Source: Pseudomonas sp. MM223 (GTDB lineage Bacteria > Pseudomonadota > Gammaproteobacteria > Pseudomonadales > Pseudomonadaceae). From it: a stretch of DNA of 64,000 nucleotides. Both the position numbers and the translations under genes were made by a program. Below, piece after piece: positions 1-64,000 of the stretch. Positions within the stretch are counted from its first letter, which is position 1; each line of letters opens with the position of its first letter. Below the pieces are notes generated by a model. It was not told the DNA's origin and made no database searches. It saw only the letters and a program-made list of their open reading frames with translations. The stretch lies in NCBI GenBank assembly GCA_947090765.1, contig OX352322.1, forward strand, positions 825,501-889,500, read 5' to 3'.

Positions 1-1269
1 GCGCATGAACGACATGGCTGCAGGAGCCATACTGCCGCGTGCGTTGGGTCGGTAGCCGTCCTCGATCATGCGCTGGGTGAGAATGCGGAACAGGAGGTAG
101 AACAGGTCGTCGGCGTAGCCGCCCATCAAGGTCCCGGTGAGAAGCACGGTTTTACGCGCCTTCGCGGCCAACACCCCCATGGCCTGGCCCTGGGCCGAAC
201 CGCTGTTCTTGTATTCATGCCCTTCGTCGACAACCAGCAGGTCGAAGAAACCATCGGGTAGGTAGCGCTTGATGAACTCTGTCGGCTGGTATCCGCCTTC
301 GCCGAATCCAAACTCGATGTTGGCCATCGCCCGCTCCATGCGCTTGGCCTGACGGTCGCTGAAGACGAAGTTGCCTTTCGCGTCCATCAAGTTGATGAAC
401 TCTGAGACGTTGTCGACCAGCATCGAGGCCAGGAAGTCCTCGCCGAAGTCGTTCAGCAGCCGTTCCGCCCGGACCGGGCCGATCGTTGGTATCCGGCACA
501 TCGACTTCAGGATTGTCGAGCGTCGGTCCCCACCATCAGCTTTGCCTGGGCGCATAAGCGTCCAGAGGGCAGCGTTGCAGGCACTGCAGTTGCGACGGCG
601 ATCACCGCGCTCGAACTCTTCCACGGTGACCAGGTTGCCTTCCAGGTCCTCGAGGACCTGGCCGCAATCTGGACATGCCGCCAGCCGCTGGCCACCTGCA
701 GTGCGCCGCTTCCAGCAGGCGAGTCGCCAGTGGAAACCCATCCGCATCCTGACGCGGCCGAGGATGAAGAACTCCGGCCGGCCGTCATAGGTTTGCCCCG
801 CCTGGTCACGCAGCTTAAGCAGTTTGACCAACGTGTCCGGGCCGTTGAGCACCCAGACGCGGGCGCCTGGTGTGGTCTCCAGGATCTCGCGCCGCCACTT
901 GTAGACAAGGTGGGGTGGTGAGATGACGAGGGTTCGACGGTAGCCTGCCGCGTGGAGCACGGCAGCGACTGCGATGGCCATCATCGTCTTCCCGGTACCC
1001 ATCTCGGCGTTGATGATCGCAGCTTGCTCGTTGCGATCGAGCAGAAGCGCCGTGATGGCTTGGACAACCTCAGCTTGCGCCACGAATGGCGTGCGCTTGA
1101 GACTTGCCATCACGGCCTGGCGCTGTTCGTTAATGCTGCCGGTATAAACCGGAGGGTTGGAGCGGTTGAGCGACTCCAGGAGCTCGTCGCCGAACTCGTC
1201 GATGAAATCGGTCAGGTTGATGTTCAGTGGTGAGTTGGCCGAGGCGGCTACTTGGGTCAGTGCGTTCAT
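1..1269 (-). CDS. ICE superfamily II helicase, N-terminal part (cut by left edge)
   Basis: 423 codons are open to the window edge and the C-terminal helicase half lies outside. The ATG at 1267-1269 follows AGGAG at a short distance. A Walker A motif AEMGTGKT lies near residue 88. Further on are a zinc-binding insert with CPDCG and CSAC pairs, a DEAH-like VVDEGHEY motif and motif III TGTLMGG. This layout is that of SNF2/DEAD-type ATPases carried by PAPI-1-like ICEs. It is transcribed behind the methyltransferase gene, so the two may act together on DNA. The precise role is unknown. The family call is by motif and the ICE role is inferred from position. Confidence 0.8.
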   Translation of the reverse strand, partial: MNALTQVAASANSPLNINLTDFIDEFGDELLESLNRSNPPVYTGSINEQRQAVMASLKRTPFVAQAEVVQAITALLLDRNEQAAIINAEMGTGKTMMAIAVAAVLHAAGYRRTLVISPPHLVYKWRREILETTPGARVWVLNGPDTLVKLLKLRDQAGQTYDGRPEFFILGRVRMRMGFHWRLACWKRRTAGGQRLAACPDCGQVLEDLEGNLVTVEEFERGDRRRNCSACNAALWTLMRPGKADGGDRRSTILKSMCRIPTIGPVRAERLLNDFGEDFLASMLVDNVSEFINLMDAKGNFVFSDRQAKRMERAMANIEFGFGEGGYQPTEFIKRYLPDGFFDLLVVDEGHEYKNSGSAQGQAMGVLAAKARKTVLLTGTLMGGYADDLFYLLFRILTQRMIEDGYRPNARGSMAPAAMSFMR

Positions 1270-1366
1270 GTGCATCTCCTGCAGGGAAAGCAGGGCATGC
1301 ACAAACCCCGACGGGTATGGGCATACCCTGTGGGTCGGTGTGGGGTTGTCGCCGTTGCGGCGCTGG

Positions 1367-2806
1367 TCAGTAGTCGCTGGGAAGCAGCAGGGTGGTGGAG
1401 CTGCGGTCGGCTTCGGTGATGATCCAGAGCCTGGACTCGTCGCCGGCGTCGATGTCGTAGCCTGAGAACAAACGGTCTCCGTGGGTAAGCGCAAGCTGAT
1501 TGGAGGCTCGATCGTCATCGCATAGCTCACCCCAGTCGCCAGCAAGATGGCGTTTCAGCGAAGGGGTAGGGTTGAGCTGCCCGGTTTCGACCAGATGGCT
1601 GACAGCGGCGGTCATCATGATCTGCCCCGGGTTGAACAGCGGCGTTGCAACTGACTCAACAGTTGCAGGCGCCTCGTCGTTGCTCGCCGGTGAGGAACTG
1701 ATGATCAGCACCTGGCCGTGGTTCACCGAGGAAGGTGTCATTTCCCAAGCGCGGATGATCGGAATGAACCGGTCGGTGAGGATCCTGACTTCTGAGACGT
1801 TGCCTTTCTCGTCCTCGGTGAATTCGGTCTTGCGCACCTTGTCCTTGTAGGTATCACCCTTCACGACCAAGATCCGCCCCGACTTCGAACGCACAACACC
1901 GGAGATTGCGCCGGCGGCCAGTGCTAGTGCGAGGTGCCAGCGGGAAAGCTCGCGGACAGGAGCTCGGGGTTGGAGGCCGGCTTGCCCGAAGTGAAGGTTG
2001 AAGTCGGGCCAGAGACCTCGCAACCGCAGAACCTCGGCGGCGAATTGCTCGGGCTCCAGGGTAATGCGGTAGAAGTGCTCCAGCTCGCTGGCAACTGACG
2101 GGACGAGGTACGGCTCCCATGGCCAGATGGCCGGGATCTCCTCGGCCTGTTCCTGCCCGGCGCCGATCGCCTGCAGGCGAGACCTTACCTGGTTGGTGCT
2201 GGCCCGAGCCAGGTCTTGCCGGCGCACGCGGATGCCGAAGATCACCACCTGTTTGAAGGTGGGGTCTGCAGCACCGTATATGCGTAGATCGGCGAAGTGG
2301 TTGCTCAGCCATCCAGTCAACTCGTCGTCCAACACGTAGTGAGGAACGATGAGCACCATCACGCCCCCGTACTGCAGAAGCGGGAGGCAGCGTTGATAAA
2401 AGGCCTTCTCTAGGCGCCGGCGGCCGCTGCCTTGGTACTGGGATGCACCGGAGTGATCCGCGACCAGGTCGCCGTAGGGTGGGTTGAGCCAGAGCAAGCC
2501 GAACGACTGGCGGCTGATCAGGGTGTCGAAGAGGTCGCTGTGCAGCACCCGATCGAGCAGGCCACGCGCGTGATCCGCGCGTTCGCGATCGTACTCGACG
2601 GCGAACGCTTGGACCTGGTCGCGGCCCAGGAAGTGAGCCGCTTCAGCAAGGGCAACACCCTCGCCGGCACAAGGGTCGCAGATCCTCATCCTGCCCGAAG
2701 TGGCGGGAGTGAGTGCCTGCAGCGTGCGTTCAAGAGTGATTTCATCGGTGGGGTAGTAGCCGTTGCGGGCAAAGTTGCGCGCCAGGCGCGGAAACATGAG
2801 GGCCAT
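1367..2806 (-). CDS. DUF6094-like N6-type DNA methyltransferase with extra C-terminal domain
   Basis: 479 aa. The N-terminal half has a Rossmann methyltransferase core: CDPCAGEG (SAM loop, about residue 43) and the catalytic NPPYGD (about residue 108), typical of adenine-N6 DNA methyltransferases. The last 80 residues (DWGE, GDRLFSGY, LWIITEADRS, LLPSDY) resemble the small plasmid and ICE family DUF3768, apparently fused here. There is no restriction endonuclease next to it, so modification or anti-restriction of the transferring element is more likely than a restriction-modification pair; this is inference. The start is supported by AAGGAC before the ATG. Confidence 0.75.
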   Translation of the reverse strand: MALMFPRLARNFARNGYYPTDEITLERTLQALTPATSGRMRICDPCAGEGVALAEAAHFLGRDQVQAFAVEYDRERADHARGLLDRVLHSDLFDTLISRQSFGLLWLNPPYGDLVADHSGASQYQGSGRRRLEKAFYQRCLPLLQYGGVMVLIVPHYVLDDELTGWLSNHFADLRIYGAADPTFKQVVIFGIRVRRQDLARASTNQVRSRLQAIGAGQEQAEEIPAIWPWEPYLVPSVASELEHFYRITLEPEQFAAEVLRLRGLWPDFNLHFGQAGLQPRAPVRELSRWHLALALAAGAISGVVRSKSGRILVVKGDTYKDKVRKTEFTEDEKGNVSEVRILTDRFIPIIRAWEMTPSSVNHGQVLIISSSPASNDEAPATVESVATPLFNPGQIMMTAAVSHLVETGQLNPTPSLKRHLAGDWGELCDDDRASNQLALTHGDRLFSGYDIDAGDESRLWIITEADRSSTTLLLPSDY

Positions 2807-2834
2807 AGGGCGTCCTTTGAGTTGGTGGATGAGC

Positions 2835-3437
2835 TCAGGCAGACGCCTGAATTTCAGTGGTGAGTACGCCCTGGCGAATCAGCTCTCCGAGAGCAGGCTC
2901 GAGTACCTCGAGCTTCATGGCGAGTCGCCAGGCGCAGACATTGCCGATCGCTCCAGGGAGACCGATCAGCATCTGGTGCTGGATGAGGACTTCCATCACG
3001 GGCTCGCGCCAGTGGGGGAGAAGGGGAAGCGGGCAGGTCTCGATCACCAGCGGCCAGAGCCGTTGGTGTGGGGCTTCATTGCGCTCTAGGAGGGCGAAGG
3101 CGAAGTGATTGGCCTGGTCGGGCACCGAGGCGCGTCGATCAAACAGCCAAAGGTGCAACATGCTGCCAAATAGGGTGCCGCGGAATTGCCGTGTGGTGCG
3201 CTTTTCCAGCAGGTCGTGATTAGGAAAGACGGGAATGCTCCGCCCGTCGACGAGAATGTGAAACTGCTCAAGGCCATTCTCTTCCCGGCCAAGTGTGAGC
3301 CTGGCCAGAAACTCCTGCAGTGCGGTGTCACGACCCCAGGCCGACATGAACACCAGGTTGCGCTGTTCGTCGCACACACAGGCGTCGACGTACAGGTCCG
3401 GGCATTCCTCGATCTGGAACAAGGGGGATGGGTGCAT
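2835..3437 (-). CDS. ICE hypothetical protein, 200 aa
   Basis: I do not recognise the family. The chosen ATG (3435-3437) has GGAGG five bases upstream; an ATG four codons earlier lacks this. The protein is acidic to neutral, without signal peptide or membrane segment. It lies 28 bp upstream of the methyltransferase gene in the same transcription direction and is preceded by one of the recurring GC-rich leader hairpins (3456-3494). Codon use is like its neighbours. A role in ICE maintenance is only suggested by context. Confidence 0.7.
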   Translation of the reverse strand: MHPSPLFQIEECPDLYVDACVCDEQRNLVFMSAWGRDTALQEFLARLTLGREENGLEQFHILVDGRSIPVFPNHDLLEKRTTRQFRGTLFGSMLHLWLFDRRASVPDQANHFAFALLERNEAPHQRLWPLVIETCPLPLLPHWREPVMEVLIQHQMLIGLPGAIGNVCAWRLAMKLEVLEPALGELIRQGVLTTEIQASA

Positions 3438-3455
3438 GATGGCCTCCATTGTGGA

Positions 3456-3494
3456 GGCGTCCGTCCCAGAGGGCGGAAACGCCCCCCGGGGTGG
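3456..3494 (-). promoter_or_regulatory. GC-rich leader hairpin element (variant)
   Basis: On the minus strand, blocks CCCC-GGGG and CCC-GGG flank an arm GGCGTTTCC that can pair with a downstream GGACGCC. Sister elements at 6502 and 7371 keep the pairing with different bases. It ends about 18 bases before the start codon at 3437. Confidence 0.45.
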
Positions 3495-3502
3495 TCTGAT
3501 GG

Positions 3503-3757
3503 TTAATTGAAGGTCCTGGTGAGCGGATCGAAAGCCACACTGTCTTGTTGGTGCAGCGGGCCGTGACCCTCGAGGAATATTTGGATCCGGTACTGGTCGC
3601 GGAGACGTATAGCAGCCTCAGCCTGGTCCAGTGTGAGGTCCAACTCTTCGATGAAAAAGTCGACGAGCTCCTCGTCAGTCGACACCTCGTTGTTGGACAG
3701 CTGGTCCTCAATGTTGGCGAGGGTTTGTTTGCTCAAGTGGCTGAACATGGCGTTCAT
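3503..3757 (-). CDS. Small acidic ICE hypothetical protein, 84 aa
   Basis: The protein is strongly acidic in its first half (QLSNNEVSTDEELVDFFIEE) and probably helical. There is no signal peptide and no known domain. The ATG at 3755-3757 has GGAGC nine bases upstream. It sits in the one-gene-per-leader cluster from 1.3 to 9 kb, with a CCC/GGGG hairpin (about 3785-3810) before it. The function is unknown. Confidence 0.65.
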   Translation of the reverse strand: MNAMFSHLSKQTLANIEDQLSNNEVSTDEELVDFFIEELDLTLDQAEAAIRLRDQYRIQIFLEGHGPLHQQDSVAFDPLTRTFN

Positions 3758-3849
3758 GGTGGTGCTCCAGGTAGATAAATGGAGCCCCCGAGGAGGCCCC
3801 TCAGGGTGTGTGGTTCAGGTTGACTGCGGCAGTGGTCTGGCAGGGCGCT

Positions 3850-4455
3850 TTAAGGCGAAGCCCTGGTCCAGGTTTGAGTTTTGAAGTCCATGGTAAAACC
3901 GAGCTGGTCCAGCCGCGTGCACTGGGCGCGCAGCCGCTGCCGGTCTACGCTGGTGTCGAGCCTCACGGTTTCGCTCAATGGCCACACCGTGCCAAATAGC
4001 TCGGCATCGATGTCGTTCGTGCTCGGTGGCGCCGCCGGACTCATCCCGAAGGGCTCATCCGAGGCGAGGGCATCAGTTTGGGGCTGTGGCGTCGGCGTGT
4101 TTGGAATCCGACGTGACGGTATCGGTGTGGGTGGTGGCCCGTCCTCTTCAAGAGGGTCAGGGACGTTGGTTGGCAGATGTTCTTCGTCTTCGCGACTGAG
4201 ACCTGTGACATCCTCCAGGGTCATGCCCTCGAGTTCAGCCCTGATCTCAACAACGAGTCGACCGCCGTGTGAGTAATACGATGGGCGAATCTGCTTGATC
4301 GCGAAGTCACCTCGGTATTTACCTTCCTGGTACTGATCCAGAAGAGCATCCTTGATGGTGAACTCACCGATCGAGGTACTGAGGCGGCCGACGTTGAATA
4401 GCCCGAGTCGGCCGGAGATGGTGCGGATGGCCAACTGGCCGGTGATTGAGATCAT
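3850..4455 (-). CDS. DUF3275 family ICE protein
   Basis: 201 aa. The N-terminal 75 residues match the DUF3275 signature: GQLAIRTISGRLGLFNVGRL, then IGEF, the DQYQEGKY block and GGRLVVEIRAEL. A proline-rich linker follows (about residues 100-125), and a short C-terminal domain ends with a DKxxLRxQCxRLxxLGF-like helix (VDRQRLRAQCTRLDQLGF). The family is known from PAPI-1/ICEclc-type elements and has no established function. The ATG has GGGGAG upstream. It is a good marker that the region belongs to this ICE family. Confidence 0.85.
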   Translation of the reverse strand: MISITGQLAIRTISGRLGLFNVGRLSTSIGEFTIKDALLDQYQEGKYRGDFAIKQIRPSYYSHGGRLVVEIRAELEGMTLEDVTGLSREDEEHLPTNVPDPLEEDGPPPTPIPSRRIPNTPTPQPQTDALASDEPFGMSPAAPPSTNDIDAELFGTVWPLSETVRLDTSVDRQRLRAQCTRLDQLGFTMDFKTQTWTRASP

Positions 4456-4517
4456 GTGCGCTCCCCGTAAAGCATGGGGAACTCCCAGCGGGCGTTCCCC
4501 GCGAGGGTGGAAGGTGG

Positions 4518-4929
4518 TCAGCAGTCGAACAGCGGCAGACCGTCGAGAACGTTGCTGTTGGGGTCGATGACCAGGAACCTCACTTCAGCCTGAGCGGCAA
4601 GAGTGAGCACCCGGATGGTCTCCTCGCTGAAGCCCTCGGCGGCTTGCAGAGCTTGAAGTGTCGACAGTTCGTACCCCCAGTACTGTCCCAGATGTTGGTC
4701 GGTCCAGGGCGTACTGAGAAGTTTGAAGCCGATGGCGTCACTGTCTGGCAGGGTGAAGCACTCGAACTGAAGCTGAGCCTGTATCAGCAGTTTCAACGAG
4801 TACCTGCAGCTCCTCCCAGTCCTCCTCGGGCAAGTGTGCAGAGGCGATCTCGAACGCTTGGCTGCAGCAGGGATGAGGTACAGATTGTTCGCCGGTAGCG
4901 ATGTTGAAGGGGTTGAGTGATTGTGCCAT
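4518..4929 (-). pseudogene. Probable DUF5983-like ICE gene split by a frameshift
   Basis: The first frame runs from the ATG at 4927-4929 (MAQSLNPF..., including HLPEEDWEELQVLVETADTG) to a stop at 4738. The second frame covers 4796-4518 and contains QFECFTLPDSD, STPWTDQHLGQYWGYELS and a C-terminal VRFLVIDPNSNVLDGLPL that resembles DUF5983. The second frame has no ATG near its start, only a TTG without an evident ribosome site, and the frames overlap by 59 bases. A single protein of about 137 aa broken by one indel near 4780 is therefore more likely than two genes. The frameshift is inferred. Confidence 0.5.
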
Positions 4930-4997
4930 GTGGCGTGCTCCTGGTTGAGAGGAAGCCACCCCAGAGGGTGACCCCTCTGGGTGATTAACTGGCTGTG

Positions 4998-5318
4998 TCA
5001 GGCGGGGGCTGCAGTGGGCTGCAGCTGGATCTGGATGTAGGCAGGCTCGTTCTCGGGGGTGACGACTCGCAAAGCGAGGGCAACCCAGTCACGTTGGCGG
5101 CCAGTATGGCGCTTTGTGTACACGCCGAAGGTGAAAGCCTTGGCCAGAGGTTGCTGCTTGAGTTCTTGCCACGCCGTTTGTACGACGGTGGCGAGGCGTT
5201 GGCTCATTTCGGCTACCCGGTCAGGGTTTTCGAGATAGACCGCACGCATCCACGCAGCGTTGTCCAGGACAACCGGAAGGGTGAGGTATGCCTCGGACGA
5301 GGCGGAGGGTATGGACAT
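4998..5318 (-). CDS. ICE hypothetical protein, 106 aa
   Basis: The start at 5316-5318 is chosen because GGAGA lies eight bases upstream. An open frame extends to 5456, but that part overlaps the structured leader and has no coding character. The product begins MSIPSASSEAYLTLPVVLD and has no recognisable domain or membrane segment. It is the first gene behind leader copy A (5393-5506). Confidence 0.65.
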   Translation of the reverse strand: MSIPSASSEAYLTLPVVLDNAAWMRAVYLENPDRVAEMSQRLATVVQTAWQELKQQPLAKAFTFGVYTKRHTGRQRDWVALALRVVTPENEPAYIQIQLQPTAAPA

Positions 5319-5392
5319 CAGAGGTCTCCAGAATGAGCGAGGCCTCAGTCCGCGAGGGATGAGATCCCCGCGGGTAGGTAAAGTAGAAGGCA

Positions 5393-5506
5393 CTCCATCA
5401 CTGAGTGATGTGATCGCGCTGCCGAGTGCTAGGCGATCTTGGGTGGGTTGGCGCAATGCGCTGGAGCCTTAAACCCTGGCTCCGGGAGGCACTGTCAACG
5501 ACAGTG
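5393..5506 (-). ncRNA. Structured leader RNA candidate, copy A
   Basis: Read on the minus strand, successive hairpins are P0 CTGTC/GACAG, Pa GGAGCC/GGCTCC, Pb GCGC/GCGC, P1 GATCGC/GCGATC and P2 CATCAC/GTGATG. Copies B (7439-7567) and C (8934-9061) keep the same order of hairpins with different but complementary bases. It precedes the gene at 4998-5318. The P1 loop shares an AGCNYTCNGGNAG-like core with the other copies. Confidence 0.55.
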
Positions 5507-5579
5507 AACCAATACGGAATTCGTTGTCCGGGCTGTAGGCAGAGGCCTCACAGTTGCCCGGTGACTGCTTTGAAAGTCC

Positions 5580-5602
5580 CCCCGAAGGGGTACCCTTCGG
5601 GG
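5580..5602 (-). terminator. Intergenic hairpin behind the 5628-5978 gene
   Basis: A perfect 10-bp stem CCCCGAAGGG/CCCTTCGGGG with a 3-base loop lies 26 bases after the stop codon. There is no clear T tract, so it may be another member of the GC-rich leader family rather than a true terminator. Confidence 0.4.
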
Positions 5603-5627
5603 TGGAGGACTGGTGATACAGGGTGGG

Positions 5628-5978
5628 TCAGATCATGTCTTCGTAGATGTCTTCCCAGAGGTTGGAACTAGCTTCCTGTACAGCGCGGTAGTGCTCATCA
5701 TCGAGCTGGAAGCCTTGCCGTTCTGCCTCACGTTTGAACAACTGGTCGTGAGGAAAGGTGAGAGCTGCATATTGATCGCGCAGCGTAGTGAGCAGGCTCA
5801 TCTCGTACAGTTCGAAGTATTGGCCACAGCGATCCAGGGCGAGTTTCGAGCTTGCTTTGATCGAGTCCGCGAACCGCCGCTCAAGCACGTCTACACGGAT
5901 GAAAGCCCCGGCAACTCGTTTCTCGAAGGGGTTGGTGATGAACATGACGCCATTGAAGACTTGGGTGGCTTGGGACAT
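5628..5978 (-). CDS. ICE hypothetical protein, 116 aa
   Basis: The start at MSQATQVF (ATG 5976-5978) has GGAGC nine bases upstream; a frame reaching 6002 does not. The product has an N-terminal beta-rich part (VFNGVMFITNPFEKRVAGAF) and an acidic helical tail ending WEDIYEDMI. The family is not recognised. A leader hairpin (about 5995-6035) precedes it. It belongs to the cluster of small accessory genes between the pilus operon and the methyltransferase. Confidence 0.65.
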   Translation of the reverse strand: MSQATQVFNGVMFITNPFEKRVAGAFIRVDVLERRFADSIKASSKLALDRCGQYFELYEMSLLTTLRDQYAALTFPHDQLFKREAERQGFQLDDEHYRAVQEASSNLWEDIYEDMI

Positions 5979-6054
5979 GGTGATGCTCCGATGAGGGGTC
6001 ACCAGCCCGCTCGGGTGATGTACCCGAAAGGTTCAAGTGCTGGAGTTGGTGGTC

Positions 6055-6480
6055 TTACAGGTCGTTCGGGTCCATGAGGCCCTGGGTGACCCTGAGAATG
6101 CGTGTGTTGACCCGAAGATCCTTGGGAGTGACCTTGTCTCGGGCGTAGGCCATGTCAGCTAGGTGGTGGGTGCGGCCGCAGAGCTGCGAATAGACATCTA
6201 CAAGGCGATATCTGTCATTCGACAGTTCGTCATCCGTTACCGACCAGGACGAGTCGAGGTGAGGAAGCAACGAGATGAAATCGGACCAGGACATGTACGT
6301 GTAGTCTTGAATACGCGCCCCGTGGTCATCGATCTCGCAGCCCAGAGAGGCGAACGAAGTCGAGTAGTACAACCTAGGTTTTTGATCCTGATCCCGTAGC
6401 TCCAGAATATCTGAGTGCGCGGTGCCGAAGTCAGGGAAGCACTGCTGAATATCTCCAGCAACAGTGATGTAGTAAGGCAT
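6055..6480 (-). CDS. ICE hypothetical protein, 141 aa
   Basis: The ATG is at 6478-6480, behind a leader hairpin (6502-6537). The longer open frame that joins it to the DUF3577 gene is an artefact of a frameshift upstream and crosses the small gene at 6558-6716 in another frame. The product (MPYYITVAGDIQQCFPDFG... to DPNDL) is soluble and has no known domain. The family is not recognised. Confidence 0.65.
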   Translation of the reverse strand: MPYYITVAGDIQQCFPDFGTAHSDILELRDQDQKPRLYYSTSFASLGCEIDDHGARIQDYTYMSWSDFISLLPHLDSSWSVTDDELSNDRYRLVDVYSQLCGRTHHLADMAYARDKVTPKDLRVNTRILRVTQGLMDPNDL

Positions 6481-6501
6481 GGCGAAGTCCTCGGTGAGGA
6501 A

Positions 6502-6537
6502 AACGCCTCCCGCAGGGGATTGGCGTCCCCTGCAGGG
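6502..6537 (-). promoter_or_regulatory. GC-rich leader hairpin element (variant)
   Basis: On the minus strand CCCTGCAGGGG and CCCCTGCGGG are complementary. The intervening ACGCC can instead pair with GGCGT just downstream. The second pairing corresponds to AATACTT/AAGTGTT in the copy at 7371, which is compensatory variation. Confidence 0.5.
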
Positions 6538-6557
6538 TAGGAAGCAAGTTGGTGTGA

Positions 6558-6716
6558 TCAGTGGGTCAGCATGGTCGCAACTGAGCTGGCTTTGCGGTTG
6601 AGGGCATCGATAACGAAACCACTCAGCCCGATAAAAGCGCACGCACCGAAAACAATGTCGCCGAGGATGACGGCGGCGACCAGGATAAGAAGGTTCAACG
6701 CGAACAGAATTTTCAT
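6558..6716 (-). CDS. Small membrane protein, 52 aa
   Basis: MKILFALNLLILVAAVILGD is followed by a second hydrophobic stretch (IVFGACAFIGLSGFVI) and a short polar tail, so two membrane segments are likely. The ATG is at 6714-6716 and the stop at 6558-6560. It lies between DUF3577 and the 6055-6480 gene, in the same direction. The reading frame is supported by consistent hydrophobicity and by not overlapping other genes once the DUF3577 frameshift is recognised. Confidence 0.6.
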   Translation of the reverse strand: MKILFALNLLILVAAVILGDIVFGACAFIGLSGFVIDALNRKASSVATMLTH

Positions 6717-6769
6717 GACTGCCTCCTTGGCAGAAAGTGAAGGCGCTGAAATCAGCGCCTTGATAGGGG

Positions 6770-7341
6770 TTATGCAGCCTGGTTGGGCTCCTGAGGAAGA
6801 TCATTACCGAGGTCAGGTTCGGCTGTTCACCGAACTGGTCGGCGACTGGCTGTCCTTGATTCACGGGTTGCTCAGGTTGATCCTGATTCAACGCTTGATC
6901 CACACCAGGTTGTCCCTGATTGTCAGCGGGCGGGGTGGCGTTTTTCGGCTTCGCTTCGTACACCAGCTTGCCGTCAACTTTGATCCAGCCGATGAAGAGC
7001 AGGCGGCCTTTGAGGCTTGCGCCGGCCTGACCTTTCTTCTCGCCTTTATCATAGGTGAAAGCATCAGCCCAGATGTCGCCGATTCGGAAGGAGACGAGCA
7101 CCTTCTTTTTGGCTTCAACGGCCTGTTGGCAGCGTTTAACCAGCGATTCTGCCTCGGCACCGACAACGTTGCAGTCGATGTAGGAGTACTCGGCTTTATC
7201 AGTTGCACCGTGCAATGCTGCAACGGTGACACAGGTGAAGGGTTTGCCCTTGCGAGGACTGACTTCACGGATACGGTTGAGGTAGCCGATGCCAGTGGTG
7301 TGCAGGTCGAAGAATTTGGCTTCGTTGGATTGGTTGGTCAT
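6770..7341 (-). pseudogene. DUF3577 (STY4534-like) family ICE protein, frameshifted near its end
   Basis: The N-terminal 140 residues match DUF3577: FFDLHTTGIGYLNRIREV, GKPFTCVTVAALHG and YIDCNVVGAEAE, resembling single-strand-binding-like ICE proteins. A repetitive Q/N/P-rich tail follows (NQGQP, NQDQP). Near 6820 the frame changes: shifting by one base restores the ending DLGNDLPQEPNQAA and a stop at 6770-6772. As written, the frame instead runs out of register through the next small gene. One missing C in GAACCTG would explain it. It may be functional in the real genome if this is a sequence error. Confidence 0.7.
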
Positions 7342-7370
7342 GGTGATTCTCCAGTTTCAATAGTGAAAGC

Positions 7371-7413
7371 GGAGAAACACTTCGCCCATGGGGGAAAGTA
7401 TTCCCCGCGTGGG
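7371..7413 (-). promoter_or_regulatory. GC-rich leader element with AAGTGTTTCTCC motif, copy 1
   Basis: On the minus strand it reads CCC-N4-GGGG, AATACTT, CCCCC-N2-GGG, then AAGTGTTTCTCC. AATACTT can pair with AAGTGTT, enclosing the second hairpin. Copies at 8417 and 8880 share the final AGTGTTTCTC. It ends 29 bases before the DUF3577 start codon. Confidence 0.55.
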
Positions 7414-7438
7414 TTGGGATGTAGCAAGTTGGGTAGGC

Positions 7439-7567
7439 TTCCATCAATCGAGAGATTGATCAATCGCGCTTCCGGAAGCTTGGCGATTTTGGGGCGATCA
7501 ACACCGCAATGGGTGTAGCAGTCTTTCAGATCATGACTGCTCGGGCTTGGGTTACTGACGACGTCAG
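7439..7567 (-). ncRNA. Structured leader RNA candidate, copy B
   Basis: Minus-strand hairpins in order: P0 CTGAC/GTCAG, Pa AGCAGTC/GACTGCT, Pb ACACC/GGTGT, P1 AATCGC/GCGATT and P2 GATCAATC/GATTGAT. All five stems differ in sequence from copies A or C but remain paired. It lies between a sigma70-like promoter (7583-7611) and the DUF3577 gene. Confidence 0.6.
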
Positions 7568-7582
7568 CGGCTCACGGTCACA

Positions 7583-7611
7583 AGGATGGAAACGGAGAAA
7601 CACATTGTCAA
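7583..7611 (-). promoter_or_regulatory. Sigma70-like promoter of the DUF3577 unit
   Basis: A perfect -35 box TTGACA (7606-7611) is followed after 17 bases by CATCCT (7583-7588), a weak -10. The predicted start falls just before hairpin P0 of copy B, so the structured element would begin the transcript. It lies directly behind the terminator at 7615-7645. Confidence 0.45.
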
Positions 7612-7614
7612 GCC

Positions 7615-7645
7615 CTGAAAGAAAAAACCCTCCAGATGGAGGGTT
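7615..7645 (-). terminator. Rho-independent terminator
   Basis: On the minus strand AACCCTCC-ATCT-GGAGGGTT is followed by TTTTCTTTC. It closes the transcription unit of the small genes at 7665-8853. Confidence 0.8.
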
Positions 7646-7664
7646 AAGAGGGGGAAATCGACGT

Positions 7665-7790
7665 TCAATGTGCCCGAAGAATCTTCTGGCACCGCCGTTT
7701 GATGTTAGGCCAATCAGCCCACACTGCCATGCCGATGCAGATGAAGAGCAGGGCGGTGAACATGAGGATACCGAATGTAGTGTGGCTCAT
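7665..7790 (-). CDS. Small membrane protein, 41 aa
   Basis: MSHTTFGILMFTALLFICIG is one hydrophobic segment; a basic tail follows (NIKRRCQKILRAH), which suggests an inner-membrane protein with a cytoplasmic C-terminus. The ATG starts two bases after the stop codon of the gene at 7792-7968, so translation is probably coupled. The terminator follows 20 bases after its stop. Confidence 0.55.
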   Translation of the reverse strand: MSHTTFGILMFTALLFICIGMAVWADWPNIKRRCQKILRAH

Positions 7791-7791
7791 A

Positions 7792-7968
7792 TCATTCCTC
7801 CGGGGTGAGGTAGATGCCTGTGATCCAGATTACAACACCCACCACGAGGGCGAAAGCGGTAAGCAGTCGGCTAGTGCTGAGGAAGATACCCACAAGGGCG
7901 GCGGCGACGGCAGTCGTACCGATCTTGCGAAGGTCGTCTGCTACAGCTGCGCGTTTTTTTGATGCCAT
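7792..7968 (-). CDS. Small membrane protein, 58 aa
   Basis: MASKKRAAVADDLRKIGTTA is a basic N-terminus followed by two hydrophobic segments (VAAALVGIFL and LTAFALVVGVVIWITGIYL). The ATG is at 7966-7968, with AAAGGA just upstream. It is adjacent to the next small membrane gene with no real gap. Function unknown. Confidence 0.6.
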   Translation of the reverse strand: MASKKRAAVADDLRKIGTTAVAAALVGIFLSTSRLLTAFALVVGVVIWITGIYLTPEE

Positions 7969-8039
7969 GGCGTTCCTTTGATCGCCAGGCCCTCACCTTG
8001 CCAGGTGGGGTGCCTGGCACTGGGTGAGGTGGGAGAAAG

Positions 8040-8390
8040 TTAGATCGCAACTGGAGTTATGAGATCGTCCAGCGGGCCCATACGCAGCTCTGGAGCTTTG
8101 GCTTTGCTCGGCTTGCGCTGGCGGGTGCGGCGCTTGGTCGGTGGTACCGCTTTGGTGTTGGCATCGAACCACTGGTTCAGGTCAACGCCGCGGCGTGCGA
8201 GGGTCGGAATGCGGCAGAGCTCATCCCAGTCGTTTCGGGTGGGCGTTATGCTCGTGAGATGAGCAACAGGCTGGGCCTGGGTTGGGATAGCTGGAGTTGT
8301 CCGTTTCATGGAGCGCACGAACTCACGGGTGAGGGTGCCGAGCGCGTAGCCAAAACGGAAGCTGGTCGATGGTACGGATACTGCGGTCAT
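8040..8390 (-). CDS. Basic ICE hypothetical protein, 116 aa
   Basis: The start at MTAVSVPSTSF (ATG 8388-8390) has AGGAGA eight bases upstream. The C-terminal third is very basic (PTKRRTRQRKPSKAKAP), suggesting nucleic-acid binding; this is inference. A leader element with the AGTGTTTCTCC motif (8417-8457) precedes it. Family not recognised. Confidence 0.6.
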   Translation of the reverse strand: MTAVSVPSTSFRFGYALGTLTREFVRSMKRTTPAIPTQAQPVAHLTSITPTRNDWDELCRIPTLARRGVDLNQWFDANTKAVPPTKRRTRQRKPSKAKAPELRMGPLDDLITPVAI

Positions 8391-8416
8391 GATGGTTCTC
8401 CTGCGGTTTGGAATGC

Positions 8417-8457
8417 GGAGAAACACTGACCCCAGGGGGAGTGGTTTCCCCGTTGGG
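8417..8457 (-). promoter_or_regulatory. GC-rich leader element with AGTGTTTCTCC motif, copy 2
   Basis: The same plan as copy 1: CCC-N2-CGGGG, AAACCACT, CCCCC-N-GGGG, AGTGTTTCTCC. AAACCACT pairs with AGTGTTT with one bulge. Confidence 0.5.
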
Positions 8458-8496
8458 TTTACTGCGTGTGGAACACTGGGTTAATCGAGGGCGCCT

Positions 8497-8853
8497 TCAG
8501 TCGACCTCAAAGCAGCCACAAGGACAGGTCAGCCAAGTGAGACCGTGGGCGCAGATACCGTTGTCACGGTCTGCGGCTTCAATCTCGAGCAGCTCAGCCT
8601 CAGAAACATAGTCGTATGCATGCCTGGCAAAAGCGAACGCATACTGGACCTCAGCATTGAGGTTTTCTTCGTTGCCGAAGGTTTCTCGCATCCTTTTGCA
8701 AAAGTGCGAGCGAACTACTGCCTCATAAGTTGGATAGCGTTGAACCGCCTCGCCGTACAGCTTGCCGACGGAGTCTTCAATAGCTTCCGATGAGGCTGTG
8801 CCTTGGTAAACAGGCGCGCCTTCTTCAAGATCAAGTTCAGAATGTTGGGTCAT
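8497..8853 (-). CDS. ICE hypothetical protein with Cys-rich C-terminus, 118 aa
   Basis: The ATG at 8851-8853 follows AGGAAA; the longer open frame to 9042 overlaps the leader RNA. The acidic N-terminus (SELDLEEGAPVYQG) leads to a helical middle and a C-terminal GICAHGLTWLTCPCGCFEVD, with four cysteines and one histidine that could bind zinc. It is the first gene behind leader copy C. Confidence 0.65.
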   Translation of the reverse strand: MTQHSELDLEEGAPVYQGTASSEAIEDSVGKLYGEAVQRYPTYEAVVRSHFCKRMRETFGNEENLNAEVQYAFAFARHAYDYVSEAELLEIEAADRDNGICAHGLTWLTCPCGCFEVD

Positions 8854-8879
8854 GAGTGTTTCCTGCGTAGAGAATTGCA

Positions 8880-8920
8880 GAGAAACACTTTGCCCTGCAG
8901 GGAAGTGATTCCCCACTGGG
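8880..8920 (-). promoter_or_regulatory. GC-rich leader element with AAGTGTTTCTC motif, copy 3
   Basis: CCC-N3-GGGG, AATCACTT, CCC-N3-GGG, AAAGTGTTTCTC on the minus strand. AATCACTT/AAGTGTT pairing is retained. It ends 26 bases before the start codon at 8853. Confidence 0.55.
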
Positions 8921-8933
8921 TTTGCGGAAGGAG

Positions 8934-9061
8934 CTTCTATCGACGGATGTCGATCGGTCGTGCTACCAGAAGCTGAACGACCTTGGGGAGGATCACACGA
9001 TTGACGTGCTGCAGCATTACGGATCCGAGCTGCATGGGGCATGTTGCTGACGACGTCAGCA
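8934..9061 (-). ncRNA. Structured leader RNA candidate, copy C
   Basis: Minus-strand hairpins: P0 TGCTGACG/CGTCAGCA (8 bp), Pa TGCAGC/GCTGCA, Pb CACG/CGTG, P1 GGTCGT/ACGACC and P2 ATCGAC/GTCGAT. P0 and the flanking TCACGG are nearly identical to copy B, while P1 and P2 show compensatory changes. A strong sigma70-like promoter lies immediately upstream. Confidence 0.6.
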
Positions 9062-9073
9062 GATCACGGCTTA

Positions 9074-9102
9074 ATAATCGGAGTGGGGAGGGGTTGTGTC
9101 AA
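9074..9102 (-). promoter_or_regulatory. Sigma70-like promoter upstream of leader copy C
   Basis: TTGACA (9097-9102) is separated by exactly 17 bases from GATTAT (9074-9079). The predicted start is a few bases before hairpin P0. Confidence 0.6.
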
Positions 9103-9361
9103 GCGGGAGGGGATGGGAAGGGCGAGAGGGGGAGGGAGAAGGCCGGCTGGATCAGACCTCGAAAGGTGACCCAGCCGTGAATTGAAAAAAAGTTGAAGGA
9201 GCCACCTGTGTCGGAATCGTCGATCCCTGGGCATTGATCGTCTCGATTCTCATCACCTGGCCATTCTCGTGGCTTTGGCCAGCAAACGTGAGGCACGCAT
9301 CCGCGCACAAAAGGAGCCCGGCTTATCGCCGGCGGGCCACCGGCAGGGGGGAGAGTACCCA

Positions 9362-9406
9362 TTGGGTAGCCTGATGGACCTTCGACAAGTCCATCAGGCT
9401 ACCCAA
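9362..9406. repeat. Perfect 18-bp inverted repeat with 9-base loop
   Basis: The arms TTGGGTAGCCTGATGGAC and its exact complement are separated by nine bases. Neither side has a T tract. It could be a strong bidirectional terminator, a nucleic-acid-binding site or part of a transfer origin; sequence alone does not decide. Confidence 0.65.
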
Positions 9407-9423
9407 AGGGAAGAAAAGAGGAG

Positions 9424-9446
9424 GGGCCACATTACCAATGTGGCCC
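9424..9446 (-). terminator. Probable terminator of the pilus operon
   Basis: Stem GGGCCACATT/AATGTGGCCC with a 3-base loop. On the minus strand it is followed by CCTCCTCTTTTCTT. It is the first T-rich hairpin found downstream of pilM. Confidence 0.5.
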
Positions 9447-9741
9447 TTGGATCAAAGAAGCACCGAACCTCTTGAAACTCTATGTGCCTTTGAACTCGAT
9501 CATCACGAGTTAGACGGCTGCGCGACTAGAGAGAGCAGGGAGACACAGGGAGAGCTTTCAACCAGATCCGCACGCCCTTCCCGGAGCTATAGCGTGCTTA
9601 CGGTTTGGCGTTGAGGCGAACCACAACACCTGGGCGCTACTGATGACCGTCAGTAGCCAGCGGGGTTGAACCATTGCTGATGGCATTATGTTGTCGGCAC
9701 CGTACAGATGCAAGCCGATACGCCCTTGCAGCCTGAATTCT

Positions 9742-10182
9742 TTAGTTGAGCGCTACGACCGCGCCTTCGGGTACAAGCGGAGGAATAGTGACGTTCGTCA
9801 CGCCAGCAACTGGCGAGTACAGCAGTCCGGAACGCTTGACCCCAACGGACATCGATTGGGTTCTTTCCACTAGGGCAGCAGGTAGCCCCGCTGGTACGGC
9901 ACCGGTGAAGTAGGTGTAGCTCTGTCCCGCCGTCACATAGGCGGCCAAGCCCGATGGTTTGGAAAACCAGGAGGGAAGCGACAAGGCGGCATCTGCAGGC
10001 GTGCCAGTGTAGGATGGGTTCGCAGCGGCATACTGCGCTGCAGCTGATCGGTAAACGAGGAAGTTACGGCTGACCGAATCAACCGTGGCGTAGTCCGAGA
10101 GCTGGAGAGACTGTTCCTCCTGCAGGGAAACTATCCCCACGGCAATCAGAAGTATGGTTATGACGATCCAGTTGAAAGACAT
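9742..10182 (-). CDS. pilM: Type IVb pilus biogenesis protein PilM
   Basis: 146 aa, as expected for PilM of R64/PAPI-1-type thin pili. An N-terminal membrane anchor (MSFNWIVITILLIAVGIVSL) is followed by a periplasmic domain that begins like a pseudopilin (YATVDSVSRNFLVYRSAAAQYAA) and ends VPEGAVVALN. It is the last gene of the pilus operon, behind the glycosyltransferase. The PilM role in thin-pilus assembly is not well defined in the family. Intact in this sequence. Confidence 0.8.
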   Translation of the reverse strand: MSFNWIVITILLIAVGIVSLQEEQSLQLSDYATVDSVSRNFLVYRSAAAQYAAANPSYTGTPADAALSLPSWFSKPSGLAAYVTAGQSYTYFTGAVPAGLPAALVERTQSMSVGVKRSGLLYSPVAGVTNVTIPPLVPEGAVVALN

Positions 10183-10280
10183 TGCCTGGCCTCCTGGAGT
10201 GCAGAGGGTGAAGTTCAGCCCTGTGGGGCTTTGTCAAGACCAATAGTTCCTGAGATCGCCCCAGCCGCATCATGAGCGTG

Positions 10281-10934
10281 TTAGAAATTCCAACGCAGCA
10301 ACGTTTTCCACATGTTCTTGAGCGGCGACCGCCAATGCTTGCGCCAGTTGCGCTCCCACCAATCATCTTCATTTTTAACCACTTGCTCCAGGTCGCTCCC
10401 AGTTACGCAGGCAGCGTGCTGCCGGAACATCATCGGGAAAACGCAGTGCTGGCGGATAGTGTTTTTGAAAACGACGTCGACAGGTGTGCCGTCATATTGG
10501 GTGTTTGCCAGGATCTGGCAGCCTTCTCGCGAAAGCACGTAGGCATGCAGCGCTACGACGCGTCCACGAGCGATAAATGGAAACCACGTCAGCCATGTTC
10601 GGCCCATGGAGTAGCCCAGGTGTAGCGCCTCGAATCGGTGCCGACGCATGAACCGGTTGATCCATTGAATGCGTGAGGCTTTGAGTTCATAAGGCTTCAC
10701 ATCATCTTCAAACACAAGAATGCGCTCAAGTCCCTGATCCAGGGCAAGGCGAGCCAGCTGCTGATGAGACTCGTAACAACCTTGTTTGGGATCGTGATGT
10801 TTTTGAACGATGTGGAAGTTGACAGGGTTATCGATTACTTCGCCGATGCTTTCTCTGAAGAGCTGGCGGCGATCTTCGCGAGTGTCTAAAGAGATGCAAT
10901 ACACTGCATCTACATCAAAATGGATACTGCTCAC
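10281..10934 (-). CDS. Glycosyltransferase family 25 protein in pilus operon
   Basis: 217 aa. The start of the GT25 fold is visible as VYCISLDTREDRRQLF (sugar-nucleotide binding), followed by ERILVFEDDV with the acidic motif EDDV, and GYSMGRTW. Members transfer sugars to lipo-oligosaccharide or proteins. It lies between pilV and pilM in the same direction, so modification of the pilin or the PilV adhesin is a natural guess, but unproven. There is no membrane segment, so it is probably cytoplasmic. It is not part of the standard R64 pil gene set. Confidence 0.75.
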   Translation of the reverse strand: MSSIHFDVDAVYCISLDTREDRRQLFRESIGEVIDNPVNFHIVQKHHDPKQGCYESHQQLARLALDQGLERILVFEDDVKPYELKASRIQWINRFMRRHRFEALHLGYSMGRTWLTWFPFIARGRVVALHAYVLSREGCQILANTQYDGTPVDVVFKNTIRQHCVFPMMFRQHAACVTGSDLEQVVKNEDDWWERNWRKHWRSPLKNMWKTLLRWNF

Positions 10935-11062
10935 TTCTCAATCCTTGTAAGTGCTGCTTGGAAGCTCGGTAAGGCGGTAAGCCATGATACCCGCTAGAGG
11001 GTGTGTCACAAAGCCATCATTGCTTATCGAGCAGTTGGAGCCGCCGGCACGGCGGCGCTGGG

Positions 11063-12349
11063 TCAGAACTGGCAGCAGAAAATGGTCGAGTAATCGTTGG
11101 AGCCGATGATGATTCCGGGCGTCGTGCTCGAGCGCCAACCCTGGCCGTAGGTGTCCCACCCGATCTTGGTGTAGCCCGCGGGGCAGGCGTATGTGGTCAC
11201 GTCGTTCGCGGCGTACCCGGGGATGGTGTAAGCCGCGCACTTGGGGGCTGTACTGGATGCGGAGCGCCATACCCCTGATTGGCAGGAAAGGGTTTGGCCG
11301 GCAGCGTTTTTGGCGATCAGGCTGTTGTCGCTGCAGGCAGCACCCTCAGCAGCCTGGCCACCGATCGAGAGATACTCCCCCGTCGTAAGTCGCCCAGACG
11401 CGCTGATGCTGCCGTAGGACTGGACCTGACCGGCGACGACGGCACCACCCGTAGCGAGGCCTTTGTTGTTGTAGATGCGCACCCAGTCCGGATCCGACTG
11501 GTAGATGCCGCCGCCCCATTTTTCGTTGTACCAGCCAGTATCACCGCGCGATCTGAACCAGCCGCCCGTATAGGTCTCCCCTGTGATGTTGGCGGTTGCT
11601 GCAGTCACCGTATTTGTCGCCGTCACGTTCCGAGCATTGAGGTCCGCACTGGTTGTCACATTGCCAGACGCAGTGATGGCTGCTGCGTTGTTGATATTGT
11701 GCCCCCCGATGCTGAGGTCGGTGTTCATGCTGTTCAGCTCGGGGTGGCCCGGCACCGCGTTGCGATACAGGTAGTCGTTGGCGAGTTGGCCATCCATCAG
11801 GAACAGTGCGCTTGCGGTATGGCCGGCGCCGGGGTTGATGGCGTAGTTGCTCAGGGTCACTTGCCAGCCACCGCGTACGCCCTGAATCACATTGGTGTTG
11901 CTCGAAGAAATGAAGCCGCCCGGGCCGCCGAGGTTTTCTGCAATTGTTCGAATGCCCAGCTCCGATATGGCCTGGCCACCGGTGGTGAGGACGACAGCTT
12001 CCAACTGGTTGGCATTCGGCTTGCGAGCCAGCCCGACGATCGTCTGGCCAAACCCATTGGTGTCCGTGAACCCGGCCGGCAGGAAGTTCGTGTTGCGAAG
12101 CATCGGTACTGTGATCTGTACCGGATTCGTAGCGGTGGCGCTCGCCAGCACAGTACTGAAGTTGTCTTTGAGGTACTTGCTGACCGCGTCAGCGACCGCC
12201 TTCTGCTTGTCTGCAGCGATCCTGAAGTCCTGGGCGTCCATCTGCTTGATGATCCACACCGAGCCCAGGGTGATGAGCACAGAGAGCACGAGCAATGCCA
12301 TGACGGCGTCCACGCCGAGCATCCCCGCCTGGTTGCGTTTATTGATCAT
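11063..12349 (-). CDS. pilV: Type IVb minor pilin / tip adhesin PilV
   Basis: 428 aa. A short leader ends in a prepilin-like site (RNQAGMLGVDAVMALLVLSV hydrophobic segment). A long pilin-like domain follows, then a C-terminal tip domain with repeated Asn/Thr-rich beta segments and the PilV hallmark SLIAKNAAGQTLSCQSGVWR. Six Cys lie in the final third, including the CCQF end. PilV in R64 determines recipient recognition. No recombinase or inverted C-terminal cassettes lie behind it, so this pilV appears fixed rather than a shufflon. The ATG at 12347-12349 overlaps the end of pilT. Confidence 0.85.
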   Translation of the reverse strand: MINKRNQAGMLGVDAVMALLVLSVLITLGSVWIIKQMDAQDFRIAADKQKAVADAVSKYLKDNFSTVLASATATNPVQITVPMLRNTNFLPAGFTDTNGFGQTIVGLARKPNANQLEAVVLTTGGQAISELGIRTIAENLGGPGGFISSSNTNVIQGVRGGWQVTLSNYAINPGAGHTASALFLMDGQLANDYLYRNAVPGHPELNSMNTDLSIGGHNINNAAAITASGNVTTSADLNARNVTATNTVTAATANITGETYTGGWFRSRGDTGWYNEKWGGGIYQSDPDWVRIYNNKGLATGGAVVAGQVQSYGSISASGRLTTGEYLSIGGQAAEGAACSDNSLIAKNAAGQTLSCQSGVWRSASSTAPKCAAYTIPGYAANDVTTYACPAGYTKIGWDTYGQGWRSSTTPGIIIGSNDYSTIFCCQF

Positions 12350-13279
12350 TCCAGAGGCTCCTAGAGGACTGGTTGGCGATGTCTTGCTCGAGCATCTGCA
12401 GTTGGCCGGCACGGATCTTTTCGCGGATACCAGGTGCGTCGGTTCCAACCAGAGACAGGCATTGAAGTTTCAGCCGCTTGAAGCCAGATGCGTCAGGGAT
12501 CAGGACCTGGTGGATGACGGCAATGAGTCCTTGAGCCAGCAGGTCTTTCGCATTCGGGATCAGTGGCTGTGCCAGCGAAGCCAAGCGCTCAATGCCTTTG
12601 GTGGCGCTGCCGGCATGCCCGGTGCAGATGATGAAATGACCATTGATCGAGGCCTGGACTACTTGGGCGGCTGTCGGTGTGTCGCGTACTTCGCCCACCA
12701 TCAGGATCTCCGCGCGCGTTCTCAGCGCCCGGATCAACGCCTCCTCATATCCACCCTGGCGACGGGAGACTGGGATCTGGATACAGCGCCCAAGTCCATG
12801 CTCGCCATGCAGCAGAGGTTCGGGTGGATCCTCGACGGTCAGTCCCATTCCCCCAAGCTCCTCAAGCCTTGCCGCAACCATCGAGGCCGCACTTGAGGTC
12901 TTGCCGGAGCCCATCTCACCGCAGATGAATATCAACCCTCGTATGCCAGGGTCGAACAGGCTCCGATGGAGTTCATCAGGCAGCCCGAGATCGTCCAGCG
13001 GGAGAATCCGAACCACCGACCTGCTCAGTACGAAGAGCGATTGTGCGTGGAGATCCTGGGCTGGGTAACCCGGTAAACGGCACCATCGAAAATCAGCGAG
13101 AACTCAGGTTCCTGCGTTTTGTTGAAGTGCTCTTGGCAGCGCTCGCGCAGTTGATCAATTTCGACTCCCCATTCCTGAGGGGCAGGAACACGAGTGGGCT
13201 GCCCAGGCAGCCCCTTCACGTCCGCGAAACCGTCGCCGAGGTAGAGGTCGACGAAGTTTGCTTCGGAGATGGCGCTCAC
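12339..13279 (-). pseudogene. pilT: PilT-like pilus ATPase, frameshifted
   Basis: The N-terminal frame (13279-13025) has EANFVDLYLGDG..., LIFDGAVYRVT typical of PilT-type ATPase N-domains. It ends prematurely. The C-terminal frame continues with DLHAQSLFVLSRSVVRILPL, LGLPDELHRSLF, Walker A GEMGSGKTS, EDPPEP, and the Walker B/His-box region ILMVGEVRD...NGHFIICTGHAG. Adding one C to the CCC run near 13062 joins the two frames (TQPQDLHAQS). In this operon type, PilT is the second ATPase beside PilQ. It overlaps pilV by 11 bases. Confidence 0.75.
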
Positions 13280-13290
13280 ACCAAGCTCCT

Positions 13291-13806
13291 TCAGTAGGTG
13301 GTCCAGGTCATGGTGTTGGCGTTGTTCGAGCAGCTGGTGGTTGCTGCAGTCGCTAGTACTTCACCCGTGGTCGCCGTGCCGCCATTGATTGCGGTAGTGG
13401 TCTGCTTGTCTTTGGCCACCTTGGTTGCCAAAGTGATACAGGCGCTTTTCGGAACGTTGGCTTCGGAGATAGTGAAGGTCATACCGTTGCTGACGACCGT
13501 CACGGCACCATTCCACTGGTTCACCAGGGTGGTGCCGGAAATCCCCATCGAGCCGGTGCCTTCGATGTTGATCAGGGACGTTACCAGGCTCTGCCCGGAC
13601 GTCCCGTAGCCAGTGGAGCCTTTAAGCTTTTTGGTGTTTGCGATCAGGGTGCTGATGTTGCTCTGTTCGATCGCGACATCGGAGTTGCCGATCATTCTCC
13701 AGCTCATCCAGACGATGAAACCGATCGCAACCGCGATCAGCATCAGCCAGAAAACACCGTCAATCGACAGGAAGCCGGCTTGTGTACGTTTTGCACGAGT
13801 TACCAT
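13291..13806 (-). CDS. pilS: Type IVb major pilin PilS
   Basis: 171 aa with the short basic leader MVTRAKRTQAG followed by FLSIDGVFWLMLIAVAIGFI, a class-B prepilin N-terminus cleaved after Gly. The mature domain has two Cys (KSACITL and TTSCSNN) suited to the C-terminal disulphide loop. PilS forms the thin-pilus shaft. It lies between pilR and pilT as in R64/PAPI-1 order. The ATG at 13804-13806 is preceded by AAGGAGT. Processing may be by the ICE peptidase at 30,497 or host PilD. Confidence 0.85.
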   Translation of the reverse strand: MVTRAKRTQAGFLSIDGVFWLMLIAVAIGFIVWMSWRMIGNSDVAIEQSNISTLIANTKKLKGSTGYGTSGQSLVTSLINIEGTGSMGISGTTLVNQWNGAVTVVSNGMTFTISEANVPKSACITLATKVAKDKQTTTAINGGTATTGEVLATAATTSCSNNANTMTWTTY

Positions 13807-13829
13807 GCTTGTTACTCCTTGGTTACTGT

Positions 13830-14996
13830 TTAAAAGCTGGTTGAGTCCATTACGCTTCCGGCCATCTGGAAGATCCCGATGACCACGAGGATCATCAGGA
13901 CGCCCATGCACACCGAGGACATGGCGATCAGGAATTTGGAAGTCGCATCAACGCGAAGAAGGGTTTGCTCTAGCCAGCGATTGGCAAAGCGCTCCATGGA
14001 CTCCGCGAATCCCTTGCGGGTCGCCAGGACCTCCAGATAGTGGATGGCCATCGCATCGGGAAATTGGTGTCCGGCGAGCTTCAGCGCTTCGCCGAAGTTT
14101 TTGCCTGAGCTCACGCCGTAGTGAATCGCGTCGAGCCTTTCGCTGAGCCAAGGTGGAGCGCTCCTGTTGAGGATGGCTAAGGCATCCAGCTGGTTGATGC
14201 CGGTGCGCAACATCACCGACATGTTCAACAGGAAAATTGAGCCGTGCAGAACCTTGTACAGAGACCAAGGTGGGAACGACTCAACGCGAAGGCGCGCGAC
14301 TTGCAGAACCCTGCTCACCTGTACCTGCCAGGTCGGGCTGTCAGGTTTGATCTTGAGCCCGCAAAATACGGGTAGCGTGGTTACAGCAATGGCGATCACC
14401 GCCAGCAGGCCGATCAGTATTGCCAAACCGTAATGGGTGACGAGGTTGGACAGGTGGTAAAGCAGCGCCGGAATACCTGTCCAGGATTCTGGGTCCGATC
14501 GCCTTGTCATTGAAGGGACCATCCATAGGGCGATCACATACAAGAGCGCCCACATCAGGCTCCAGGTCAGCGATGGAAGCGCAACTACTGATCGGACCAG
14601 CCGGCCAATGCGCTGGCGGATCTCGATGATCCGCACGCAATCACGAAACGCCTGCACCAGGTTCCCGGTTTCTTCTCCCGTCTCGATCAGTGACGCTTCA
14701 TCGTAAGGAACGTGAGCCCTGCAGGAGTGCGCCAGGGACTTCCCCCCACGTACTGTCATTGCGATCTCGCCGCAGATTATCGATACCGGATGCAGCTCCT
14801 TGCCGTTGTTGCTGAAGGCTTTTTCAACCGTCTCCAGAGCAACCTCGATCGGGATCCCGTCCTCGAGCACGCCCATGAGGCTCTCGTAGAATTGGACGCG
14901 CTCCTTCTTCCCGAATTGCTTGGCATAGAAGGTCTCGACCCAACCTCGGGACGCCTCTTTCAAACCAGCTCGGAAGTCTTGGAGCGCATCAAACAT
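13830..14996 (-). CDS. pilR: Type IVb pilus inner membrane platform protein PilR
   Basis: 388 aa, the usual length of GspF/PilC-family platform proteins. It has two T2SS-F domains (about residues 30-150 and 235-355), with a membrane segment after the first (LTWSLMWALLYVIALWMVP, plus YGLAILIGLLAVIAIAV) and another at the C-terminus (FLIAMSSVCMGVLMILVVIGIF). It works with PilQ to assemble PilS. It overlaps pilQ by 8 bases. Intact. Confidence 0.85.
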   Translation of the reverse strand: MFDALQDFRAGLKEASRGWVETFYAKQFGKKERVQFYESLMGVLEDGIPIEVALETVEKAFSNNGKELHPVSIICGEIAMTVRGGKSLAHSCRAHVPYDEASLIETGEETGNLVQAFRDCVRIIEIRQRIGRLVRSVVALPSLTWSLMWALLYVIALWMVPSMTRRSDPESWTGIPALLYHLSNLVTHYGLAILIGLLAVIAIAVTTLPVFCGLKIKPDSPTWQVQVSRVLQVARLRVESFPPWSLYKVLHGSIFLLNMSVMLRTGINQLDALAILNRSAPPWLSERLDAIHYGVSSGKNFGEALKLAGHQFPDAMAIHYLEVLATRKGFAESMERFANRWLEQTLLRVDATSKFLIAMSSVCMGVLMILVVIGIFQMAGSVMDSTSF

Positions 14997-16544
14997 GGGA
15001 GAGCTCGACTAACTGGCGGTCAAAATCGAGCGGACCAATAATGGTCTCTGCGTGCCGAGGATCGATACTTCCCATTTCGATCTTTGTAATGGCATGAGCG
15101 ATCTTGGTAATGCCCCCCATCTCCTTAACCCAATGCCTACGCGCAGCGCTGGCACCTCTCTCTGAGAAGACACCCATGAACTGCATGTCGGTGAGCAACA
15201 CCTCACCTACTACGGTTCGATCGACGACACCGAGATTTCTACAGCATGAGCAGCCTTCGCCGCGCAGATTGACCTGGTCGACGATCCTCAGTTTTTCAAG
15301 GCGAGAAAGTAGGCCGGGAGTGATCGTCCCGAGGTTCCTAGACAATGGAACGCGACATGAAGGGCAGAGAACTGGAAGCAGGGACTGGTTGATGATGCCG
15401 GTGGTGAGGGCAGGATCCGTCACCAGGTACTTGGGTACCCCCATGTCGATCAGGCGCTGAAGGGAAGCGACAGCGTTATTCGTGTGCAACGTCGACCAAA
15501 CCTGGTGACCTGTCATCCCTCCGCTGTAAGCGGCCTGGGCCGACTCAACGTCCCGCAGTTCTCCGTACATCAAAATGTCAGGATCCAGGCGGACTGAGTT
15601 TTTGATGCCGTGATTCCAAGTCTCACCGCTACTCAATGGGGATTGATTGGCTTTTAGCGGATACTCGGGTGGATCCTCGAGAGTCAGAAGGTGCTTCGTA
15701 CCCTGCGTCTCGTCGTGGAGTAAGTTCAGGTTCACCTGCAGCGATTTTGACTTTCCGGAGCCAGTCGGACCGGTGATCAAGTTCACCCCATACGGCAGAC
15801 TCCGAAGGCGCGCGAACTGTTCGATTTGCGCCGGCAAGAAGCCCAAGTGTTCGAGCGTCATCTTTTTTTGATCGTCGTAAAGAAGCCGCATGACCATCAG
15901 CGGACCGTCCACGAGAGGGCGCGTAGCTACCCTGGCACCGAACAACCCAAGCTGTTGCACGAATTCCCGACCAACGCGCGCGTCTTGCGCGATCTGCGGT
16001 TGGTAGTGATCTTTGGTGACGTCACACATGCTGTTGTAGAGCGCTGAACACAGCTCCAGACCGACCAGGCTTGACTCCTGGCGTGCCTCCCAGAGCAGTC
16101 CATGTAGGCGGTAGAAGATCTTGGAAATGTCGTGGCCAACAACGATGTGTACGTCACTGGCCCCGCGTCGATGGGCATCACCCAGTATCTGCAGGGCATG
16201 GGCCTGACGGTCGGTATCGACTTGCGCGAGACCCACGCCGGCCTGGGCGGAGGTTTGGTAAAGCGCCTTGATGTCTGTCATCGAGCACGTCGAGATCGTG
16301 TAGTCGAACCCTGCGTGGTCGAGCCTGATCCATGAAAGCCATCACCCAAGGATCAGTCTGGTGCTGGGTCGACACATGAAGTGTGCCGTCTTCGGTTAGC
16401 GCGCAGTAAAGACGCAACTCGGGCTTTACCTCGAATCTGCCCCCTGGGGCCGTCAAGACGGTACAGGCAGGGGAGAACAGAGCCTGCTGTGCCGGCATCT
16501 GCCGACAGACTATCGGCAGGGTTTGGAGCTGTAAGGACGGTCAC
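14989..16544 (-). pseudogene. pilQ: Type IVb pilus assembly ATPase PilQ, two frameshifts near the N-terminus
   Basis: The main open part (from 16281) has Walker A GPTGSGKS, Asp box LLTLEDPPEYP, Walker B ILMYGELRD, His box STLHTNNA and a zinc motif CPSCR...CSCCR, all typical of PilQ/GspE ATPases. The true N-terminus lies upstream in two other frames: MTVLTAPNPADS (16544), then FEVKPELRLYC...DPWVMAFMDQ, then LDHAGFDYTIS into the main frame. Single-base insertions in the G run near 16450 and near 16318 would produce this. Without correction the protein lacks about 85 residues. Confidence 0.75.
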
Positions 16545-16555
16545 TGGGCGCTACC

Positions 16556-17114
16556 TCAGGGCTTGGTTTGGAACATGCCGGGCAAGGCGTTGGCTGGCTG
16601 GGTGAGCGCAGGGGGCTGGATGGCTACCGATGGGGCCTGGTCAGAAAACCCCAACGGGAATCGCTTGCCCTTACGCTCGAGCGTTACGCCGTCCAGGGTG
16701 ATCTGAGCAACGCGGTAGCCACCAGGCAGCTCGCGGCCAATCAGGGCATCAACCTCGATACCGCTGCTGTAGAGCAGGGTCGCCTGCATCCTGCGAGCTC
16801 GAACCCGTGACGGCCTTGACCACTGGGAGGTCTGACTTGGCGGCTGCTTTGCTTTCAGAGGGCAGGTACTGCATAGGCTGAGGCGCAGGGAAGGGATTAC
16901 TCATCCCAGTGCTTACCGGTTGGACCGATGGCGTGGGTTCGCCCTTCATTTCTCGCTCGGCCTTGGCTCGTTCGGCCTTGGCCTTCAACAGAATCGTCTC
17001 GCTCTGTACCTTCCCCAGTTCGCCAATGCTGATGCCAGACAATTCCGAAGGGGTCGCAAAGGCATTCGTAGCGAACGCCGCGACGATCAAGAGGCCCACG
17101 GCGTTATTTCGCAT
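16556..17114 (-). pseudogene. pilP: Type IVb pilus protein PilP, frameshifted
   Basis: The N-terminal frame has a signal peptide (MRNNAVGLLIVAAFATNAFA), the PilP-like ISIGELGKVQSETILLKAKA and a linker ending VTGSSSQ. The C-terminal frame continues MQATLLYSSGIEVDALIGRE, LPGGYRVAQITLDGVTLERK, which is the PilP C-terminal fold. Removing one G from the GG near 16,795 joins them. The first possible codon is a GTG at 17121-17123; the ATG at 17112-17114 has AGGTGAT upstream and is preferred. PilP is periplasmic and helps connect platform and secretin. Confidence 0.7.
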
Positions 17115-18441
17115 ACAGATCACCTGTCACAGTCCACATCAAATGGTTGGCCTGATACTCAGCCTTGATTTCGCGCAGCCTCAGCCCCTGGACGGGTGCG
17201 TCCGTGAGCGAGTCGTGCGGTAGCACACCCGTGCTGTACTTCAATTCAAACTGCCTCCACTCAGGGGGCGGAGGCGGTGGAGGAGCGGGTTGTCCTGGCA
17301 GGGCGGGCTCTTGGGGAACAGCAACAGGCACTTCAGTGAGCGTCGGTTCTTGAGAAAAACGATGAAGCGACGACGTCAAATTGGCAGTTGCTTCGGCTAC
17401 GTTCAGCAGTGGCTCGTCACCTGCTGCAGGCAGAGATATCGCGTAAGGCAGCGTCGCGGAATTACCCTGGTTGAAGAATGCAGGGGGACCCGAAAAGACG
17501 CCGTTCGTGGCGGATATGAGGTCAGCTGCCGTGCTGTTGCCTGTGCGGTTGTAGGTGGTCAGAACCTGGGAGCCGTCGCACACAGCGTCGGCATAAAGCC
17601 AGCCATCGATGCTGGGGGGCAGCCAGTAAATGACCTTGCTGCAACCGTCCACAAAGTCTCCGACTGAGGGACGTTTTGCCCAAGGGTGCTCCAAGGCTTG
17701 TGCAGGCTGAGTGCTGCCACTCTCCCGCTCCAGCCTGGCGAGTTCTTCGAGCCGCTTCTGCTCGGCCGCCAAGCGTTTCTCCGCCTCAACCTGGTCCTGG
17801 TAGGCGCTCCACTGCGACCAACCGATCAGCCCTGCTGTAACAACGATGCCTGCGATTGCTAGCTGGGACAGCTCTGCTCTGGATAGCCCGAACACCAATG
17901 GGCGTAGTCGATACTCGCGCTTGAGCTTCGACGGCTGGAGCAGCTCATCGACATCGAGTGGTTTGCCCCCCATGTCGAATTCGGTGGGCAAATACCACTC
18001 TTCAAACTCAATCCCGCGGCTGCGCTGTTGCGCCACTCGCCGGCGGATTTCGACTTCCGAGCCAATGACGTCACAGCCAGGGATGATGCCGCCCTTGTAA
18101 ACAGCGACAAGCGCGTATCGATCCTCGTCCGGGCTCACTCGCCACGCGGCGATCCAGGACTCACCGAGCTGGCCTGCCAGGGTCGAGGCCAGGGAGTACA
18201 TCCCTTTGGTCACACCATCGGTACGAGCAACGAAGCCGGCCTGGATAATTCGCGGGTTACGTCGAATCGTGACGATATCGAGCTTGTTCTCCTTACCGAA
18301 CTGGCGAGCTTCCTTCATGTGGCCAGTCACGCTGCCCAGCGGGTGCCATCGCAATCCGGTGACGAACGCTCGGCCTCGGTGGTGCAGAATCTGCACCCGA
18401 GAGATGCGTGGCGACTGAGTTTCAGTGCTCATTGTCGGCAT
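17104..18441 (-). CDS. pilO: Type 4b pilus protein PilO2
   Basis: 445 aa. A cytoplasmic N-domain (RAFVTGLRWHPLGS) leads to a single membrane segment near residue 205 (LAIAGIVVTAGLIGWSQW), a coiled-coil (QVEAEKRLAAEQKRLEELAR) and a periplasmic part with a proline run before EWRQFELKY. This matches PilO2 of R64-type systems. It overlaps pilP by 11 bases and starts one base after pilN ends. Confidence 0.8.
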   Translation of the reverse strand: MPTMSTETQSPRISRVQILHHRGRAFVTGLRWHPLGSVTGHMKEARQFGKENKLDIVTIRRNPRIIQAGFVARTDGVTKGMYSLASTLAGQLGESWIAAWRVSPDEDRYALVAVYKGGIIPGCDVIGSEVEIRRRVAQQRSRGIEFEEWYLPTEFDMGGKPLDVDELLQPSKLKREYRLRPLVFGLSRAELSQLAIAGIVVTAGLIGWSQWSAYQDQVEAEKRLAAEQKRLEELARLERESGSTQPAQALEHPWAKRPSVGDFVDGCSKVIYWLPPSIDGWLYADAVCDGSQVLTTYNRTGNSTAADLISATNGVFSGPPAFFNQGNSATLPYAISLPAAGDEPLLNVAEATANLTSSLHRFSQEPTLTEVPVAVPQEPALPGQPAPPPPPPPEWRQFELKYSTGVLPHDSLTDAPVQGLRLREIKAEYQANHLMWTVTGDLYAK

Positions 18442-18442
18442 C

Positions 18443-20263
18443 TCAAAGAACCTGGCAGACGCTGAGTGGCGGCCTGCAGTGGGTGCGGGAGGCAGGAGCG
18501 GTTCCGTTCAAGCTGAACTGATGGCTGCTGAGGGGGTAAGGAATGCTCCAGCTGCTGGACAGGCTGTCGGGTAGAACGATCGGCGTTACCAGAACGACCA
18601 GGGAACTGTGGGTGGTAGCGCGCTTGCGACCGCCGCCCAGGCCAAAGAAGCTTGCACTCCCTACACCACTCTTGTCGGCGTTTTCACTGTTCTCATCGAA
18701 CCCGGTCAGGACGAGTGTTTCACCGCTCCGCAGGCGTACCTTGGGGGCAACGTTCTTGGTGTCATAGTCTGTGGTCTGGATCTTCGATTCATTGCTTTCG
18801 AAGTCCTTGAAGGTGGGCTTGCTGCTGATGCTCAGCGTGATCATCAGCAGCATGTTTTCTTTGTCCAGGAGCTTCGGCAGCAGCATCATGTTGAAGCCAC
18901 TGGTGATGGTTGCCGGCGTCAGGGCAGTGCTTGAACCTACCGAGGCAGTGGTGGTGGTCGAGCTCGAGGCGACGTAGCTCTGAACGTTACCGATCTGGAT
19001 GGGCGCGGGTTGCAAGTTGAGTGTAGTGACCGAAGGCGAGCGGACCTCCGACACCCGGCCTTGCTCCGACAGAGCTTGGAGGACGGCTTTCGAGCCAGCC
19101 CACGGCGAGCTGGACGTGTCCAGAATGCTACCGGTTGCAGAGATTGCCTCTGAGCTAATGCCGGCAACGGTGTTGCTGAGTCCAAAGCCCCATTTGCCTG
19201 ATATCGACTTGTAGACGGCGCTCCAGTTGATGGCTGTCTGATCGCTGTCGGTAAAGTTCACCTCATAGACCTTGACGTTGAAAAGTACCTGCCGCGTGAT
19301 ACTGCGATTGGTGTCCTTGAGGTAGGCCGCGATACGGTTCAGTACGTCAGGGCGATCGCTGACGGTGAGCGAACCGGTGGAGCGGGAAAGCGACAGGCGC
19401 CCGGGCGGTTGTACGCTTAGCATTGCCCGCACATCGTTCTCGATGTCGGTCATCAACGATGTCTTATAGGTCGACTTGGTGCTCTGGTTGCTCCCAGACT
19501 CCCCTGTGGCGCCCGAAGAGCTGGACGAGCCGGTATCTCCGCTGCCTGTCGAGGTCAGCAGGCCGGACTTCACCGTACTCTCGATTTCCAGGACATCGCC
19601 GAAGGTCCACACATCGAAGGTGCGCGTGTCAAAGTAGGTGATCCGCACGCCTCGTAGTTCCTGGTCAAAGTGCCAGGACAGGCCGAGCTGAGAGGTCGCC
19701 TGGTTGAGCAGACCGGATACTTTCCCTGAGTACTTGAGGCCCGAAATCAAGCTGCTGGAGCCAATGCCGAGGTCGAAGGTGCTCGTATCACCATAGCCAC
19801 CCATCACTGAGCTTGGCAGGAGGCCGGCCAAGCTATCGGGGTTTGCTACAGGAGGCTTTGGCTGGGCCGTTTTGTCCGACTTCCCAGACGACAGAATTGC
19901 CGGGTTGATTGCATCAGGTGCCACGATTACCGGCAGGCCTGTTTCCTTGGTGATGTACTGGGCCAGCTGCGAAATCGAGACAGCCCCTGCCGGGCGATAC
20001 GCGATGTCGGCATCGAGCGCGAAGGGCAGCCCACGCTTGCTCACCAGCGGCTGCGTCGACACCCACGGCTTGTTGCTAAACACCACGGTTTCACGCGCCT
20101 GTTGAGGCTGCTGATTCTGGAGGTACTTGCTGTATTGCCCTGCAGTTCGCCCTTCATACTCCGAGCGGTCAAATGACTCGTTCACGCGCTGCAGCGCGCA
20201 GCTGGTCAACATTGCCATGGCGATCGGCGTCAGGGCCCAGCGTGCCCAAGCGGACTTGGTCAT
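18443..20263 (-). CDS. pilN: Type IVb pilus outer-membrane secretin PilN
   Basis: 606 aa lipoprotein: signal peptide with lipobox MLTSC (Cys22). An N0/N1-type domain (about 90-260) contains AVSISQLAQYITKETGLPVI. A Ser/Gly linker follows (TGSGDTGSSSSSGATGESGS), then the secretin domain (about 280-570) with EVRSPSVTTLNLQPAPIQIG and the end SLVVLVTPIVLPDS. It forms the outer-membrane channel for the thin pilus. The ATG overlaps the pilL stop by 4 bases. Intact. Confidence 0.88.
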   Translation of the reverse strand: MTKSAWARWALTPIAMAMLTSCALQRVNESFDRSEYEGRTAGQYSKYLQNQQPQQARETVVFSNKPWVSTQPLVSKRGLPFALDADIAYRPAGAVSISQLAQYITKETGLPVIVAPDAINPAILSSGKSDKTAQPKPPVANPDSLAGLLPSSVMGGYGDTSTFDLGIGSSSLISGLKYSGKVSGLLNQATSQLGLSWHFDQELRGVRITYFDTRTFDVWTFGDVLEIESTVKSGLLTSTGSGDTGSSSSSGATGESGSNQSTKSTYKTSLMTDIENDVRAMLSVQPPGRLSLSRSTGSLTVSDRPDVLNRIAAYLKDTNRSITRQVLFNVKVYEVNFTDSDQTAINWSAVYKSISGKWGFGLSNTVAGISSEAISATGSILDTSSSPWAGSKAVLQALSEQGRVSEVRSPSVTTLNLQPAPIQIGNVQSYVASSSTTTTASVGSSTALTPATITSGFNMMLLPKLLDKENMLLMITLSISSKPTFKDFESNESKIQTTDYDTKNVAPKVRLRSGETLVLTGFDENSENADKSGVGSASFFGLGGGRKRATTHSSLVVLVTPIVLPDSLSSSWSIPYPLSSHQFSLNGTAPASRTHCRPPLSVCQVL

Positions 20264-21393
20264 TTCTTTTTCCTCTCAGCTACGTGCAGGACGCTCTGCG
20301 CCCCCTCGCTGCCGTCGACCACGAAGGGGCGAGGGGCGTTGTCGTAAAGTGGGAACAGCTGCTTGATGGCTTCCTGGAAAGACCCTTCGAAACGCAGCGG
20401 GGCCTCAATGGGGTAGTTGAGGTCCTCCTGTGCCCAGATCACTCGCCAGTTGGCTTTTTTGGCCCATTCCTCAACGGTCTCGCGCAACGTTGATCCAACT
20501 GCGGCCGTCCATACCTGTGGCAGCGGCCGGGGAGCGGGTTTGACCTCGATGGGCGGGGCGCCGACTGCGGTACTAGAGACCGCAACCGCTGGCTTGGAAG
20601 CTGCCTGTTTGTTCGGCACTGTCGGTGCTGGGAACGCAGGCGTCGAAGGTTTAGCCGCGGCGGTTACGGTCGCAGCCGGGATAGAGCCATCCTTGGCGGG
20701 TGCCACTGGGGGGAGCGCGGGAGCCACTGGCGCTGGGGATGCGACAGCGGGCGTAGTGGTGGAGATGGGAGGGGGACTAGGCACTGCGGCGACGACTACG
20801 CCCGGCGTCGAGCCCGGTGTGGCGGAGCTGGTTTCAGGAGTCCGCGCTTTGTCGGCGTAGAGCTCGCCTGCCGGCGTCGACGGGGTTGGCAATTGGTAAC
20901 CGGGGCGAAGCACGAAGCACACCTGACGGTTCACTTCATCGATCTTCACCTGCCAGGCTGGGCCGGCGAGGACCTGGAGGGTATTACGCAGCGTCATCGG
21001 GCCAAGTTTGTACTGGGCTGCCGGCAGAGGTCGGGTGTACAGGATGTTGACGTGCTGCGAACTGGGCGGGCAGAGGGCGTACCCTGACCGGTCGACCACG
21101 TAGAGCATGGCATCCCTAACGCTTGGGTTCATGCTGGACGGGATGGTTACGTCGATGATCTGTGCCATCAGGTCGCGCTGGCTCGCATCGGGTTGGGTGC
21201 TCACCAAGGTGTAGCGGCCATACCGAACGACCGGTTCCTTCTCCGGACTTGCACCGTTCGGGTAGATGTCCGGAGACAGCCATTCGGGATTACGGCTGCT
21301 ATCGAACGCCGGCTTCGGCGGCTGCTCAGCCTTCTGAATCGCACAACCAGCAACGAGTGCGGCGAGCGAGAGAGTGGTCAACTGCCTGATCAT
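20260..21393 (-). CDS. pilL: Type IVb pilus lipoprotein PilL with TcpQ-like C-terminus
   Basis: 377 aa. Signal peptide MIRQLTTLSLAALVAGC with a lipobox; AGGGGG precedes the ATG. The N-domain contains RYTLVSTQPDASQRDLMAQI and LRNTLQVLAGPAWQVKIDE. A long Pro/Ala-rich linker (about 185-285) leads to a C-terminal TcpQ-like domain (GSTLRETVEEWAKKANWRVI, then DLNYPIEAPLRFEGSFQEAI). It is the first gene of the pilus operon. The operon promoter should lie in 21,394-21,569, shared with the divergent DUF6710 gene. Confidence 0.83.
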   Translation of the reverse strand: MIRQLTTLSLAALVAGCAIQKAEQPPKPAFDSSRNPEWLSPDIYPNGASPEKEPVVRYGRYTLVSTQPDASQRDLMAQIIDVTIPSSMNPSVRDAMLYVVDRSGYALCPPSSQHVNILYTRPLPAAQYKLGPMTLRNTLQVLAGPAWQVKIDEVNRQVCFVLRPGYQLPTPSTPAGELYADKARTPETSSATPGSTPGVVVAAVPSPPPISTTTPAVASPAPVAPALPPVAPAKDGSIPAATVTAAAKPSTPAFPAPTVPNKQAASKPAVAVSSTAVGAPPIEVKPAPRPLPQVWTAAVGSTLRETVEEWAKKANWRVIWAQEDLNYPIEAPLRFEGSFQEAIKQLFPLYDNAPRPFVVDGSEGAQSVLHVAERKKK

Positions 21394-21569
21394 GAGGCCC
21401 CCTGTAGTCATTGAGGGCACGGTGACAGCCAGCAGATTCTCATGCAGCAGGAAATCAATATCACACAGAGTTAGAATTTCCGGCGCGCTTGATGGAACGC
21501 AAGCAAGTTGCCGCTTTGGGCGCCGAGGTTGGCCTGACCTCGAACTGGAAAAGATCAACGGAGGTGATA

Positions 21570-22244
21570 ATGCTCGACAGTCGAATTGCCGCTTTCGAAC
21601 ACCTGATGGACTGGGCGAACAGTCTCAGCGCTGAACACAATCGGCGCGGCCTGGAAGACCTCATAAAAATTGTGCTCAGGCCCGTTCAGGCCATCCACTT
21701 ACGAGACGCACTGCTTCGACCTCGGCATGCGGGCCCTCAGTCGCTGCACTGGATGAGCTCACTTGGTGGGCTGTGGGATGGTTACGCCGATAACGGCACT
21801 TGGGCTGCATTTCTGCTGAAGAATTGCCGTCGGCCAGTGGATCAGAGCTCAAGTATCCGGTTGGCCAGTGACATGGTAATCCCGACTCTGTGGTCGGAAA
21901 GCAGCATACTCAACAGCCTCGGCATGATCGGGGAGGGGCGTGAGCTCGGCGCGTTCGTGCAGGATCCAAACCATAGCGTGACCCTGATGCAGCCATTGAA
22001 CATAGCTTGGGTCAACGGCGGTAACCATTCGATCGCCCAAGGCATTCTGGGCGGGGAAGGGGTGCTCTTACCTGATGATGTTTATGACGTTACCGAGATC
22101 ATCAGGGGAGTGCGTTTTGATGGCGAATGCTGGGTCTGTCGGAAGACCGGCGACAAATATGGTTCACCAATCTACGTTGAGTTTGGATGGGCCTGGGAGA
22201 TCGCACGCTTGCTGATCGACCTCCCACGCGGATCTACTGGCTGA
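21570..22244 (+). CDS. DUF6710 family protein, the only plus-strand gene of the ICE segment
   Basis: 224 aa. The start MLDSRIAAF (ATG 21570-21572) has GGAGGTG upstream; the longer frame to 21489 does not fit as well. Motifs include GNHSIAQGILGGEG, VYDVTEIIRGVRFDG and a CWVCRKTG pair. The family has no known function. It points against all neighbours and overlaps the 3' end of the SNF2 helicase gene tail to tail by 11 bases, so it is probably an accessory gene gained later. Confidence 0.7.
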   Translation: MLDSRIAAFEHLMDWANSLSAEHNRRGLEDLIKIVLRPVQAIHLRDALLRPRHAGPQSLHWMSSLGGLWDGYADNGTWAAFLLKNCRRPVDQSSSIRLASDMVIPTLWSESSILNSLGMIGEGRELGAFVQDPNHSVTLMQPLNIAWVNGGNHSIAQGILGGEGVLLPDDVYDVTEIIRGVRFDGECWVCRKTGDKYGSPIYVEFGWAWEIARLLIDLPRGSTG

Positions 22245-24201
22245 TGGTCGCGGCGAGCATAGCCTTGGCCAAGGCGTCCTGCTGCTCTTCCGGTTCAATG
22301 AGCTCCAAGCTGACTTGGCGCTTCGCTAAGAGCATCTGCCAGAGCTGCTGATCGATGCTGTTCTCCACGAGGGGGATCTTCACGATCACCGTCCTGAGCT
22401 GACCATTCCGGTACGCCCGGTCCTCGGCCTGATCCTGTTGTCCGGGTGTCCAGGGCAGACCCAGGAAGAAGACGTAGTTGGCGGCCGTGAGGTTGTTGCC
22501 GGTACCGGCGGCTTGGGTGGTGCAGATGAAAGCCCTGCAGTCGGGGGCGCCCTGGAACTTGTCGATCGCCTTCTGTCGTTTGGTGAGTGTGTCACTGCCG
22601 ACCAGGGTGACGTTCCCGATACCGGCTGCATCGCACAGCTCCTTGAGGTGCGCGACGGTGGGTTTGAACTCGCAGAACAGGATAACCTTGTCTTCGGGGT
22701 CCAGCTCGCCCAGCAGGTCCATAGCGACTCTGACCTTCACCTGTTCCAGGTAATGGCGAAGCGCGCCGAGCCTGGCAAAGATGGGCCTGTCCTCGAGGCG
22801 AATGCTGTCGTACTTTTTCCGCTCCTCCACCCCCATCGCCACGGGCAGCAACTGCCGGTGCTTACCCTTGAGCCCGGGCAGAACGTCTTTGCGCCGGCGA
22901 AGCATCCAGTCGCCCAGTTCTGCCCGGAGGTTTTGCCGGAACTCTGGGCTGCCGGCGAAGCGTTCGCAGAAATCGCTGAGGGGCAACTGGCCGACCGGGT
23001 GCCCCGATAGACGTAGCAGGGTGTGCAGCTCCGTCTCGCGATTGAGGACAGGCGTTCCTGTCAGCAGATAGCGATTCGGCACCTTGGCTGCGATATCGAA
23101 GCCATGGCGTGTACGCTCGGCAGTCGGCTCCTTCAATTGGTGCGCCTCGTCGACCACTAGAACGTGGTAATGCTCAGCCAGCAGCACGTAGTCGCCGAGA
23201 CGCTCGTAGTTGATCAGCATCCATTGGACCAGCGGGTCGTGCTTCTGCACAGCGACTGTCGCGTCGGGGTAGACCGCCAGGATTTCGCGCTGCCAGTTGA
23301 TCAGCAACGAGGAAAGGGTCACCACCAGGATCGGGCGACCGGCTGCACTGATATGCGCCGCGATGATGGCCTGGCGCGTCTTGCCGAGGCCCATATCATC
23401 AGCCAGCAGTGCGCTGGTGCGCTGGAGCAGGTGAGCGATGCCAGCAGGCTGGTGATCGAGCAGGGAATAGCCGACCAGGGCCTGGGCGATCGTGGCATCT
23501 GAGAACTCGGTGCGTTCGATCGGCGAGACGGCAGCGAGGTAGATGTCGTTGGAGCTCTCCTCACCGCTGGCGGCTGTCGAGGGTTCCTGAGGAGTACCGC
23601 CCAGGCTGATGCGCGGAATGTCTGCTGCTGGAGTCACAGAGCCATCGCTCAGGAGCTCCTGTACAACGTCCAGGATCTCGAACTGATCCTCTACAAGACC
23701 GAGCTCCAGGACCAGGTTGCTGCGCAGGATCTCGGCGGTGGCGTTGACTCGCCACGAGCTGGATTTGCCCAGGAACACTCCCCGCATCCGGCGGGCCACT
23801 GCAACGACTCCAGGATGATAATCTCCGGACAGCAGCACACCGCCGTCGGCTAGCGGAGCAATTCGCAGCAGCATTCCGGAGATGAAAGCGTCTCGGCGTG
23901 GGTTGGCCAGTGCGCTCTCGATCTTCTGGCGGAATGCCTGCCATGATTCAGTGACCTTGCCACCGGCCAGCTCGATCAGTTGGTGGTACACCAGGTCCAG
24001 CTCGTCGATGAACTTGGCCTTGGGCACGCGCCAATAACGGCAGAGTGGGTGATCGCCGCGGCGAATGAAGAACCCGCTACGGGCGAACATGACCTTGTTT
24101 GCGCCCTCAATGTACGGCATGAGGATGCCCATGTCGTAGCCGTCGAACACGGCGGCTTCGAGCAACACTGGCTGGCTGTTGAGGAGGCGTGGTCGTTTCA
24201 A
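22234..24201 (-). CDS. SNF2-family DEAD/DEAH helicase
   Basis: About 655 aa from a TTG (24199-24201) that overlaps the previous stop (TTGA) and has GAGGA upstream; an open frame continues to 24264. The N-terminal 260 residues are unassigned. The helicase core has YSLLDHQPAGIAHLL, Walker A LLADDMGLGKT, DEAH box VVDEAHQLK, TGTPVLN, and the C-lobe motifs VILFCEFKPTV, TTQAAGTGNNLTAANYVFFL and QAEDRAYRNGQ. It resembles SMARCAL1-like translocases carried by ICEs. The role in ICE DNA processing is inferred. Confidence 0.8.
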   Translation of the reverse strand: MKRPRLLNSQPVLLEAAVFDGYDMGILMPYIEGANKVMFARSGFFIRRGDHPLCRYWRVPKAKFIDELDLVYHQLIELAGGKVTESWQAFRQKIESALANPRRDAFISGMLLRIAPLADGGVLLSGDYHPGVVAVARRMRGVFLGKSSSWRVNATAEILRSNLVLELGLVEDQFEILDVVQELLSDGSVTPAADIPRISLGGTPQEPSTAASGEESSNDIYLAAVSPIERTEFSDATIAQALVGYSLLDHQPAGIAHLLQRTSALLADDMGLGKTRQAIIAAHISAAGRPILVVTLSSLLINWQREILAVYPDATVAVQKHDPLVQWMLINYERLGDYVLLAEHYHVLVVDEAHQLKEPTAERTRHGFDIAAKVPNRYLLTGTPVLNRETELHTLLRLSGHPVGQLPLSDFCERFAGSPEFRQNLRAELGDWMLRRRKDVLPGLKGKHRQLLPVAMGVEERKKYDSIRLEDRPIFARLGALRHYLEQVKVRVAMDLLGELDPEDKVILFCEFKPTVAHLKELCDAAGIGNVTLVGSDTLTKRQKAIDKFQGAPDCRAFICTTQAAGTGNNLTAANYVFFLGLPWTPGQQDQAEDRAYRNGQLRTVIVKIPLVENSIDQQLWQMLLAKRQVSLELIEPEEQQDALAKAMLAATISQ

Positions 24202-24500
24202 TTGGCGTCCTCGCCCTTGGGCTTCATCGGCACCGTTTGGTCGTGGTGGTAGGCCGCGCCCCAACGGGTTAAGAGCACTGAGCCGTGGAGTGATCCTCCC
24301 TGGCCACTGATTACATACGCAGCTGGTTCTGCTCCCTTCGGCACACGTCTGCGTTCCTGCTTCCAGTACCCGGCGGTCTTGATGTCGTCAGGTTGTAGCG
24401 GCCAGCATGACTCACCTGGCCGGGACTCATAATGGGGGATCTTCGGATTGTTCGCCTGCTCGGCCTTCAGCCGATCAATGACTTTCTTGGAACGAGCCAC
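24198..24500 (-). CDS. ICE hypothetical protein, 100 aa
   Basis: No ATG is available. The second GTG (24498-24500) sits five bases after GGAGG and is preferred over the GTG at 24506, which overlaps that site. Contains PGESCWPLQPDDIKTAGYWK and a Lys-rich end. It is translationally coupled to the SNF2 helicase by a 4-base overlap. Family not recognised. Confidence 0.6.
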   Translation of the reverse strand: MARSKKVIDRLKAEQANNPKIPHYESRPGESCWPLQPDDIKTAGYWKQERRRVPKGAEPAAYVISGQGGSLHGSVLLTRWGAAYHHDQTVPMKPKGEDAN

Positions 24501-24637
24501 AAGCACCTCCGGGAGGATGAGTAGTCAACACGTCATCATTCAAGGTGCGCCTGCCCGCACCCGTAAGAGCGAGCAGATTGGCAGCTGGGGGAGAGCGGCT
24601 ACAGGAGAAATGGATTACCGCCCCCGAAGCATTTCGG

Positions 24638-26548
24638 CTACATGCCCCTGGGCTTGGACATATCCGGCTTGCCGCTCACCGAGGGGTAGCTCACACGGCA
24701 GTTGTTCACCTTGTACCCGGTGCATCCCCAGAAGTCGTAACCCCCATCACCGCGCTTCTGGCGGCGCGCCAGTGGCATCCCGCACTTGCCGCAGGAATGG
24801 CCGCCCTGGGTGTCTGATGAAGCTTCAGGCGAACGCGCCTTCATCGCCACTGTGGGCGCCTGGCGGAGGGCTGCGAGCTCCGTCTGGAGATGTTGAAAGA
24901 ACTTGGCAACCACCGAGCCGTACTGCTCATCCCCCCGTGCGATTCGGTCCAGGTCCTTCTCCAGCGTACTGGTGAACGCCAGTTCGACGAAGCTGAAGCG
25001 GCCCTCCAACTGGTCGATGGTGCTCACCCCTAACGGGCCAGGGACCAATTTGCGCTTCTCCTCAACGACCAGGCCTTTGCCGGTGATGTTCTTGATGATC
25101 GATGCAAACGTGCTGGGGCGTCCGATCCCCAGTCGCTCCAGCTCCTTGATCAGGCTTGCCTTGGTGAAGCGTGCCGGCGCCTTCGTCTTCTGGTTGAGCA
25201 CCTCACCCTGAAGCACGCTGAGGATCTGTTTGGGTTCGAGCACCGGCACCGGATTCTTGGGGATGTCGGTCGACTCTTCATCCGTCTCGTCCTTCTGCAA
25301 AAGCTTCATCCAGCCGAGATAGGCGACAGTGCTGCCAGTCGCGGCGAAGCGCAGAGGCCTCTGATCCGGTCCCCTGGCCAGCAGTTTGGCCATGCGCACG
25401 TCGTAGATGGCGTCTGCGAGCTGGCTGGCCAGCGCCCTGACCCGGATGAGCTTGTACAGCGCTTGCTCATCAGCAGACTCGCCTGCAACTTCATCCTCCC
25501 AGGCGGTTGGCGCAATTGCGGGGTGACCTTCCTGGGCGCTATCCGCAGCCTTGAACGTCCGGCGCTCGTCAACAACGTCGAGGCCTTGTCTGCGAGCCGC
25601 TGCCTGGATATCTGGCATGGCTTCATCGGCCAAGTTGGGGTTATCCGTCCGGTGATAGGTGATCACGCCCTGTTCGTACAGGCGCTGCGCGATCTGCATG
25701 GTTTTGTCCGGGTCCCATTTCAGCGCTACGCTGGCTGCCTGCTGCAGGGTGGATGAAATGAACGGTGGGGGTGGCGGGCGCCGCTTCTTTCCGTCTTCAC
25801 ATGACTCGACAATTACCGCGCGTGTTGCGGCAACTCTTGCCGCGAGTGTGCCGTCTTGAATATAGGGGTTTTCTTTGCTCGCGAAGTCGGGGATCGGTTG
25901 CCATACGGCAGTCCAGTCCATACCGGTGGTTTCGTCCTTGAAGGTCAGCTCTACCCCGAAGTGGTGGACCACCTTGAAGTTCCTGATTTCACGCTCGCGC
26001 AACACCACCAGGTAGAGGGCAGGTGATTGAACTCGACCAGCGGAGGTAGGTTGGCCCAGGACTCTGCGAAGCTCCTGCGTGACCAGGTATCCCACCAGGC
26101 GGTCCAGCACTCGCCGGCACTCTTGTGAGGCAACGAGTTGCCCATCGATTCTCCGTGCATTGGCCAGGCCCTCCCGTACTCTGGCTTGGGTGATCTCATT
26201 GAACGTGACTCGCTTGTACTCGCGGATCCCCAGCGTCTGCTGTATGTGCCAGGCGATACTTTCCCCCTCCCGGTCCGGGTCGGTGGCGATGTACACCTCC
26301 GTGGCGTCCTTGAGCGCTTTGCGAATGGTGCTGACGTTGCGGGCACTCTTGGGCAGGATCTCGTAGACCGGACGAAGGGTCTTCAAGACGCCGGTTGTGA
26401 TCATCGTGTGGTCCTGACCCGATTGGGGGAGATCACGGATGTGGCCACCAGATGCCACCACCACCCAGTGCTCGCCAGGGCGGATCTTCTTCATCATGGG
26501 CCCAAGCTTCTTCAGCTTGCCCGGTGCCTCGATGATCATGAGTTTCAT
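24638..26548 (-). CDS. Type IA DNA topoisomerase
   Basis: 636 aa. TOPRIM domain at the start (MIIEAPGKLKKL, then YIATDPDREGESIAWH). The central gate includes TSAGRVQSPAL and the active-site segment VITYHRTDN with the catalytic Tyr; the usual sequence is ITYMRTDS. There is one C-terminal zinc ribbon (CGKCGMPLARR, then WGCTGYKVNNC). It relaxes or decatenates DNA, useful during ICE replication or transfer. A start at 26,608 is possible but less likely than the ATG at 26546-26548. Confidence 0.88.
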   Translation of the reverse strand: MKLMIIEAPGKLKKLGPMMKKIRPGEHWVVVASGGHIRDLPQSGQDHTMITTGVLKTLRPVYEILPKSARNVSTIRKALKDATEVYIATDPDREGESIAWHIQQTLGIREYKRVTFNEITQARVREGLANARRIDGQLVASQECRRVLDRLVGYLVTQELRRVLGQPTSAGRVQSPALYLVVLREREIRNFKVVHHFGVELTFKDETTGMDWTAVWQPIPDFASKENPYIQDGTLAARVAATRAVIVESCEDGKKRRPPPPPFISSTLQQAASVALKWDPDKTMQIAQRLYEQGVITYHRTDNPNLADEAMPDIQAAARRQGLDVVDERRTFKAADSAQEGHPAIAPTAWEDEVAGESADEQALYKLIRVRALASQLADAIYDVRMAKLLARGPDQRPLRFAATGSTVAYLGWMKLLQKDETDEESTDIPKNPVPVLEPKQILSVLQGEVLNQKTKAPARFTKASLIKELERLGIGRPSTFASIIKNITGKGLVVEEKRKLVPGPLGVSTIDQLEGRFSFVELAFTSTLEKDLDRIARGDEQYGSVVAKFFQHLQTELAALRQAPTVAMKARSPEASSDTQGGHSCGKCGMPLARRQKRGDGGYDFWGCTGYKVNNCRVSYPSVSGKPDMSKPRGM

Positions 26549-26668
26549 AGGGTGTCCCTGCACAGATAAATCAGGGAGCACTCTTGCCGCCGACCGGGGA
26601 GGGCACAACGCGAAATGGTCAACTGGAAGGGAGGGAATTCGGTAGGGCTCAGGCCCACGGAGGAAGGG

Positions 26669-26866
26669 TCAAAAATTGAGGGTGAGCTGCTGGGCGCGCT
26701 TGTACCCTTTCAGCCAGGAGGCAAGCATGGCAGGGTGCTTGTAGGGGCAGGCATATATGGGCAGCCCTTTCTCGGCGGCTTCAACCCCAGCAGCCTCCAC
26801 CGCAGGATGGGGGTTATTGAACTGGCGCCTGTCCGCTTTTCGCTCCTGCGCATCTTCGTTCTGCAT
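26669..26866 (-). CDS. RMF-like small protein, 65 aa
   Basis: The chosen ATG (26864-26866) gives MQNEDAQERKADRRQFNNPH and a C-terminal half GVEAAEKGLPIYACPYKHPA followed by WLKGYKRAQQ. The spacing of Gly, CPY and WLxGY resembles the ribosome modulation factor family. Such small RMF-like proteins occur in ICEs. A ribosomal or RNA-binding role is inference. The pattern extends over about 35 residues only, so confidence is moderate. Confidence 0.55.
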   Translation of the reverse strand: MQNEDAQERKADRRQFNNPHPAVEAAGVEAAEKGLPIYACPYKHPAMLASWLKGYKRAQQLTLNF

Positions 26867-27283
26867 CGATTGTTCCTCATCAGCGCCACTGTTCACGCCG
26901 GGCGAGTCACGCCTCAAACGACCTGGCCACCAGCAACTCCCCGACAAGGGCGTTTTTTACGACCCCGTGGCTCACTTCGATACAAGTTAGCAGCCGTAGA
27001 GCGGAGATACCTTCAGGCAATGGTAATTTGCCAGCGCTGGCATTTCAAATTCCCCCTGACCTGGGCAAGCGCTGCCTGCAGCGCCCCTTCGGCTACGAGT
27101 TCGCGTCCTCGTCGAAGGAGCTTCACGAGCTGCGGCCGCAACAGAAGGTCCTTGTCGCCGGTAATGTGAAGCATCAGACGCCAGGTTCAGAGGAAGGGAC
27201 AGCGACGATCCGTCCTTGTCTCCGGAAACTTCACGAGTGGCGCGCCTGAAAATAGCTCTCACGCCAATGCCCGTGTGCCACAG
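26867..27283. other. Gene-free stretch with leader-like repeats
   Basis: No credible gene. Two repeats of the GTGAAG...GACAAGGACGG family lie at 27,116-27,172 and 27,200-27,246. Confidence 0.55.
27116..27246 (-). repeat. Leader-like repeats, copies 3 and 4
   Basis: Minus-strand core CTCGTGAAGTTTCCGGAGAC then AAGGACGGATCGTCG (27,200-27,246). A diverged form with GACAAGGACC and distal CTTCAC/GTGAAG arms lies at 27,116-27,172. The same core occurs twice at 27,698-27,854. Confidence 0.5.
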
Positions 27284-27670
27284 CTAGTGGGGAATCATGC
27301 TTGAGCGGTAGAGCGCCGACCATGCCAGCAGCGTAGCGCTGGGGTCCTCCAGTGCGGCACGAACCATCACCTCAGCGTGTTGACCTGTGATGTCGCAAAC
27401 TGCCTGCCCAAGTCGAAGGAGCTCAGCTTTCACCCCTGCATCCCGGGCTTTGGTCGCAAACTCATACTCCTCGGCCTGCCCATACTCAAAGGTGGCATTG
27501 AACCGGAGGCGAAGCATTTCGATGGCCTCCACTTCGGCCTCCGGCAGCATGATGGATTCGCCGTCGCAAAAGACCTGGCGGACGCCATTGAGAGCTCGAA
27601 CGGCATCCATGTAGCGCGAGGGGTCTACAGTCGCTTTGACGGATGGATATTCCGGGTAGTCGTGGTGCAT
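27284..27670 (-). CDS. ICE hypothetical protein, 128 aa
   Basis: The start MHHDYPEYPSVKATVDPSRY (ATG 27668-27670) is chosen. The frame open to 27856 passes through two repeat copies. It is mostly helical with an acidic middle (LPEAEVEAIEMLRLRFNATF). It lies between ssb and the RMF-like gene. Family not recognised. Confidence 0.6.
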   Translation of the reverse strand: MHHDYPEYPSVKATVDPSRYMDAVRALNGVRQVFCDGESIMLPEAEVEAIEMLRLRFNATFEYGQAEEYEFATKARDAGVKAELLRLGQAVCDITGQHAEVMVRAALEDPSATLLAWSALYRSSMIPH

Positions 27671-27697
27671 GGGGCGATACCTCGAAGCGGAATGAGG

Positions 27698-27854
27698 TGG
27701 CGACGATCCGTCCTTGCCCCCAGTGACTTCACGAGAGGCGCCTGAAAAATCGCCTGCCAGGCTGTGGCTAGAATGCCGTGGAGATACCCCATCGAAGGGA
27801 GGGGAAACTCGAAGTGACGTCCTTGTCACCAGGAGCTTCGCGATGTGGCGCGCC
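27698..27854 (-). repeat. Leader-like repeats, copies 1 and 2
   Basis: The minus-strand unit CTCGTGAAGTCACTGGGGGC then AAGGACGGATCGTCG lies at 27,698-27,746. A second copy, CGCGAAGCTCCTGGTGACAA then GGACGTCAC, lies at 27,811-27,854, where GGTGAC and GTCAC can pair. Both lie between ssb and the following gene. Confidence 0.5.
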
Positions 27855-27868
27855 AAATTAAGGGGGGG

Positions 27869-28381
27869 CTACAGGGGGATGTCGTCGTCAAAGCCATCGC
27901 TGTAGTGGCGCATGTCGTCGGGGCTCGGCTGAGGAACGTTTTGAGCGTGGCCGCCGCTGGTCTGACTGCGCCCCTGACCTTGCTGGTGATTGGCCGGACG
28001 CTGACCATTGCCGTTCGATGCCAGGGTGATCTGTTCGATACGATGCGGGAGGATCGCGATGCGGCTTGCCTCGACCTTCAGCGCCGAAACGTCTTCACCC
28101 GTTTGCTTGTCTTTCCAGGTGTCCATGATCGCCCGGCCAATGACCAAGACCCGCATACCTTTCTGGAACAGTTCAGCAAAGCGCTCGGCATCCTGATGCC
28201 ACCACTCAACGTTGCACCAGAACCCCCCACGATCCTTGTAGCCACCCTGGCCATCAGGGATCGAGTTGTCGAACATCACATTGAGTCGCAGCATGTGCCG
28301 CGGATCTTTGTTGCCGTTGGCAAACGACCGGTGCTCAGCGGCGTTACCAACGTTGCCTTCCCAAACTACTGGTGTACCCAT
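27869..28381 (-). CDS. ssb: Single-stranded DNA-binding protein of the ICE
   Basis: 170 aa from the ATG at 28379-28381. OB-fold features: DPRHMLRLNVMFDNSI, GFWCNVEWWHQDAERFAELF and GMRVLVIGRAIMDTWKDKQT. A Gln/Gly-rich linker ends in the acidic tip DGFDDDIPL, close to the usual DDDIPF interaction tail. ICE Ssb proteins of this type coat transfer intermediates. It is in one operon with DUF3158 and TIGR03761. Confidence 0.85.
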   Translation of the reverse strand: MGTPVVWEGNVGNAAEHRSFANGNKDPRHMLRLNVMFDNSIPDGQGGYKDRGGFWCNVEWWHQDAERFAELFQKGMRVLVIGRAIMDTWKDKQTGEDVSALKVEASRIAILPHRIEQITLASNGNGQRPANHQQGQGRSQTSGGHAQNVPQPSPDDMRHYSDGFDDDIPL

Positions 28382-28395
28382 GGTGTATCTCCCGT

Positions 28396-28941
28396 TCAGT
28401 GTTGAGGTGGGTTCATGACCTGCTGCAGTCGAGCCTGATATTCGGCTTCGGCCTGCCCCATCTTTTCTGCGCATTCGGCGGCCTGTTTGCCGATGGAGTG
28501 GATGAGGCTGATCTGCATGTTCAGGGTGATTCGGTGTTGCTCCAGGGCAAACAGGTCCTGCAGCAAGTGGATTGGTGTTTTGGGGGCGTGAACCATCTGA
28601 GCCCATACGCCGACACCCATGCGCCGCTCTTGCACGCTTTGCCAGCGAAGAAAGGTTGTGCCAGCTGCTGTGTTTTGCTCGATGAGCCTGACGGGCAGCA
28701 GAGCGAATGGATGTTGGCGAACCTGGGCCAGTACTTCCTGGGTAAGGGTGCGCAGCCCCGCCTCCAGCGATGCGCACTGCTCCGCCAACTGGACCAGCTC
28801 CCCCTTACCTTTAAAGGGCTTTAAAAGGCCTTTTAGTGAGGCACTCTGTTGCAGCCCCTGATAGGCACCCTGTTGCAGCGGTTTGAAGGCACTCTGTTGC
28901 AGTGCCTCCATTGGTCGGGTGTCCGATCGCATGAGCGTCAT
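28396..28941 (-). CDS. DUF3158 family ICE protein
   Basis: 181 aa. Recognised from its position between the TIGR03761 gene and ssb and from GELVQLAEQCASLEAGLRTL, FALLPVRLIEQNTAAGTTFL. The N-terminus carries degenerate repeats ALQQSAFKPLQQGAYQGLQQ. Mostly helical; function unknown. The ATG overlaps the preceding stop by 4 bases. Confidence 0.75.
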   Translation of the reverse strand: MTLMRSDTRPMEALQQSAFKPLQQGAYQGLQQSASLKGLLKPFKGKGELVQLAEQCASLEAGLRTLTQEVLAQVRQHPFALLPVRLIEQNTAAGTTFLRWQSVQERRMGVGVWAQMVHAPKTPIHLLQDLFALEQHRITLNMQISLIHSIGKQAAECAEKMGQAEAEYQARLQQVMNPPQH

Positions 28942-29669
28942 GCCTCGCCTTCGAATTCGTCATCCACATCCTCGACCGGGCCTGCGGAGCCACGGCGGAT
29001 GGGCGGGGCGAAGTTCGAGCGGCGGGTGCCTTCCAGGATGTCCTGGGGGATATCGCCGTAGCGCTTGTACATTTCGCGCGCGTTTTCAGCCCGGGCATTG
29101 TTGGCGGCGAAGTCGTCACGCGATGCGCCGGAGAAGCGATGGAGCTGGGCCAGCCCAAAAAGACTGCGCAGCAGGTGAGCACCTTCATCGATCCAGATCT
29201 CGCCATCGCGGCGACCGATCATGGCGACGTGCTGAGCCAGCAGGATGCGGCGGACGACTTCGTCGTACTGAGTCAGTAGATGGACGCCCTTGAAGCCCAG
29301 CGGGTTGGAGATGAAGAGCGGCAGCTTCAGCGGCTGGATGGAGAGGTTCTCGCCGATTTCGAGTGCTTTGGGGAGTTGGGCCATCACTCCATCAAGGCGG
29401 CTGTCGATGGCCTTGAGGGCATCATCTACCTCCTGGATTTTCTCCTCGATCCTGATCATCCACCAGTCGGAGTACGGGTCGTCTTGCGCTGCGGCGCGAT
29501 CGATCTGGTTGATCTTGAGGCAGAAGCCAGCCAGCCCAAGAATGCTGTGTTTGTCGTCGGTCTTCTGGCGACCCAGCCAGATTCGGGCGGCATGGTGAGT
29601 GTGGAGAGTCAGCTGGACCTGGCTCCTGAGGGAGCCGATGTTGAGCTGATAGTTGTCAGCCATGGACAT
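28938..29669 (-). CDS. PFL_4669 / TIGR03761 family integrating conjugative element protein
   Basis: 243 aa. Matches the family by SLRSQVQLTLHTHHAARIWL, DPYSDWWMIRIEEKI and PQDILEGTRRSNFAPPIRRG, with an acidic end (EDVDDEFEGEA). The family is a marker of PAPI-1-like ICEs; its role is not established. It lies directly downstream of the large palindrome array, whose transcription or structure may affect it. Confidence 0.82.
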   Translation of the reverse strand: MSMADNYQLNIGSLRSQVQLTLHTHHAARIWLGRQKTDDKHSILGLAGFCLKINQIDRAAAQDDPYSDWWMIRIEEKIQEVDDALKAIDSRLDGVMAQLPKALEIGENLSIQPLKLPLFISNPLGFKGVHLLTQYDEVVRRILLAQHVAMIGRRDGEIWIDEGAHLLRSLFGLAQLHRFSGASRDDFAANNARAENAREMYKRYGDIPQDILEGTRRSNFAPPIRRGSAGPVEDVDDEFEGEA

Positions 29670-29811
29670 GGTTTCCTTATATAAGGTGGGTGAACGATGT
29701 CCATGCTGCTGTCGGGCCGTTTGTGGCGCAGTAATAAATGAAGAACCCGGTGTGCTGGATTTGTCATTGGTTTAACGGTGCCTTGGAGATGTGGCCTGCA
29801 CCACTATGAGG

Positions 29812-30492
29812 TGTTGCCAGTGGCAACAGCCGGTCACCGTCGCCCCCGGGAGAAGACCGTGTGTTGGTTGGGCTTACCCACTGTTGCCAGTGGCAACAGT
29901 GGGTAAGCCGTCGGCGCCGGTGAAGACCGCCTGGCAGTCGGCGCTGCTTGGTGTTGCCAGTGGCAACAGTCGGCCACCGTCGCCCCCCCGGTGAAGACCG
30001 TGTGTTGGTTGGACTGTGCATAGTGTTGCCAGTGGCAACAGTGGGCAAACCGTCGGCGCCGGTGAAGACCGCCTGGCAGTCGGCGCTGCTTGGTGTTGCC
30101 AGTGGCAACAGTCGGCCACCGTCGCCCCCCCGGTGAAGACCGTGTGTTGGTTGGACTGTGCATAGTGTTGCCAGTGGCAACAGTGGGCAAACCGTCGGCG
30201 CCGGTGAAGACCGCCTGGCAGTCGGCGCTGCTTGGTGTTGCCAGTGGCAACAGTCGGCCACCGTCGCCCCCCCGGTGAAGACCGTGTGTTGGTTGGACTG
30301 TGCATAGTGTTGCCAGTGGCAACAGCCGGTCACTGTCGACGCGGGTGAAGACCGTGTGTCTGGTTGGCTGTGCGTAGTGTTGCCAGTGGCAACAGTGGAG
30401 AAGTTGTTCGGGCCGATGAGTGGCGGGCTGTTTTCCCGCGGGAGCACCGCTCAGATGGGCGGCATCGGTGGATGGTGTTGCCAGTGGCAACA
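29812..30492. repeat. Array of ten 17-bp palindromes on a 70-72 bp period
   Basis: TGTTGCCAGTGGCAACA occurs unchanged at 29812, 29882, 29952, 30024, 30094, 30166, 30236, 30308, 30378 and 30476. Steps are 70, 70, 72, 70, 72, 70, 72, 70 and 98. Two spacer types alternate; both contain GGTGAAGACCG, and the central units are near-identical 142-bp direct repeats. Long open frames here only reflect the repeat. There is no cas gene and spacers are not unique. Confidence 0.95.
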
Positions 30493-30496
30493 CGCC

Positions 30497-31219
30497 CTAC
30501 CATTGATGTGGCAGCAGCATGCCTGCCCAGCCAGCCATCGCCAGGAACGGACCCAAAGGAATTCTTGAGGTGCTGGACAGAGCTTTTTGCAGCTTGAGGT
30601 ATCCACATGCCAGGGCTGCAAGTACTAGGGTACAACCTGCTGTCCAGGGAAGTGCCTGCCAGCCAGTCCATGCCCCAATTAGGGCCAGCATCTTGAAGTC
30701 GCCAGCGCCCAGGCTTTCTATGCCGGTAATGAATTTGACCAAGTGGAAAACTGACCAAAGGCTCAAATAGCCCATGGCACAGCCCCAAAGTGCCTCGTGC
30801 AGTGTCGTGAAAACTCCAAAGGAGTTGAGTGCGAGACCGATCCAGAGGATGGGTATTACCAGCGCATCCGGCAGCATATGGTGTTCACTGTCGATCAAGC
30901 TCAAAGCCAGAAGACACCAAGTGAACACCAGGGCAAAGAATGCCTGCATGGTTGGCCCATAATGCACCGTCACCACTAACGACAAGACAGCGCAGCCGAT
31001 TTGCGCGGCCCAGGTTCCACGCACCGGAGATCCGGTCGTTTGAAGCTCGCAAGGATTATCGAGATCCAGCCCGAGTAGTTCCCGAGCATCCCGCTGCCAT
31101 TGTTGCTCGAGGAAAGCAGGCAACCAGCAGGCAACCCAAGTACTGAGGCGACCGGCCAGCATGCCCAAAACGATGGAGCCAAGCCCTAGGGTGATCTCAA
31201 GCCCCATCCACTCACTCAT
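30497..31219 (-). CDS. ICE-encoded A24 prepilin peptidase
   Basis: 240 aa from the ATG at 31217-31219, with GAGGAG upstream and an 8-base overlap with the replication gene. Catalytic aspartates are in LIDSEHHMLPD and GAGDFKMLALIGAW (GxGD motif), within about seven membrane segments. It resembles host PilD (46,092) in the C-terminal half but lacks the CxxC zinc pairs of the N-terminal loop. Probable substrates are PilS and PilV of the same element. Confidence 0.82.
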   Translation of the reverse strand: MSEWMGLEITLGLGSIVLGMLAGRLSTWVACWLPAFLEQQWQRDARELLGLDLDNPCELQTTGSPVRGTWAAQIGCAVLSLVVTVHYGPTMQAFFALVFTWCLLALSLIDSEHHMLPDALVIPILWIGLALNSFGVFTTLHEALWGCAMGYLSLWSVFHLVKFITGIESLGAGDFKMLALIGAWTGWQALPWTAGCTLVLAALACGYLKLQKALSSTSRIPLGPFLAMAGWAGMLLPHQW

Positions 31220-32450
31220 CGGTGGACTCCTCGCGGCGACGTGGGTCAAGCAGGGCTTGGAGCGAAGTCAGGGCGGAGTTCGCTGTCTGCATCGAGGTTG
31301 CTGTCGGTGCCGGCTTTTGGGCGGGGGACTGGGCAGGGCGTGCAACCGTCCGTGCCGGTGGAGGCGTTGGCGTCGGAGTTGCGGCGGGCGCTGAAGGATT
31401 CCACTCAGCGTTGAAGTCGCCCCGGATGGCCTTGCCAGCAAGGGTCGTCAGGTATGCAAGTGGCTTGGCCACGCTCCCAGTTGTGCATCGATGTTTCCAC
31501 TGGTTGATCACCGCCTCTCGGACATGCTCCGGTACAGGTCCCATAATCTCTCGTGCTTTCACACGGTCCTCTGGCTTGAGAAGATCCAGGGCAAGCAACC
31601 AATTCACACCTGCACTCTCGCGCGGTTGTACAAAGCTTTTAGATACAGACTTGTCTGTATTTGTATACGTACTGTCAGAGTTCGGATTCCGAACTGAGGG
31701 TGTACTCAGCGGTTTTAGGCTGAGTTCGGATTCCGAACTGAGGGGAAGATCTCCCTGTTTCGCTGAGTTCTCACTGAGTTCGGATTCCGAACTCAGTCCT
31801 TCCGGGGCTAAATCTTGCTGAGTTCGGATTCCGAACTCAGGTGCGGGCAGCGCGTTATGCTTGGTCTCTACAGCCCAAGTCTGGGCATTCAGCCGATCGC
31901 TAATCGTGTCAATGCGCGAGGGAAGGCGTCGGCCCACGTCGGGATCGCTGGTGAATTCGCGCCAGGTGATCGCTGCGATGTCCTTGATCGCTTTGTTCTG
32001 ATGCTCCATGGATTGCATCAGCAAGGTCATGTAGTCCTTGTCGAACTCCAGGGCCTCTGCCGGTGTTACTGGCTCGTCGTGGAGCAGATAGACATTCCCC
32101 TGAACCTGTCCGTTGATCTCATTGCGGACGGTCCTACCCAAGCTCAACCAACGAGTTAGACGGAGCACGGTGAGGGCCTTTGCCACGGTTTCTCGAGAGG
32201 CATGTTTCCCTGGGTTCATGCCCAAGTATGGCCGTAGCTGGTCATAGGTGGGGAAGGCAGTGATGCCATCTTCGTTGACAAGTAATCGGAATACTTGCCA
32301 ACAATTACGTTCCAAGGGGGTGAGCCGATTGTCGAGCAGGAGCTTACGCGGGACCGTTTCATGCGGATTACCGCTGAATATGATCCCGGAGTAGGGGGTA
32401 GCAGGTGCAGCAGTAGGGGCGGTGTCCTCAGGCTCTCTTCTTCTGTACAT
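31212..32450 (-). CDS. STY4528-family island replication protein
   Basis: 412 aa. The conserved N-terminus includes NPHETVPRKLLLDNRLTPLE and a winged-helix-like part (PTYDQLRPYLGMNPGKHASR). A low-complexity middle (about 205-265) contains four repeats SESELS encoded by palindromes. The C-terminal part has PEHVREAVINQWKHR followed by a Pro/Ala-rich tail. The family is annotated as pathogenicity-island replication protein in SPI-7/PAPI-1-like elements; the biochemical role is not proven. Confidence 0.8.
   Translation of the reverse strand: MYRRREPEDTAPTAAPATPYSGIIFSGNPHETVPRKLLLDNRLTPLERNCWQVFRLLVNEDGITAFPTYDQLRPYLGMNPGKHASRETVAKALTVLRLTRWLSLGRTVRNEINGQVQGNVYLLHDEPVTPAEALEFDKDYMTLLMQSMEHQNKAIKDIAAITWREFTSDPDVGRRLPSRIDTISDRLNAQTWAVETKHNALPAPEFGIRTQQDLAPEGLSSESELSENSAKQGDLPLSSESELSLKPLSTPSVRNPNSDSTYTNTDKSVSKSFVQPRESAGVNWLLALDLLKPEDRVKAREIMGPVPEHVREAVINQWKHRCTTGSVAKPLAYLTTLAGKAIRGDFNAEWNPSAPAATPTPTPPPARTVARPAQSPAQKPAPTATSMQTANSALTSLQALLDPRRREESTDE
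31634..31838. other. Candidate replication origin: AT-rich stretch and four phased 19-bp palindromes
   Basis: GAGTTCGGATTCCGAACTC or its one-base variant lies at 31678, 31722, 31776 and 31820 (steps 44, 54, 44, close to whole helical turns). Next to them at 31,634-31,672 is an AT-rich run with ATACAGAC/GTCTGTAT arms. Everything lies inside the replication-protein gene. Confidence 0.55.
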
Positions 32451-32510
32451 GGGCCTCGAGTTGCCCCGAGGCCGAATCTAGGAGCGTGGAAATCGGGAAC
32501 CGTGCGAGCT

Positions 32511-33206
32511 TCATTTTCTATGTTCGCCTTCTCCAAAGTGAGCGGAGGCGGGGCAGCAGTCCTCGACACGGCGTATGCCACCCTCGTCCAGCAGAGTGAG
32601 TTGTCGACGTTCAGATACTCGGGACTTTTCCTTGCTGCTGGGATACAGGCCTTGTTCGATCCACTGAGTGATACGAGACCAGATCTGCGCAAGCGTTAAG
32701 CCATCTGTGCTCAGTTCTTCTGCAACCAGCATGGCAACGTCGAGCATGGCCAGGCTGTCCTCGAGCTCCACTCGGTTTTCACCCATCAACTTGGTCCAGC
32801 GGTGCCAAATATGATGATCTTGATCCTCGGAAAGCTCGGGCCAACGTCCGCGCGGGGCTCGAACCCCAATGACGGTACGCTGAAGGGCGATCTCCTGAGG
32901 TGTGAGCCCGAAGAACTTGTTGAGCAAGCTTGTAGTGGCACCCAAGCGGATTGCCCGCTCAATAAGGCGGGTTTCCTCTTCTGAGCGAGCAGCCCCGGTC
33001 AGAAGCTTGAGGATCATCGAGCTGTTGATAGACACGTTGACCCAACTGACCGGTGTGTTGCGGAGCAGGCTGAGTACTGTTGGATGCTGGATCTGGCCCA
33101 GCACCTCGGGTTCAACCCCCATCTCCACACAGCGCTGGAGTTGGCCATTGCGCATCAGGTCAAGAAGCTGCGACAGAACTGCTTCGTTAAGTGTTGACTT
33201 GGACAT
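32511..33206 (-). CDS. DUF2857 family ICE protein
   Basis: 231 aa. Typical features are LRNTPVSWVNVSINSSMILK, RAIRLGATTSLLNKFFGL and TPQEIALQRTVIGVRAPRGR. A helix-turn-helix-like segment around ATTSLLNKFFGLTPQEI suggests DNA binding. It lies between parB and the replication gene, a conserved position in this ICE family. Function unknown. Confidence 0.8.
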   Translation of the reverse strand: MSKSTLNEAVLSQLLDLMRNGQLQRCVEMGVEPEVLGQIQHPTVLSLLRNTPVSWVNVSINSSMILKLLTGAARSEEETRLIERAIRLGATTSLLNKFFGLTPQEIALQRTVIGVRAPRGRWPELSEDQDHHIWHRWTKLMGENRVELEDSLAMLDVAMLVAEELSTDGLTLAQIWSRITQWIEQGLYPSSKEKSRVSERRQLTLLDEGGIRRVEDCCPASAHFGEGEHRK

Positions 33207-33238
33207 TGAGACTCCCTCCCATTCATCTCATCGAGTGT

Positions 33239-34945
33239 TCAGATGCCCTGGGCTTCCGAGGACCGTTTGAACTCTTCGATTTCCAAGTCGATCAACCGGC
33301 GAGCCAGTCGAATGATGCGGAACAGTTTGACCAGCGCGCCGTCGCTCAAACGGCCGTCGTCTCCTGGAGACTGTTCAGTACTCAAGGGCTGGCCCAGCAG
33401 CAGTTGTCCTAACCCGGCTGCAAATTCAAACTCACCTAATGCGCTGGCAGGATCTGGTTGCTCGTTCAGCATTTTCAGAGCGATAGCCATGGCTCCGCTC
33501 AATGACTGAAGCAGCGTCACGGTATGTTGAGCTGTTGCAGTGATTTCGACATCGGTGTCGGGCTGTTTGTATTTGAAACCGATCCCGCCATCGATTGCCT
33601 GGATATCGCCTGGGCCGTTGACGGACTCGAGAATCTCAACTGCCAGCTGGGCTACCTGGTTGCGCAATTCTGCAGCTTGGTCAATCTGCCGCTCGATGTA
33701 CCAAAGGTCTGTGATGGGGTGCAGTCCCCCGGCCTGTACGGGAATGGCGACCAGACAGTTCGCGTTGAAATCGGGTAGGGTTTCCCCACTGAGGGCGGCA
33801 ACCTTCGCTTTGGTCTCGATCACTCGCTGGCTGAGATTCGCTGGGGACGCAATGTGCCCTGCAACTCGCTCCTGCTGCTCCTCTGGTGTGAGCAAGGCTC
33901 CCGGCGCTGGGGCTGCTGGCTGGGGTGGTGTATGCGGAGACCGCTGCGAGCGACCAGTACCTTCAGATGGTTGTTGCGATGGCGGAAGGGTAGGGCCTGC
34001 CCCAGTGCCTGGCGCAGGCGCGGGTGGAGTGGACGTCGAACTGGTGATCGGCAATTCAACCACCGGCGTCGAGCGACGAAGCTTGTCCTGCTGTTGAGTG
34101 ATCTCCAGCAAGATGTCCTCATAGCCCAACAGCAGCGATTTTTTCATCGTGCCGATGAGCTCGTCCTGGAAACGCTGGAACAGGAACTCTTCTGCCTCGC
34201 CTTCGAACTGGGCAAGGACGTCCTGGAACAACATCTCGAAGTCGACGCCTTCATTGCTGTAGTGCTTGTCCCAGCAGGCCAGTGCTGACTTCCTTAACGA
34301 CAGTATTTTCTCGATCTGTGGCTTGCCGAGACCATTGTAGAGGAGAGCAGGTACGGCAGGGAGCAGGTGCTGAACCGTGTCTAGCATCCTGCTGATATGA
34401 GAAGGAGAGATTGGGTATCCGTCCTTCGTCAGACGGCGAGAGAGTTCTCGAATCCCAATCACCTCCCCACTCTCGGATTCATACAGCGCTTTTGCGTTCC
34501 CCACACCCACGGCGCGCTCGATGAACTTGAGTTCACCCTTGAGATCCTCAGCTAAGTGGCCGGTGAGCATGATGATCTCACCGCGGGCTTGGTCCCAAGG
34601 GCGGAACAGCACGTGGAGGCGCTGGTACAGCGGGTCGTTGGTCTCTTGGAACAGCTCCTTCAAGATCGAGATGCGAGTATTGCCACCGTTGCGAATACGG
34701 TACTTCTCTTCCCCTGGCCGGCGAGTTACAGGCGGGGGGGTGTCGAGGCCGCGGTTGCGTATCGACTCCTTGAGTTCATCGTACCGAGGGTTACGGGTGG
34801 TACGAGGGTTGTCCTCCCAAGGGAGGACCTCGTCGATGCTCAGCACGAGTGGGGTATCAGCGATAGGGTCGCTCATGGCGGCGGTGGAGCCTGTAGGGCT
34901 GAAGCCTGGAGCCAGGAGCTTGGCTTTGAGGTCTGTAGCGGCCAT
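33239..34945 (-). CDS. parB: ParB family protein of PFGI-1-like ICE
   Basis: 568 aa, longer than chromosomal ParB. The N-domain has DEVLPWEDNPRTTRNPRYDE, the KYRIRNGGNTRI segment in place of GERR-type boxes and the HTH region GIRELSRRLTKDGYPISPSH. A Pro-rich linker (about 310-360) separates a C-terminal domain unique to ICE ParB proteins. It should load at the ICE centromere with ParA. Intact, unlike parA. Two bases separate it from the Arc-like gene. Confidence 0.85.
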   Translation of the reverse strand: MAATDLKAKLLAPGFSPTGSTAAMSDPIADTPLVLSIDEVLPWEDNPRTTRNPRYDELKESIRNRGLDTPPPVTRRPGEEKYRIRNGGNTRISILKELFQETNDPLYQRLHVLFRPWDQARGEIIMLTGHLAEDLKGELKFIERAVGVGNAKALYESESGEVIGIRELSRRLTKDGYPISPSHISRMLDTVQHLLPAVPALLYNGLGKPQIEKILSLRKSALACWDKHYSNEGVDFEMLFQDVLAQFEGEAEEFLFQRFQDELIGTMKKSLLLGYEDILLEITQQQDKLRRSTPVVELPITSSTSTPPAPAPGTGAGPTLPPSQQPSEGTGRSQRSPHTPPQPAAPAPGALLTPEEQQERVAGHIASPANLSQRVIETKAKVAALSGETLPDFNANCLVAIPVQAGGLHPITDLWYIERQIDQAAELRNQVAQLAVEILESVNGPGDIQAIDGGIGFKYKQPDTDVEITATAQHTVTLLQSLSGAMAIALKMLNEQPDPASALGEFEFAAGLGQLLLGQPLSTEQSPGDDGRLSDGALVKLFRIIRLARRLIDLEIEEFKRSSEAQGI

Positions 34946-34946
34946 A

Positions 34947-35291
34947 TCAAGCTCCTACCGCAGCAATGTGGGACAGACCCAGTGGAGTTTGCTTGCGGAC
35001 CAGGTGCAACACCTCCTGGATGTCGGCCTGTGTAGGAACGGCGTTTTGCAGCAGGCGATCGATGATCTTGTAAGCGCGAACCAGCTCTGACTTGAGATTG
35101 TCGTCTGCTGAACCGGCCTGGACCTGAGCAGTATTGTGTTGGTCATTGAGCAGCGATTGCTCAAGACGCTCAATAATCTCGCTGTTCATAGAGCGATGGT
35201 TGTCGCGGGCGACTTGAGCGACACGTTCACGCATGCCATCAGGCAGGCGAACCACAAATTTGTCAGCGGTGCGGGAATTGGTTGCGTTCAT
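34947..35291 (-). CDS. Arc-family ribbon-helix-helix DNA-binding protein
   Basis: 114 aa. N-terminal [23 protein letters not shown], then [18 protein letters not shown], a good match to Arc. The C-terminal half is helical. It precedes parB by two bases and may regulate the operon or bind palindromic sites such as those at 29.8-30.5 kb; that link is only a suggestion. Confidence 0.8.
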
Positions 35292-35301
35292 GGTGTTCTC
35301 C

Positions 35302-36306
35302 TTACTGGCGGCGCTTGAGTTGGTCGGTGAGCTGAGTGGGCAGGTTCTTGATCGTCAGCGAGCCGGTGTCGGCGTCGTAGGTGACGTTGGAACCGAGTAG
35401 GTGCGCCTCAAAGCTGATCGACAGACCTTCGGCGCGGCCGGTGAAACGGCGGAACTGGTTGAGAGTGCGCTTATCGGCCGGGATCTCCGGGGATAGGCCG
35501 TAGTCGCTATTGCGGATGTGGTCATAAAACGCCTGAGGGCGGTCTTCATCGAGGGTCTGGGACAGCTCTTGAAGAGAGAGGGGCTGCCCCAGCTTCGTTT
35601 GGGTGGTGGCATAGTCGAGCAGCGCGTGGGTTTTCTCCCGGGCGCTTTCTTCTGGGAGATCTTCTTTCTCGACGTAATCGGTGAATGCTTTGAGAAGCGT
35701 GCGGGTTTCACCTGGCCCGTCGACGCCTTCTTGGCACCCGATGAAGTCGCGGAAGTAGTCCGAACTCTTCCTGCCGTTTTTGCCTTTAACGAAAGAAATG
35801 TACTGCTTCGAGTTTGGGTTGTTGCGCCACTCGCTCAGGTTGATCCGGGCCGCGCAGGAGAAGTTGCTGGTGTCCAGGTAGCGAGAGGCGACAACATTAA
35901 GATCACCGTCGAGGCCGACGGTTTCGACCTGCTGGAGGACAGCGATCATCAGGTATTCAGTCAGGCCTTGTTGGTAATGGCTGAAGAGCACGTGGCCGCC
36001 GGTAGACAGGTTGACCTCTTCAATCAATTTCTGCAGGTGTTCGACAGACACACGGCTGAAGCTGGTGAAGTCTTGCTGCTCCTCCAGGTACTGTTTCAGC
36101 CAACCGCTGAATGGGTACGCACCCGACTCCCCATGGAAGAAGCCCCACGCTTTGCCTTGCTTGGCGTTGTAGCTGTCGTTCAGGTCGGCCTGGAGGTTCT
36201 CGACGGCATCCGTAGCCGGTAGCTCTGTGTCACGAGCGTGAAGTACGGCCGGGTTGCCGTCGGGCTGCTTATCGAGCTGGTGAACGATTGCATGTCGGAT
36301 TGGCAT
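35302..36306 (-). CDS. YejK/NdpA-like nucleoid-associated protein
   Basis: 334 aa, the length of YejK. N-terminal [17 protein letters not shown], middle [20 protein letters not shown] and [17 protein letters not shown]-terminal [20 protein letters not shown] are family features. It binds the nucleoid in E. coli; the ICE copy may condense or silence element DNA. Starts at the ATG 36304-36306, sharing a base with the HicA-like gene. Confidence 0.83.
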
Positions 36307-36539
36307 TATTGAATCCCCCGGGACATGTTGTTTTGGGCCTCGGCACGGCGGAGCAGCGCTCGAGTATTGCGCTCGGTACGGCGGTCGCTGGGCGTGCAAG
36401 ACGTGAAGATCGGTGTAAAGCCGGACTTGCTGAATTTCAGATGCCCGCTGTTGGAGCGGGAGAGAGTCCAGCCTTCGGAGAGGGCGAATTCGGCAAGCCG
36501 GCGAACACTGTCGTGCGCGCCGCGAAGGAGGTTACGCAT
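36306..36539 (-). CDS. HicA-fold-like small protein, 77 aa
   Basis: Motifs [28 protein letters not shown] and [20 protein letters not shown] resemble the small dsRBD-like HicA fold. The conserved His in GHLKF is present. There is no HicB-type antitoxin adjacent, so a toxin role is doubtful. The start ATG 36537-36539 overlaps the end of the upstream gene. Confidence 0.55.
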
Positions 36540-37059
36540 TGGATCCGGCCTCCTTCTGGCAAAGCGCATCACCGGCTTGGATGGCCACGATTTCCGGAGT
36601 GCAGCCGGGGTATTGAGTGGCCAGGTCGGTGAGGAACTCACGTGCTGTTTCGCGCGATCCAGGAATGCGGAAGACCACGGTGCAATGATGAGCCTCGTCA
36701 TCGGAGCTGGTCAGATAGGGGGTTACTGCCACCTTCAGACCGCAGCTCAGGAGATGTCTTGGTACCCATACGGACCAGAAATAGTTGGTCAGCAGGGCTG
36801 GTTGGCCAAGAAGGGTCGCTGCCAGCGTTCCAGCATCATGGCTTTCCAGCTCGATGTACTGCAGCCGGGCAAGCTCTTGCATAGCCTCATTCAGCTCAAC
36901 AGGCACCGTGGTTTCACCGAACTGGGTGAGCCGTGAGATAACCTGGCCGAGAGCATCCAGCCAAACCGCGTTGACGCCAGAGTGGTGCGCAAAGGCCAAG
37001 GCCGACTGGTCGGTGTTTGCGATCGCAGGGATCGAAGGGTAGATCTGCTCAACTTGCAT
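36532..37059 (-). CDS. ICE hypothetical protein, 175 aa
   Basis: The start MQVEQIYPSIPAIANTDQSA (ATG 37057-37059) has GGAGG upstream. Features NYFWSVWVPRHLLSCGLKVA and HHCTVVFRIPGSRETAREFL. There is no membrane segment. It is part of the tightly overlapping operon from parA. Family not recognised. Confidence 0.65.
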   Translation of the reverse strand: MQVEQIYPSIPAIANTDQSALAFAHHSGVNAVWLDALGQVISRLTQFGETTVPVELNEAMQELARLQYIELESHDAGTLAATLLGQPALLTNYFWSVWVPRHLLSCGLKVAVTPYLTSSDDEAHHCTVVFRIPGSRETAREFLTDLATQYPGCTPEIVAIQAGDALCQKEAGSNA

Positions 37060-37237
37060 TGGGCACCTCCGAAAGAGGATTGAGGTCGTAGCTGCCGCAG
37101 ACCGGGCATACCAGGACCTCTGCCTCACCTTCAGGGGTGTGCTCGGCGGGATGCACCTGCCGTACTTGATGCAGTGCGAAGTGCCGGCCACAGCTATGGC
37201 AGGCATGCGTAATCGGATGGGGTTGCATGGACGTCAT
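37049..37237 (-). CDS. Small zinc-ribbon protein, 62 aa
   Basis: Two Cys pairs, HACHSCGRHF and VCPVCGSYDLNPL, separated by about 30 residues, form a likely zinc ribbon. The ATG overlaps the dnaB stop by 4 bases and the 3' end overlaps the next gene by 11 bases, so it is embedded in the operon. The function is unknown. Confidence 0.65.
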   Translation of the reverse strand: MTSMQPHPITHACHSCGRHFALHQVRQVHPAEHTPEGEAEVLVCPVCGSYDLNPLSEVPNAS

Positions 37238-38581
37238 GCGGCAGCTCCTTGCCAATGATCGGCAGTGAGGTTTGCGAATCGGGTTTGGTTGGCGATGAAG
37301 GCAGCCCGGACATAGCCGACGGGGCCATTGCGGTGTTTACCAATGATCAGTTCGGCAACGCCTTTGAGTTCGGTGTCCTCGTTGTACACCTCGTCCCGAT
37401 AGACAAAGAGGATGAGGTCCGCGTCCTGCTCGATAGCCCCGCTGTCCCGTAGATCAGCATTCACAGGGCGCTTATTGGGACGGCGCTCGAGGTCCCGATT
37501 GAGCTGGGAGAGGGCCATGAACGGGCAGTTGAATTCCTTGGCGATCCCCTTCAGTGATCGGGATATTTCGCTGATTTCGTTGACCCTGTTTTCTTGACCA
37601 GGACTCCGCATGAGCTGCAGGTAGTCCGCCATGATCAAGCAAGGCTTCCCGAAACGCCGGCTAGCACGTCGAACCTTGGCTCGCATAGCGGCAGGGGTCA
37701 GGTTCGCGCTGTCATCGATGACCAGTCGGTTGCCATAGGCGTTCATGCGATGGACGGCGGCTGATAGTTTGGGCCAGTCCTCATCCTGCAGCTGACCCGA
37801 AAGTAGCCTGCTCAGATCGATGTGGCCCAGAATGGCCAGCATTCGATAAATCAGGGCCTCGGTAGGCATCTCCATGCTGAAAACCAGCACGATCTTGTCA
37901 GGCGAATTGGTCAGCGCAGCATCGACGGTGCTCAAGCAGAACGAGGTTTTGCCCATGGAGGGGCGCGCGCCTACGATGATCAGATCGGCTGGCTGCAAAC
38001 CACGGGTCATCTCGTCAAGATCGGTGATCCCGGTCGGCACACCGGTCACGGTCACATGGCCATTGAAATTGGCGTCGATCTTGTCGACGACAGAGAGCAA
38101 TGCCTCATTCATGTCGGTGAATTCGCTAACCACACGACCTTCGCCCAGCTTAAACAGCTTCTGCTCTAGCGTGTCCTGGACCTCAGCCGCGTCAGCGGCG
38201 AGTTCAGCAGCGTCCCGAGTCCCCTGAAAACACAGGGACATGATGCGGCGGAGATGGGCGCGGTTGCGCACGATCTCAGCATACGACCGGATATTCGCTA
38301 CAGACGGAGTGTTCTTGGCCAGGCTCTGCCAGGTAGGAGAGGCCTCCAACCTCCTCAGGGATGGCCATCGCCTCAAAAATCGTCACTATATCGAATGGGC
38401 TGTTTTTCTCTGACAGCTCCTGGATGGCAGTGAAGATCAGCCTGTGTTGGGATAGAAAAAAGTCGTCGGCCTGCAGTAGATCACCGACCAGATCCCAGGC
38501 TTCGTTGTCCAGCATCAGCCCGCCCAGAACGCCTTGTTCAGCCTCGACGGAATGAGGAGGGGAAAGGATCAGATCGGTCAT
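37234..38581 (-). pseudogene. dnaB: Replicative DNA helicase DnaB homologue, frameshifted
   Basis: The N-terminal frame (38581 on) has SVEAEQGVLGGLMLDNEAWD and IFEAMAIPEEVGGLSYLAE. The second frame (to 37234) continues LAKNTPSVANIRSYAEIVRN, Walker A ARPSMGKTSF, LVFSMEMP, MADYLQLM and SGAIEQDADLILFVYRDE. Removing one C from GAGCCTGG near 38,330 joins them. The intact protein would be about 448 aa, normal for DnaB. ICE copies probably unwind element DNA independently of host timing. Confidence 0.8.
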
Positions 38582-39279
38582 CTGGCACCTCCCTGGGCAA
38601 TTCCTGGCTGTTCACTGCGGCCTACTCCCCGGTGGAGCTGAGCACGCTGACCCTGCTTAATTCCTTCGTACAGCGAGCTACGATCGTGGCCCTTGGCTTC
38701 GCTTGGCGTGATGTCGAAGCGCTTCAACTCAGGGTGATGTAAGGTCAAGTAGGCACTGATATCAGCCTGGATATCTGGGGCTAGGTCACCAGCGAATTCT
38801 CGAACTTTGTAGGCCACTGCCCCGATCCAGCCCTCAGCAAAGAGTTGGCCGCGACGTCGTTTGGTCTTCAGCTGACACCGTTTCTGCTGCGAGACATGCT
38901 CGCGACGTGCTTTCTGCAGTTGCAGGACGAGGCTGCTGTAGGCATAAGCAGCCAGATCCGGGCCGATACCCTTGCCCAGGAACTTGAAGCAGTACCCTTT
39001 CAATGGGTGGTAGTAGGAGAGGTGGCTGCAGTCGAAAGCGGCTGCGCACGTTGCGGCCAGGGAGTGCAGCCAATCAGCGGGGGAGCGGCGAGTGCCAGTG
39101 GGGACGCTTGTTTCTAGAACCTGGCTGGCTCGAAGTTCGTCGGACTCGATGTTGTACTTGGCCATGAGCGAGCGGGCCTGGCGCAATGCGGTTGCGGCCT
39201 CGTTCGTGTTTGCCCCCGGACTATTGGCCAAGGACATCAGCTTGGTGACCTTGTCGAGGATCTTCTGCTTGTCCATCAT
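38578..39279 (-). CDS. DUF2786 domain protein
   Basis: 233 aa from the ATG at 39277-39279, with GGAGAG upstream. The DUF2786 N-domain is visible: DKQKILDKVTKLMSLANSPG and NEAATALRQARSLMAKYNI. The C-terminal half has LPHSLAATCAAAFDCS-like and FLGKGIGPDLAAYAYSSLVL segments of the associated metallopeptidase-like domain. Common in phages and ICEs; function unknown. It overlaps dnaB by 4 bases. Confidence 0.78.
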   Translation of the reverse strand: MMDKQKILDKVTKLMSLANSPGANTNEAATALRQARSLMAKYNIESDELRASQVLETSVPTGTRRSPADWLHSLAATCAAAFDCSHLSYYHPLKGYCFKFLGKGIGPDLAAYAYSSLVLQLQKARREHVSQQKRCQLKTKRRRGQLFAEGWIGAVAYKVREFAGDLAPDIQADISAYLTLHHPELKRFDITPSEAKGHDRSSLYEGIKQGQRAQLHRGVGRSEQPGIAQGGAR

Positions 39280-39518
39280 GAACTCTCCCCGGCGCGGCGA
39301 GGTCGGCTGCGCAGCGCGGATGCGATCAAGGCCAGGGAGTTCAGTACGCCGAAGACACAGAGCGCATAGGCTGAGTAGACCGCTCCCTGCAACGCGAGCT
39401 CGACATGGGGGGCTTTGAAGATCGAGCCCAAGCCATAGGCAGTGGCCAGTGCCACAGAGCAGTTTATGAGATACAGGCAAAGCGAGCCCGCGAATTGAGA
39501 TATGAGGGCAAAGCTCAT
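39276..39518 (-). CDS. Small membrane protein, 80 aa
   Basis: Three hydrophobic segments (LISQFAGSLCLYLINCSVAL, YGLGSIF..., YSAYALCVFGVLNSLALIAS) and a basic end. Overlaps both neighbours by 4 bases, so it is translated with them. Family not recognised. Confidence 0.6.
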   Translation of the reverse strand: MSFALISQFAGSLCLYLINCSVALATAYGLGSIFKAPHVELALQGAVYSAYALCVFGVLNSLALIASALRSRPRRAGESS

Positions 39519-40266
39519 GCTTGGCCCTCCTGCCTGTCCGCTGCAGGCACCAAGGCCTCTTGCCAGAGGCGAAGGGTCTCGCGTTCGTCTGCTGTCAAGG
39601 CAGCCAAGCCTACAGCTTCGGCCACTTTCTCCTGCAGGAGCCGCAGGCGTTCCTCAACCGATGAACCATCGTCATAAGCAAGGTGGCTGGTCAGGTCGCT
39701 GATCATGAAGTAGCGGAGTGATCTGACATTACCTGCTCGGTGTTGCTCCACTGAATGCCCATGGAGCCGAGCAGGTGTCTTCAGCTCGTTTCTGATGTAA
39801 ACGTTGAATTCAGAAGGGTTGTAGGAGGTGTTTAACTGCCGTGCACGATTCAGAATGAGTGCGGCTTTGATCGTCTCCAGCAGTTCTTCGTGAGTTTCGG
39901 TAGGCAAGGGGAACGTACGGGCTACCAGCTGTTTCGACTGAGCATCACGCGCATCTTGCCGGCGTTTCGTTTCTTTCTCGGAACGAACGCGCTTTTCCTT
40001 CGCATGGGTCACGTTGTGACCGATCGAATCAACGAGTTGTGCGGCACTACGCAGTAGATCGCGCTGTTCAATGCTCAGAAGGTCACCGAGCGATCCGAGC
40101 AAGCCGGCACCCATCTTCCAACCGTTGGCTAGCTTGTGCAGGTCTCCAGACGCGGATGTCAGCTTTTTCTGGATGCCGCGTAACTCATTGGGCTGTAGAG
40201 TTTCCCAATCCTGAGGACTTCATCGGCCGTGATCCCGGCAGCCTCGGTTATCGCGTGCTTACTCAT
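39515..40266 (-). pseudogene. ICE hypothetical protein, frameshifted near the N-terminus
   Basis: A start at 40,264-40,266 gives MSKHAITEAAGITADEVLR, which soon hits a stop. Another frame continues DWETLQPNELRGIQKKLTSA then SGDLHKLANGWKMGAGLLGS and runs to 39515. One missing G near 40,213 (AGGATT for AGGGATT) reconciles them into about 250 aa. Contains a basic helical middle (AKEKRVRSEKETKRRQDARD). It overlaps parA. The family is typical of the ICE parA-dnaB interval; function unknown. Confidence 0.65.
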
Positions 40267-41145
40267 CGCGGCGGGCCTCCTTGGCGATCTCGGCAACACG
40301 CTCTTCGGTCATTGCCTCGAAGCGGTCTTTCCATTCTGGGAACGCCTCGATAGCCAGGTTGCGGATGACGTTCAGCGCCGACGGCGACTTACGGTTCGAC
40401 GGTTGACGATATTCAAGCCGATGCGCTGGCACGCCTTGGCTCGCGGCTTTCTTGAAGATGACGGCATCTGGGATGATCGATTGCAGGACGGTGTAGTCAG
40501 GGTTCCCGTCGAAAATTTCACGGACGGTACGGTGGATCTCGCGTGCGTCAGCAGTTTCATCCAGGCCGTTGATGATGATGTTGATGTGGGGAATGGTGAG
40601 GCCGAGGCGTGCGTAACTGCGCAAGCCATCCATCATATGGATGGTCCCACGGCTGAATTCGCGCGCGGCCAACATGTTCGGGGGGAGGGGGAGAGGATGA
40701 TGTCGGATGCAAGAACGACCATCTCCAACATCGCAGAGCGGGCGCCCTGGGTATCAAAGAGGATGAGGTCGTAATTGGCATCGAAAGCCGACATCAGGTT
40801 GGCTAGTCGCAGTCTGCCATCAGGCGCCTGCAGTATGAGGTTGTTGAGCTGGTTGTTGGCGTCGTTCGAGATGATGACGTCGAGATTCTTGATCGACGTG
40901 CGGGAGATGATCTTGGCCGGGTCGGTCTCGTTGTACGACAGCAGCTCGAAAATGCCGCCCGGGGCGGTGTACTCCAGGGGGAAATAGGAGGATGCGGAAG
41001 GCTGGACGGGGTCCAGATCGATGAGGAGGGTGCGCAGCCCGGCGTCTGCAGTGAATGCCCCCAGATTGGTGGATCCAGTGGATTTACCGGTGCCGCCTTT
41101 GGTGGAAACCTTACCTGCTCGTCTTGCTTTCTTCGGATGTGTCAT
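40259..41145 (-). pseudogene. parA: ParA/Soj partition ATPase, frameshifted
   Basis: The first frame has the deviant Walker A KVSTKGGTGKST, LLIDLDPVQPSAS and LILFDTQGA, and reaches SDIILSP. The second frame resumes at NMLAAREFSRGTIHMMDGLR and ends ERVAEIAKEARRDE at 40,259. A C6 run (40,680-40,685) that should be C7 explains the break. The full protein would be about 295 aa. Soj-type genes at this end of PAPI-1-like elements are needed to keep the excised element. The ATG at 41143-41145 is preceded by AGAGG. Confidence 0.82.
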
Positions 41146-41152
41146 TGCCATG

Positions 41153-41177
41153 CCTCTAATGTGGATTTCATTAGAGG
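41153..41177. repeat. Inverted repeat upstream of parA
   Basis: CCTCTAATG and CATTAGAGG flank a 7-base spacer immediately before the parA start codon. It could be an autoregulatory operator or a leader hairpin that covers the ribosome site. Confidence 0.5.
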
Positions 41178-41250
41178 CTGCTTAGCTAGGCGCTGGAATG
41201 GTGCTTAAAACCCCTCCCTAGGTGGAAATTTCGGCCTAGATCCCAATTGT

Positions 41251-41295
41251 CTTTTAACCAATTGGTCGTAGGTTCGAATCCTACACGACCCACCA
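41251..41295 (+). other. ICE attachment site: 3' end of tRNA-Lys
   Basis: 45 bases match the 3' part of tRNA-Lys (anticodon TTT through CCA). The 5' half is absent: upstream bases are ICE sequence. A terminator follows. This is the chromosome-side att repeat left by integration into tRNA-Lys; the intact tRNA should be at the other end of the element, left of the window. Confidence 0.88.
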
Positions 41296-41300
41296 TGAAT

Positions 41301-41335
41301 AAAGGGCATCTCGAAAGAGATGCCCTTTTTCTTTT
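41301..41335 (+). terminator. Terminator of the original tRNA-Lys gene
   Basis: AAAGGGCATCTC-GAAA-GAGATGCCCTTTTT, a 12-bp stem with T run, directly behind the tRNA 3' end. Confidence 0.9.
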
Positions 41336-41349
41336 GCCTGGCAGAATGT

Positions 41350-41453
41350 GGGCCTGCTTTGCAGGCCGTTCGCGGCACAAGGCCGCTCCTACAGGAACAC
41401 GCGATCCCCTGTAGGAGCGGCCTTGTGCCGCGAAAGGGGCGCAAAGCGCCCCC
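41350..41453. repeat. Inverted pair of REP elements
   Basis: Two copies of the P. putida-type REP hairpin (core GTAGGAGCGGCCTTGTG, with the stem GGGCxTGCAAAGCxCCC) face each other between the att site and the ndh-like gene. Confidence 0.8.
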
Positions 41454-41461
41454 AGCGATCA

Positions 41462-42757
41462 TTAATGCAGCTTCAGGCGCGGCTCGGTGCCCCGGCCAAT
41501 CTTGCTCCCCAGCATCATCAACGCCGTACGGAAGAACCCGTACAACGCCATCTGGTGCATGCGGTACAGCGACACATAGAACATCCGCGCCAGCCAGCCT
41601 TCCAGCTTCACGCTGCCCATCAGGTTACCCATCAGGTTGCCCACCGCCGAGAAGCGCGACAGCGATACCAGCGAGCCGTAGTCCTTGTACTCGTAGGTCG
41701 GTAGCGCCTTGTTGTCCAACCGCGCCTTCAGGCTTTGCGCCAGCATCGAAGCCTGCTGGTGCGCTGCCTGGGCACGTGGCGGCACGTTGCGGTCGCTACC
41801 CGGTTGCGGGCAGGCGGCGCAGTCACCGAAGGCGAAGATGTTGTCGTCGCGGGTGGTCTGCAGGGTAGGGCGCACCACCAGTTGGTTGATGCGGTTGGTT
41901 TCCAGCCCATCGATGTCCTTCAGGAAGCCCGGTGCACGGATACCCGCCGCCCACACTTTCAGGCTGGCCTGGATCACTTCGCCGTCCTTGGTTTTCAGGC
42001 CGTCCTCGGTCACTTCACTGACAGCCGCGTTGGTCATCACCTTCACCCCGAGCTTTTCCAGGGTTTTGTGCACCGGCACGCTGATGCGCTCTGGCAGCGC
42101 TGGCAGCACGCGCGGGCCAGCCTCGATGATGGTGATGTGCATATCCTTGGGCTGGATGCGGTCCAGGCCATAGGCCGCCAGTTCGTGGGCGGCGTGGTGC
42201 AGCTCGGCCGCCAGCTCCACACCGGTGGCACCGGCGCCGACGATGGCTACGCTGATCTGCTCGCTGGCCACGTCGCCCGCGTGAGCACGCAGGTAGTGGT
42301 TCAGCAACTGCTGGTGGAAGCGCTCGGCCTGCTTGCGCGTGTCGAGGAACAGGCAGTGCTGCGCCGCGCCCAAGGTGCCGAAGTCGTTGGTGTTGGAACC
42401 CACGGCAATGACCAGGGTGTCGTAGCTGAGGGTGCGCGCAGGCAGCAGCTCGCGGCCCTCATCATCGAGGGTGGCGGCCAGTTGAATCTGCTTGCCCTCA
42501 CGGTCCAGGCCGCTCATGCGCCCCAGCTGGAAGTTGAAGTGGTTCCACTTGGCCTGGGCCACGTAGTTCAGTTCGTCTTCCGAGGAGTTCAGCGAGCCGG
42601 CGGCCACTTCGTGCAGCAGTGGCTTCCAGATGTGCGTGAGGTTGGCGTCGACCAGGGTGATTTCGGCCTGCTTGCGCTTGCCCAGGCTTTTACCCAGGCG
42701 GGTCGCCAGTTCCAGGCCGCCGGCGCCGCCGCCGACAATCACGATGCGATGAGTCAT
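41462..42757 (-). CDS. ndh: Type II NADH dehydrogenase (NAD(P)/FAD oxidoreductase)
   Basis: 431 aa. FAD site IVIVGGGAGGLELATRLG at the N-terminus, second dinucleotide motif VAIVGAGATGVELAAELH (about residue 170), and FAFGDCAACPQ near residue 310. The C-terminal amphipathic region is typical of membrane-associated NDH-2. It transfers electrons from NADH to quinone without proton pumping. Core gene, intact; a REP pair lies behind it. Confidence 0.88.
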   Translation of the reverse strand: MTHRIVIVGGGAGGLELATRLGKSLGKRKQAEITLVDANLTHIWKPLLHEVAAGSLNSSEDELNYVAQAKWNHFNFQLGRMSGLDREGKQIQLAATLDDEGRELLPARTLSYDTLVIAVGSNTNDFGTLGAAQHCLFLDTRKQAERFHQQLLNHYLRAHAGDVASEQISVAIVGAGATGVELAAELHHAAHELAAYGLDRIQPKDMHITIIEAGPRVLPALPERISVPVHKTLEKLGVKVMTNAAVSEVTEDGLKTKDGEVIQASLKVWAAGIRAPGFLKDIDGLETNRINQLVVRPTLQTTRDDNIFAFGDCAACPQPGSDRNVPPRAQAAHQQASMLAQSLKARLDNKALPTYEYKDYGSLVSLSRFSAVGNLMGNLMGSVKLEGWLARMFYVSLYRMHQMALYGFFRTALMMLGSKIGRGTEPRLKLH

Positions 42758-42841
42758 GGGGATATCTCATAAGGTTTACGGAATTCGTGGCCCTGGGGGC
42801 CGGCCGCAAACTGCACGAGGGGAGGGCGAGCGCAAAGCAGC

Positions 42842-43015
42842 TCATAGCACCAGTCCACTCAGCAGGCGGCTGATGAGACCCAACCCGATGGTCACGGCCA
42901 GCACCAGCACAAGGAGCAGCCACGGCCGGAAGGGCCTGCGCTCGACTTGGTGCTGGGGGGCTCGCAGATACTCATCGACACGACGCTGATCTTCAGGATT
43001 CAGGCGGCTGGTCAT
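42842..43015 (-). CDS. DUF3094 small membrane protein, 57 aa
   Basis: Begins MTSRLNPEDQRRVDEYLRAP and ends in one membrane segment WLLLVLVLAVTIGLGLISRL. This is the DUF3094 family of Pseudomonas, commonly next to the NADH dehydrogenase gene. Function unknown. Confidence 0.8.
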   Translation of the reverse strand: MTSRLNPEDQRRVDEYLRAPQHQVERRPFRPWLLLVLVLAVTIGLGLISRLLSGLVL

Positions 43016-43147
43016 GGTGGGCCTCGTCAGGTAGACGTTTGTGACTGCGTAAACGCTACAGCGTTCGTGCAGGCGCTTGAAACAAATGATAATGCTTTCT
43101 ATCTCTGGCGCCGAGTGTACGCCATCGCAAACACTCGCTGCACTGGA

Positions 43148-43777
43148 TCAAAGACTGATGCCTACATCAAAAACAATGCTGCGCCCCAGGTTGCCACGCA
43201 GGAAGTCCGGCGCGTCGGGGTGGGCGAACAGCACCCGGGCAAACGTCGGCCCCACCAGCGACAACGAGCGCCAGCCCTGGCGCAGGTATTCGGTGGGCGG
43301 CGGGAAGTGGGTGTTGAGGTCCAGCACTTCGCGCTTGAGGCTGGCGAAGGCGATGATGTCCAGCTCGTTCAGCTCCAGCCCGCGTTCGCGGTAGTTGTGC
43401 GCCTTCTTGCGCAAGGTCGGCGCCAGGCGCGCCAACAGCTCGGTGGCACTGATGCGCCGTGGGCGCGCTTCACGGCGCACCAGTTGTGCCAGGGAAAACG
43501 CACTGCGCCGGCGTTGCAGCTCTTCCCGCCATTCATCGTTCAGCCGGCGGCCCTCGTCCAGCACGAAAAACACCTCGAAGGCCGCATCGCGAAACAGCAC
43601 ATCTGGCGGCTCTTGCCCGGCCGGGGTGAAGTCTTCGCTGCGGTAAGGGATGTTCAACCCCTGCAACAGGCGCTGGCACACCCAACGCTCCCGCTCCCAC
43701 TTGCGGGCGTTGGAGAGAAAGGCATTGGCTTGTTCGGCCTGGATGGTAAGCAGGCGCAGGTAGTCTGAGTCATCCAT
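43148..43777 (-). CDS. DUF1780 family protein
   Basis: 209 aa. Motifs LTIQAEQANAFLSNARKWER, EDFTPAGQEPPDVLFRDAAF and EVFFVLDEGRRLNDEWREEL. The pairing of a PDVxF-like strand with a following acidic strand is like a PD-(D/E)XK fold, as proposed for this family. Conserved in Pseudomonas; role unknown. Core gene. Confidence 0.83.
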   Translation of the reverse strand: MDDSDYLRLLTIQAEQANAFLSNARKWERERWVCQRLLQGLNIPYRSEDFTPAGQEPPDVLFRDAAFEVFFVLDEGRRLNDEWREELQRRRSAFSLAQLVRREARPRRISATELLARLAPTLRKKAHNYRERGLELNELDIIAFASLKREVLDLNTHFPPPTEYLRQGWRSLSLVGPTFARVLFAHPDAPDFLRGNLGRSIVFDVGISL

Positions 43778-43832
43778 GCAGACAAGCTTAGCCGCTAATC
43801 GATGACGGTAAGATGCTGTTTAAGCGTGGGAA

Positions 43833-44264
43833 TCAGCCCAGTACCGGCCACTGCTGCACCAGCCCGACCAGGTGCACCAGGCCGAAGCCCAGGCAGATCA
43901 GCGAACTGACCACGATAAAACGCTGCGAACGCCCGGTACCCGCCAGCAATCTGGGCCCCAGCAGGCCGCGTACCAAGTACACCAGGGTGATCAGGCACAT
44001 GACTGGCATTAGCAGCGGCAGCCGCCCGATTGCCCCGGCAGCCGACAGCGCATAGGCCGACCAGGCCAGCAACACGCAGGCGATGGCGGCGGTGATCAGC
44101 CCCGGGTACCAGCGACCTTTTTCGGCGGCCACCGCCATGCGCTCGCCAGCCCCGAACAAACGGTACCAGCGAGGCCCGACCGCGATGACGGCCAGGTGAA
44201 GCACGCCGATGATGGCGTTGAGTGCCGCTGCCAGCAGCAGGGCGGAGTTGATTCCTTCCGGCAT
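43833..44264 (-). CDS. Inner membrane protein, 143 aa
   Basis: The start at MPEGINSALL (ATG 44262-44264) has AGGAAG eight bases upstream; an in-frame ATG 18 bases earlier has none. Four hydrophobic segments (about 7-27, 52-75, 81-103, 115-135). Family not recognised; found here divergent from the CbiM-like gene. Confidence 0.65.
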   Translation of the reverse strand: MPEGINSALLLAAALNAIIGVLHLAVIAVGPRWYRLFGAGERMAVAAEKGRWYPGLITAAIACVLLAWSAYALSAAGAIGRLPLLMPVMCLITLVYLVRGLLGPRLLAGTGRSQRFIVVSSLICLGFGLVHLVGLVQQWPVLG

Positions 44265-44350
44265 GGCCAATGCTTCCTGCATCGAATGAGGGCGCCAGCC
44301 TACCGCAGCCGAAGGAAAGGGAGAATGGGTGTAAACTCGGTCTTATCCAC

Positions 44351-45070
44351 ATGGCTGCAAAGGGTATTGTTCAGGTGATCAGCGCGCAGGTGTTGTCCGG
44401 CACCACCCTTACCCTAGGCTGGCTGGGTTTTGTGCCGTTGCTGGTCTGGGCGGTAAGCCGGGTTCGCTGGGTAGAACTGTTCACCGACCGGCGCCGCCAG
44501 CATTTGCTGTTTGGCACGGTGTTCTGCCTGTTCGCGCTGTGGTTGGTGAGGCGCGATTTTGATACCGGGGTGTCGTACCACTTCATTGGCATGACCGCGG
44601 TCACCCTGTTGCTGGACTGGCCGCTGGCGGTGCTGGGCGGGTTCATGGCGCAGCTTGGCTTGCTGGCGCTGGGGCGCCAGGACTTGGCAGCGCTGGGGGT
44701 GAATGGCCTGTTGCTGATTGGCTTGCCGGTGCTGATTACCGAGGTGTGCGCGATAGTGGTCGAACGCGCCCAGCCGCGAAACCTGTTCGTTTATATCTTC
44801 TGTTCGGGGTTCTTCCCGGCAGCGCTGACCGTGCTGGTGTGTGTGCCTGCGGCGCTGGGGTTGCTGTGGCTGGACGGGCGTTTTGCCTTGCCGGAGTGGC
44901 TCAGCGACTTTGTCGGCTACCTGTGGCTGATGATGTTCCCCGAAGCGTTCATCAACGGCATGGTGATCAGTGCGCTGGTGGTGTTTTGCCCGGAATGGCT
45001 GGAAACCTTCAACCGCACACGGTACCTGCAGGCGCCCTGGAAAGAAGAGAGCGATGAGCATGCGGTCTAG
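44351..45070 (+). CDS. CbiM-like energy-coupling factor permease
   Basis: 239 aa with about seven membrane segments. Motifs YHFIGMTAVTLLLDWPLAVL and SGFFPAALTVLVC, with MMFPEAFINGMVIS near the C-terminus, are those of the CbiM/NikM-type S-component family. It could import a metal ion, but no ATPase or CbiQ gene is beside it, so substrate and partners are unclear. Confidence 0.72.
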   Translation: MAAKGIVQVISAQVLSGTTLTLGWLGFVPLLVWAVSRVRWVELFTDRRRQHLLFGTVFCLFALWLVRRDFDTGVSYHFIGMTAVTLLLDWPLAVLGGFMAQLGLLALGRQDLAALGVNGLLLIGLPVLITEVCAIVVERAQPRNLFVYIFCSGFFPAALTVLVCVPAALGLLWLDGRFALPEWLSDFVGYLWLMMFPEAFINGMVISALVVFCPEWLETFNRTRYLQAPWKEESDEHAV

Positions 45071-45085
45071 AAGATAGTGGGGGAC

Positions 45086-45204
45086 CCTGTAGGAGCGGCC
45101 TTGTGTCGCGATGGGCCGCAAAGCGGCCCCCGTTTTTGGCGTTAGAGCAACAATTGCTGGGGCTGCTTTGCAGCCCTTTCGCGACACAAGGCCGCTCCTA
45201 CAGG
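45086..45204. repeat. Inverted pair of REP elements
   Basis: CCTGTAGGAGCGGCCTTGTG... at 45,086-45,130 and its inverted counterpart at 45,159-45,204, between two convergent transcription units. Confidence 0.8.
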
Positions 45205-45271
45205 TACCGCGCCAATCTTGAGGATTTGGGCTTACGGGCAAGAGGCCCGGCACAGCCACCTTGCAATCAGC

Positions 45272-45472
45272 TCAGTGCCGCGGCTCCAGGTCCCCCGAAT
45301 ACAGCTCATCTTCGGACTCTTCCGACCCCGCAATCTTGTGTTCCTCTGCCGCCCAGGCCCCCAGGTCGATCAGTTTGCAGCGGTCCGAACAAAACGGCCG
45401 GAATGCGCTTTTCTCAGCCCATTCCACAGGTGCGCCACAAGTAGGGCAATCGACGGTCAACGGCTGGCTCAT
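45272..45472 (-). CDS. yacG: DNA gyrase inhibitor YacG
   Basis: 66 aa. Zinc site [10 protein letters not shown]...FCSDRCK (C-x2-C and C-x3-C), followed by [16 protein letters not shown], the YacG signature. It binds GyrB in E. coli. The start codon overlaps the coaE stop by 4 bases. Confidence 0.92.
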
Positions 45473-46092
45473 GGCTGGCCTCCTTTCAAAGTCTGGTAAA
45501 AGTGGTGCAGGCGGTCAATCTGCTCATGCAGCGCGGCCAGGTCGCCGTCGTTGACCACCACATCATCGGCATGGCGCAGGCGTTCTTCGCGGGCCAGCTG
45601 GGCCTGCAGAATCGCCTGCACCTGTTCGGCACTGGTGTTGTCGCGCGCCAAGGTACGGGCTATTTGCAGCTCCTGCGGCGCATCGATCACCAGCACGCGC
45701 TGGGTTTTTTGGTACTGGCCCGACTCGATCAGCAGCGGCGACACATACACCGCATAGGGCGACTGCGCCTTGGCCAGGTAGCTGAAAATCTCCTGCCCGA
45801 TCAGCGGGTGCAACAGTTGCTCCAGCCATTTGCGCTGCGCCGGGTCGGCGAAGATCAGCCGGCGCAGGGCGGCGCGATCAAGCTGGCCGTCGGCCTGCAA
45901 CACATCCGGGCCGAAGCGCTCGACGATGCTGGCCAGGGCCGGCCGGCCCGGTTCGACAACCCAGCGCGCCGCCTGGTCGGCGTCGACCAGGTGCACGCCA
46001 AGCTCGACGAAGCGCTCGGCAGCCGCGCTCTTGCCGCTACCAATGCCGCCAGTCAGGCCGAGAATCCAGGGGGTAAAGGCTGCAGTGGCCAT
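45469..46092 (-). CDS. coaE: Dephospho-CoA kinase
   Basis: 207 aa. P-loop [23 protein letters not shown], and the lid region [20 protein letters not shown]. It catalyses the last step of coenzyme A synthesis. It lies between pilD and yacG as in other pseudomonads; a single base is shared with pilD. Intact. Confidence 0.93.
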
Positions 46093-46958
46093 TAGTATCC
46101 AAGCAGTTGCATGTAAGAGGCGTATATTTCATCACCCCAGAGCACAGCAATCCACCCCGCAATCGCCAGATAAGGGCCAAACGGTATCGCCGTACCCATC
46201 GCATGCCGGCGCAAACGCAGCAGGCACAGGCCAATTACCGCCCCCACCACCGACGACAGCAGCAGCGTCAACGGCAGCACCTGCCAACCGCCCCAGGCCC
46301 CGATCAGCGCCATCAGCTTGAAGTCGCCATAGCCCATGCCTTCCTTGCCGGTGACCAGCTTGAACACCCAGTACACCGTCCACAGGCTGAGGTACCCGAC
46401 CACCGCGCCCCACAGCGCGTCGGCCAGTGGCACATACAGGCCGAAGGCGTTCACGATCAGCCCAAGCCACAGCATCGGCAGCACCAGCGCATCCGGCAGC
46501 AACTGGTGGTCTGCATCAATAAGGCTCAGGGCCAGCAGGCACCAGGTCAGCGGCAGTGCCACCAAGGCCTCGGCCGAAACACCAAAGCGCCAGGCCACCA
46601 CCAGCGACAGCAGCGCGCTGGCCACCTCCACCAGCGGGTAGCGTGGGCTGATACGGGCCTTGCAGGATGAGCAACGCCCGCGCAACGCCAGGTAGCTGAG
46701 TACCGGAATGTTCTCCCACGCGCGAATCTGATGCGCGCAATGCGGGCAGCGGGAGGCCGGCAGGCACAGGTCGAACCGTTCGTGTTGCGCCACCGGCAGC
46801 CCCAATACCTCTTGCGCTTCACGCTGCCATTGCCGCTCCAGCATGATCGGCAGGCGATATACCAGCACGTTCAGAAAGCTGCCCACCAGCAGGCCGAGCA
46901 CCGTGGCCAGGGTGAGGAAGTACGCCGGCTGCTCAGCCAGCAAAGTCCATAAAGTCAT
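46092..46958 (-). CDS. pilD: Prepilin peptidase / N-methyltransferase
   Basis: 288 aa, full-length. N-terminal loop with two zinc pairs (CPHC and CSSCKARIS). Catalytic Asp in [11 protein letters not shown] and in [14 protein letters not shown]; eight or so membrane segments. It cleaves and methylates prepilins and type II pseudopilins. Compare the shorter ICE peptidase at 30,497. Confidence 0.93.
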
Positions 46959-46960
46959 GT

Positions 46961-48169
46961 TCAGATCAAGCTACCCAACTGGAAGATCGGCAGGTACATC
47001 GCCACCACCAGGCCACCCACCAGCAGGCCCAGGATCAGCACGATGGCCGGCTCCAGCAGGCTGGTCAACTGGTCCAGCGCCTGGCTGACCTGTTCCTCGT
47101 AATGGCTGGCGGCTTTATCCAGCATCTGGTCCAGCGTACCGCTGGACTCACCGATGGCCGTCAGCTGCACCAGCAGCGGTGGAAACAGCGGCTCACCCGC
47201 CATCGCCTGGTTCAGCCCCTGCCCATTGGCCATGCCCTGGCGCAGCCGCAACACCGCCTGCTCATGCAGCTCGCCCCCGGTCACCCTGGCCACCGTGCCC
47301 AGTGCATCCAGCAACGGCACCCCGGCGCCGTACGACGTTGCCAGGCTACGCGCAAACCGCGCCAGCGCTGCCTCCCGCAGCAACTTGCCAAACACCGGCA
47401 AGCCCAGTACCCGTCGAGATATCCACAGGCGCACTGGCACATGCTGCCGGTAAAGCTGGCGCACGGCAAAACCCAGCACCACCCCCATCACCAGTAACAG
47501 CGGCGCAAACCGGCTCAGCCCTGTGGACAAGTCGATCACCCATTGGGTAAATGCCGGCAACGCCGCGCCCATGCCAGCGAACATGCTTTCGAATTTCGGG
47601 ATCACCTCCAGCAACAAGATTGCCGACACCCCCAGCCCGGTCAGCAACAGCAGCAACGGGTAGATCATCGCCTTGCGCACCTTCTTGTGCAGCGCCCGGC
47701 GCTGTTCCAGCATGCCCGCCAGTTGCTCCAGCTGCCGGTCGAGCGTGCCGGACTGCTCACCCACCCGCACCAGGTTGCAGTACAACGCATCAAACCACGC
47801 CGGGTGCCGCTGCAACGCATCCGCCAGCCCCAGGCCCGAGGCCACATCCTGTTTCAATCTATCCAGCAACGCCGCCTGCGCCGCATCGCAACCACTGCGC
47901 CCCATCACCTCGAACGCCTGCAACAACGGCACCCCAGCCTTGAGCAGTGTCGCCAACTGCCGGCTGAACCCCGCCGGGTCCGCCTTCGCCCGCCGCTTCG
48001 GCAAGCTGAACGCCAGCCCGCTGGCCGGCCGCAAACTGGCTACCGTGATGCCTTGGCGCATCAACCCGGCACGCACATAAGCCGGGCTGCGCCCAGGCGT
48101 TTGGCCGCTGACCGGCGTGCCGTTGGCATCGGTGCCGTGCCAGCGGTAAAGCAGTGAAGTCGAAGCCAT
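46961..48169 (-). CDS. pilC: Type IV pilus inner membrane platform protein PilC
   Basis: 402 aa from MASTSLLYRWHGTDANGTPV (ATG 48167-48169, AAAGGAC upstream). Two T2SS-F domains (about 65-190 and 270-395) with membrane segments YPLLLLLTGLGVSAILLLEV and the C-terminal ILGLLVGGLVVAMYLPIFQL. It lies beside pilD and divergent from pilA. Confidence 0.92.
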   Translation of the reverse strand: MASTSLLYRWHGTDANGTPVSGQTPGRSPAYVRAGLMRQGITVASLRPASGLAFSLPKRRAKADPAGFSRQLATLLKAGVPLLQAFEVMGRSGCDAAQAALLDRLKQDVASGLGLADALQRHPAWFDALYCNLVRVGEQSGTLDRQLEQLAGMLEQRRALHKKVRKAMIYPLLLLLTGLGVSAILLLEVIPKFESMFAGMGAALPAFTQWVIDLSTGLSRFAPLLLVMGVVLGFAVRQLYRQHVPVRLWISRRVLGLPVFGKLLREAALARFARSLATSYGAGVPLLDALGTVARVTGGELHEQAVLRLRQGMANGQGLNQAMAGEPLFPPLLVQLTAIGESSGTLDQMLDKAASHYEEQVSQALDQLTSLLEPAIVLILGLLVGGLVVAMYLPIFQLGSLI

Positions 48170-48385
48170 GCAAAGGTCCTTTTTCTGCCCCGGCGACAAG
48201 CCTGGAAACAGCTTGCCGCGTCCATGCAAGGGCGCGCGTCCGTGATGCTCACTAGAGTAGTTCAGCGAAGATGACGCCCAAGCGGGCAGGGGTGACAAAA
48301 GGTGTCTGTTCAGGCCTACTGCGCCGCTGCCGGTTGGGGCGCAACAGACCTCAATGTGTAAGCGAATCAAAAAGGAAATACGTTC

Positions 48386-48796
48386 ATGAAAGGGCAACGC
48401 GGTATCACCCTGATCGAACTGATGATCGTTGTCGCGATCATCGGCATTCTGGCGACCATCGCCTTACCGATGTACACCAACCACCAGGCCCGCTCCAAGG
48501 CGGCGGCCGGCCTGCTGGAAATCAGCGCGCTGAAAACGGCGATGGATTTGCGGTTGAATGACGGGAAAGACGTAGCGGGCGTGGCCGAGCTGGGTGGCCA
48601 GCCGGCGACGGCGCATTGCGCGATCACTGCCGAGGGCAAGGCGGCGGATGGCAGCGGGAAGATTGCCTGCACGCTGGTGGATGCGCCGGCCAATGTGATG
48701 GGCAAGGCACTGACCCTGACGCGTTCGGCCAGCGGCTGGGCATGCACCACCGACATCGAGGAAGACTTGGCGCCCAAGGGGTGCAAGGGGGCTTGA
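48386..48796 (+). CDS. pilA: Type IV pilin PilA
   Basis: 136 aa. Leader MKGQRG is cleaved before [20 protein letters not shown]; the consensus +1 Phe is replaced by Ile. Four Cys (AHCAI, KIACT, WACTT, KGCKG) suit disulphide loops. Divergent from pilC, with no pilB between them. Confidence 0.9.
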
Positions 48797-48867
48797 GGGC
48801 AGGGCAATAAACTAGCGGAAACAGGGGTTTGCGTTGCGGGTGTGAGCAGTGGTACGTTGCGCTACAC

Positions 48868-48943
48868 GCCGGTGTAGCTCAGTCGGTAGAGCAGCGCACT
48901 CGTAACGCGAAGGTCGCAGGTTCGATTCCTGTCTCCGGCACCA
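48868..48943 (+). tRNA. tRNA-Thr (anticodon CGT)
   Basis: 76 nt with acceptor GCCGGTG, D-loop AGCTCAGTCGGTAGAG, anticodon loop ACTCGTAAC, T-loop GGTTCGATTCC, and encoded CCA. Its 3' end is the insertion target of the following island. Confidence 0.96.
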
Positions 48944-48989
48944 GTTCAGGTTCCAGCGAAGGCAACCAAAATCTCTGGAACCCGCGTAA

Positions 48990-49014
48990 AACCTGCCTTC
49001 TGGCGGGTTTTTTC
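48990..49014 (+). terminator. Terminator behind tRNA-Thr
   Basis: AACCTGCC-TTCT-GGCGGGTT with T6 run; one G-U pair. Confidence 0.85.
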
Positions 49015-49104
49015 GTTATGGCGTTCCGTCGGATTCCGACAGCTGCCAGCCGATTTAGGGGTAACGTTTGGGATAAAGTCGATTCGATAATGGGGTTTAC
49101 CCTT

Positions 49105-50427
49105 ATGTCTCGTACTACTGATCCCCTGACTGACACCGCTTGCCGCTCGGCCAAACCAACTGACCGCCCCTACAAGCTTTTCGACGGTGACGGGCTTTAC
49201 CTCCTCGTTTACCCCAATGGCCGCAAAGGCTGGCGCTTCCGGTATGTGAAACCGGATGGGCGAGAGGGGCTGACCTCGTTTGGCAACTATCCCGTCATCG
49301 GTCTCGCAGATGCTCGGCAGAAGCGTCTGGAGACTAAGCGGATGCTGGCTGAGGGCATCGATCCGATTGCGTCCAAGCAGCAGGCCAAGGCCGAGGCGGT
49401 TGTCAGAGGGCACACCTTTGAGCGCGTTGCCTTAGACTGGCATAAGGAAATGTCCGTGAAATGGGCGCCTGGCCATTCGAGGACCGTGTTGAGTCGCTTG
49501 AAGACTCACGTATTCCCGCTGCTAGGCGCACGCGCCATCGTTAATCTGGATACTTTCGACCTCATGCAGCCACTGGATGCGATCAAGAAGCGCGGCACGA
49601 TCGATGTGGCTTTGAGGGTACAAAACTACCTTCAGAGCATCATGCGTGAGGCGAAGCGGCTACGGCTGATCACGGTGAACCCAGCATATGACCTTGAAGG
49701 CTTCATCAGCGCGCCACGGGTTACGCACCGGCCTGCACTCCCGCTGTCACGTCTGCCTGAGTTGATGGACCGCATCGAGAACTACAAAGGGCGCACGCTC
49801 ACTCGGCTGACAGTCATGCTGTCGCTGCATGTGTTTGTTCGGTCCAGCGAATTGCGCTTCGCACGCTGGAGTGAGTTCGATCTGAAGCGCGGCATATGGG
49901 AGATACCTGACACGCGGCCCGCTTTGGATGGCGTCCCGTATTCGACCAGAGGCACGAAGATTGCGGGCGACATCCATCTGGTCCCTCTGTCACCGCAAGC
50001 GGTGGCGTTGCTCAAACAGATTCATGCGATCACGGGGTACTTCGATTTGGTGTTCACCAGTGACGCTCGCTCGTGGAAGCCAATGTCCGAGAACACGGTC
50101 AACAGCGCTTTGCGGAACATGGGCTATGACACCAAGACCGAAATCTGCGGGCATGGCTTCCGGTCCATGGCGTGCAGTGCCTTGGTTGAATCCGGGCTGT
50201 GGTCAGAGACGGCTATCGAGCGGCAGATGAGCCACAGGGAGCGCAACAACGTTCGGGCGGCGTATATCCACAAGGCCGAGTTCCTGGAGGAACGGCGATT
50301 GATCATGAGTTGGTGGAGTCGTTACCTCGAAGCGAACCGGCAGGAGCATATCTCGCCGCATGAGTTCGCGAATCAGACCGGGGTAAACGTTTCTAGCCTA
50401 AGAGCAAGGCGTGGCTCAGTCGAGTGA
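49105..50427 (+). CDS. P4-type tyrosine integrase
   Basis: 440 aa from MSRTTDPLTDTACRSAKPTD (ATG 49105). DUF4102 arm-binding N-domain (YKLFDGDGLYLLVYPNGRKG). Catalytic residues: Arg in SSELRFARW, HGFR, MSHRERN and Tyr in RAAYIHK. The gene lies directly behind tRNA-Thr, the target of the element. Intact. The longer open frame from 48,829 crosses the tRNA. Confidence 0.92.
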   Translation: MSRTTDPLTDTACRSAKPTDRPYKLFDGDGLYLLVYPNGRKGWRFRYVKPDGREGLTSFGNYPVIGLADARQKRLETKRMLAEGIDPIASKQQAKAEAVVRGHTFERVALDWHKEMSVKWAPGHSRTVLSRLKTHVFPLLGARAIVNLDTFDLMQPLDAIKKRGTIDVALRVQNYLQSIMREAKRLRLITVNPAYDLEGFISAPRVTHRPALPLSRLPELMDRIENYKGRTLTRLTVMLSLHVFVRSSELRFARWSEFDLKRGIWEIPDTRPALDGVPYSTRGTKIAGDIHLVPLSPQAVALLKQIHAITGYFDLVFTSDARSWKPMSENTVNSALRNMGYDTKTEICGHGFRSMACSALVESGLWSETAIERQMSHRERNNVRAAYIHKAEFLEERRLIMSWWSRYLEANRQEHISPHEFANQTGVNVSSLRARRGSVE

Positions 50428-50467
50428 GTGCCCGGCTTCGAATTTTCGGTGATCCGCTTTCCACGCG

Positions 50468-50512
50468 GGTCCATCCAAACAGGGCTGCAAAGCCGCCCTG
50501 TTTGGATGGACC
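50468..50512. repeat. Perfect 18-bp inverted repeat with 9-base loop
   Basis: GGTCCATCCAAACAGGGC and its exact complement flank TGCAAAGCC, 41 bases after the integrase stop. Possible terminator for int, though followed by TCACCTAAAAAA rather than T. Confidence 0.7.
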
Positions 50513-50867
50513 TCACCTAAAAAATCAAAAGCACGAAATCGGCCACTGGAAACCACGGGATTCCGTACACGCCCAATGCTATTTTCAACTGCAAAATCCA
50601 GCGGGCGAGTCGCTTGACCCTCTCGGATTGCGGGCGTAGAAAAGACAGTGCAAAGGCTGTCGTTGACAGCACCCCAGGTGACCCGAGCCTTCAAGGTCAC
50701 GCCGCTCTCGCGGTGGCTCTACCCAAGGGCGATTCGCATCCGGCAGCTCGCCCGGTCACTACCCATGTGATGGATGCTCTTACACATATGGCGTTCGTGC
50801 GCCGATACACCCTACCTCGCTGCCCTGCAGCAACCTATCCGCTTGGCCGACTATTGCGCCAACCTGT

Positions 50868-50897
50868 GCCCGTCTCTTTCTTTGGAAAGAGACGGGC
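50868..50897. terminator. 13-bp hairpin
   Basis: GCCCGTCTCTTTC-TTTG-GAAAGAGACGGGC. A short loop and strong stem; the following bases ACTTCTATC are only weakly T-rich. Confidence 0.45.
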
Positions 50898-51321
50898 ACT
50901 TCTATCACTGCTGCAGCACTGATCACACAAGGCTTTGCGGCAATCCCCCGCGTGACAATCGGCGTGACAAACGCCGATGTCACCAGCAACAGCCATGTAG
51001 ATGATGGTGCCGCAGACCAGGGAATGGACTGCACCTGACTGACAGTCAGGCATGCCCCGGTCATCGCATTGCTGCGTTTACCCGGCTCAGGATCTTCAGG
51101 CGCTGGTCTCGTCAGCCAGTGCTGCCTCCACCCGCCCACCGGTAACGGTGCTCAGGAGGCCAGATCATCAGATGCCCTTGCTCCCGGATGTAAGGAGCCG
51201 CCAGTCCCGCGTAGTGGACATTCCCCACAGGTCGCAGGGGCCTTGATCCCTGATAACACTCAGCATTCTTGGCGGGATGACGTGGGGCGAGGATCGGAGA
51301 ACGAACGATGAGGTGACCGAC

Positions 51322-52302
51322 ATGGCATTGGTGGGTAGACGCGATGGCCGCAATTTCGGCTACGGCAGGCAATTGAGCTACGCAGGGCCGCAGGCGCTGA
51401 AAGATATGTTCGGGCGTGGCCACTACGGCACGGTCAAGGCGCACTGTGATCGGTGGCAGGCATTCGTGAAGTGGTGCCGTTCCGAACAGGGGCCAGGTAT
51501 CAATGATGCGCGGCAGATTGATCGGAAGGTATTGGCGGACTATGCGGTGTATCTGCGCGATGCGGTTGAGTGCGGTAGCCTCGCCATCAGCACCGCACAA
51601 AACCGCCTATCCAGCGTTAACAGGACCATGGCGGCGCTTCGCGGTGATCAGTACGTGAAGTTGCCCAGTCCGAGCAAGGCATTGGGTATGCAGCGCACTG
51701 GGGTTCGCCACTCGGTGCCGCAGGGCCAAGACCGCGAACGGGTTAAGCAGATCGTCGATGCGCTTTGCCGAAATCATCAGCAACGGGCCGCCGCAATCGT
51801 TCTGTTGGCACTGGCCACTGGCATGCGCTTGCGTGAGGCCATCTTGGCGGATCTGCCACGACTAAGCCGTGAGGCTAACGAGCTAGGCAGGATCAATATT
51901 CAGGATGGTACCAAAGGCGGTCGCGCCGGTGCCTCGGCGCCGCGTTGGATTGCGGTGAACGACGATGTTCGCGAGGCGCTTGGGTTTTCACGGCAGGTAT
52001 CGCCTGTGGGTAGCCACAACCTGGTTGCTCCGCACGAAAGCTACCGGAATCTTCTGCAAGAAATTATCCGCCCTGCGCGGGACATCCTGCATGCACACAA
52101 CCTCAAAGGCTTCCATGAGCTAAGAGCGGCGTACGCATGTGAGCGCTATGAGCAAATCACCCAACACCGAGCGCCTATCAATGGCGGCCACTGTTGCCAG
52201 TTAGATAGGAGCCTTGATCGTGAAGCTCGCAGGCAGATCAGCTACGAGCTTGGGCACGGTCGAATCGACGTGGTCGCGGCTTACATTGGACCGCGCGCAT
52301 GA
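51322..52302 (+). CDS. Integrase_1-like tyrosine recombinase
   Basis: 326 aa from MALVGRRDGRNFGYGRQLSY, with GAGGTG upstream; an ATG at 51277 is weaker. N-terminal SAM-like DNA-binding part (YGTVKAHCDRWQAFVKWCRS). Catalytic features: Arg in ATGMRLREAI, HELRAAYACERY, GHGRIDVVAAYIG with Tyr. This is not a P4-type integrase and resembles the Integrase_1 family of proteobacterial mobile DNA. It may act on a different site from int1. Confidence 0.78.
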   Translation: MALVGRRDGRNFGYGRQLSYAGPQALKDMFGRGHYGTVKAHCDRWQAFVKWCRSEQGPGINDARQIDRKVLADYAVYLRDAVECGSLAISTAQNRLSSVNRTMAALRGDQYVKLPSPSKALGMQRTGVRHSVPQGQDRERVKQIVDALCRNHQQRAAAIVLLALATGMRLREAILADLPRLSREANELGRINIQDGTKGGRAGASAPRWIAVNDDVREALGFSRQVSPVGSHNLVAPHESYRNLLQEIIRPARDILHAHNLKGFHELRAAYACERYEQITQHRAPINGGHCCQLDRSLDREARRQISYELGHGRIDVVAAYIGPRA

Positions 52303-52586
52303 AAAAGCCATTCGACATGGAACTGTTCCTGGCTGCGCTGCTGACGGGTTCGTACGCAACTCGGCAGCGCCATTTACGGCAAGCAATTCTCATCCAAGCT
52401 GAGATATCTAAACACTGGCAGCTGGAAACACCTTGGTCTTGGCAGAGGAAGCATGTGGTTTGGTTTCTAGAGCGCCACCTAGCTAGGCGCAGTGAGGCGA
52501 CTCGGTATTACCACTTTTTGACCATGCGGCTGATTGCTCGTCGTTTAGCAAGGCCATGGATCTTCAACTACCAAGCGAAGATGTGA
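52299..52586 (+). CDS. Small basic partner of the recombinase, 95 aa
   Basis: Starts inside the recombinase stop (ATGA overlap). MKKPFDMELFLAALLTGSYA, then Arg-rich helices (ERHLARRSEATRYYHFLTMR). Probably a DNA-binding partner; no known family. Translational coupling suggests a joint function. Confidence 0.6.
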   Translation: MKKPFDMELFLAALLTGSYATRQRHLRQAILIQAEISKHWQLETPWSWQRKHVVWFLERHLARRSEATRYYHFLTMRLIARRLARPWIFNYQAKM

Positions 52587-52842
52587 TTTTTATAGTCACC
52601 ATCGATAGCAATTGACCCATAACGCCCCTAGCGGCAGGACACTCTAGTTATAGCTTTGCATGGCGGCAAATTGACATGATGCGGCAAGGTCAGCATTATG
52701 AAATTGGATCCACTTCCCGTCTCTAGCAATCCTCGGGTTCCGCAAGCTGTACGCGAATCTACGCTCCCGACCCAGTGCTGGAACTTACTGACGTTAACCT
52801 GCGCCATACCGATGGTGCTCGCTGAAAGAGGGCTGTGCCACG

Positions 52843-53742
52843 ATGTCATCACTCGGAGAATTACCCAAGGGAGTTCATCAGATCGTCACATTGCCGTCGC
52901 CCCCCTTGGGTGATCTGTGGAGTTCTATTTTCCTTGATCAGGGAATCAAGGATCAGTTGCTCGGTCAGGCGGTGGTCAACTTCACTGTACGAAAGTCGGT
53001 CCCTCGTACTGTCCTGCCCTTGCACGGTACGATTTTGTTGGTCGGCGAGCCGGGGACTGGCAAGACTTCGTTGGCTCGAGGGTTAGCCCATAAGACAGCA
53101 GAAATCTTTACCAAACAGAAGTTTTCTCTGATTGAAGTCGATCCTCATGCGTTGGGTAGCGCCATGATGGGGAAAACCCAGAAGGCGGTTTCAGATCTAT
53201 TCGGTCAGACTATCGCTGAGGCGGCGATGGCCGGCCCCACCATCGTGCTGCTGGATGAAGTGGAAACTCTCGCCGCTGATCGCAGCAAGCTCAGCCTCAG
53301 TGCAAATCCGGTGGACATTCACCGGGCGACGGATGCCGTGCTGGTTCAGTTGGATCTGCTCGCCGAGTCACATAAAAATCTGTTGTTTATCGCTACCTCA
53401 AATTTTCCGCAGGCGGTAGATGAAGCGTTCACCTCACGTTGTGATTTGGTGCTGGAAATTCCGCTCCCCAATCGCGAGGCATGTGGGCAGATATTGACTT
53501 CCTGCCTTTCCGACTTGGGCAAGTTTTTCCCCCCAGTTGCAAAACTGCCTCAGGCCCCGGGCTTCGCTGACGTCCTGGATGAGGTTTTTGGCCTGGATGG
53601 CCGAGCCATTCGTAAACTCGTTGCCAGTGCGATGACGCTTCGTAAGGAGGTCGCACTCAAACCCGGTGAGCTGAAGGTGGCAGATCTGTTGCAGGCGGCC
53701 AGAGCTTCCAAAGCAGTCCGCTTGAGGAGGGAAGCCGCATGA
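52843..53742 (+). CDS. cap6: CBASS TRIP13/Pch2-like AAA+ ATPase (Cap6)
   Basis: 299 aa. Walker A LVGEPGTGKTSLA (about 67-79), Walker B IVLLDEVETL (134-142), sensor TSNFPQAVDEAFTSRCD with the Arg finger, and sensor 2 GLDGRAIRKLV. Close to the eukaryotic HORMA remodeller TRIP13. In type III CBASS this ATPase opens closed HORMA proteins and switches off the CD-NTase. First gene of the operon; ATGA overlap with the next gene. Confidence 0.87.
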   Translation: MSSLGELPKGVHQIVTLPSPPLGDLWSSIFLDQGIKDQLLGQAVVNFTVRKSVPRTVLPLHGTILLVGEPGTGKTSLARGLAHKTAEIFTKQKFSLIEVDPHALGSAMMGKTQKAVSDLFGQTIAEAAMAGPTIVLLDEVETLAADRSKLSLSANPVDIHRATDAVLVQLDLLAESHKNLLFIATSNFPQAVDEAFTSRCDLVLEIPLPNREACGQILTSCLSDLGKFFPPVAKLPQAPGFADVLDEVFGLDGRAIRKLVASAMTLRKEVALKPGELKVADLLQAARASKAVRLRREAA

Positions 53743-54218
53743 GTACGGTAGTCAGCCGCGTCATTCGAAGTTCGCCTCAGCGCAGCACGGCCGATACATG
53801 GAGCTTTATCGTCGATATGCTGACCAAAGGTGAGCAGGGCGAGAAACGTGACGAACTGCTTTCCGTGTCAGGCATCGCCAGTTCGATTATTGCGGAGCAG
53901 GCAGCGAAGGATGCCGCAATCGTGATCACCTGTGACGGTCCACGCACACGGATCTACTGCCTGTATGACGATGAAGCGCTTGCTGTCGGGGACGAGAAAG
54001 AAGATCGGCTTGGGCACGATGCCCTTAAGGGAGACTGGGCGGTTTCACTACCGTGCCCGGTAGATGATCTGGCCTGGGTTCAACGGGCGCTGGAGGCCAA
54101 AAGTTCACGGATTACCGCCCGTGACATGACTCAAAGCCTAGGGAGCGAGTCCTCTGGGAGCAAAGCGGCGACTGATAGCGCCTTCACCGTTGACGTCGAT
54201 AGGTTCTTAAAATCATGA
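53739..54218 (+). CDS. CBASS HORMA-type regulator, second family (bacHORMA_2-like)
   Basis: 159 aa. IVITCDGPRTRIYCLYDDEA and GDWAVSLPCPVDDLAWVQRA match the second bacterial HORMA family as I recall it; the C-terminus [13 protein letters not shown] may act as a closure motif. Operons with two HORMA genes are known among type III CBASS. Overlaps both neighbours by 4 bases. The assignment is by family resemblance and position. Confidence 0.7.
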   Translation: MSTVVSRVIRSSPQRSTADTWSFIVDMLTKGEQGEKRDELLSVSGIASSIIAEQAAKDAAIVITCDGPRTRIYCLYDDEALAVGDEKEDRLGHDALKGDWAVSLPCPVDDLAWVQRALEAKSSRITARDMTQSLGSESSGSKAATDSAFTVDVDRFLKS

Positions 54219-54715
54219 CGACCGTCTCGGTTTATTCCTATACCCAATCGGTCACCTACGTGACCGATAACATTCTCAAGAGCCTTAAAGATATCCTCCG
54301 GGTCAGCGGCCTTGATCCGGCGGGGTTAGTGGGAGACTGGGAGGTCTTACATCGGGGAATCAAGGCGTGGATCGACTCCAAACATCTCGAGCTGGTGATT
54401 CTCGAGATCCACCACCCGAAGACCGACGCTCTGATTATGCGGTGGGATATCGCTGTGTCGTATACCTGGGACAGCTCTGCCGGTAGCTTCTGGACCGATA
54501 CTGAACAACTGAAGTATGCGATAAAAAAGGCTGGCGTGATGCCATCTGAGGCCTCTTATCGTGTGGTAGTCACCACTGCTAACGGTCGACCGGAGGTCTT
54601 AGGCTGGAGCAGCTGTAACCTGAGATCAACCGAGGGTTTTGTACGTCAGAGCCTGGGTACCACTATTGAACATAACGGTCTGGGCGCGAATACCACCTAC
54701 TGGAGAAGTACCTGA
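54215..54715 (+). CDS. cap7: CBASS HORMA protein (bacHORMA_1, Cap7)
   Basis: 166 aa. [20 protein letters not shown] at the start, [40 protein letters not shown] and the safety-belt end [15 protein letters not shown]...YWR are strong bacHORMA_1 features. In known systems HORMA binds a closure peptide when infection occurs and activates the CD-NTase. It overlaps the CD-NTase start (TGATG). Confidence 0.85.
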
Positions 54716-55614
54716 TGCTGACAATCGATGAGGCGTTTCGCAAGTTCAAAAGTCGGTTGGAGCTCAACGACAAGGAGCAGAAGAACGCAAGCGAGCGCCA
54801 TACTGAAATTCGTGAATTCGTCCGTTCGAAGTTCTCCATCGACAACGATTTTCTGACTGGCTCTTACGCCCGCTACACCAAGACCAAACCACTAAAAGAT
54901 ATCGATATCTTCTTTGTGATGAAGGAGTCTGAAAAACATTATCGGAGCAAGTCTGCTGGCGTGGTTCTCGACGATTATGAAAAGGCGTTGATCGACAAAT
55001 ACGGGAAGGCTGCAGTCCGGCGCCAAAGTCGTTCGATCAATGTCGACTTCGGGGTCGAGGTCAAAGAGGACGACAAAACCGATTATAAAATTCTCAGTAT
55101 CGACGTGGTGCCAGCGTTCGCTTGCGGTGAGGACTACGAAATTCCAGACGATGACACTGGAAAGTGGATCAAGACCAACCCGAAAAAGCATGCGGAGAAA
55201 GCGACGAACGCCCATCAGGCCTATGGCAATGAGTGGAAAGGTCTGGTGCGGATGGTCAAATATTGGAATAACAACCCAAAGCATGGCGAGAAACCGGTCA
55301 AACCTTCGTTCATGATCGAGGTGATGGCGCTGCAGTGTTTGTATGGAGGGTGGGGGGGACAGTTCGACCGCGAGCTGCAGAGCTTCTTCGCCACCTTGGC
55401 TGATCGGATCGGTGAAGTCTGGCCGGATCCGGCCGAGCTGGGACCGCCGATCAGCAACTCAATGGACCCGCAACGGGTGGCCAGTGCGCAGCGAGCGCTG
55501 CGTCAAGCAGCCGAAGAGGCAGGACAAGCAATCCATCTGGTGCGACAAGGCAAGAATGGCGAAGCCCTGAAGGCTTGGCGCGCGTTGCTCGGTCCTATGT
55601 TCCCGCTGAGTTGA
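54715..55614 (+). CDS. CBASS CD-NTase (cGAS/DncV-like nucleotidyltransferase)
   Basis: 299 aa. Nucleotidyltransferase motif [20 protein letters not shown] with Gly49-Ser50 and Asp62, Asp64; third acid probably Asp130 in LSIDVVPAF. The C-terminal helical half follows. It would make a cyclic oligonucleotide on infection. With HORMA/TRIP13 neighbours a clade C or D enzyme is expected; the product cannot be read from sequence alone. Confidence 0.88.
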
Positions 55615-55620
55615 ATTGCC

Positions 55621-57174
55621 ATGGCACAAGCAGTTATCACGCGCCGAGATGGCGATGTTTTTCAGGCGCGGATGTTCTGGCTGCACGCCGCGCGCTTGCT
55701 GGATCCTGAGAGCAATGTATTACGGGTCGGCTTTGAGTCAGGACTAAAAGGTTTTGATGATATTTGGATTGAATACGATCCAGATAGAGCGCCGCCGGAC
55801 CACGTTGGACAGGCACTGCGGTTTGAGCGTATGCAATGCAAATGGCACGCGGTGCCCGGCTCATTCACTCATGTCGATCTGACAAGCCCTGAGTACATCA
55901 ACGCCACAACTACGTCGCTGTTAAAACGTGCTCTGGACGCCCACCGTCACGATGCAGCGAACGATCAGGTCTCAAAGCTAGTATTGGTGACCAATCACAG
56001 TGTCGCGGCTGAGGACATACTCAACCGACATATTCGTCAGCGCTCGCTGAATCTTGACGTGAATCAGTTGTTCGATGGCACTACCCCGCGTAGTGCCAGG
56101 GGCAAACTGAGGAAGCTGTGGGCCGAGCATCTGGGCATCGACGAAGATGAACTTAAACAGCTGTGTGGCCGGCTCGGATTCCACCTGACCCGTGATTCGC
56201 TTGACGGGCTCCGTGAGTTGCTTGATCAGGCCTGTCGAGCCAATGGCTTGATTCGTCCTGTCCCCAACGCGAGTACAACTCCCTATGACGCCAATATCTT
56301 CGAATGGGTAGGTCATCAGCGGACCGAGTACACGCGTGAATCTTTCAAAGATCAGTGCGCCCAGGAAGGACTGCTGGCAAGCAAACCAGTAAACCCTGTC
56401 TATACGTTCGGTGTGAAAGCCTTCGAGCATGCCTTGGACCGCCTGGACAACCGCTGTGTCGAAGTACTGGACCTGGTACCAGAGTTTGATGAACGAAGTA
56501 TTCGCAACACCGATGCGTGGCGGGGTTCGCTGCTGCCCAGACTGCGGGAGTTCCTACTCAGGCTACCGACACGTGAGGGGCGTATTCGGTTGGCGATCGA
56601 AGCGCACGCGACGTTGGCGTTTGCCGCGGGCGTTGTACTGGATACCAAGTCCGGGCGGCTGGTCGAGCTTGAGCAGCGGTCGCCGGTAATGAAGATCTGG
56701 GCGGCAGATGATGAGACTATATCGTCCATGCATTCCACATGGGTGTTTGAGGAACACGAACTGGATCCTGAGGGGCAGGGCACTGCTTGTGCGGTAAGTG
56801 TCACACGGGATACTGAAGGCGCCGTACGTCACTACCTCGGGCAGAGCGGGCTGAAATTGCGTCGGTTACTGGTCGCCAGGCCGAGTGCTGGTGTGTCGGC
56901 GCAGTCGGTCGCCTCCGGTGCCCACGCAAATTCGTTGGCCGAGCAGTTGGCTGCAAGAGTTCGTGCGGACCGTGATGCCCGGCCGAGTTCGCGGCTAGAG
57001 CGTTATCATCTGTTCATCGCAGCCCCAAACACCTTCACCTTCTACTTGGGGCGCCAAGTGGCGATGCTCAAACCGCTGACACTCTACGAATTCGATTTTG
57101 GATTTCAGGTGGACAACTCCTATCAGCCCTCACTCGCCTACCCAGAAGTCGCTACAGCGCCCCCTGCTGTGTAA
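55621..57174 (+). CDS. cap4: CBASS effector: PD-(D/E)XK nuclease with SAVED domain (Cap4-like)
   Basis: 517 aa. N-terminal DUF4297-like nuclease: GFDDIWIEY (Asp46/47) and MQCKW (Gln72-x-Lys74). C-terminal SAVED domain from about residue 300, with GRIRLAIEAHATLAFAAGVV and the end HLFIAAPNTFTFYLGRQVAM then LYEFDF. SAVED binds the cyclic oligonucleotide and turns on DNA cutting. Most HORMA/TRIP13 systems studied use NucC, so Cap4 here is notable. Confidence 0.85.
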   Translation: MAQAVITRRDGDVFQARMFWLHAARLLDPESNVLRVGFESGLKGFDDIWIEYDPDRAPPDHVGQALRFERMQCKWHAVPGSFTHVDLTSPEYINATTTSLLKRALDAHRHDAANDQVSKLVLVTNHSVAAEDILNRHIRQRSLNLDVNQLFDGTTPRSARGKLRKLWAEHLGIDEDELKQLCGRLGFHLTRDSLDGLRELLDQACRANGLIRPVPNASTTPYDANIFEWVGHQRTEYTRESFKDQCAQEGLLASKPVNPVYTFGVKAFEHALDRLDNRCVEVLDLVPEFDERSIRNTDAWRGSLLPRLREFLLRLPTREGRIRLAIEAHATLAFAAGVVLDTKSGRLVELEQRSPVMKIWAADDETISSMHSTWVFEEHELDPEGQGTACAVSVTRDTEGAVRHYLGQSGLKLRRLLVARPSAGVSAQSVASGAHANSLAEQLAARVRADRDARPSSRLERYHLFIAAPNTFTFYLGRQVAMLKPLTLYEFDFGFQVDNSYQPSLAYPEVATAPPAV

Positions 57175-57552
57175 TCGATTCAGTGAGGCTGATCGGTAAT
57201 AATGAGAGTGCTGCCTGCTAACGGAAGGCGGTTGGGGGCGGCACTTAGATCACTTGCTGCAGTTGCTTGCGGGGGGTATCGTGGTGGGTGAAAGGAGACA
57301 GGTCCAAGAGTGATTGTATGATAGACTCCTTCATAAATTCGATGATTCTATTGGACTCTGAATTGAAGGATCATAAATCCGGAAAATAAAGAGACGCTGC
57401 GACTACAATCTCAGGAATCTAGAAAGGCGACCTCGAATGGGTCGCCTTTATTTTTGTTAAAAATAAGTTTATCTCCATTTTTTGGGGGCGGTAGACATAT
57501 AGGCGACTCAGTCGGCGCCTGCGTATAAAACAGGGTGCAAAGCAAACCGGTG
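57175..57552. other. AT-rich gap with terminator between two defence operons
   Basis: No gene seen. Holds the terminator at 57,423-57,455; base composition changes sharply from GC-rich to AT-rich here. Confidence 0.6.
57423..57455 (+). terminator. Rho-independent terminator
   Basis: AAAGGCGACC-N7-GGTCGCCTTT followed by ATTTTTG. Closes the CBASS side; could also serve in reverse for the HNH gene. Confidence 0.8.
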
Positions 57553-58482
57553 TTAAGATAAGCCATCATATATGTCAGCCCTAAGTTTGCCGAGTCTTAG
57601 GTTCTTATAATTTGCTCGGTCAAACTGAGTAAGTAAAACTTCCTTGTGTCTAAAGCCTCTGACTATAGCTATTTGATCGTTGTTTTTTGTTTCCTCCCAG
57701 TCTAACTTAGCATGTGCGTAGGCCAGCGCCTCTGCTTTGATGTTATCGAGTGCGTATCGGGAGTCGATCATAAACGTTTCAATTGATTTTTTGGTTTTGT
57801 TACAGGCTTTATTTGGTTCTGTGGATAAAGCAAATTCCTCGAGGTCGTGGATGTCCTCCCATATGAATAGCTCGCCAGTTAACCGGTGAAATTTAAAGTC
57901 GATATTCTCGCTATCAAAATATGGGTGCAGGTGAAGGTTCTCGAAGAAATCTATTTCACCTTTAAGGTTGGAATTGCACGTGGTGCAACTGGGAATTAGA
58001 TTCACGAGGCTGAGCGCTAGGTGAGGGTATTTATCTTTGTGAAAGAAATGGTCTAGTGCAGGCCTAAAACCTCGGTTTACTTTTTCCATCAGTAATGTAG
58101 GAAGTTCGAGTTGCTGGCAGTAGGGGCAGATTTTAACGGCTAGTCCACCGCAGAATTTGTACGCGTCCCAACCTTTTTTCTTTACGCAAAAATTTGTGTA
58201 GTTGAAGACTTTTGAAGTTTCTCTAATAAATCTTGCTTGGCTTCGCTTGGCTTGAATTTTGTACTTATTATAAATTGAAATGCTTTCGTGGATGTCTGTT
58301 ATTTTTTCGGACGTCACTAGATCCCTGATGTCTTTAACAAATCTTTTGGTTATCGCCAGAGGGGATTGCTCGCCTTTTCTAAGCTTGCGTGCAGGATTTA
58401 AAAATTTATCTATGATTCCGGTGAGGAAAATGGTGTGTGGGCCTCGAACTTTATTCCATGGGTCGAGAATGGAAACTATCAT
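57553..58482 (-). CDS. HNH endonuclease, Septu PtuB-like
   Basis: 309 aa. Zinc pair KICPYCQQLELP, then the HNH core ALDHFFHKDKYPHLALSLVN, LIPSCTTCNSNLKGE with second CxxC, and a Lys-rich C-terminus. It follows the ATPase gene with an ATGA overlap. ATPase-HNH pairs of this order are the Septu antiphage system. AT-rich compared with flanks, so recently acquired. No reverse transcriptase nearby, which argues against a retron. Confidence 0.78.
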   Translation of the reverse strand: MIVSILDPWNKVRGPHTIFLTGIIDKFLNPARKLRKGEQSPLAITKRFVKDIRDLVTSEKITDIHESISIYNKYKIQAKRSQARFIRETSKVFNYTNFCVKKKGWDAYKFCGGLAVKICPYCQQLELPTLLMEKVNRGFRPALDHFFHKDKYPHLALSLVNLIPSCTTCNSNLKGEIDFFENLHLHPYFDSENIDFKFHRLTGELFIWEDIHDLEEFALSTEPNKACNKTKKSIETFMIDSRYALDNIKAEALAYAHAKLDWEETKNNDQIAIVRGFRHKEVLLTQFDRANYKNLRLGKLRADIYDGLS

Positions 58483-59924
58483 TTCTCACTCTCCGTTTGG
58501 TTGAGCAAAAGCTCGATCTCTCTTCTGATTATGGGGTTGTCAATGGATTGTATTACCAGCTTATCCCTAAGTGTTAGATTCTGATTCTGCAGGCTAATTA
58601 CTGCTTCGTTTATCCGTTGCGAGGCAAATTCCCCGATTGTTCGAGAATTAAAGGAGTGGTTAAATATTGTATGTAAAGTTGCCGCGAAAGCCTTTGGGGG
58701 TTCGCTGCTGTCGCGACTATCTAAACTGCATATGAATTGTTTTGGGATGTCGGTGGCTAGTAAAGGGGAGTGAGTGGCCATTATTACCTGAAGTGCCGAA
58801 AGTTCGGCCGATTTTGCGGAAACTGCTAGCAAATCGTTTAGTTGTTGAATGTATATTCTCTGCCACTCTAGATGTAGAAAGGCATCGCCCTCGTCAATTA
58901 GTAATAGCACTTTTCTTCTTTTTTTTGATATTTTTTCGAGTGCCGCAGTGAGGTTGCAAAACTGCAAAAGAATTGCGATTTGTCCTGAACTCATTCCGTC
59001 TAGATTAAGTTCAAAATAAATGTCCGTCCATCTCCTGTCGTCTGGCGAGATTTCCTTGCCGCTTGATATTTTTTTGAATATGAAAATAGTGGATAAGTTA
59101 TCGCGATCTGTTGTCAATCTACACTCTGCGCTCTTGACTATCCTCCTGATCGCAAATATTTCTCTAAGGTGTCTGAATACACCCTTAGATCCTCTGTCGT
59201 ACTCATACGGAATTTTCAACAATCGATTACACAGGTTTATTATTTCTCCTGTCGCGCTTCTGATAGACGCTATCCGATCAATGACGATCAGTGCGGATAT
59301 TATGAGGTCTCGCTTAGGCAAAGCCATTATGTAGTGTTCCAATCTAGCAAGGCAGCCTGTTTGGAATATGTCTCGCGGCGAGATAGTTTTGGAAGAATAT
59401 AAGTTGTGCAGGTTTGTGAAGTTAGGGTCGTTCGGGAAAACAACACCAATGGAGTCTCTGGCTCCAATTAAGGTTCTGATTATTTTCATTAGAACCTTTT
59501 CAATTGAAAGCTGGGTTGTTATGTAAGTGTCGGGAGTAAAGCCGAATCGCTCAATTCTGCTGCGACTTTTTACTATTTCGCTTAGTAGTGAGGCATTTCT
59601 TCGCTTTGGCGATGCATCAATAAAGTTGGGCGATGCGTTGAACTTTGGCGGGTAGAGTAGTGAGGAGTAATATACTACTCCCCATTCTTCTAGAGCTTTC
59701 GCAGATTCTATGGGGGTTCCGTCTGTATTTATTACCTCTATCTCAGGGCTGATGTTTTCATTGAATTGCCCTGTAAAATAATCCACGAGCTTTTTTAGCA
59801 TCATGGTTTTTCCTGATCCGTTCGGACCTATCACGAGCGAAAGAGAGTCAATATCAAATATGTTTCCATTTTCAGGGCTTTTGAGGAGTAAGGTTTTTGC
59901 CCCTAGCTTTATTTCTGCAAGCAA
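58479..59924 (-). CDS. AAA/ABC-type ATPase, Septu PtuA-like
   Basis: 481 aa from a TTG (59922-59924) with AAGGACG upstream. Walker A LVIGPNGSGKTMMLKKLVDY at residues 30-49; signature-like LDGMSSGQIAILLQF; Walker B LLLIDEGDAFLHLEWQ; His switch MATHSPLLATD. SMC/OLD-like ATPase architecture without a TOPRIM nuclease, as in PtuA. It probably senses infection and controls the HNH partner. AT-rich. Confidence 0.78.
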   Translation of the reverse strand: MLAEIKLGAKTLLLKSPENGNIFDIDSLSLVIGPNGSGKTMMLKKLVDYFTGQFNENISPEIEVINTDGTPIESAKALEEWGVVYYSSLLYPPKFNASPNFIDASPKRRNASLLSEIVKSRSRIERFGFTPDTYITTQLSIEKVLMKIIRTLIGARDSIGVVFPNDPNFTNLHNLYSSKTISPRDIFQTGCLARLEHYIMALPKRDLIISALIVIDRIASIRSATGEIINLCNRLLKIPYEYDRGSKGVFRHLREIFAIRRIVKSAECRLTTDRDNLSTIFIFKKISSGKEISPDDRRWTDIYFELNLDGMSSGQIAILLQFCNLTAALEKISKKRRKVLLLIDEGDAFLHLEWQRIYIQQLNDLLAVSAKSAELSALQVIMATHSPLLATDIPKQFICSLDSRDSSEPPKAFAATLHTIFNHSFNSRTIGEFASQRINEAVISLQNQNLTLRDKLVIQSIDNPIIRREIELLLNQTESEK

Positions 59925-60182
59925 TTTGGTCGTCCTTAATTATAAGTTTCCAATTTAAAATCAAAAAATTTTAAAATGCTCTTTAGGGTGTTTAGTGCTG
60001 AGATATCAGTCTTTCTGGTGACGAACTCTTGGGGAGGCTTCTAATCTAGATCAAAGTGCCATTACTGTCAATGCTTTAGTCTAGTGGCGCTATGCTCGTC
60101 GAATTACATGTAGGGAATTGTATATGTTTAGGGCGAGTGTGGAGTAATTATGCAACATCTGTTCATGTAATAAGCTGTACGC

Positions 60183-60335
60183 TTATTTGGCGTAGAGGAG
60201 GCTTTCAAAGTATTCAAGGTTTTTGACGCGTGTAGTGCCGTGGTGCGATAAATAAGCACTTTCCTTGGGCCTGTTCACGTTGCCAAGCGGCATGTCTTTG
60301 GAAAGCGCTGATGGCTTTAGATAATAGGCTTTCAT
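60183..60335 (-). CDS. Possible small protein, 50 aa
   Basis: MKAYYLKPSALSKDMPLGNV, then NRPKESAYLSHHGTTRVKNL and EYFESLLYAK. Natural-looking composition, upstream of the Septu-like genes on the same strand. No strong ribosome site. Not recognised. Confidence 0.4.
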   Translation of the reverse strand: MKAYYLKPSALSKDMPLGNVNRPKESAYLSHHGTTRVKNLEYFESLLYAK

Positions 60336-60711
60336 GGTGAGGGTTGATTGTGTTGTGGCAATTTTTTATCATTCAATACCGAAAGTTACCTGTTAAAGTC
60401 TTTATTTTTATGGTCGCGTATCGGGGGTGTAGTTCCGTAACCCCGCCCTAGCCAACAGAGGAAGCCAACTGGGAGTTTGGCCAATTCTTCTGGTCGTTTC
60501 GCGACTATGAGAGTTCACCCTTATCCGCGAGAAGCGCTTTTGGTTAGGCCAGGGATACGTGTTGCGAGGCCCTGAGTCGGCGCTCCATAATTTTAATTGA
60601 GCTTTTTCACAACGATCCACATCTTGAAAAATGGCCTGAGGATAATATTAGAGATAAAGAGTCCACCATGAAAATTAATAACGATTAAATTCAAGGCGTT
60701 CCGTATTGATA

Positions 60712-60731
60712 CGACTCCTGTCTCCGCACCA
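60712..60731 (+). other. Degenerate attachment repeat (tRNA-Thr 3' end)
   Basis: CGACTCCTGTCTCCGCACCA corresponds to CGATTCCTGTCTCCGGCACCA at the end of tRNA-Thr, with one substitution and one missing G. It marks the distal end of the first island. Confidence 0.7.
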
Positions 60732-60776
60732 TTCTACTGTTCCGATACGTCTCTTCTTGTACACGGAACCCCCTGA

Positions 60777-60803
60777 AAAGCCCGCCTAGTGCGGGCTTTC
60801 TTG
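60777..60803 (+). terminator. Terminator behind the att repeat
   Basis: AAAGCCCGC-CTAGT-GCGGGCTTT then CTTGTC. The order att, terminator, integrase repeats that at 48.94-49.1 kb. Confidence 0.8.
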
Positions 60804-60892
60804 TCTCTGGTTGTCTCATTCTGTCTCTAGGCATATACCGATTTTAGGTATGCGTTAGGGTATACGCCGGTTCGACGAGAAAACGTATACCT

Positions 60893-62191
60893 ATGACACG
60901 CACCGTTACACCCCTCTCAGACTCCAAATGCGAGGCCGCCAAGCCACGGGACAAGGACTACACCCTGCTCGACGGTCAGGGCCTGTTCCTGCTGGTCAAG
61001 AAGAACAGTAGCAAGATCTGGCGCATGAAGTTCAAGCGGCCGGATGGCAGAGAGGGGCTGGCCACCTTCGGCAACTACCCAGCGCTGACACTCAGAGCTG
61101 CCCGCGCGCGCCGAGCCGAAGCGCTGGAGTTGCTGGCGCATGGTAAAGATCCGATTGAGAGCGCCAGGCAGGGGAGGGTCGAAGCGGCGAACGCGAGGGC
61201 CAACACCTTCGGCGTGCTGGCCAAGAAATGGCACGACGCCTGCTCTAAGAAGTGGTCCCCAGGTCATGCCGCGACGGTGTGGCGGCGTATCGAAACTTAC
61301 CTGCTCCCGGCCCTAGGCCAGCGCCCGGTGGCCGGCCTCAAAACCCGCGACCTGTTGGCGCCGCTCAAGGCTGTCGAGCAGCGCGAAGTTTTGGACACTG
61401 CCGCCCGGCTACGGCAGTACATGACTGGGATCATGCGCATGGCTGTCCAGCACGGGCACATCGACACGAACAGGGTGCAACTGCTACACGCAAGACCGTC
61501 CACCGGCCTGCGCTGGCGCTGGATCGGCTGCCTGAGCGCTGCTGCAACGAATCGACGGCGACACTGGTCGGCCGCTGACACGGTTGGCCAGCCAGCTCAC
61601 CCTGCTGGTTTTTATTCGATCCAGCGAGTTGCGGTTTGCGCGCTGGCCAGAGATCGACGCCGGTCGCTCCATGGGGGAGATCCCCGGGGAGCGCCAGGAG
61701 ATCGAGGGTGTGAAGAACTCGCATCGCGGCTCCAAGATGAGCACGCCCACCCGTTACCTCTCAGTCGCCAGGCCTTGGCCACGCTCGAGCAGGTGCGCCA
61801 GCTCACCGGACGCTTCGACTTGGTGTTAGCGGGTGACAGCAACCACTGGAAGCCGATGAGCGAGAACACGGTGAACAAGGCGCTTCGGCGCATGGGCTAC
61901 GACACCAAAACTGAGGTGTGCGGGCACGGGTTCAGGGCCATGGCCTGTTCTGCCTTGGTCGAATCGGGGCTGTGGAGCAAGGACGCGGTAGAGCGCCAGA
62001 TGAGCCACCAGGAGCGCAACACCGTGCGAGCGGCGTACATCCACAAGGTCGAGTACATTGAGGAGCGCCGGCTGATGGTTCAGTGGTGGGCGGACTACCT
62101 CGATGCGAACCGCGAGAAGCACGTTACCCCATACGACTATGCGCATCGTGCTGAGGTGAATGCCAATGTGGTGCCGATTAAGAGGGTCTGA
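60893..62191 (+). pseudogene. Second P4-type integrase, broken by compensating frameshifts
   Basis: Start MTRTVTPLSDSKCEAAKPRD and end are normal and similar to int1 (GHGFRAMACSALVESGLWSK, MSHQERN, RAAYIHK). Between about 61,480 and 61,760 the open frame is out of register. The expected residues appear in other frames: HRPALALDRLPE, then LLVFIRSSELRFARWPEIDA with the first catalytic Arg. At least three indels restore the frame overall, so a 432-aa product is encoded but lacks the catalytic Arg region. Probably inactive. Confidence 0.85.
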
Positions 62192-62367
62192 TGGGGCCTT
62201 CCACCGGGCGTGGAGACAGATATAGACTGAATGCCATCACTGTTCGGATAGCCAGTATTCGGGCAGGCATTGTGTTTTGGCCAGCCTAGCCCGACGGGGC
62301 GAAAATCGGACACCCATCCGCCCGGCTGGCCAGCTTTCTTTATGAGGCGCTGTGGGAGGCGATAGTC

Positions 62368-62487
62368 GTGGATACGGAAAAAGAGTTTGATGCCTTTAAG
62401 GATAATGTCCCGAATGTGCCGATAGATAAGGTCGTGGCATTCTGCCAATGGGGTGGCCTGGTGGCTAGGCGTGCGGCCCGATCATGA
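62368..62487 (+). CDS. Possible small protein, 39 aa
   Basis: GTG start with GGGAGG eight bases upstream; VDTEKEFDAFKDNVPNVPID then KVVAFCQWGGLVARRAARS. The frame is open further upstream (LASFLYEALWEAIV), so it may be the end of a degraded gene. Overlaps the next frame by 4 bases. Confidence 0.35.
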   Translation: MDTEKEFDAFKDNVPNVPIDKVVAFCQWGGLVARRAARS

Positions 62488-62696
62488 GCGCCAGCAAAAG
62501 CCCGCGCCACGAAATGCGACCTCACGAAATCGTGGCGCGAGACAGACCAAAGCATCTCACTCAGACCATATCGTCTGCCTCGTCCAGTAGGCTGGCCAGT
62601 CCCGGCCAGGCACTAACATTTGCTAACAGGGCGACGGCTTTTGGCCGTTCTCATGTCAACGTCTGGACAGGCACAAACTACATCGAGTTGGCATGA
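62484..62696 (+). CDS. Possible small protein, 70 aa
   Basis: MSASKSPRHEMRPHEIVARD... to WTGTNYIELA. Begins in the stop codon of the preceding frame (ATGA). Not recognised; composition is Ser/Arg-rich. Low confidence. Confidence 0.3.
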   Translation: MSASKSPRHEMRPHEIVARDRPKHLTQTISSASSSRLASPGQALTFANRATAFGRSHVNVWTGTNYIELA

Positions 62697-62768
62697 ATAC
62701 CGTCTGCATACCCGGTATGGTGGGCCTGGTGTCGAAGGTCGACGCGCTCATAAGAGGAAGCATGCTTC

Positions 62769-63332
62769 ATGCAGGTAGTTATTCGTTGTAGCGCTTTGCT
62801 GGCGTTTGCATTTGTCGCTGGTTGTACAGGTGGAAAATCTATCCCGCAAGATTTGGCTGTTGTTACCGTCTCTGCTTATGGTCCTGACTTGTTTGGTCAG
62901 CACTCCCATGGGGTCGGGGGCCGGTCGGATGTTATGGAGTCGTCCAGAGAACCCACAAATCTCAGCTATCCGCCTATGGATCTTCGTGTTTGCAACCAAT
63001 CGAAAACGGCCTGTGCGCTGGGTATCGGGTCTGTCGACGGCACTGCACAAGTCGTTTCCTCTACCGCAACCGGTGTGACGGTTTCCCTTAACCTGAACTA
63101 CCAGGTGGGACGCAGTTACTCATTCAACGGTAATAGCCATCAATTCAAGCAAGAAATTCCGCCTGATATTCAGGCATTGCAGGGTCACGAAGTGATCTCG
63201 AAGACGATCAATGTGGCTTATGGCGAGGTGGTTCATCTGCCCTTGCCATATGGTGTGGATGTGGCGGTGTGCGCCCAAAAGCAGTATGCGGGAGAGATCA
63301 TGTCAGATCGCAGTGCCTGCCACGACTATTGA
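62769..63332 (+). CDS. Lipoprotein of unknown function, 187 aa
   Basis: Signal peptide MQVVIRCSALLAFAFVAGC with lipobox VAGC. The mature part is beta-rich (VSSTATGVTVSLNLNYQVGR), with Cys at VCNQSKTACALGIG and the C-terminal ACHDY. GAGGAAG precedes the ATG. No family recognised; cargo of the second island. Confidence 0.65.
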   Translation: MQVVIRCSALLAFAFVAGCTGGKSIPQDLAVVTVSAYGPDLFGQHSHGVGGRSDVMESSREPTNLSYPPMDLRVCNQSKTACALGIGSVDGTAQVVSSTATGVTVSLNLNYQVGRSYSFNGNSHQFKQEIPPDIQALQGHEVISKTINVAYGEVVHLPLPYGVDVAVCAQKQYAGEIMSDRSACHDY

Positions 63333-63717
63333 GGGCTCGATCTGCAGTAATTTGATCAGCCGCCACGTATCACTAGACCGCGCACCTGAAGTCCGTCACG
63401 GTGCGCGGCCAGGTACGCACTGCTGGTTCGCATTCTGGCCTGCGTACCGGGCCAGTTCGCACCGGTGGTTCGCACTCAGGTTCTCAACCCCTTACGCGAG
63501 AGTGGTGTACACCTGGACGGCCTGCTTTTTGAGAGATGTTGAGGTTGCCAGTCCGTGGTTTCCACGGCATTGCCGCCTTGCCGGTGGCCACCATTCCGCC
63601 GCAAATGACCACATGAAAACCACGAATCTTATCGGCCAGCACCAGCCGATGATGGTAACAGTGCCATCATGTGCCTCTGCGAATAAGATCTGACCACTTC
63701 TCTCAAGGAGAGCCGAT
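63333..63717. other. Gene-free stretch with short repeats
   Basis: Repeated GGTTCGCA(C/T)T and related segments (63,410-63,480). No gene supported. Confidence 0.45.
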
Positions 63718-64000
63718 ATGGCGAGGATGGCAGTAACTGAACAGATGTATCAGGAGGCTTATCGCCTTGGTACAAATATCTGGAGCCGCAGGATTACTCC
63801 CTCTGAAGCGCGGAGAACGCTGGAGAATGAGTACGGCTTGAACGCAAAGACCGCCAGTGCATATCTCGGTGCGTATGATGGGCTACGTAGGGGGAGAACC
63901 CTCAAGTTGACGCCTAAGGTGGAGGCGTTGAGGTACATGATTAATCAATTGAAAAATGATATCGGCCACTCTGCTTTGCTTCCCGCTTTGCAATCGTTGG
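63718..64000 (+). CDS. N-terminal part of a possible McrA-type protein (cut by right edge)
   Basis: 94 codons are visible from the ATG at 63718, with AAGGAG seven bases upstream. MARMAVTEQMYQEAYRLGTN, ITPSEARRTLENEYGLNAKT and LRRGRTLKLTPKVEALRYMI look like the helical head domain found in front of McrA-like or other HNH proteins (ScoMcrA N-terminal type). The catalytic part is outside the window, so the call is tentative. Confidence 0.5.
   Translation, partial: MARMAVTEQMYQEAYRLGTNIWSRRITPSEARRTLENEYGLNAKTASAYLGAYDGLRRGRTLKLTPKVEALRYMINQLKNDIGHSALLPALQSL

Follow-up and report, generated by a model that had tools for sequence, protein, structure and literature searches.

The radC RNA is known as a family of 5' leaders, often of DNA-related genes on mobile elements. 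A structured RNA at the start of mobile-element transcripts is also represented by the put RNA of phage HK022, which antiterminates in cis. In ermC-type translational attenuators, four strands form by default the pairings 1:2 and 3:4 that hide the Shine-Dalgarno sequence, and the alternative pairing 2:3, driven by a leader peptide, frees it. In satellites, RNA immunity of the P4/C4 type involves a long leader before primase-like replication genes. The radC RNA motif was catalogued in 2010 by Weinberg et al. (PMC2864571), and CaCoFold is stated, without details in that passage, to find extra supported pairs for it (PMC7657543). For the ICE group concerned here, two papers describe control at the promoter level (PMC9286271, PMC8565334), and ICEclc expression differences are said in one of them to suggest "additional post-transcriptional regulatory mechanisms" (Sulser et al., PMC9286271). 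In the CC-licensed PMC literature searched, no function assigned to radC RNA was found.

Four radC RNA copies and their fold

The window, meaning the whole stretch of 64,000 nt analyzed here, covers positions 825,501-889,500 (forward strand) of contig OX352322.1 of Pseudomonas sp. MM223 and was searched in full against all Rfam families. The radC RNA family (RF01754, gathering score 40 bits) was matched by four copies:

5390..5520, minus strand: radC RNA copy 1 (RF01754, 67.2 bits), leading into ORF 5001-5318 (106 aa, start 5318)
7437..7586, minus strand: radC RNA copy 2 (RF01754, 80.9 bits), leading into the STY4534/DUF3577 ICE replication gene (start 7341; NF040584, 187.8 bits)
8933..9078, minus strand: radC RNA copy 3 (RF01754, 82.8 bits), leading into the ORF starting at 8853 (118 aa)
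50643..50777, plus strand: radC RNA copy 4, type B (RF01754, 75.2 bits), in a different island, between a P4-like integrase (48829-50427) and an Integrase_1 recombinase (51277-52302)

Copies 1-3 had been described in the first-pass annotation as hairpin clusters of fifteen stems running into genes; all the stems were found, on the minus strand and inside the ranges assigned to them, all three copies do run into genes, and the hint at the radC RNA motif proved correct at 67-83 bits. Since their E-values range from 2.4e-10 to 6.6e-14, the clusters are not chance, and their identity as radC RNA is practically certain. The fourth copy had been overlooked, as had the pair of pseudoknots and a second RNA element, which separates each copy from the gene behind it. 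The window copies are like the family in covariance model, stems and placement as proteobacterial 5' leaders, and nothing excludes their membership. Rfam lists the family type as Cis-reg, and the gene contexts found here (STY4534/RadC for type A, YfjI/Integrase_1 for type B) fit the family description.

By computation, the RNA opens with the hairpin P0 at its 5' end, behind which stand two H-type pseudoknots in tandem; a hairpin is inserted in each of them, and they are made up of Pa/Pb plus PKa and of P1/P2 plus PKb respectively. The Rfam consensus line is without P1 and without both pseudoknots, whereas PKa and PKb were added here. Two-sided changes were observed in 38 of the 44 pairs (62 sequences), and 91.2% of cells are paired, with a covariation score of 0.437 against 0.186 when shuffled (0/500) and at most 0.105 when the partners are slid out of register; the pseudoknots alone score 0.433 against 0.205, and covariation counts are inflated by related sequences. 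In a largely independent set of 91 non-redundant sequences, aligned with a model lacking the pseudoknots, these were recovered de novo, three PKa and three PKb pairs ranking within the top 22 of all column pairs. The radC RNA therefore very probably contains both tandem pseudoknots.

The sense strand folds as RNA, as follows from the excess of G-U over A-C cells on it (142 versus 58 in a sequence-only alignment). Among pairs absent from the covariance model, PKb gives 12 versus 0 and PKa 23 versus 12, the latter not significant alone. The earlier claim of a conserved RNA rather than a DNA site is hence supported, and further homologues with covariation exist, radC RNA being present in 30 of the 95 genomes searched, own genome included.

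Predicted transcript starts and two kinds of island

Features around the copies that bear on transcription are as follows:

9074..9102, minus strand: promoter-like TTGACA-N17-GATTAT of copy 3, its -10 overlapping the first bases of the Rfam hit
7583..7611, minus strand: promoter-like TTGACA-N17-CATCCT of copy 2
50614..50642, plus strand: promoter-like TTGACC-N17-TAGAAA of copy 4, with similar sites before other type B copies
7621..7645, minus strand: intrinsic-terminator-like hairpin with a T run, immediately before the promoter of copy 2
50778..51276, plus strand: conserved type B leader block, in which no frame scores as coding throughout

Two copies had been said to lie directly behind TTGACA with 17-base spacing, which is true of copies 2 and 3; at copy 1 the scan gave no promoter-like site at the 5' end, its TTGACA lying inside P0. 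Transcription of copy 3 is predicted to start at the foot of P0, which also supplies the predicted first transcribed bases of copy 2 and of most type B copies. By promoter prediction only, the best sigma70-like start fell within -8..+14 of the hit in 36/40 type B copies (4.2 expected) and 17/49 type A copies (5.1 expected). The remaining 32 of 49 type A copies, copy 1 included, have no convincing sigma70-like start at P0, and of 27 clc-type leaders looked at, 16 show another motif, beginning 56-57 nt upstream. On these predictions, the radC RNA would in all likelihood sit at the 5' start of its transcript. Terminator-like sites stand 25-160 nt upstream in 17/49 type A and 7/40 type B copies versus 6/89 control windows further upstream (type A versus control, Fisher p 6e-5); the one at 7621-7645 would keep the copy 3 transcript from running into copy 2.

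The copies were classed as 49 of type A and 40 of type B, 89 altogether, the latter heading a second kind of island. radC RNA precedes 78 of the best 80 of 482 STY4534-type ICE replication loci. Universal coupling of the two was ruled out by 26 other STY4534 loci, none of which has radC RNA (E<=1; about 1.5 kb upstream in most, but only 124 bases in L209); 20 of these 26 were scanned against Rfam, and nothing in them scores up to the gathering threshold of any family. Among 26 genomes with a type B copy, 17 gave no STY4534 match, so that radC RNA also exists apart from STY4534-type ICEs. Type A gene clusters comprise 13 STY4534-like and 6 RadC-like proteins (one RadC-like scanned), type B copies stand before YfjI/Integrase_1, and the two types have no downstream platform in common; spacing from the RNA to the start codon ranges from about 30 to 530 nt.

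In the reference type B copy (G032), the Shine-Dalgarno sequence AGGAGG and an ATG are located around position +533 of the RNA. The pairing GCCTCC/GGAGGT ahead of the type B ORF persists in 97% of cells, without double changes, and C is in excess of G along much of the leader. The type B block has no match in the window's ICE or the other non-type-B loci compared. In most type B copies the RNA is followed, after 92-99 nt, by a strong hairpin, which had prompted the idea of a stand-alone sRNA; this was dropped because no T run accompanies the hairpin and the sequence stays conserved to about +650. Likewise rejected was a coding start within the type B radC RNA (the ATG in GATGGATGC), as the frames shift in many copies and none is coding throughout; two translations from type B frames matched no NCBIfam or PHROGs family.

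The twin-hairpin leader

The second element is a twin-hairpin leader (THL), in which strands 1:2 form hairpin H1 and strands 3:4 form hairpin H2; strand 4 carries the Shine-Dalgarno sequence, and strand 1, a mimic of strand 4, is able to pair with strand 3. The THL was searched for with a model, R2, that itself included some window sequences. All sites lie on the minus strand:

8851..8924, minus: THL of the copy 3 gene (R2 50.2 bits; sequence in model)
8388..8461, minus: THL of gene 8040-8390, without radC RNA in front (R2 63.7 bits; sequence in model)
7339..7416, minus: THL of the copy 2 gene, STY4534 (R2 76.1 bits, E 2.6e-16; near-identical L111 leader in model)
6478..6541, minus: THL of the gene starting at 6480 (R2 25.7 bits, E 5e-4)
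5976..6035, minus: THL of the gene starting at 5978 (R2 33.3 bits; sequence in model)
5319..5392, minus: twin hairpin of the copy 1 gene (folding only; no R2 hit at E<=0.5)
4929..4988, minus: THL adjoining, not ending exactly on, the ATG with top coordinate 4929 (63 aa; R2 24.1 bits; sequence in model)
4453..4510, minus: THL of the DUF3275 gene, start 4455 (R2 22.4 bits, E 0.003)
3755..3817, minus: THL of the gene starting at 3757 (R2 19.1 bits, E 0.019)
3435..3494, minus: THL ending on the ATG at 3437 (200 aa; R2 21.9 bits, E 0.004)
1267..1338, minus: THL of the gene starting at 1269 and running off the window (R2 28.2 bits, E 1e-4)

Thus R2 finds 10 sites in the window, 9 of them ending on an ATG, which is partly built in as the model includes the ATG columns. 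In pKLC102 a THL stands before 11 of 12 listed cluster CDS, and 11/12 R2 hits there terminate at the start ATG of an annotated CDS; across 21 named loci 101/103 hits are on the gene strand. A scan of the 6.7-Mb host genome, in which 150 out of 1002 first-look candidates were scored, gave just five R2 hits at E<=0.1, all of them within this cluster; of the 10 sites in the window it picked up only 5. THLs therefore precede most cluster genes and also occur without radC RNA: of roughly 11 THL-type cluster genes here, just 3 are headed by radC RNA. The earlier idea of a coordinated ICE regulon read out through RNA remains plausible, but not with radC RNA as its common element, since it is the THL that most cluster genes share.

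The THL covariation score is 0.201 versus 0.146 (0/500), although in A6 partners slid by -1 still score 0.162. The Shine-Dalgarno sequence takes part in a helix that compensatory changes preserve outside the core, including in 29 leaders with pairs taken from each own fold; its occlusion alone exceeds that of shuffled leaders only modestly (0.15 versus 0.23; 38 leaders). The 1:3 pairing is kept in 91.0% of cells with a score of 0.407 versus 0.256 (0/500), and its helix has G-U 41 versus A-C 5. With the Shine-Dalgarno sequence forced open, strand 1 takes over the masking strand in 24/32 own leaders versus 21% of 780 chimeras (Fisher p about 3e-10), which suggests a bistable translational switch. 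In the computed energies the off form is favored over the best open form by about 7 kcal/mol, so something must drive the THL open; blocking strand 2 in silico leaves the Shine-Dalgarno sequence closed (mean P unpaired 0.08 to 0.10). From these computations, the THL is likely to act as translational control, and the swap between 1:2 + 3:4 and 1:3 seems somewhat more probable than not.

Competing readings and relation to known systems

Overall, we favor, at a probability of roughly 0.6, radC RNA leaders with two pseudoknots at transcript starts, THL switches and a cis-acting radC domain. Each THL would be a bistable switch for the translation of its own gene: with 1:2 and 3:4 formed, the Shine-Dalgarno sequence is hidden and the switch is off, and formation of 1:3 would free that sequence and turn the switch on. 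The radC RNA would act in cis on the transcript it begins, independently of downstream sequence, as suggested by the type B genomes without STY4534 and the lack of a common A/B platform. Its foremost candidate role, put forward tentatively, would be to protect or license a poorly translated message exposed to Rho and RNase E, be it an ICE operon with masked start sites or the long type B leader; alternatively, it may receive a host signal setting operon expression.

Several other readings were weighed. That radC RNA is a sensor, either a metabolite riboswitch or a host-protein operator, and the THL its expression platform would suit a compact double-pseudoknot fold of 130-150 nt recurring in 5' leaders of functionally linked genes, with a masked Shine-Dalgarno sequence downstream in type A and the GCCTCC/GGAGGT pairing in type B. 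This appears rather unlikely, as unpaired columns with a conservation of 90% or more number only five, a small count for a metabolite aptamer where many near-invariant unpaired nucleotides would be expected, THLs are found without radC RNA, start-codon spacing varies widely, and complementarity of the RNA to its own downstream leader gives no specific signal, being no better than chance (p 0.80). Processive cis antitermination on RNA polymerase, after the manner of put RNA, draws on the predicted transcript-start position under unrelated promoters, the several copies per element and the long untranslated type B leader with its excess of C over G; the terminator-like sites just before the next promoter between some radC units lower this reading, processive action would leave the second and third copies redundant, and we regard it as improbable. 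It is also rather unlikely that H1 and H2 are two similar sites for one RNA-binding repressor instead of a strand-swapping switch: their arms are alike (GGGGAA/GGAGAA; TTCCCC/TTTCTCC), as duplicated operators would be, whereas 1:3 breaks down in chimeras and is kept in 91.0% of cells against 82.4 and 78.8% for the H1 helices and 80.3% for H2. As the strands are not equally well aligned, this is not decisive.

Action as folded single-stranded DNA, for example as a leading-region promoter that works in single-stranded form like Frpo, could be entertained given genes of leading-region kind (RadC, STY4534, methyltransferase-like) and the fact that hairpins in such DNA covary too; it is nevertheless highly improbable, because G-U exceeds A-C on the transcribed strand in the radC RNA, both pseudoknots and the THL 1:3 helix, in an element of Frpo type it would be the complementary (template) strand that folds, giving the reverse pattern, and double-strand promoter-like sites precede many copies. 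Palindromes are common in GC-rich intergenic DNA, yet chance or generic palindromes are refuted by the E-values, the 78 of the best 80 loci and the covariation.

Beyond the preferred reading, it is an evenly balanced proposition that STY4534-type ICEs carry an undescribed RNA regulon, in which most replication/leading-cluster genes would have their own bistable THL, its first arm co-evolved to imitate the Shine-Dalgarno arm, and radC RNA would cap transcripts of the clc/pKLC102-like subset and of a second, satellite-like island family; the THL, wider than radC RNA, would be the older layer. It would add a post-transcriptional layer to an ICE group described by promoter-level control, and the tie of radC RNA to ICE transcript starts and satellite-like islands provides a testable setting for this RNA.

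The radC RNA family itself is already known; new are the pseudoknots, the division into two leader architectures, the link with STY4534 and the THL that lies downstream. No description of the THL was found in the CC-licensed PMC literature searched or in Rfam 15, and it is apparently undescribed. Type B radC leaders resemble the P4/C4 arrangement in standing before YfjI (DUF3987); a C4 antisense RNA (RF01695) was found in one such element (L109), located elsewhere than the radC leader. The STAXI motif, as described by Weinberg et al. 2010, is similar in its repeated pseudoknots near DNA-processing and antirestriction genes, but radC RNA has two non-identical pseudoknots with inserted hairpins, and STAXI has no match in the window at the Rfam gathering score. 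The put RNA shares with radC RNA the (predicted) place at the transcript start, whereas terminator-like sites lie between some radC units. With ermC-type attenuators the THL shares the four-strand default; its alternative is 1:3 and not 2:3, and it is present in one copy per gene over most of a cluster.

The radC RNA copies and the loci that carry them

The first-pass annotation had proposed that the same multi-hairpin RNA occurs three times on the minus strand, and this is confirmed: all of the stems it listed are found in the window sequence, and the three copies are covariance-model matches to a known family, radC RNA (Rfam RF01754), for which we found no assigned function. A search of the entire 6.7-Mb host genome yielded four radC RNAs, all of them in the window:

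5390-5520, minus strand: radC RNA copy 1, RF01754 match far over the gathering score
7437-7586, minus strand: radC RNA copy 2, RF01754 match far over the gathering score
8933-9078, minus strand: radC RNA copy 3, RF01754 match far over the gathering score
50643-50777, plus strand: radC RNA copy 4, RF01754

Copies 1-3 belong to an ICE of the pKLC102/PFGI-1 type, which encodes DUF6094, DUF3275 and the STY4534/DUF3577 "ICE replication protein" together with PilO and secretin pilus genes, a topoisomerase and a DnaB helicase; pKLC102 itself has the same gene order and three radC RNAs within the stretch fetched. The STY4534 ORF (6058-7341, minus strand) runs in frame, without a stop codon, into the gene that follows, so that the read-through ORF of 428 aa shares its end with a 141-aa ORF from 6480; the close relative in genome G045 ends at 190 aa. 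In six of eight PLSDB plasmid records an OXA-type beta-lactamase is predicted under the STY4534-cluster match, which may be an artefact of the PLSDB gene table.

Among the best 80 of the 482 STY4534 relatives in the named genomes, a radC RNA ends 75-440 nt upstream on the same strand in 78, the remaining two loci being L129 and L140. The loci headed in this manner include Caballeronia, Paraburkholderia, Bordetella hinzii and Gluconacetobacter as well as Alcanivorax, Billgrantia and Aliidiomarina. A separate sample, 26 STY4534 loci of other Gammaproteobacteria, yielded no radC RNA, and an Rfam scan of 20 of them returned nothing. Given 78 of the best 80 versus none of 26, the association is, on this comparison of loci, a trait of a large subgroup and not of every STY4534 ICE; as the other 402 relatives were left out, the taxonomic limit of the RNA is only rough. 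One short contig titled Streptomyces (L186, NZ_JAHHIU010000306.1) carries the same STY4534 gene and radC leader that Pseudomonas loci have, its label probably reflecting contamination or mislabelling.

Structure and settings of the radC RNA

To test the structure, 62 of the 89 radC RNA matches were aligned by sequence alone with MAFFT. The named structure, which includes helices missing from the Rfam consensus line, has 91.2% of cells paired; 38 of its 44 pairs show changes on both sides, and its covariation score, 0.437 versus 0.186 shuffled, was reached by none of 500 shuffles. Pseudoknot PKa pairs the loop of hairpin Pa with bases 3' of Pb, in PKb the final bases of the match pair with the stretch that separates the two arms of P1, and by themselves the two score 0.433 versus 0.205. 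Three PKa and three PKb pairs also rank in the top 22 of all column pairs among 91 non-redundant sequences from the named loci, an alignment built with a pseudoknot-free model and drawing a few loci (e.g. L112, L122, L142) from genomes that also supplied model sequences. Since both pseudoknots covary and their pairs rank this highly, the radC RNA is, as judged by covariation, a 5' hairpin followed by two H-type pseudoknots in tandem, both of which contain an inserted hairpin. G-U cells outnumber A-C cells (142 versus 58 overall, 12 versus 0 in PKb, 23 versus 12 in PKa), an indication that the strand which folds is the transcribed one, as RNA. Additional supported pairs for radC have been described with CaCoFold (PMC7657543), and hence part of the new pairs may already be in the supplement of that paper.

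The 89 matches, from 31 genomes, comprise 49 type A copies, which head ICE cluster genes, and 40 type B copies (two assigned by hand), which precede a long leader in satellite-like islands. Behind 48 of the type A copies an ORF was chosen, starting 28-202 nt 3' of the RNA in 45, picks of 49-52 aa and those at 304-307 nt being doubtful; the proteins cluster as 13 STY4534-like, 6 RadC-like, two unknown families of 6 and 5, and smaller groups. Type B copies have a same-strand integrase match upstream in 34 of 40, and in 31 of 40 the first ORF of some size, YfjI (DUF3987) or an Integrase_1 recombinase, begins 624-697 nt from the start of the RNA; the reference copy has a strong Shine-Dalgarno and ATG already at about +533. 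Conservation of the block between RNA and ORF is 0.80-0.97 versus 0.41-0.71 in the surroundings, and frame scoring of the block gave no consistently coding frame. Because 17 of the 26 genomes with a type B copy have no STY4534 match, the radC RNA does not seem to require an ICE-encoded partner.

In the window, the type B leader of copy 4 (50778-51276, plus strand) and its relatives amount to about 500 nt of apparently non-coding sequence with several conserved helices, conserved above the flanking recombinase genes. Behind it lie an AAA ATPase at 52843 and a CBASS-like pair (SMODS nucleotidyltransferase and SAVED effector; 54715-57174, plus strand). Another mobile island seems to begin near 62279, where an int-alpA RNA (RF02996, 54.1 bits; 62279-62347, plus strand) adjoins an additional tyrosine integrase (60893-62191). 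L109 (NZ_CP043577.1, 1193-1351), a plasmid record of P. putida, has a type B radC leader ahead of YfjI and, elsewhere, a C4 antisense RNA with its target site, hinting at a P4-like satellite. An unannotated fecal "Bacteriophage sp." record contains a stretch (MT835634.1, 15427-15539) that shares 77% identity with the start of the type B query.

A scan with a simple sigma70 matrix placed the best start within -8..+14 of the radC RNA match, near the foot of the 5' hairpin P0, for 36 of the 40 type B copies, where 4.2 were expected, and for 17 of the 49 type A copies, where 5.1 were expected. In 16 of 27 clc-type leaders a different, promoter-like motif, roughly AAnGCGGG..TGCCGATT, starts 56-57 nt upstream of the RNA; it may be the one that the transfer-competence promoters of ICEclc have in common. 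It is present again, on the gene strand, at ICE sites that lack radC RNA; promoter class and radC RNA are therefore separable. Several such clc-type sites, with AAnGCGGG..TTCGGATT/TGCCGATT, occur in loci L101-L104 of genome G051 (for example at genome positions 5916646, 5950483 and 5936832). Terminator-like hairpins stand 25-160 nt ahead of the RNA in 17 of the 49 type A copies and in 7 of the 40 type B copies, versus 6 of 89 control windows further upstream (type A versus control, Fisher p 6e-5). From these hairpins and the predicted starts, many copies seem to open separate transcripts.

A twin-hairpin leader ahead of most cluster genes

Between the radC RNA and the type A genes, and before most other cluster genes too, lies a hairpin pair, the twin-hairpin leader (THL), with no counterpart found in Rfam or the literature searched. 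H1 follows the pattern CCC..GGGGAA..TTCCCC..GGG, and the 3' arm of H2 contains the Shine-Dalgarno up to the ATG. The 32-leader alignment from which a covariance model was built has 80.1% of cells paired and scores 0.201 versus 0.146 shuffled (reached by none of 500 shuffles; no more than 0.162 with partners slid). Judged by eye, most radC-free STY4534 leaders have the THL as well.

At E<=0.02 the model detects 10 sites on the minus strand of the window, four of them in the model; nine end exactly on an ORF-opening ATG and the tenth slightly off one, and the copy 1 gene is missed. The pKLC102 stretch contributed no sequence to the model; there, 11 of 12 sites at E<=0.11 end on an annotated CDS ATG, and a THL precedes 11 of the 12 cluster CDS that are listed on the plus strand. 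The exception is DUF6094, which lacks a match in the window as well. Across 21 named loci 101 of 103 matches are on the gene strand, and 29 other loci gave matches in two only, both ICE loci. In the host genome, where 150 of 1002 first-look candidates were scored, all five matches at E<=0.1 fall within the cluster. Fourteen of 57 genomes have a match: ten with STY4534, G064 without it, and G028, G033 and G034 with a single weak match each.

With H1 formed by strands 1:2 and H2 by strands 3:4, strand 1 is similar to strand 4 and is able to pair with strand 3. In the same alignment the 1:3 helix has 91.0% of cells paired and scores 0.407 versus 0.256 shuffled (0 of 500; slid at most 0.245). When the Shine-Dalgarno is forced open in silico, the best fold adopts 1:3 in 24 of 32 leaders and retains 1:2 in the other 8, versus 1:3 in only 21% of 780 chimeras joining H1 to the H2 of a dissimilar leader (Fisher p about 3e-10). 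Two less tidy tests agree with a strand swap (35 leaders, own -10.05 versus permuted -8.13 kcal/mol; 67 leaders, p 0.0035). Counting against a switch, opening the leader costs about 7 kcal/mol, and blocking strand 2 in silico was not by itself enough to free the Shine-Dalgarno. Similar arms could also arise if they were twin protein-binding sites.

A two-layer reading and known systems

The simplest reading of THL and radC RNA has two layers, with the steps inferred. The THL would hold each cluster gene translationally silent until something favours 1:3, and the radC RNA would be a cis-acting 5' domain of the transcript that starts with it, irrespective of the sequence downstream. Such a domain is suggested by its heading both THL genes in ICEs and the long leader in type B, by few conserved unpaired bases, by several copies within one element and by no pairing found with its own leader. 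Poorly translated messages are exposed to Rho and RNase E, and for this reason our first guess, held at a probability of about 0.35, is that the radC RNA protects or licenses them. Ranked behind protection or licensing is a sensor of a host signal, which we consider rather unlikely, and behind the sensor a put-like antiterminator, which appears improbable.

To the known family this analysis adds the two pseudoknots, a predicted location at the start of transcripts, the association with STY4534 and the limits of that association, the type B islands and the THL. For ICEclc, Sulser et al. (PMC9286271) describe a 27-bp promoter motif in common and expression differences that suggest additional post-transcriptional mechanisms, and Gaillard et al. 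(PMC2892462) report six upstream regions without a specific 5' RACE product; these data are compatible with structured leaders and no proof of them. Transcriptional control has been described for PAPI-1 (PMC8565334), and TSS maps with Rfam leaders for P. aeruginosa by Wurtzel et al. (PMC3460626). Stem-loops in the int 5' UTR lower expression in ICEKp1 and are predicted in ICEclc (PMC13023037); they appear to concern a different gene and a different structure.
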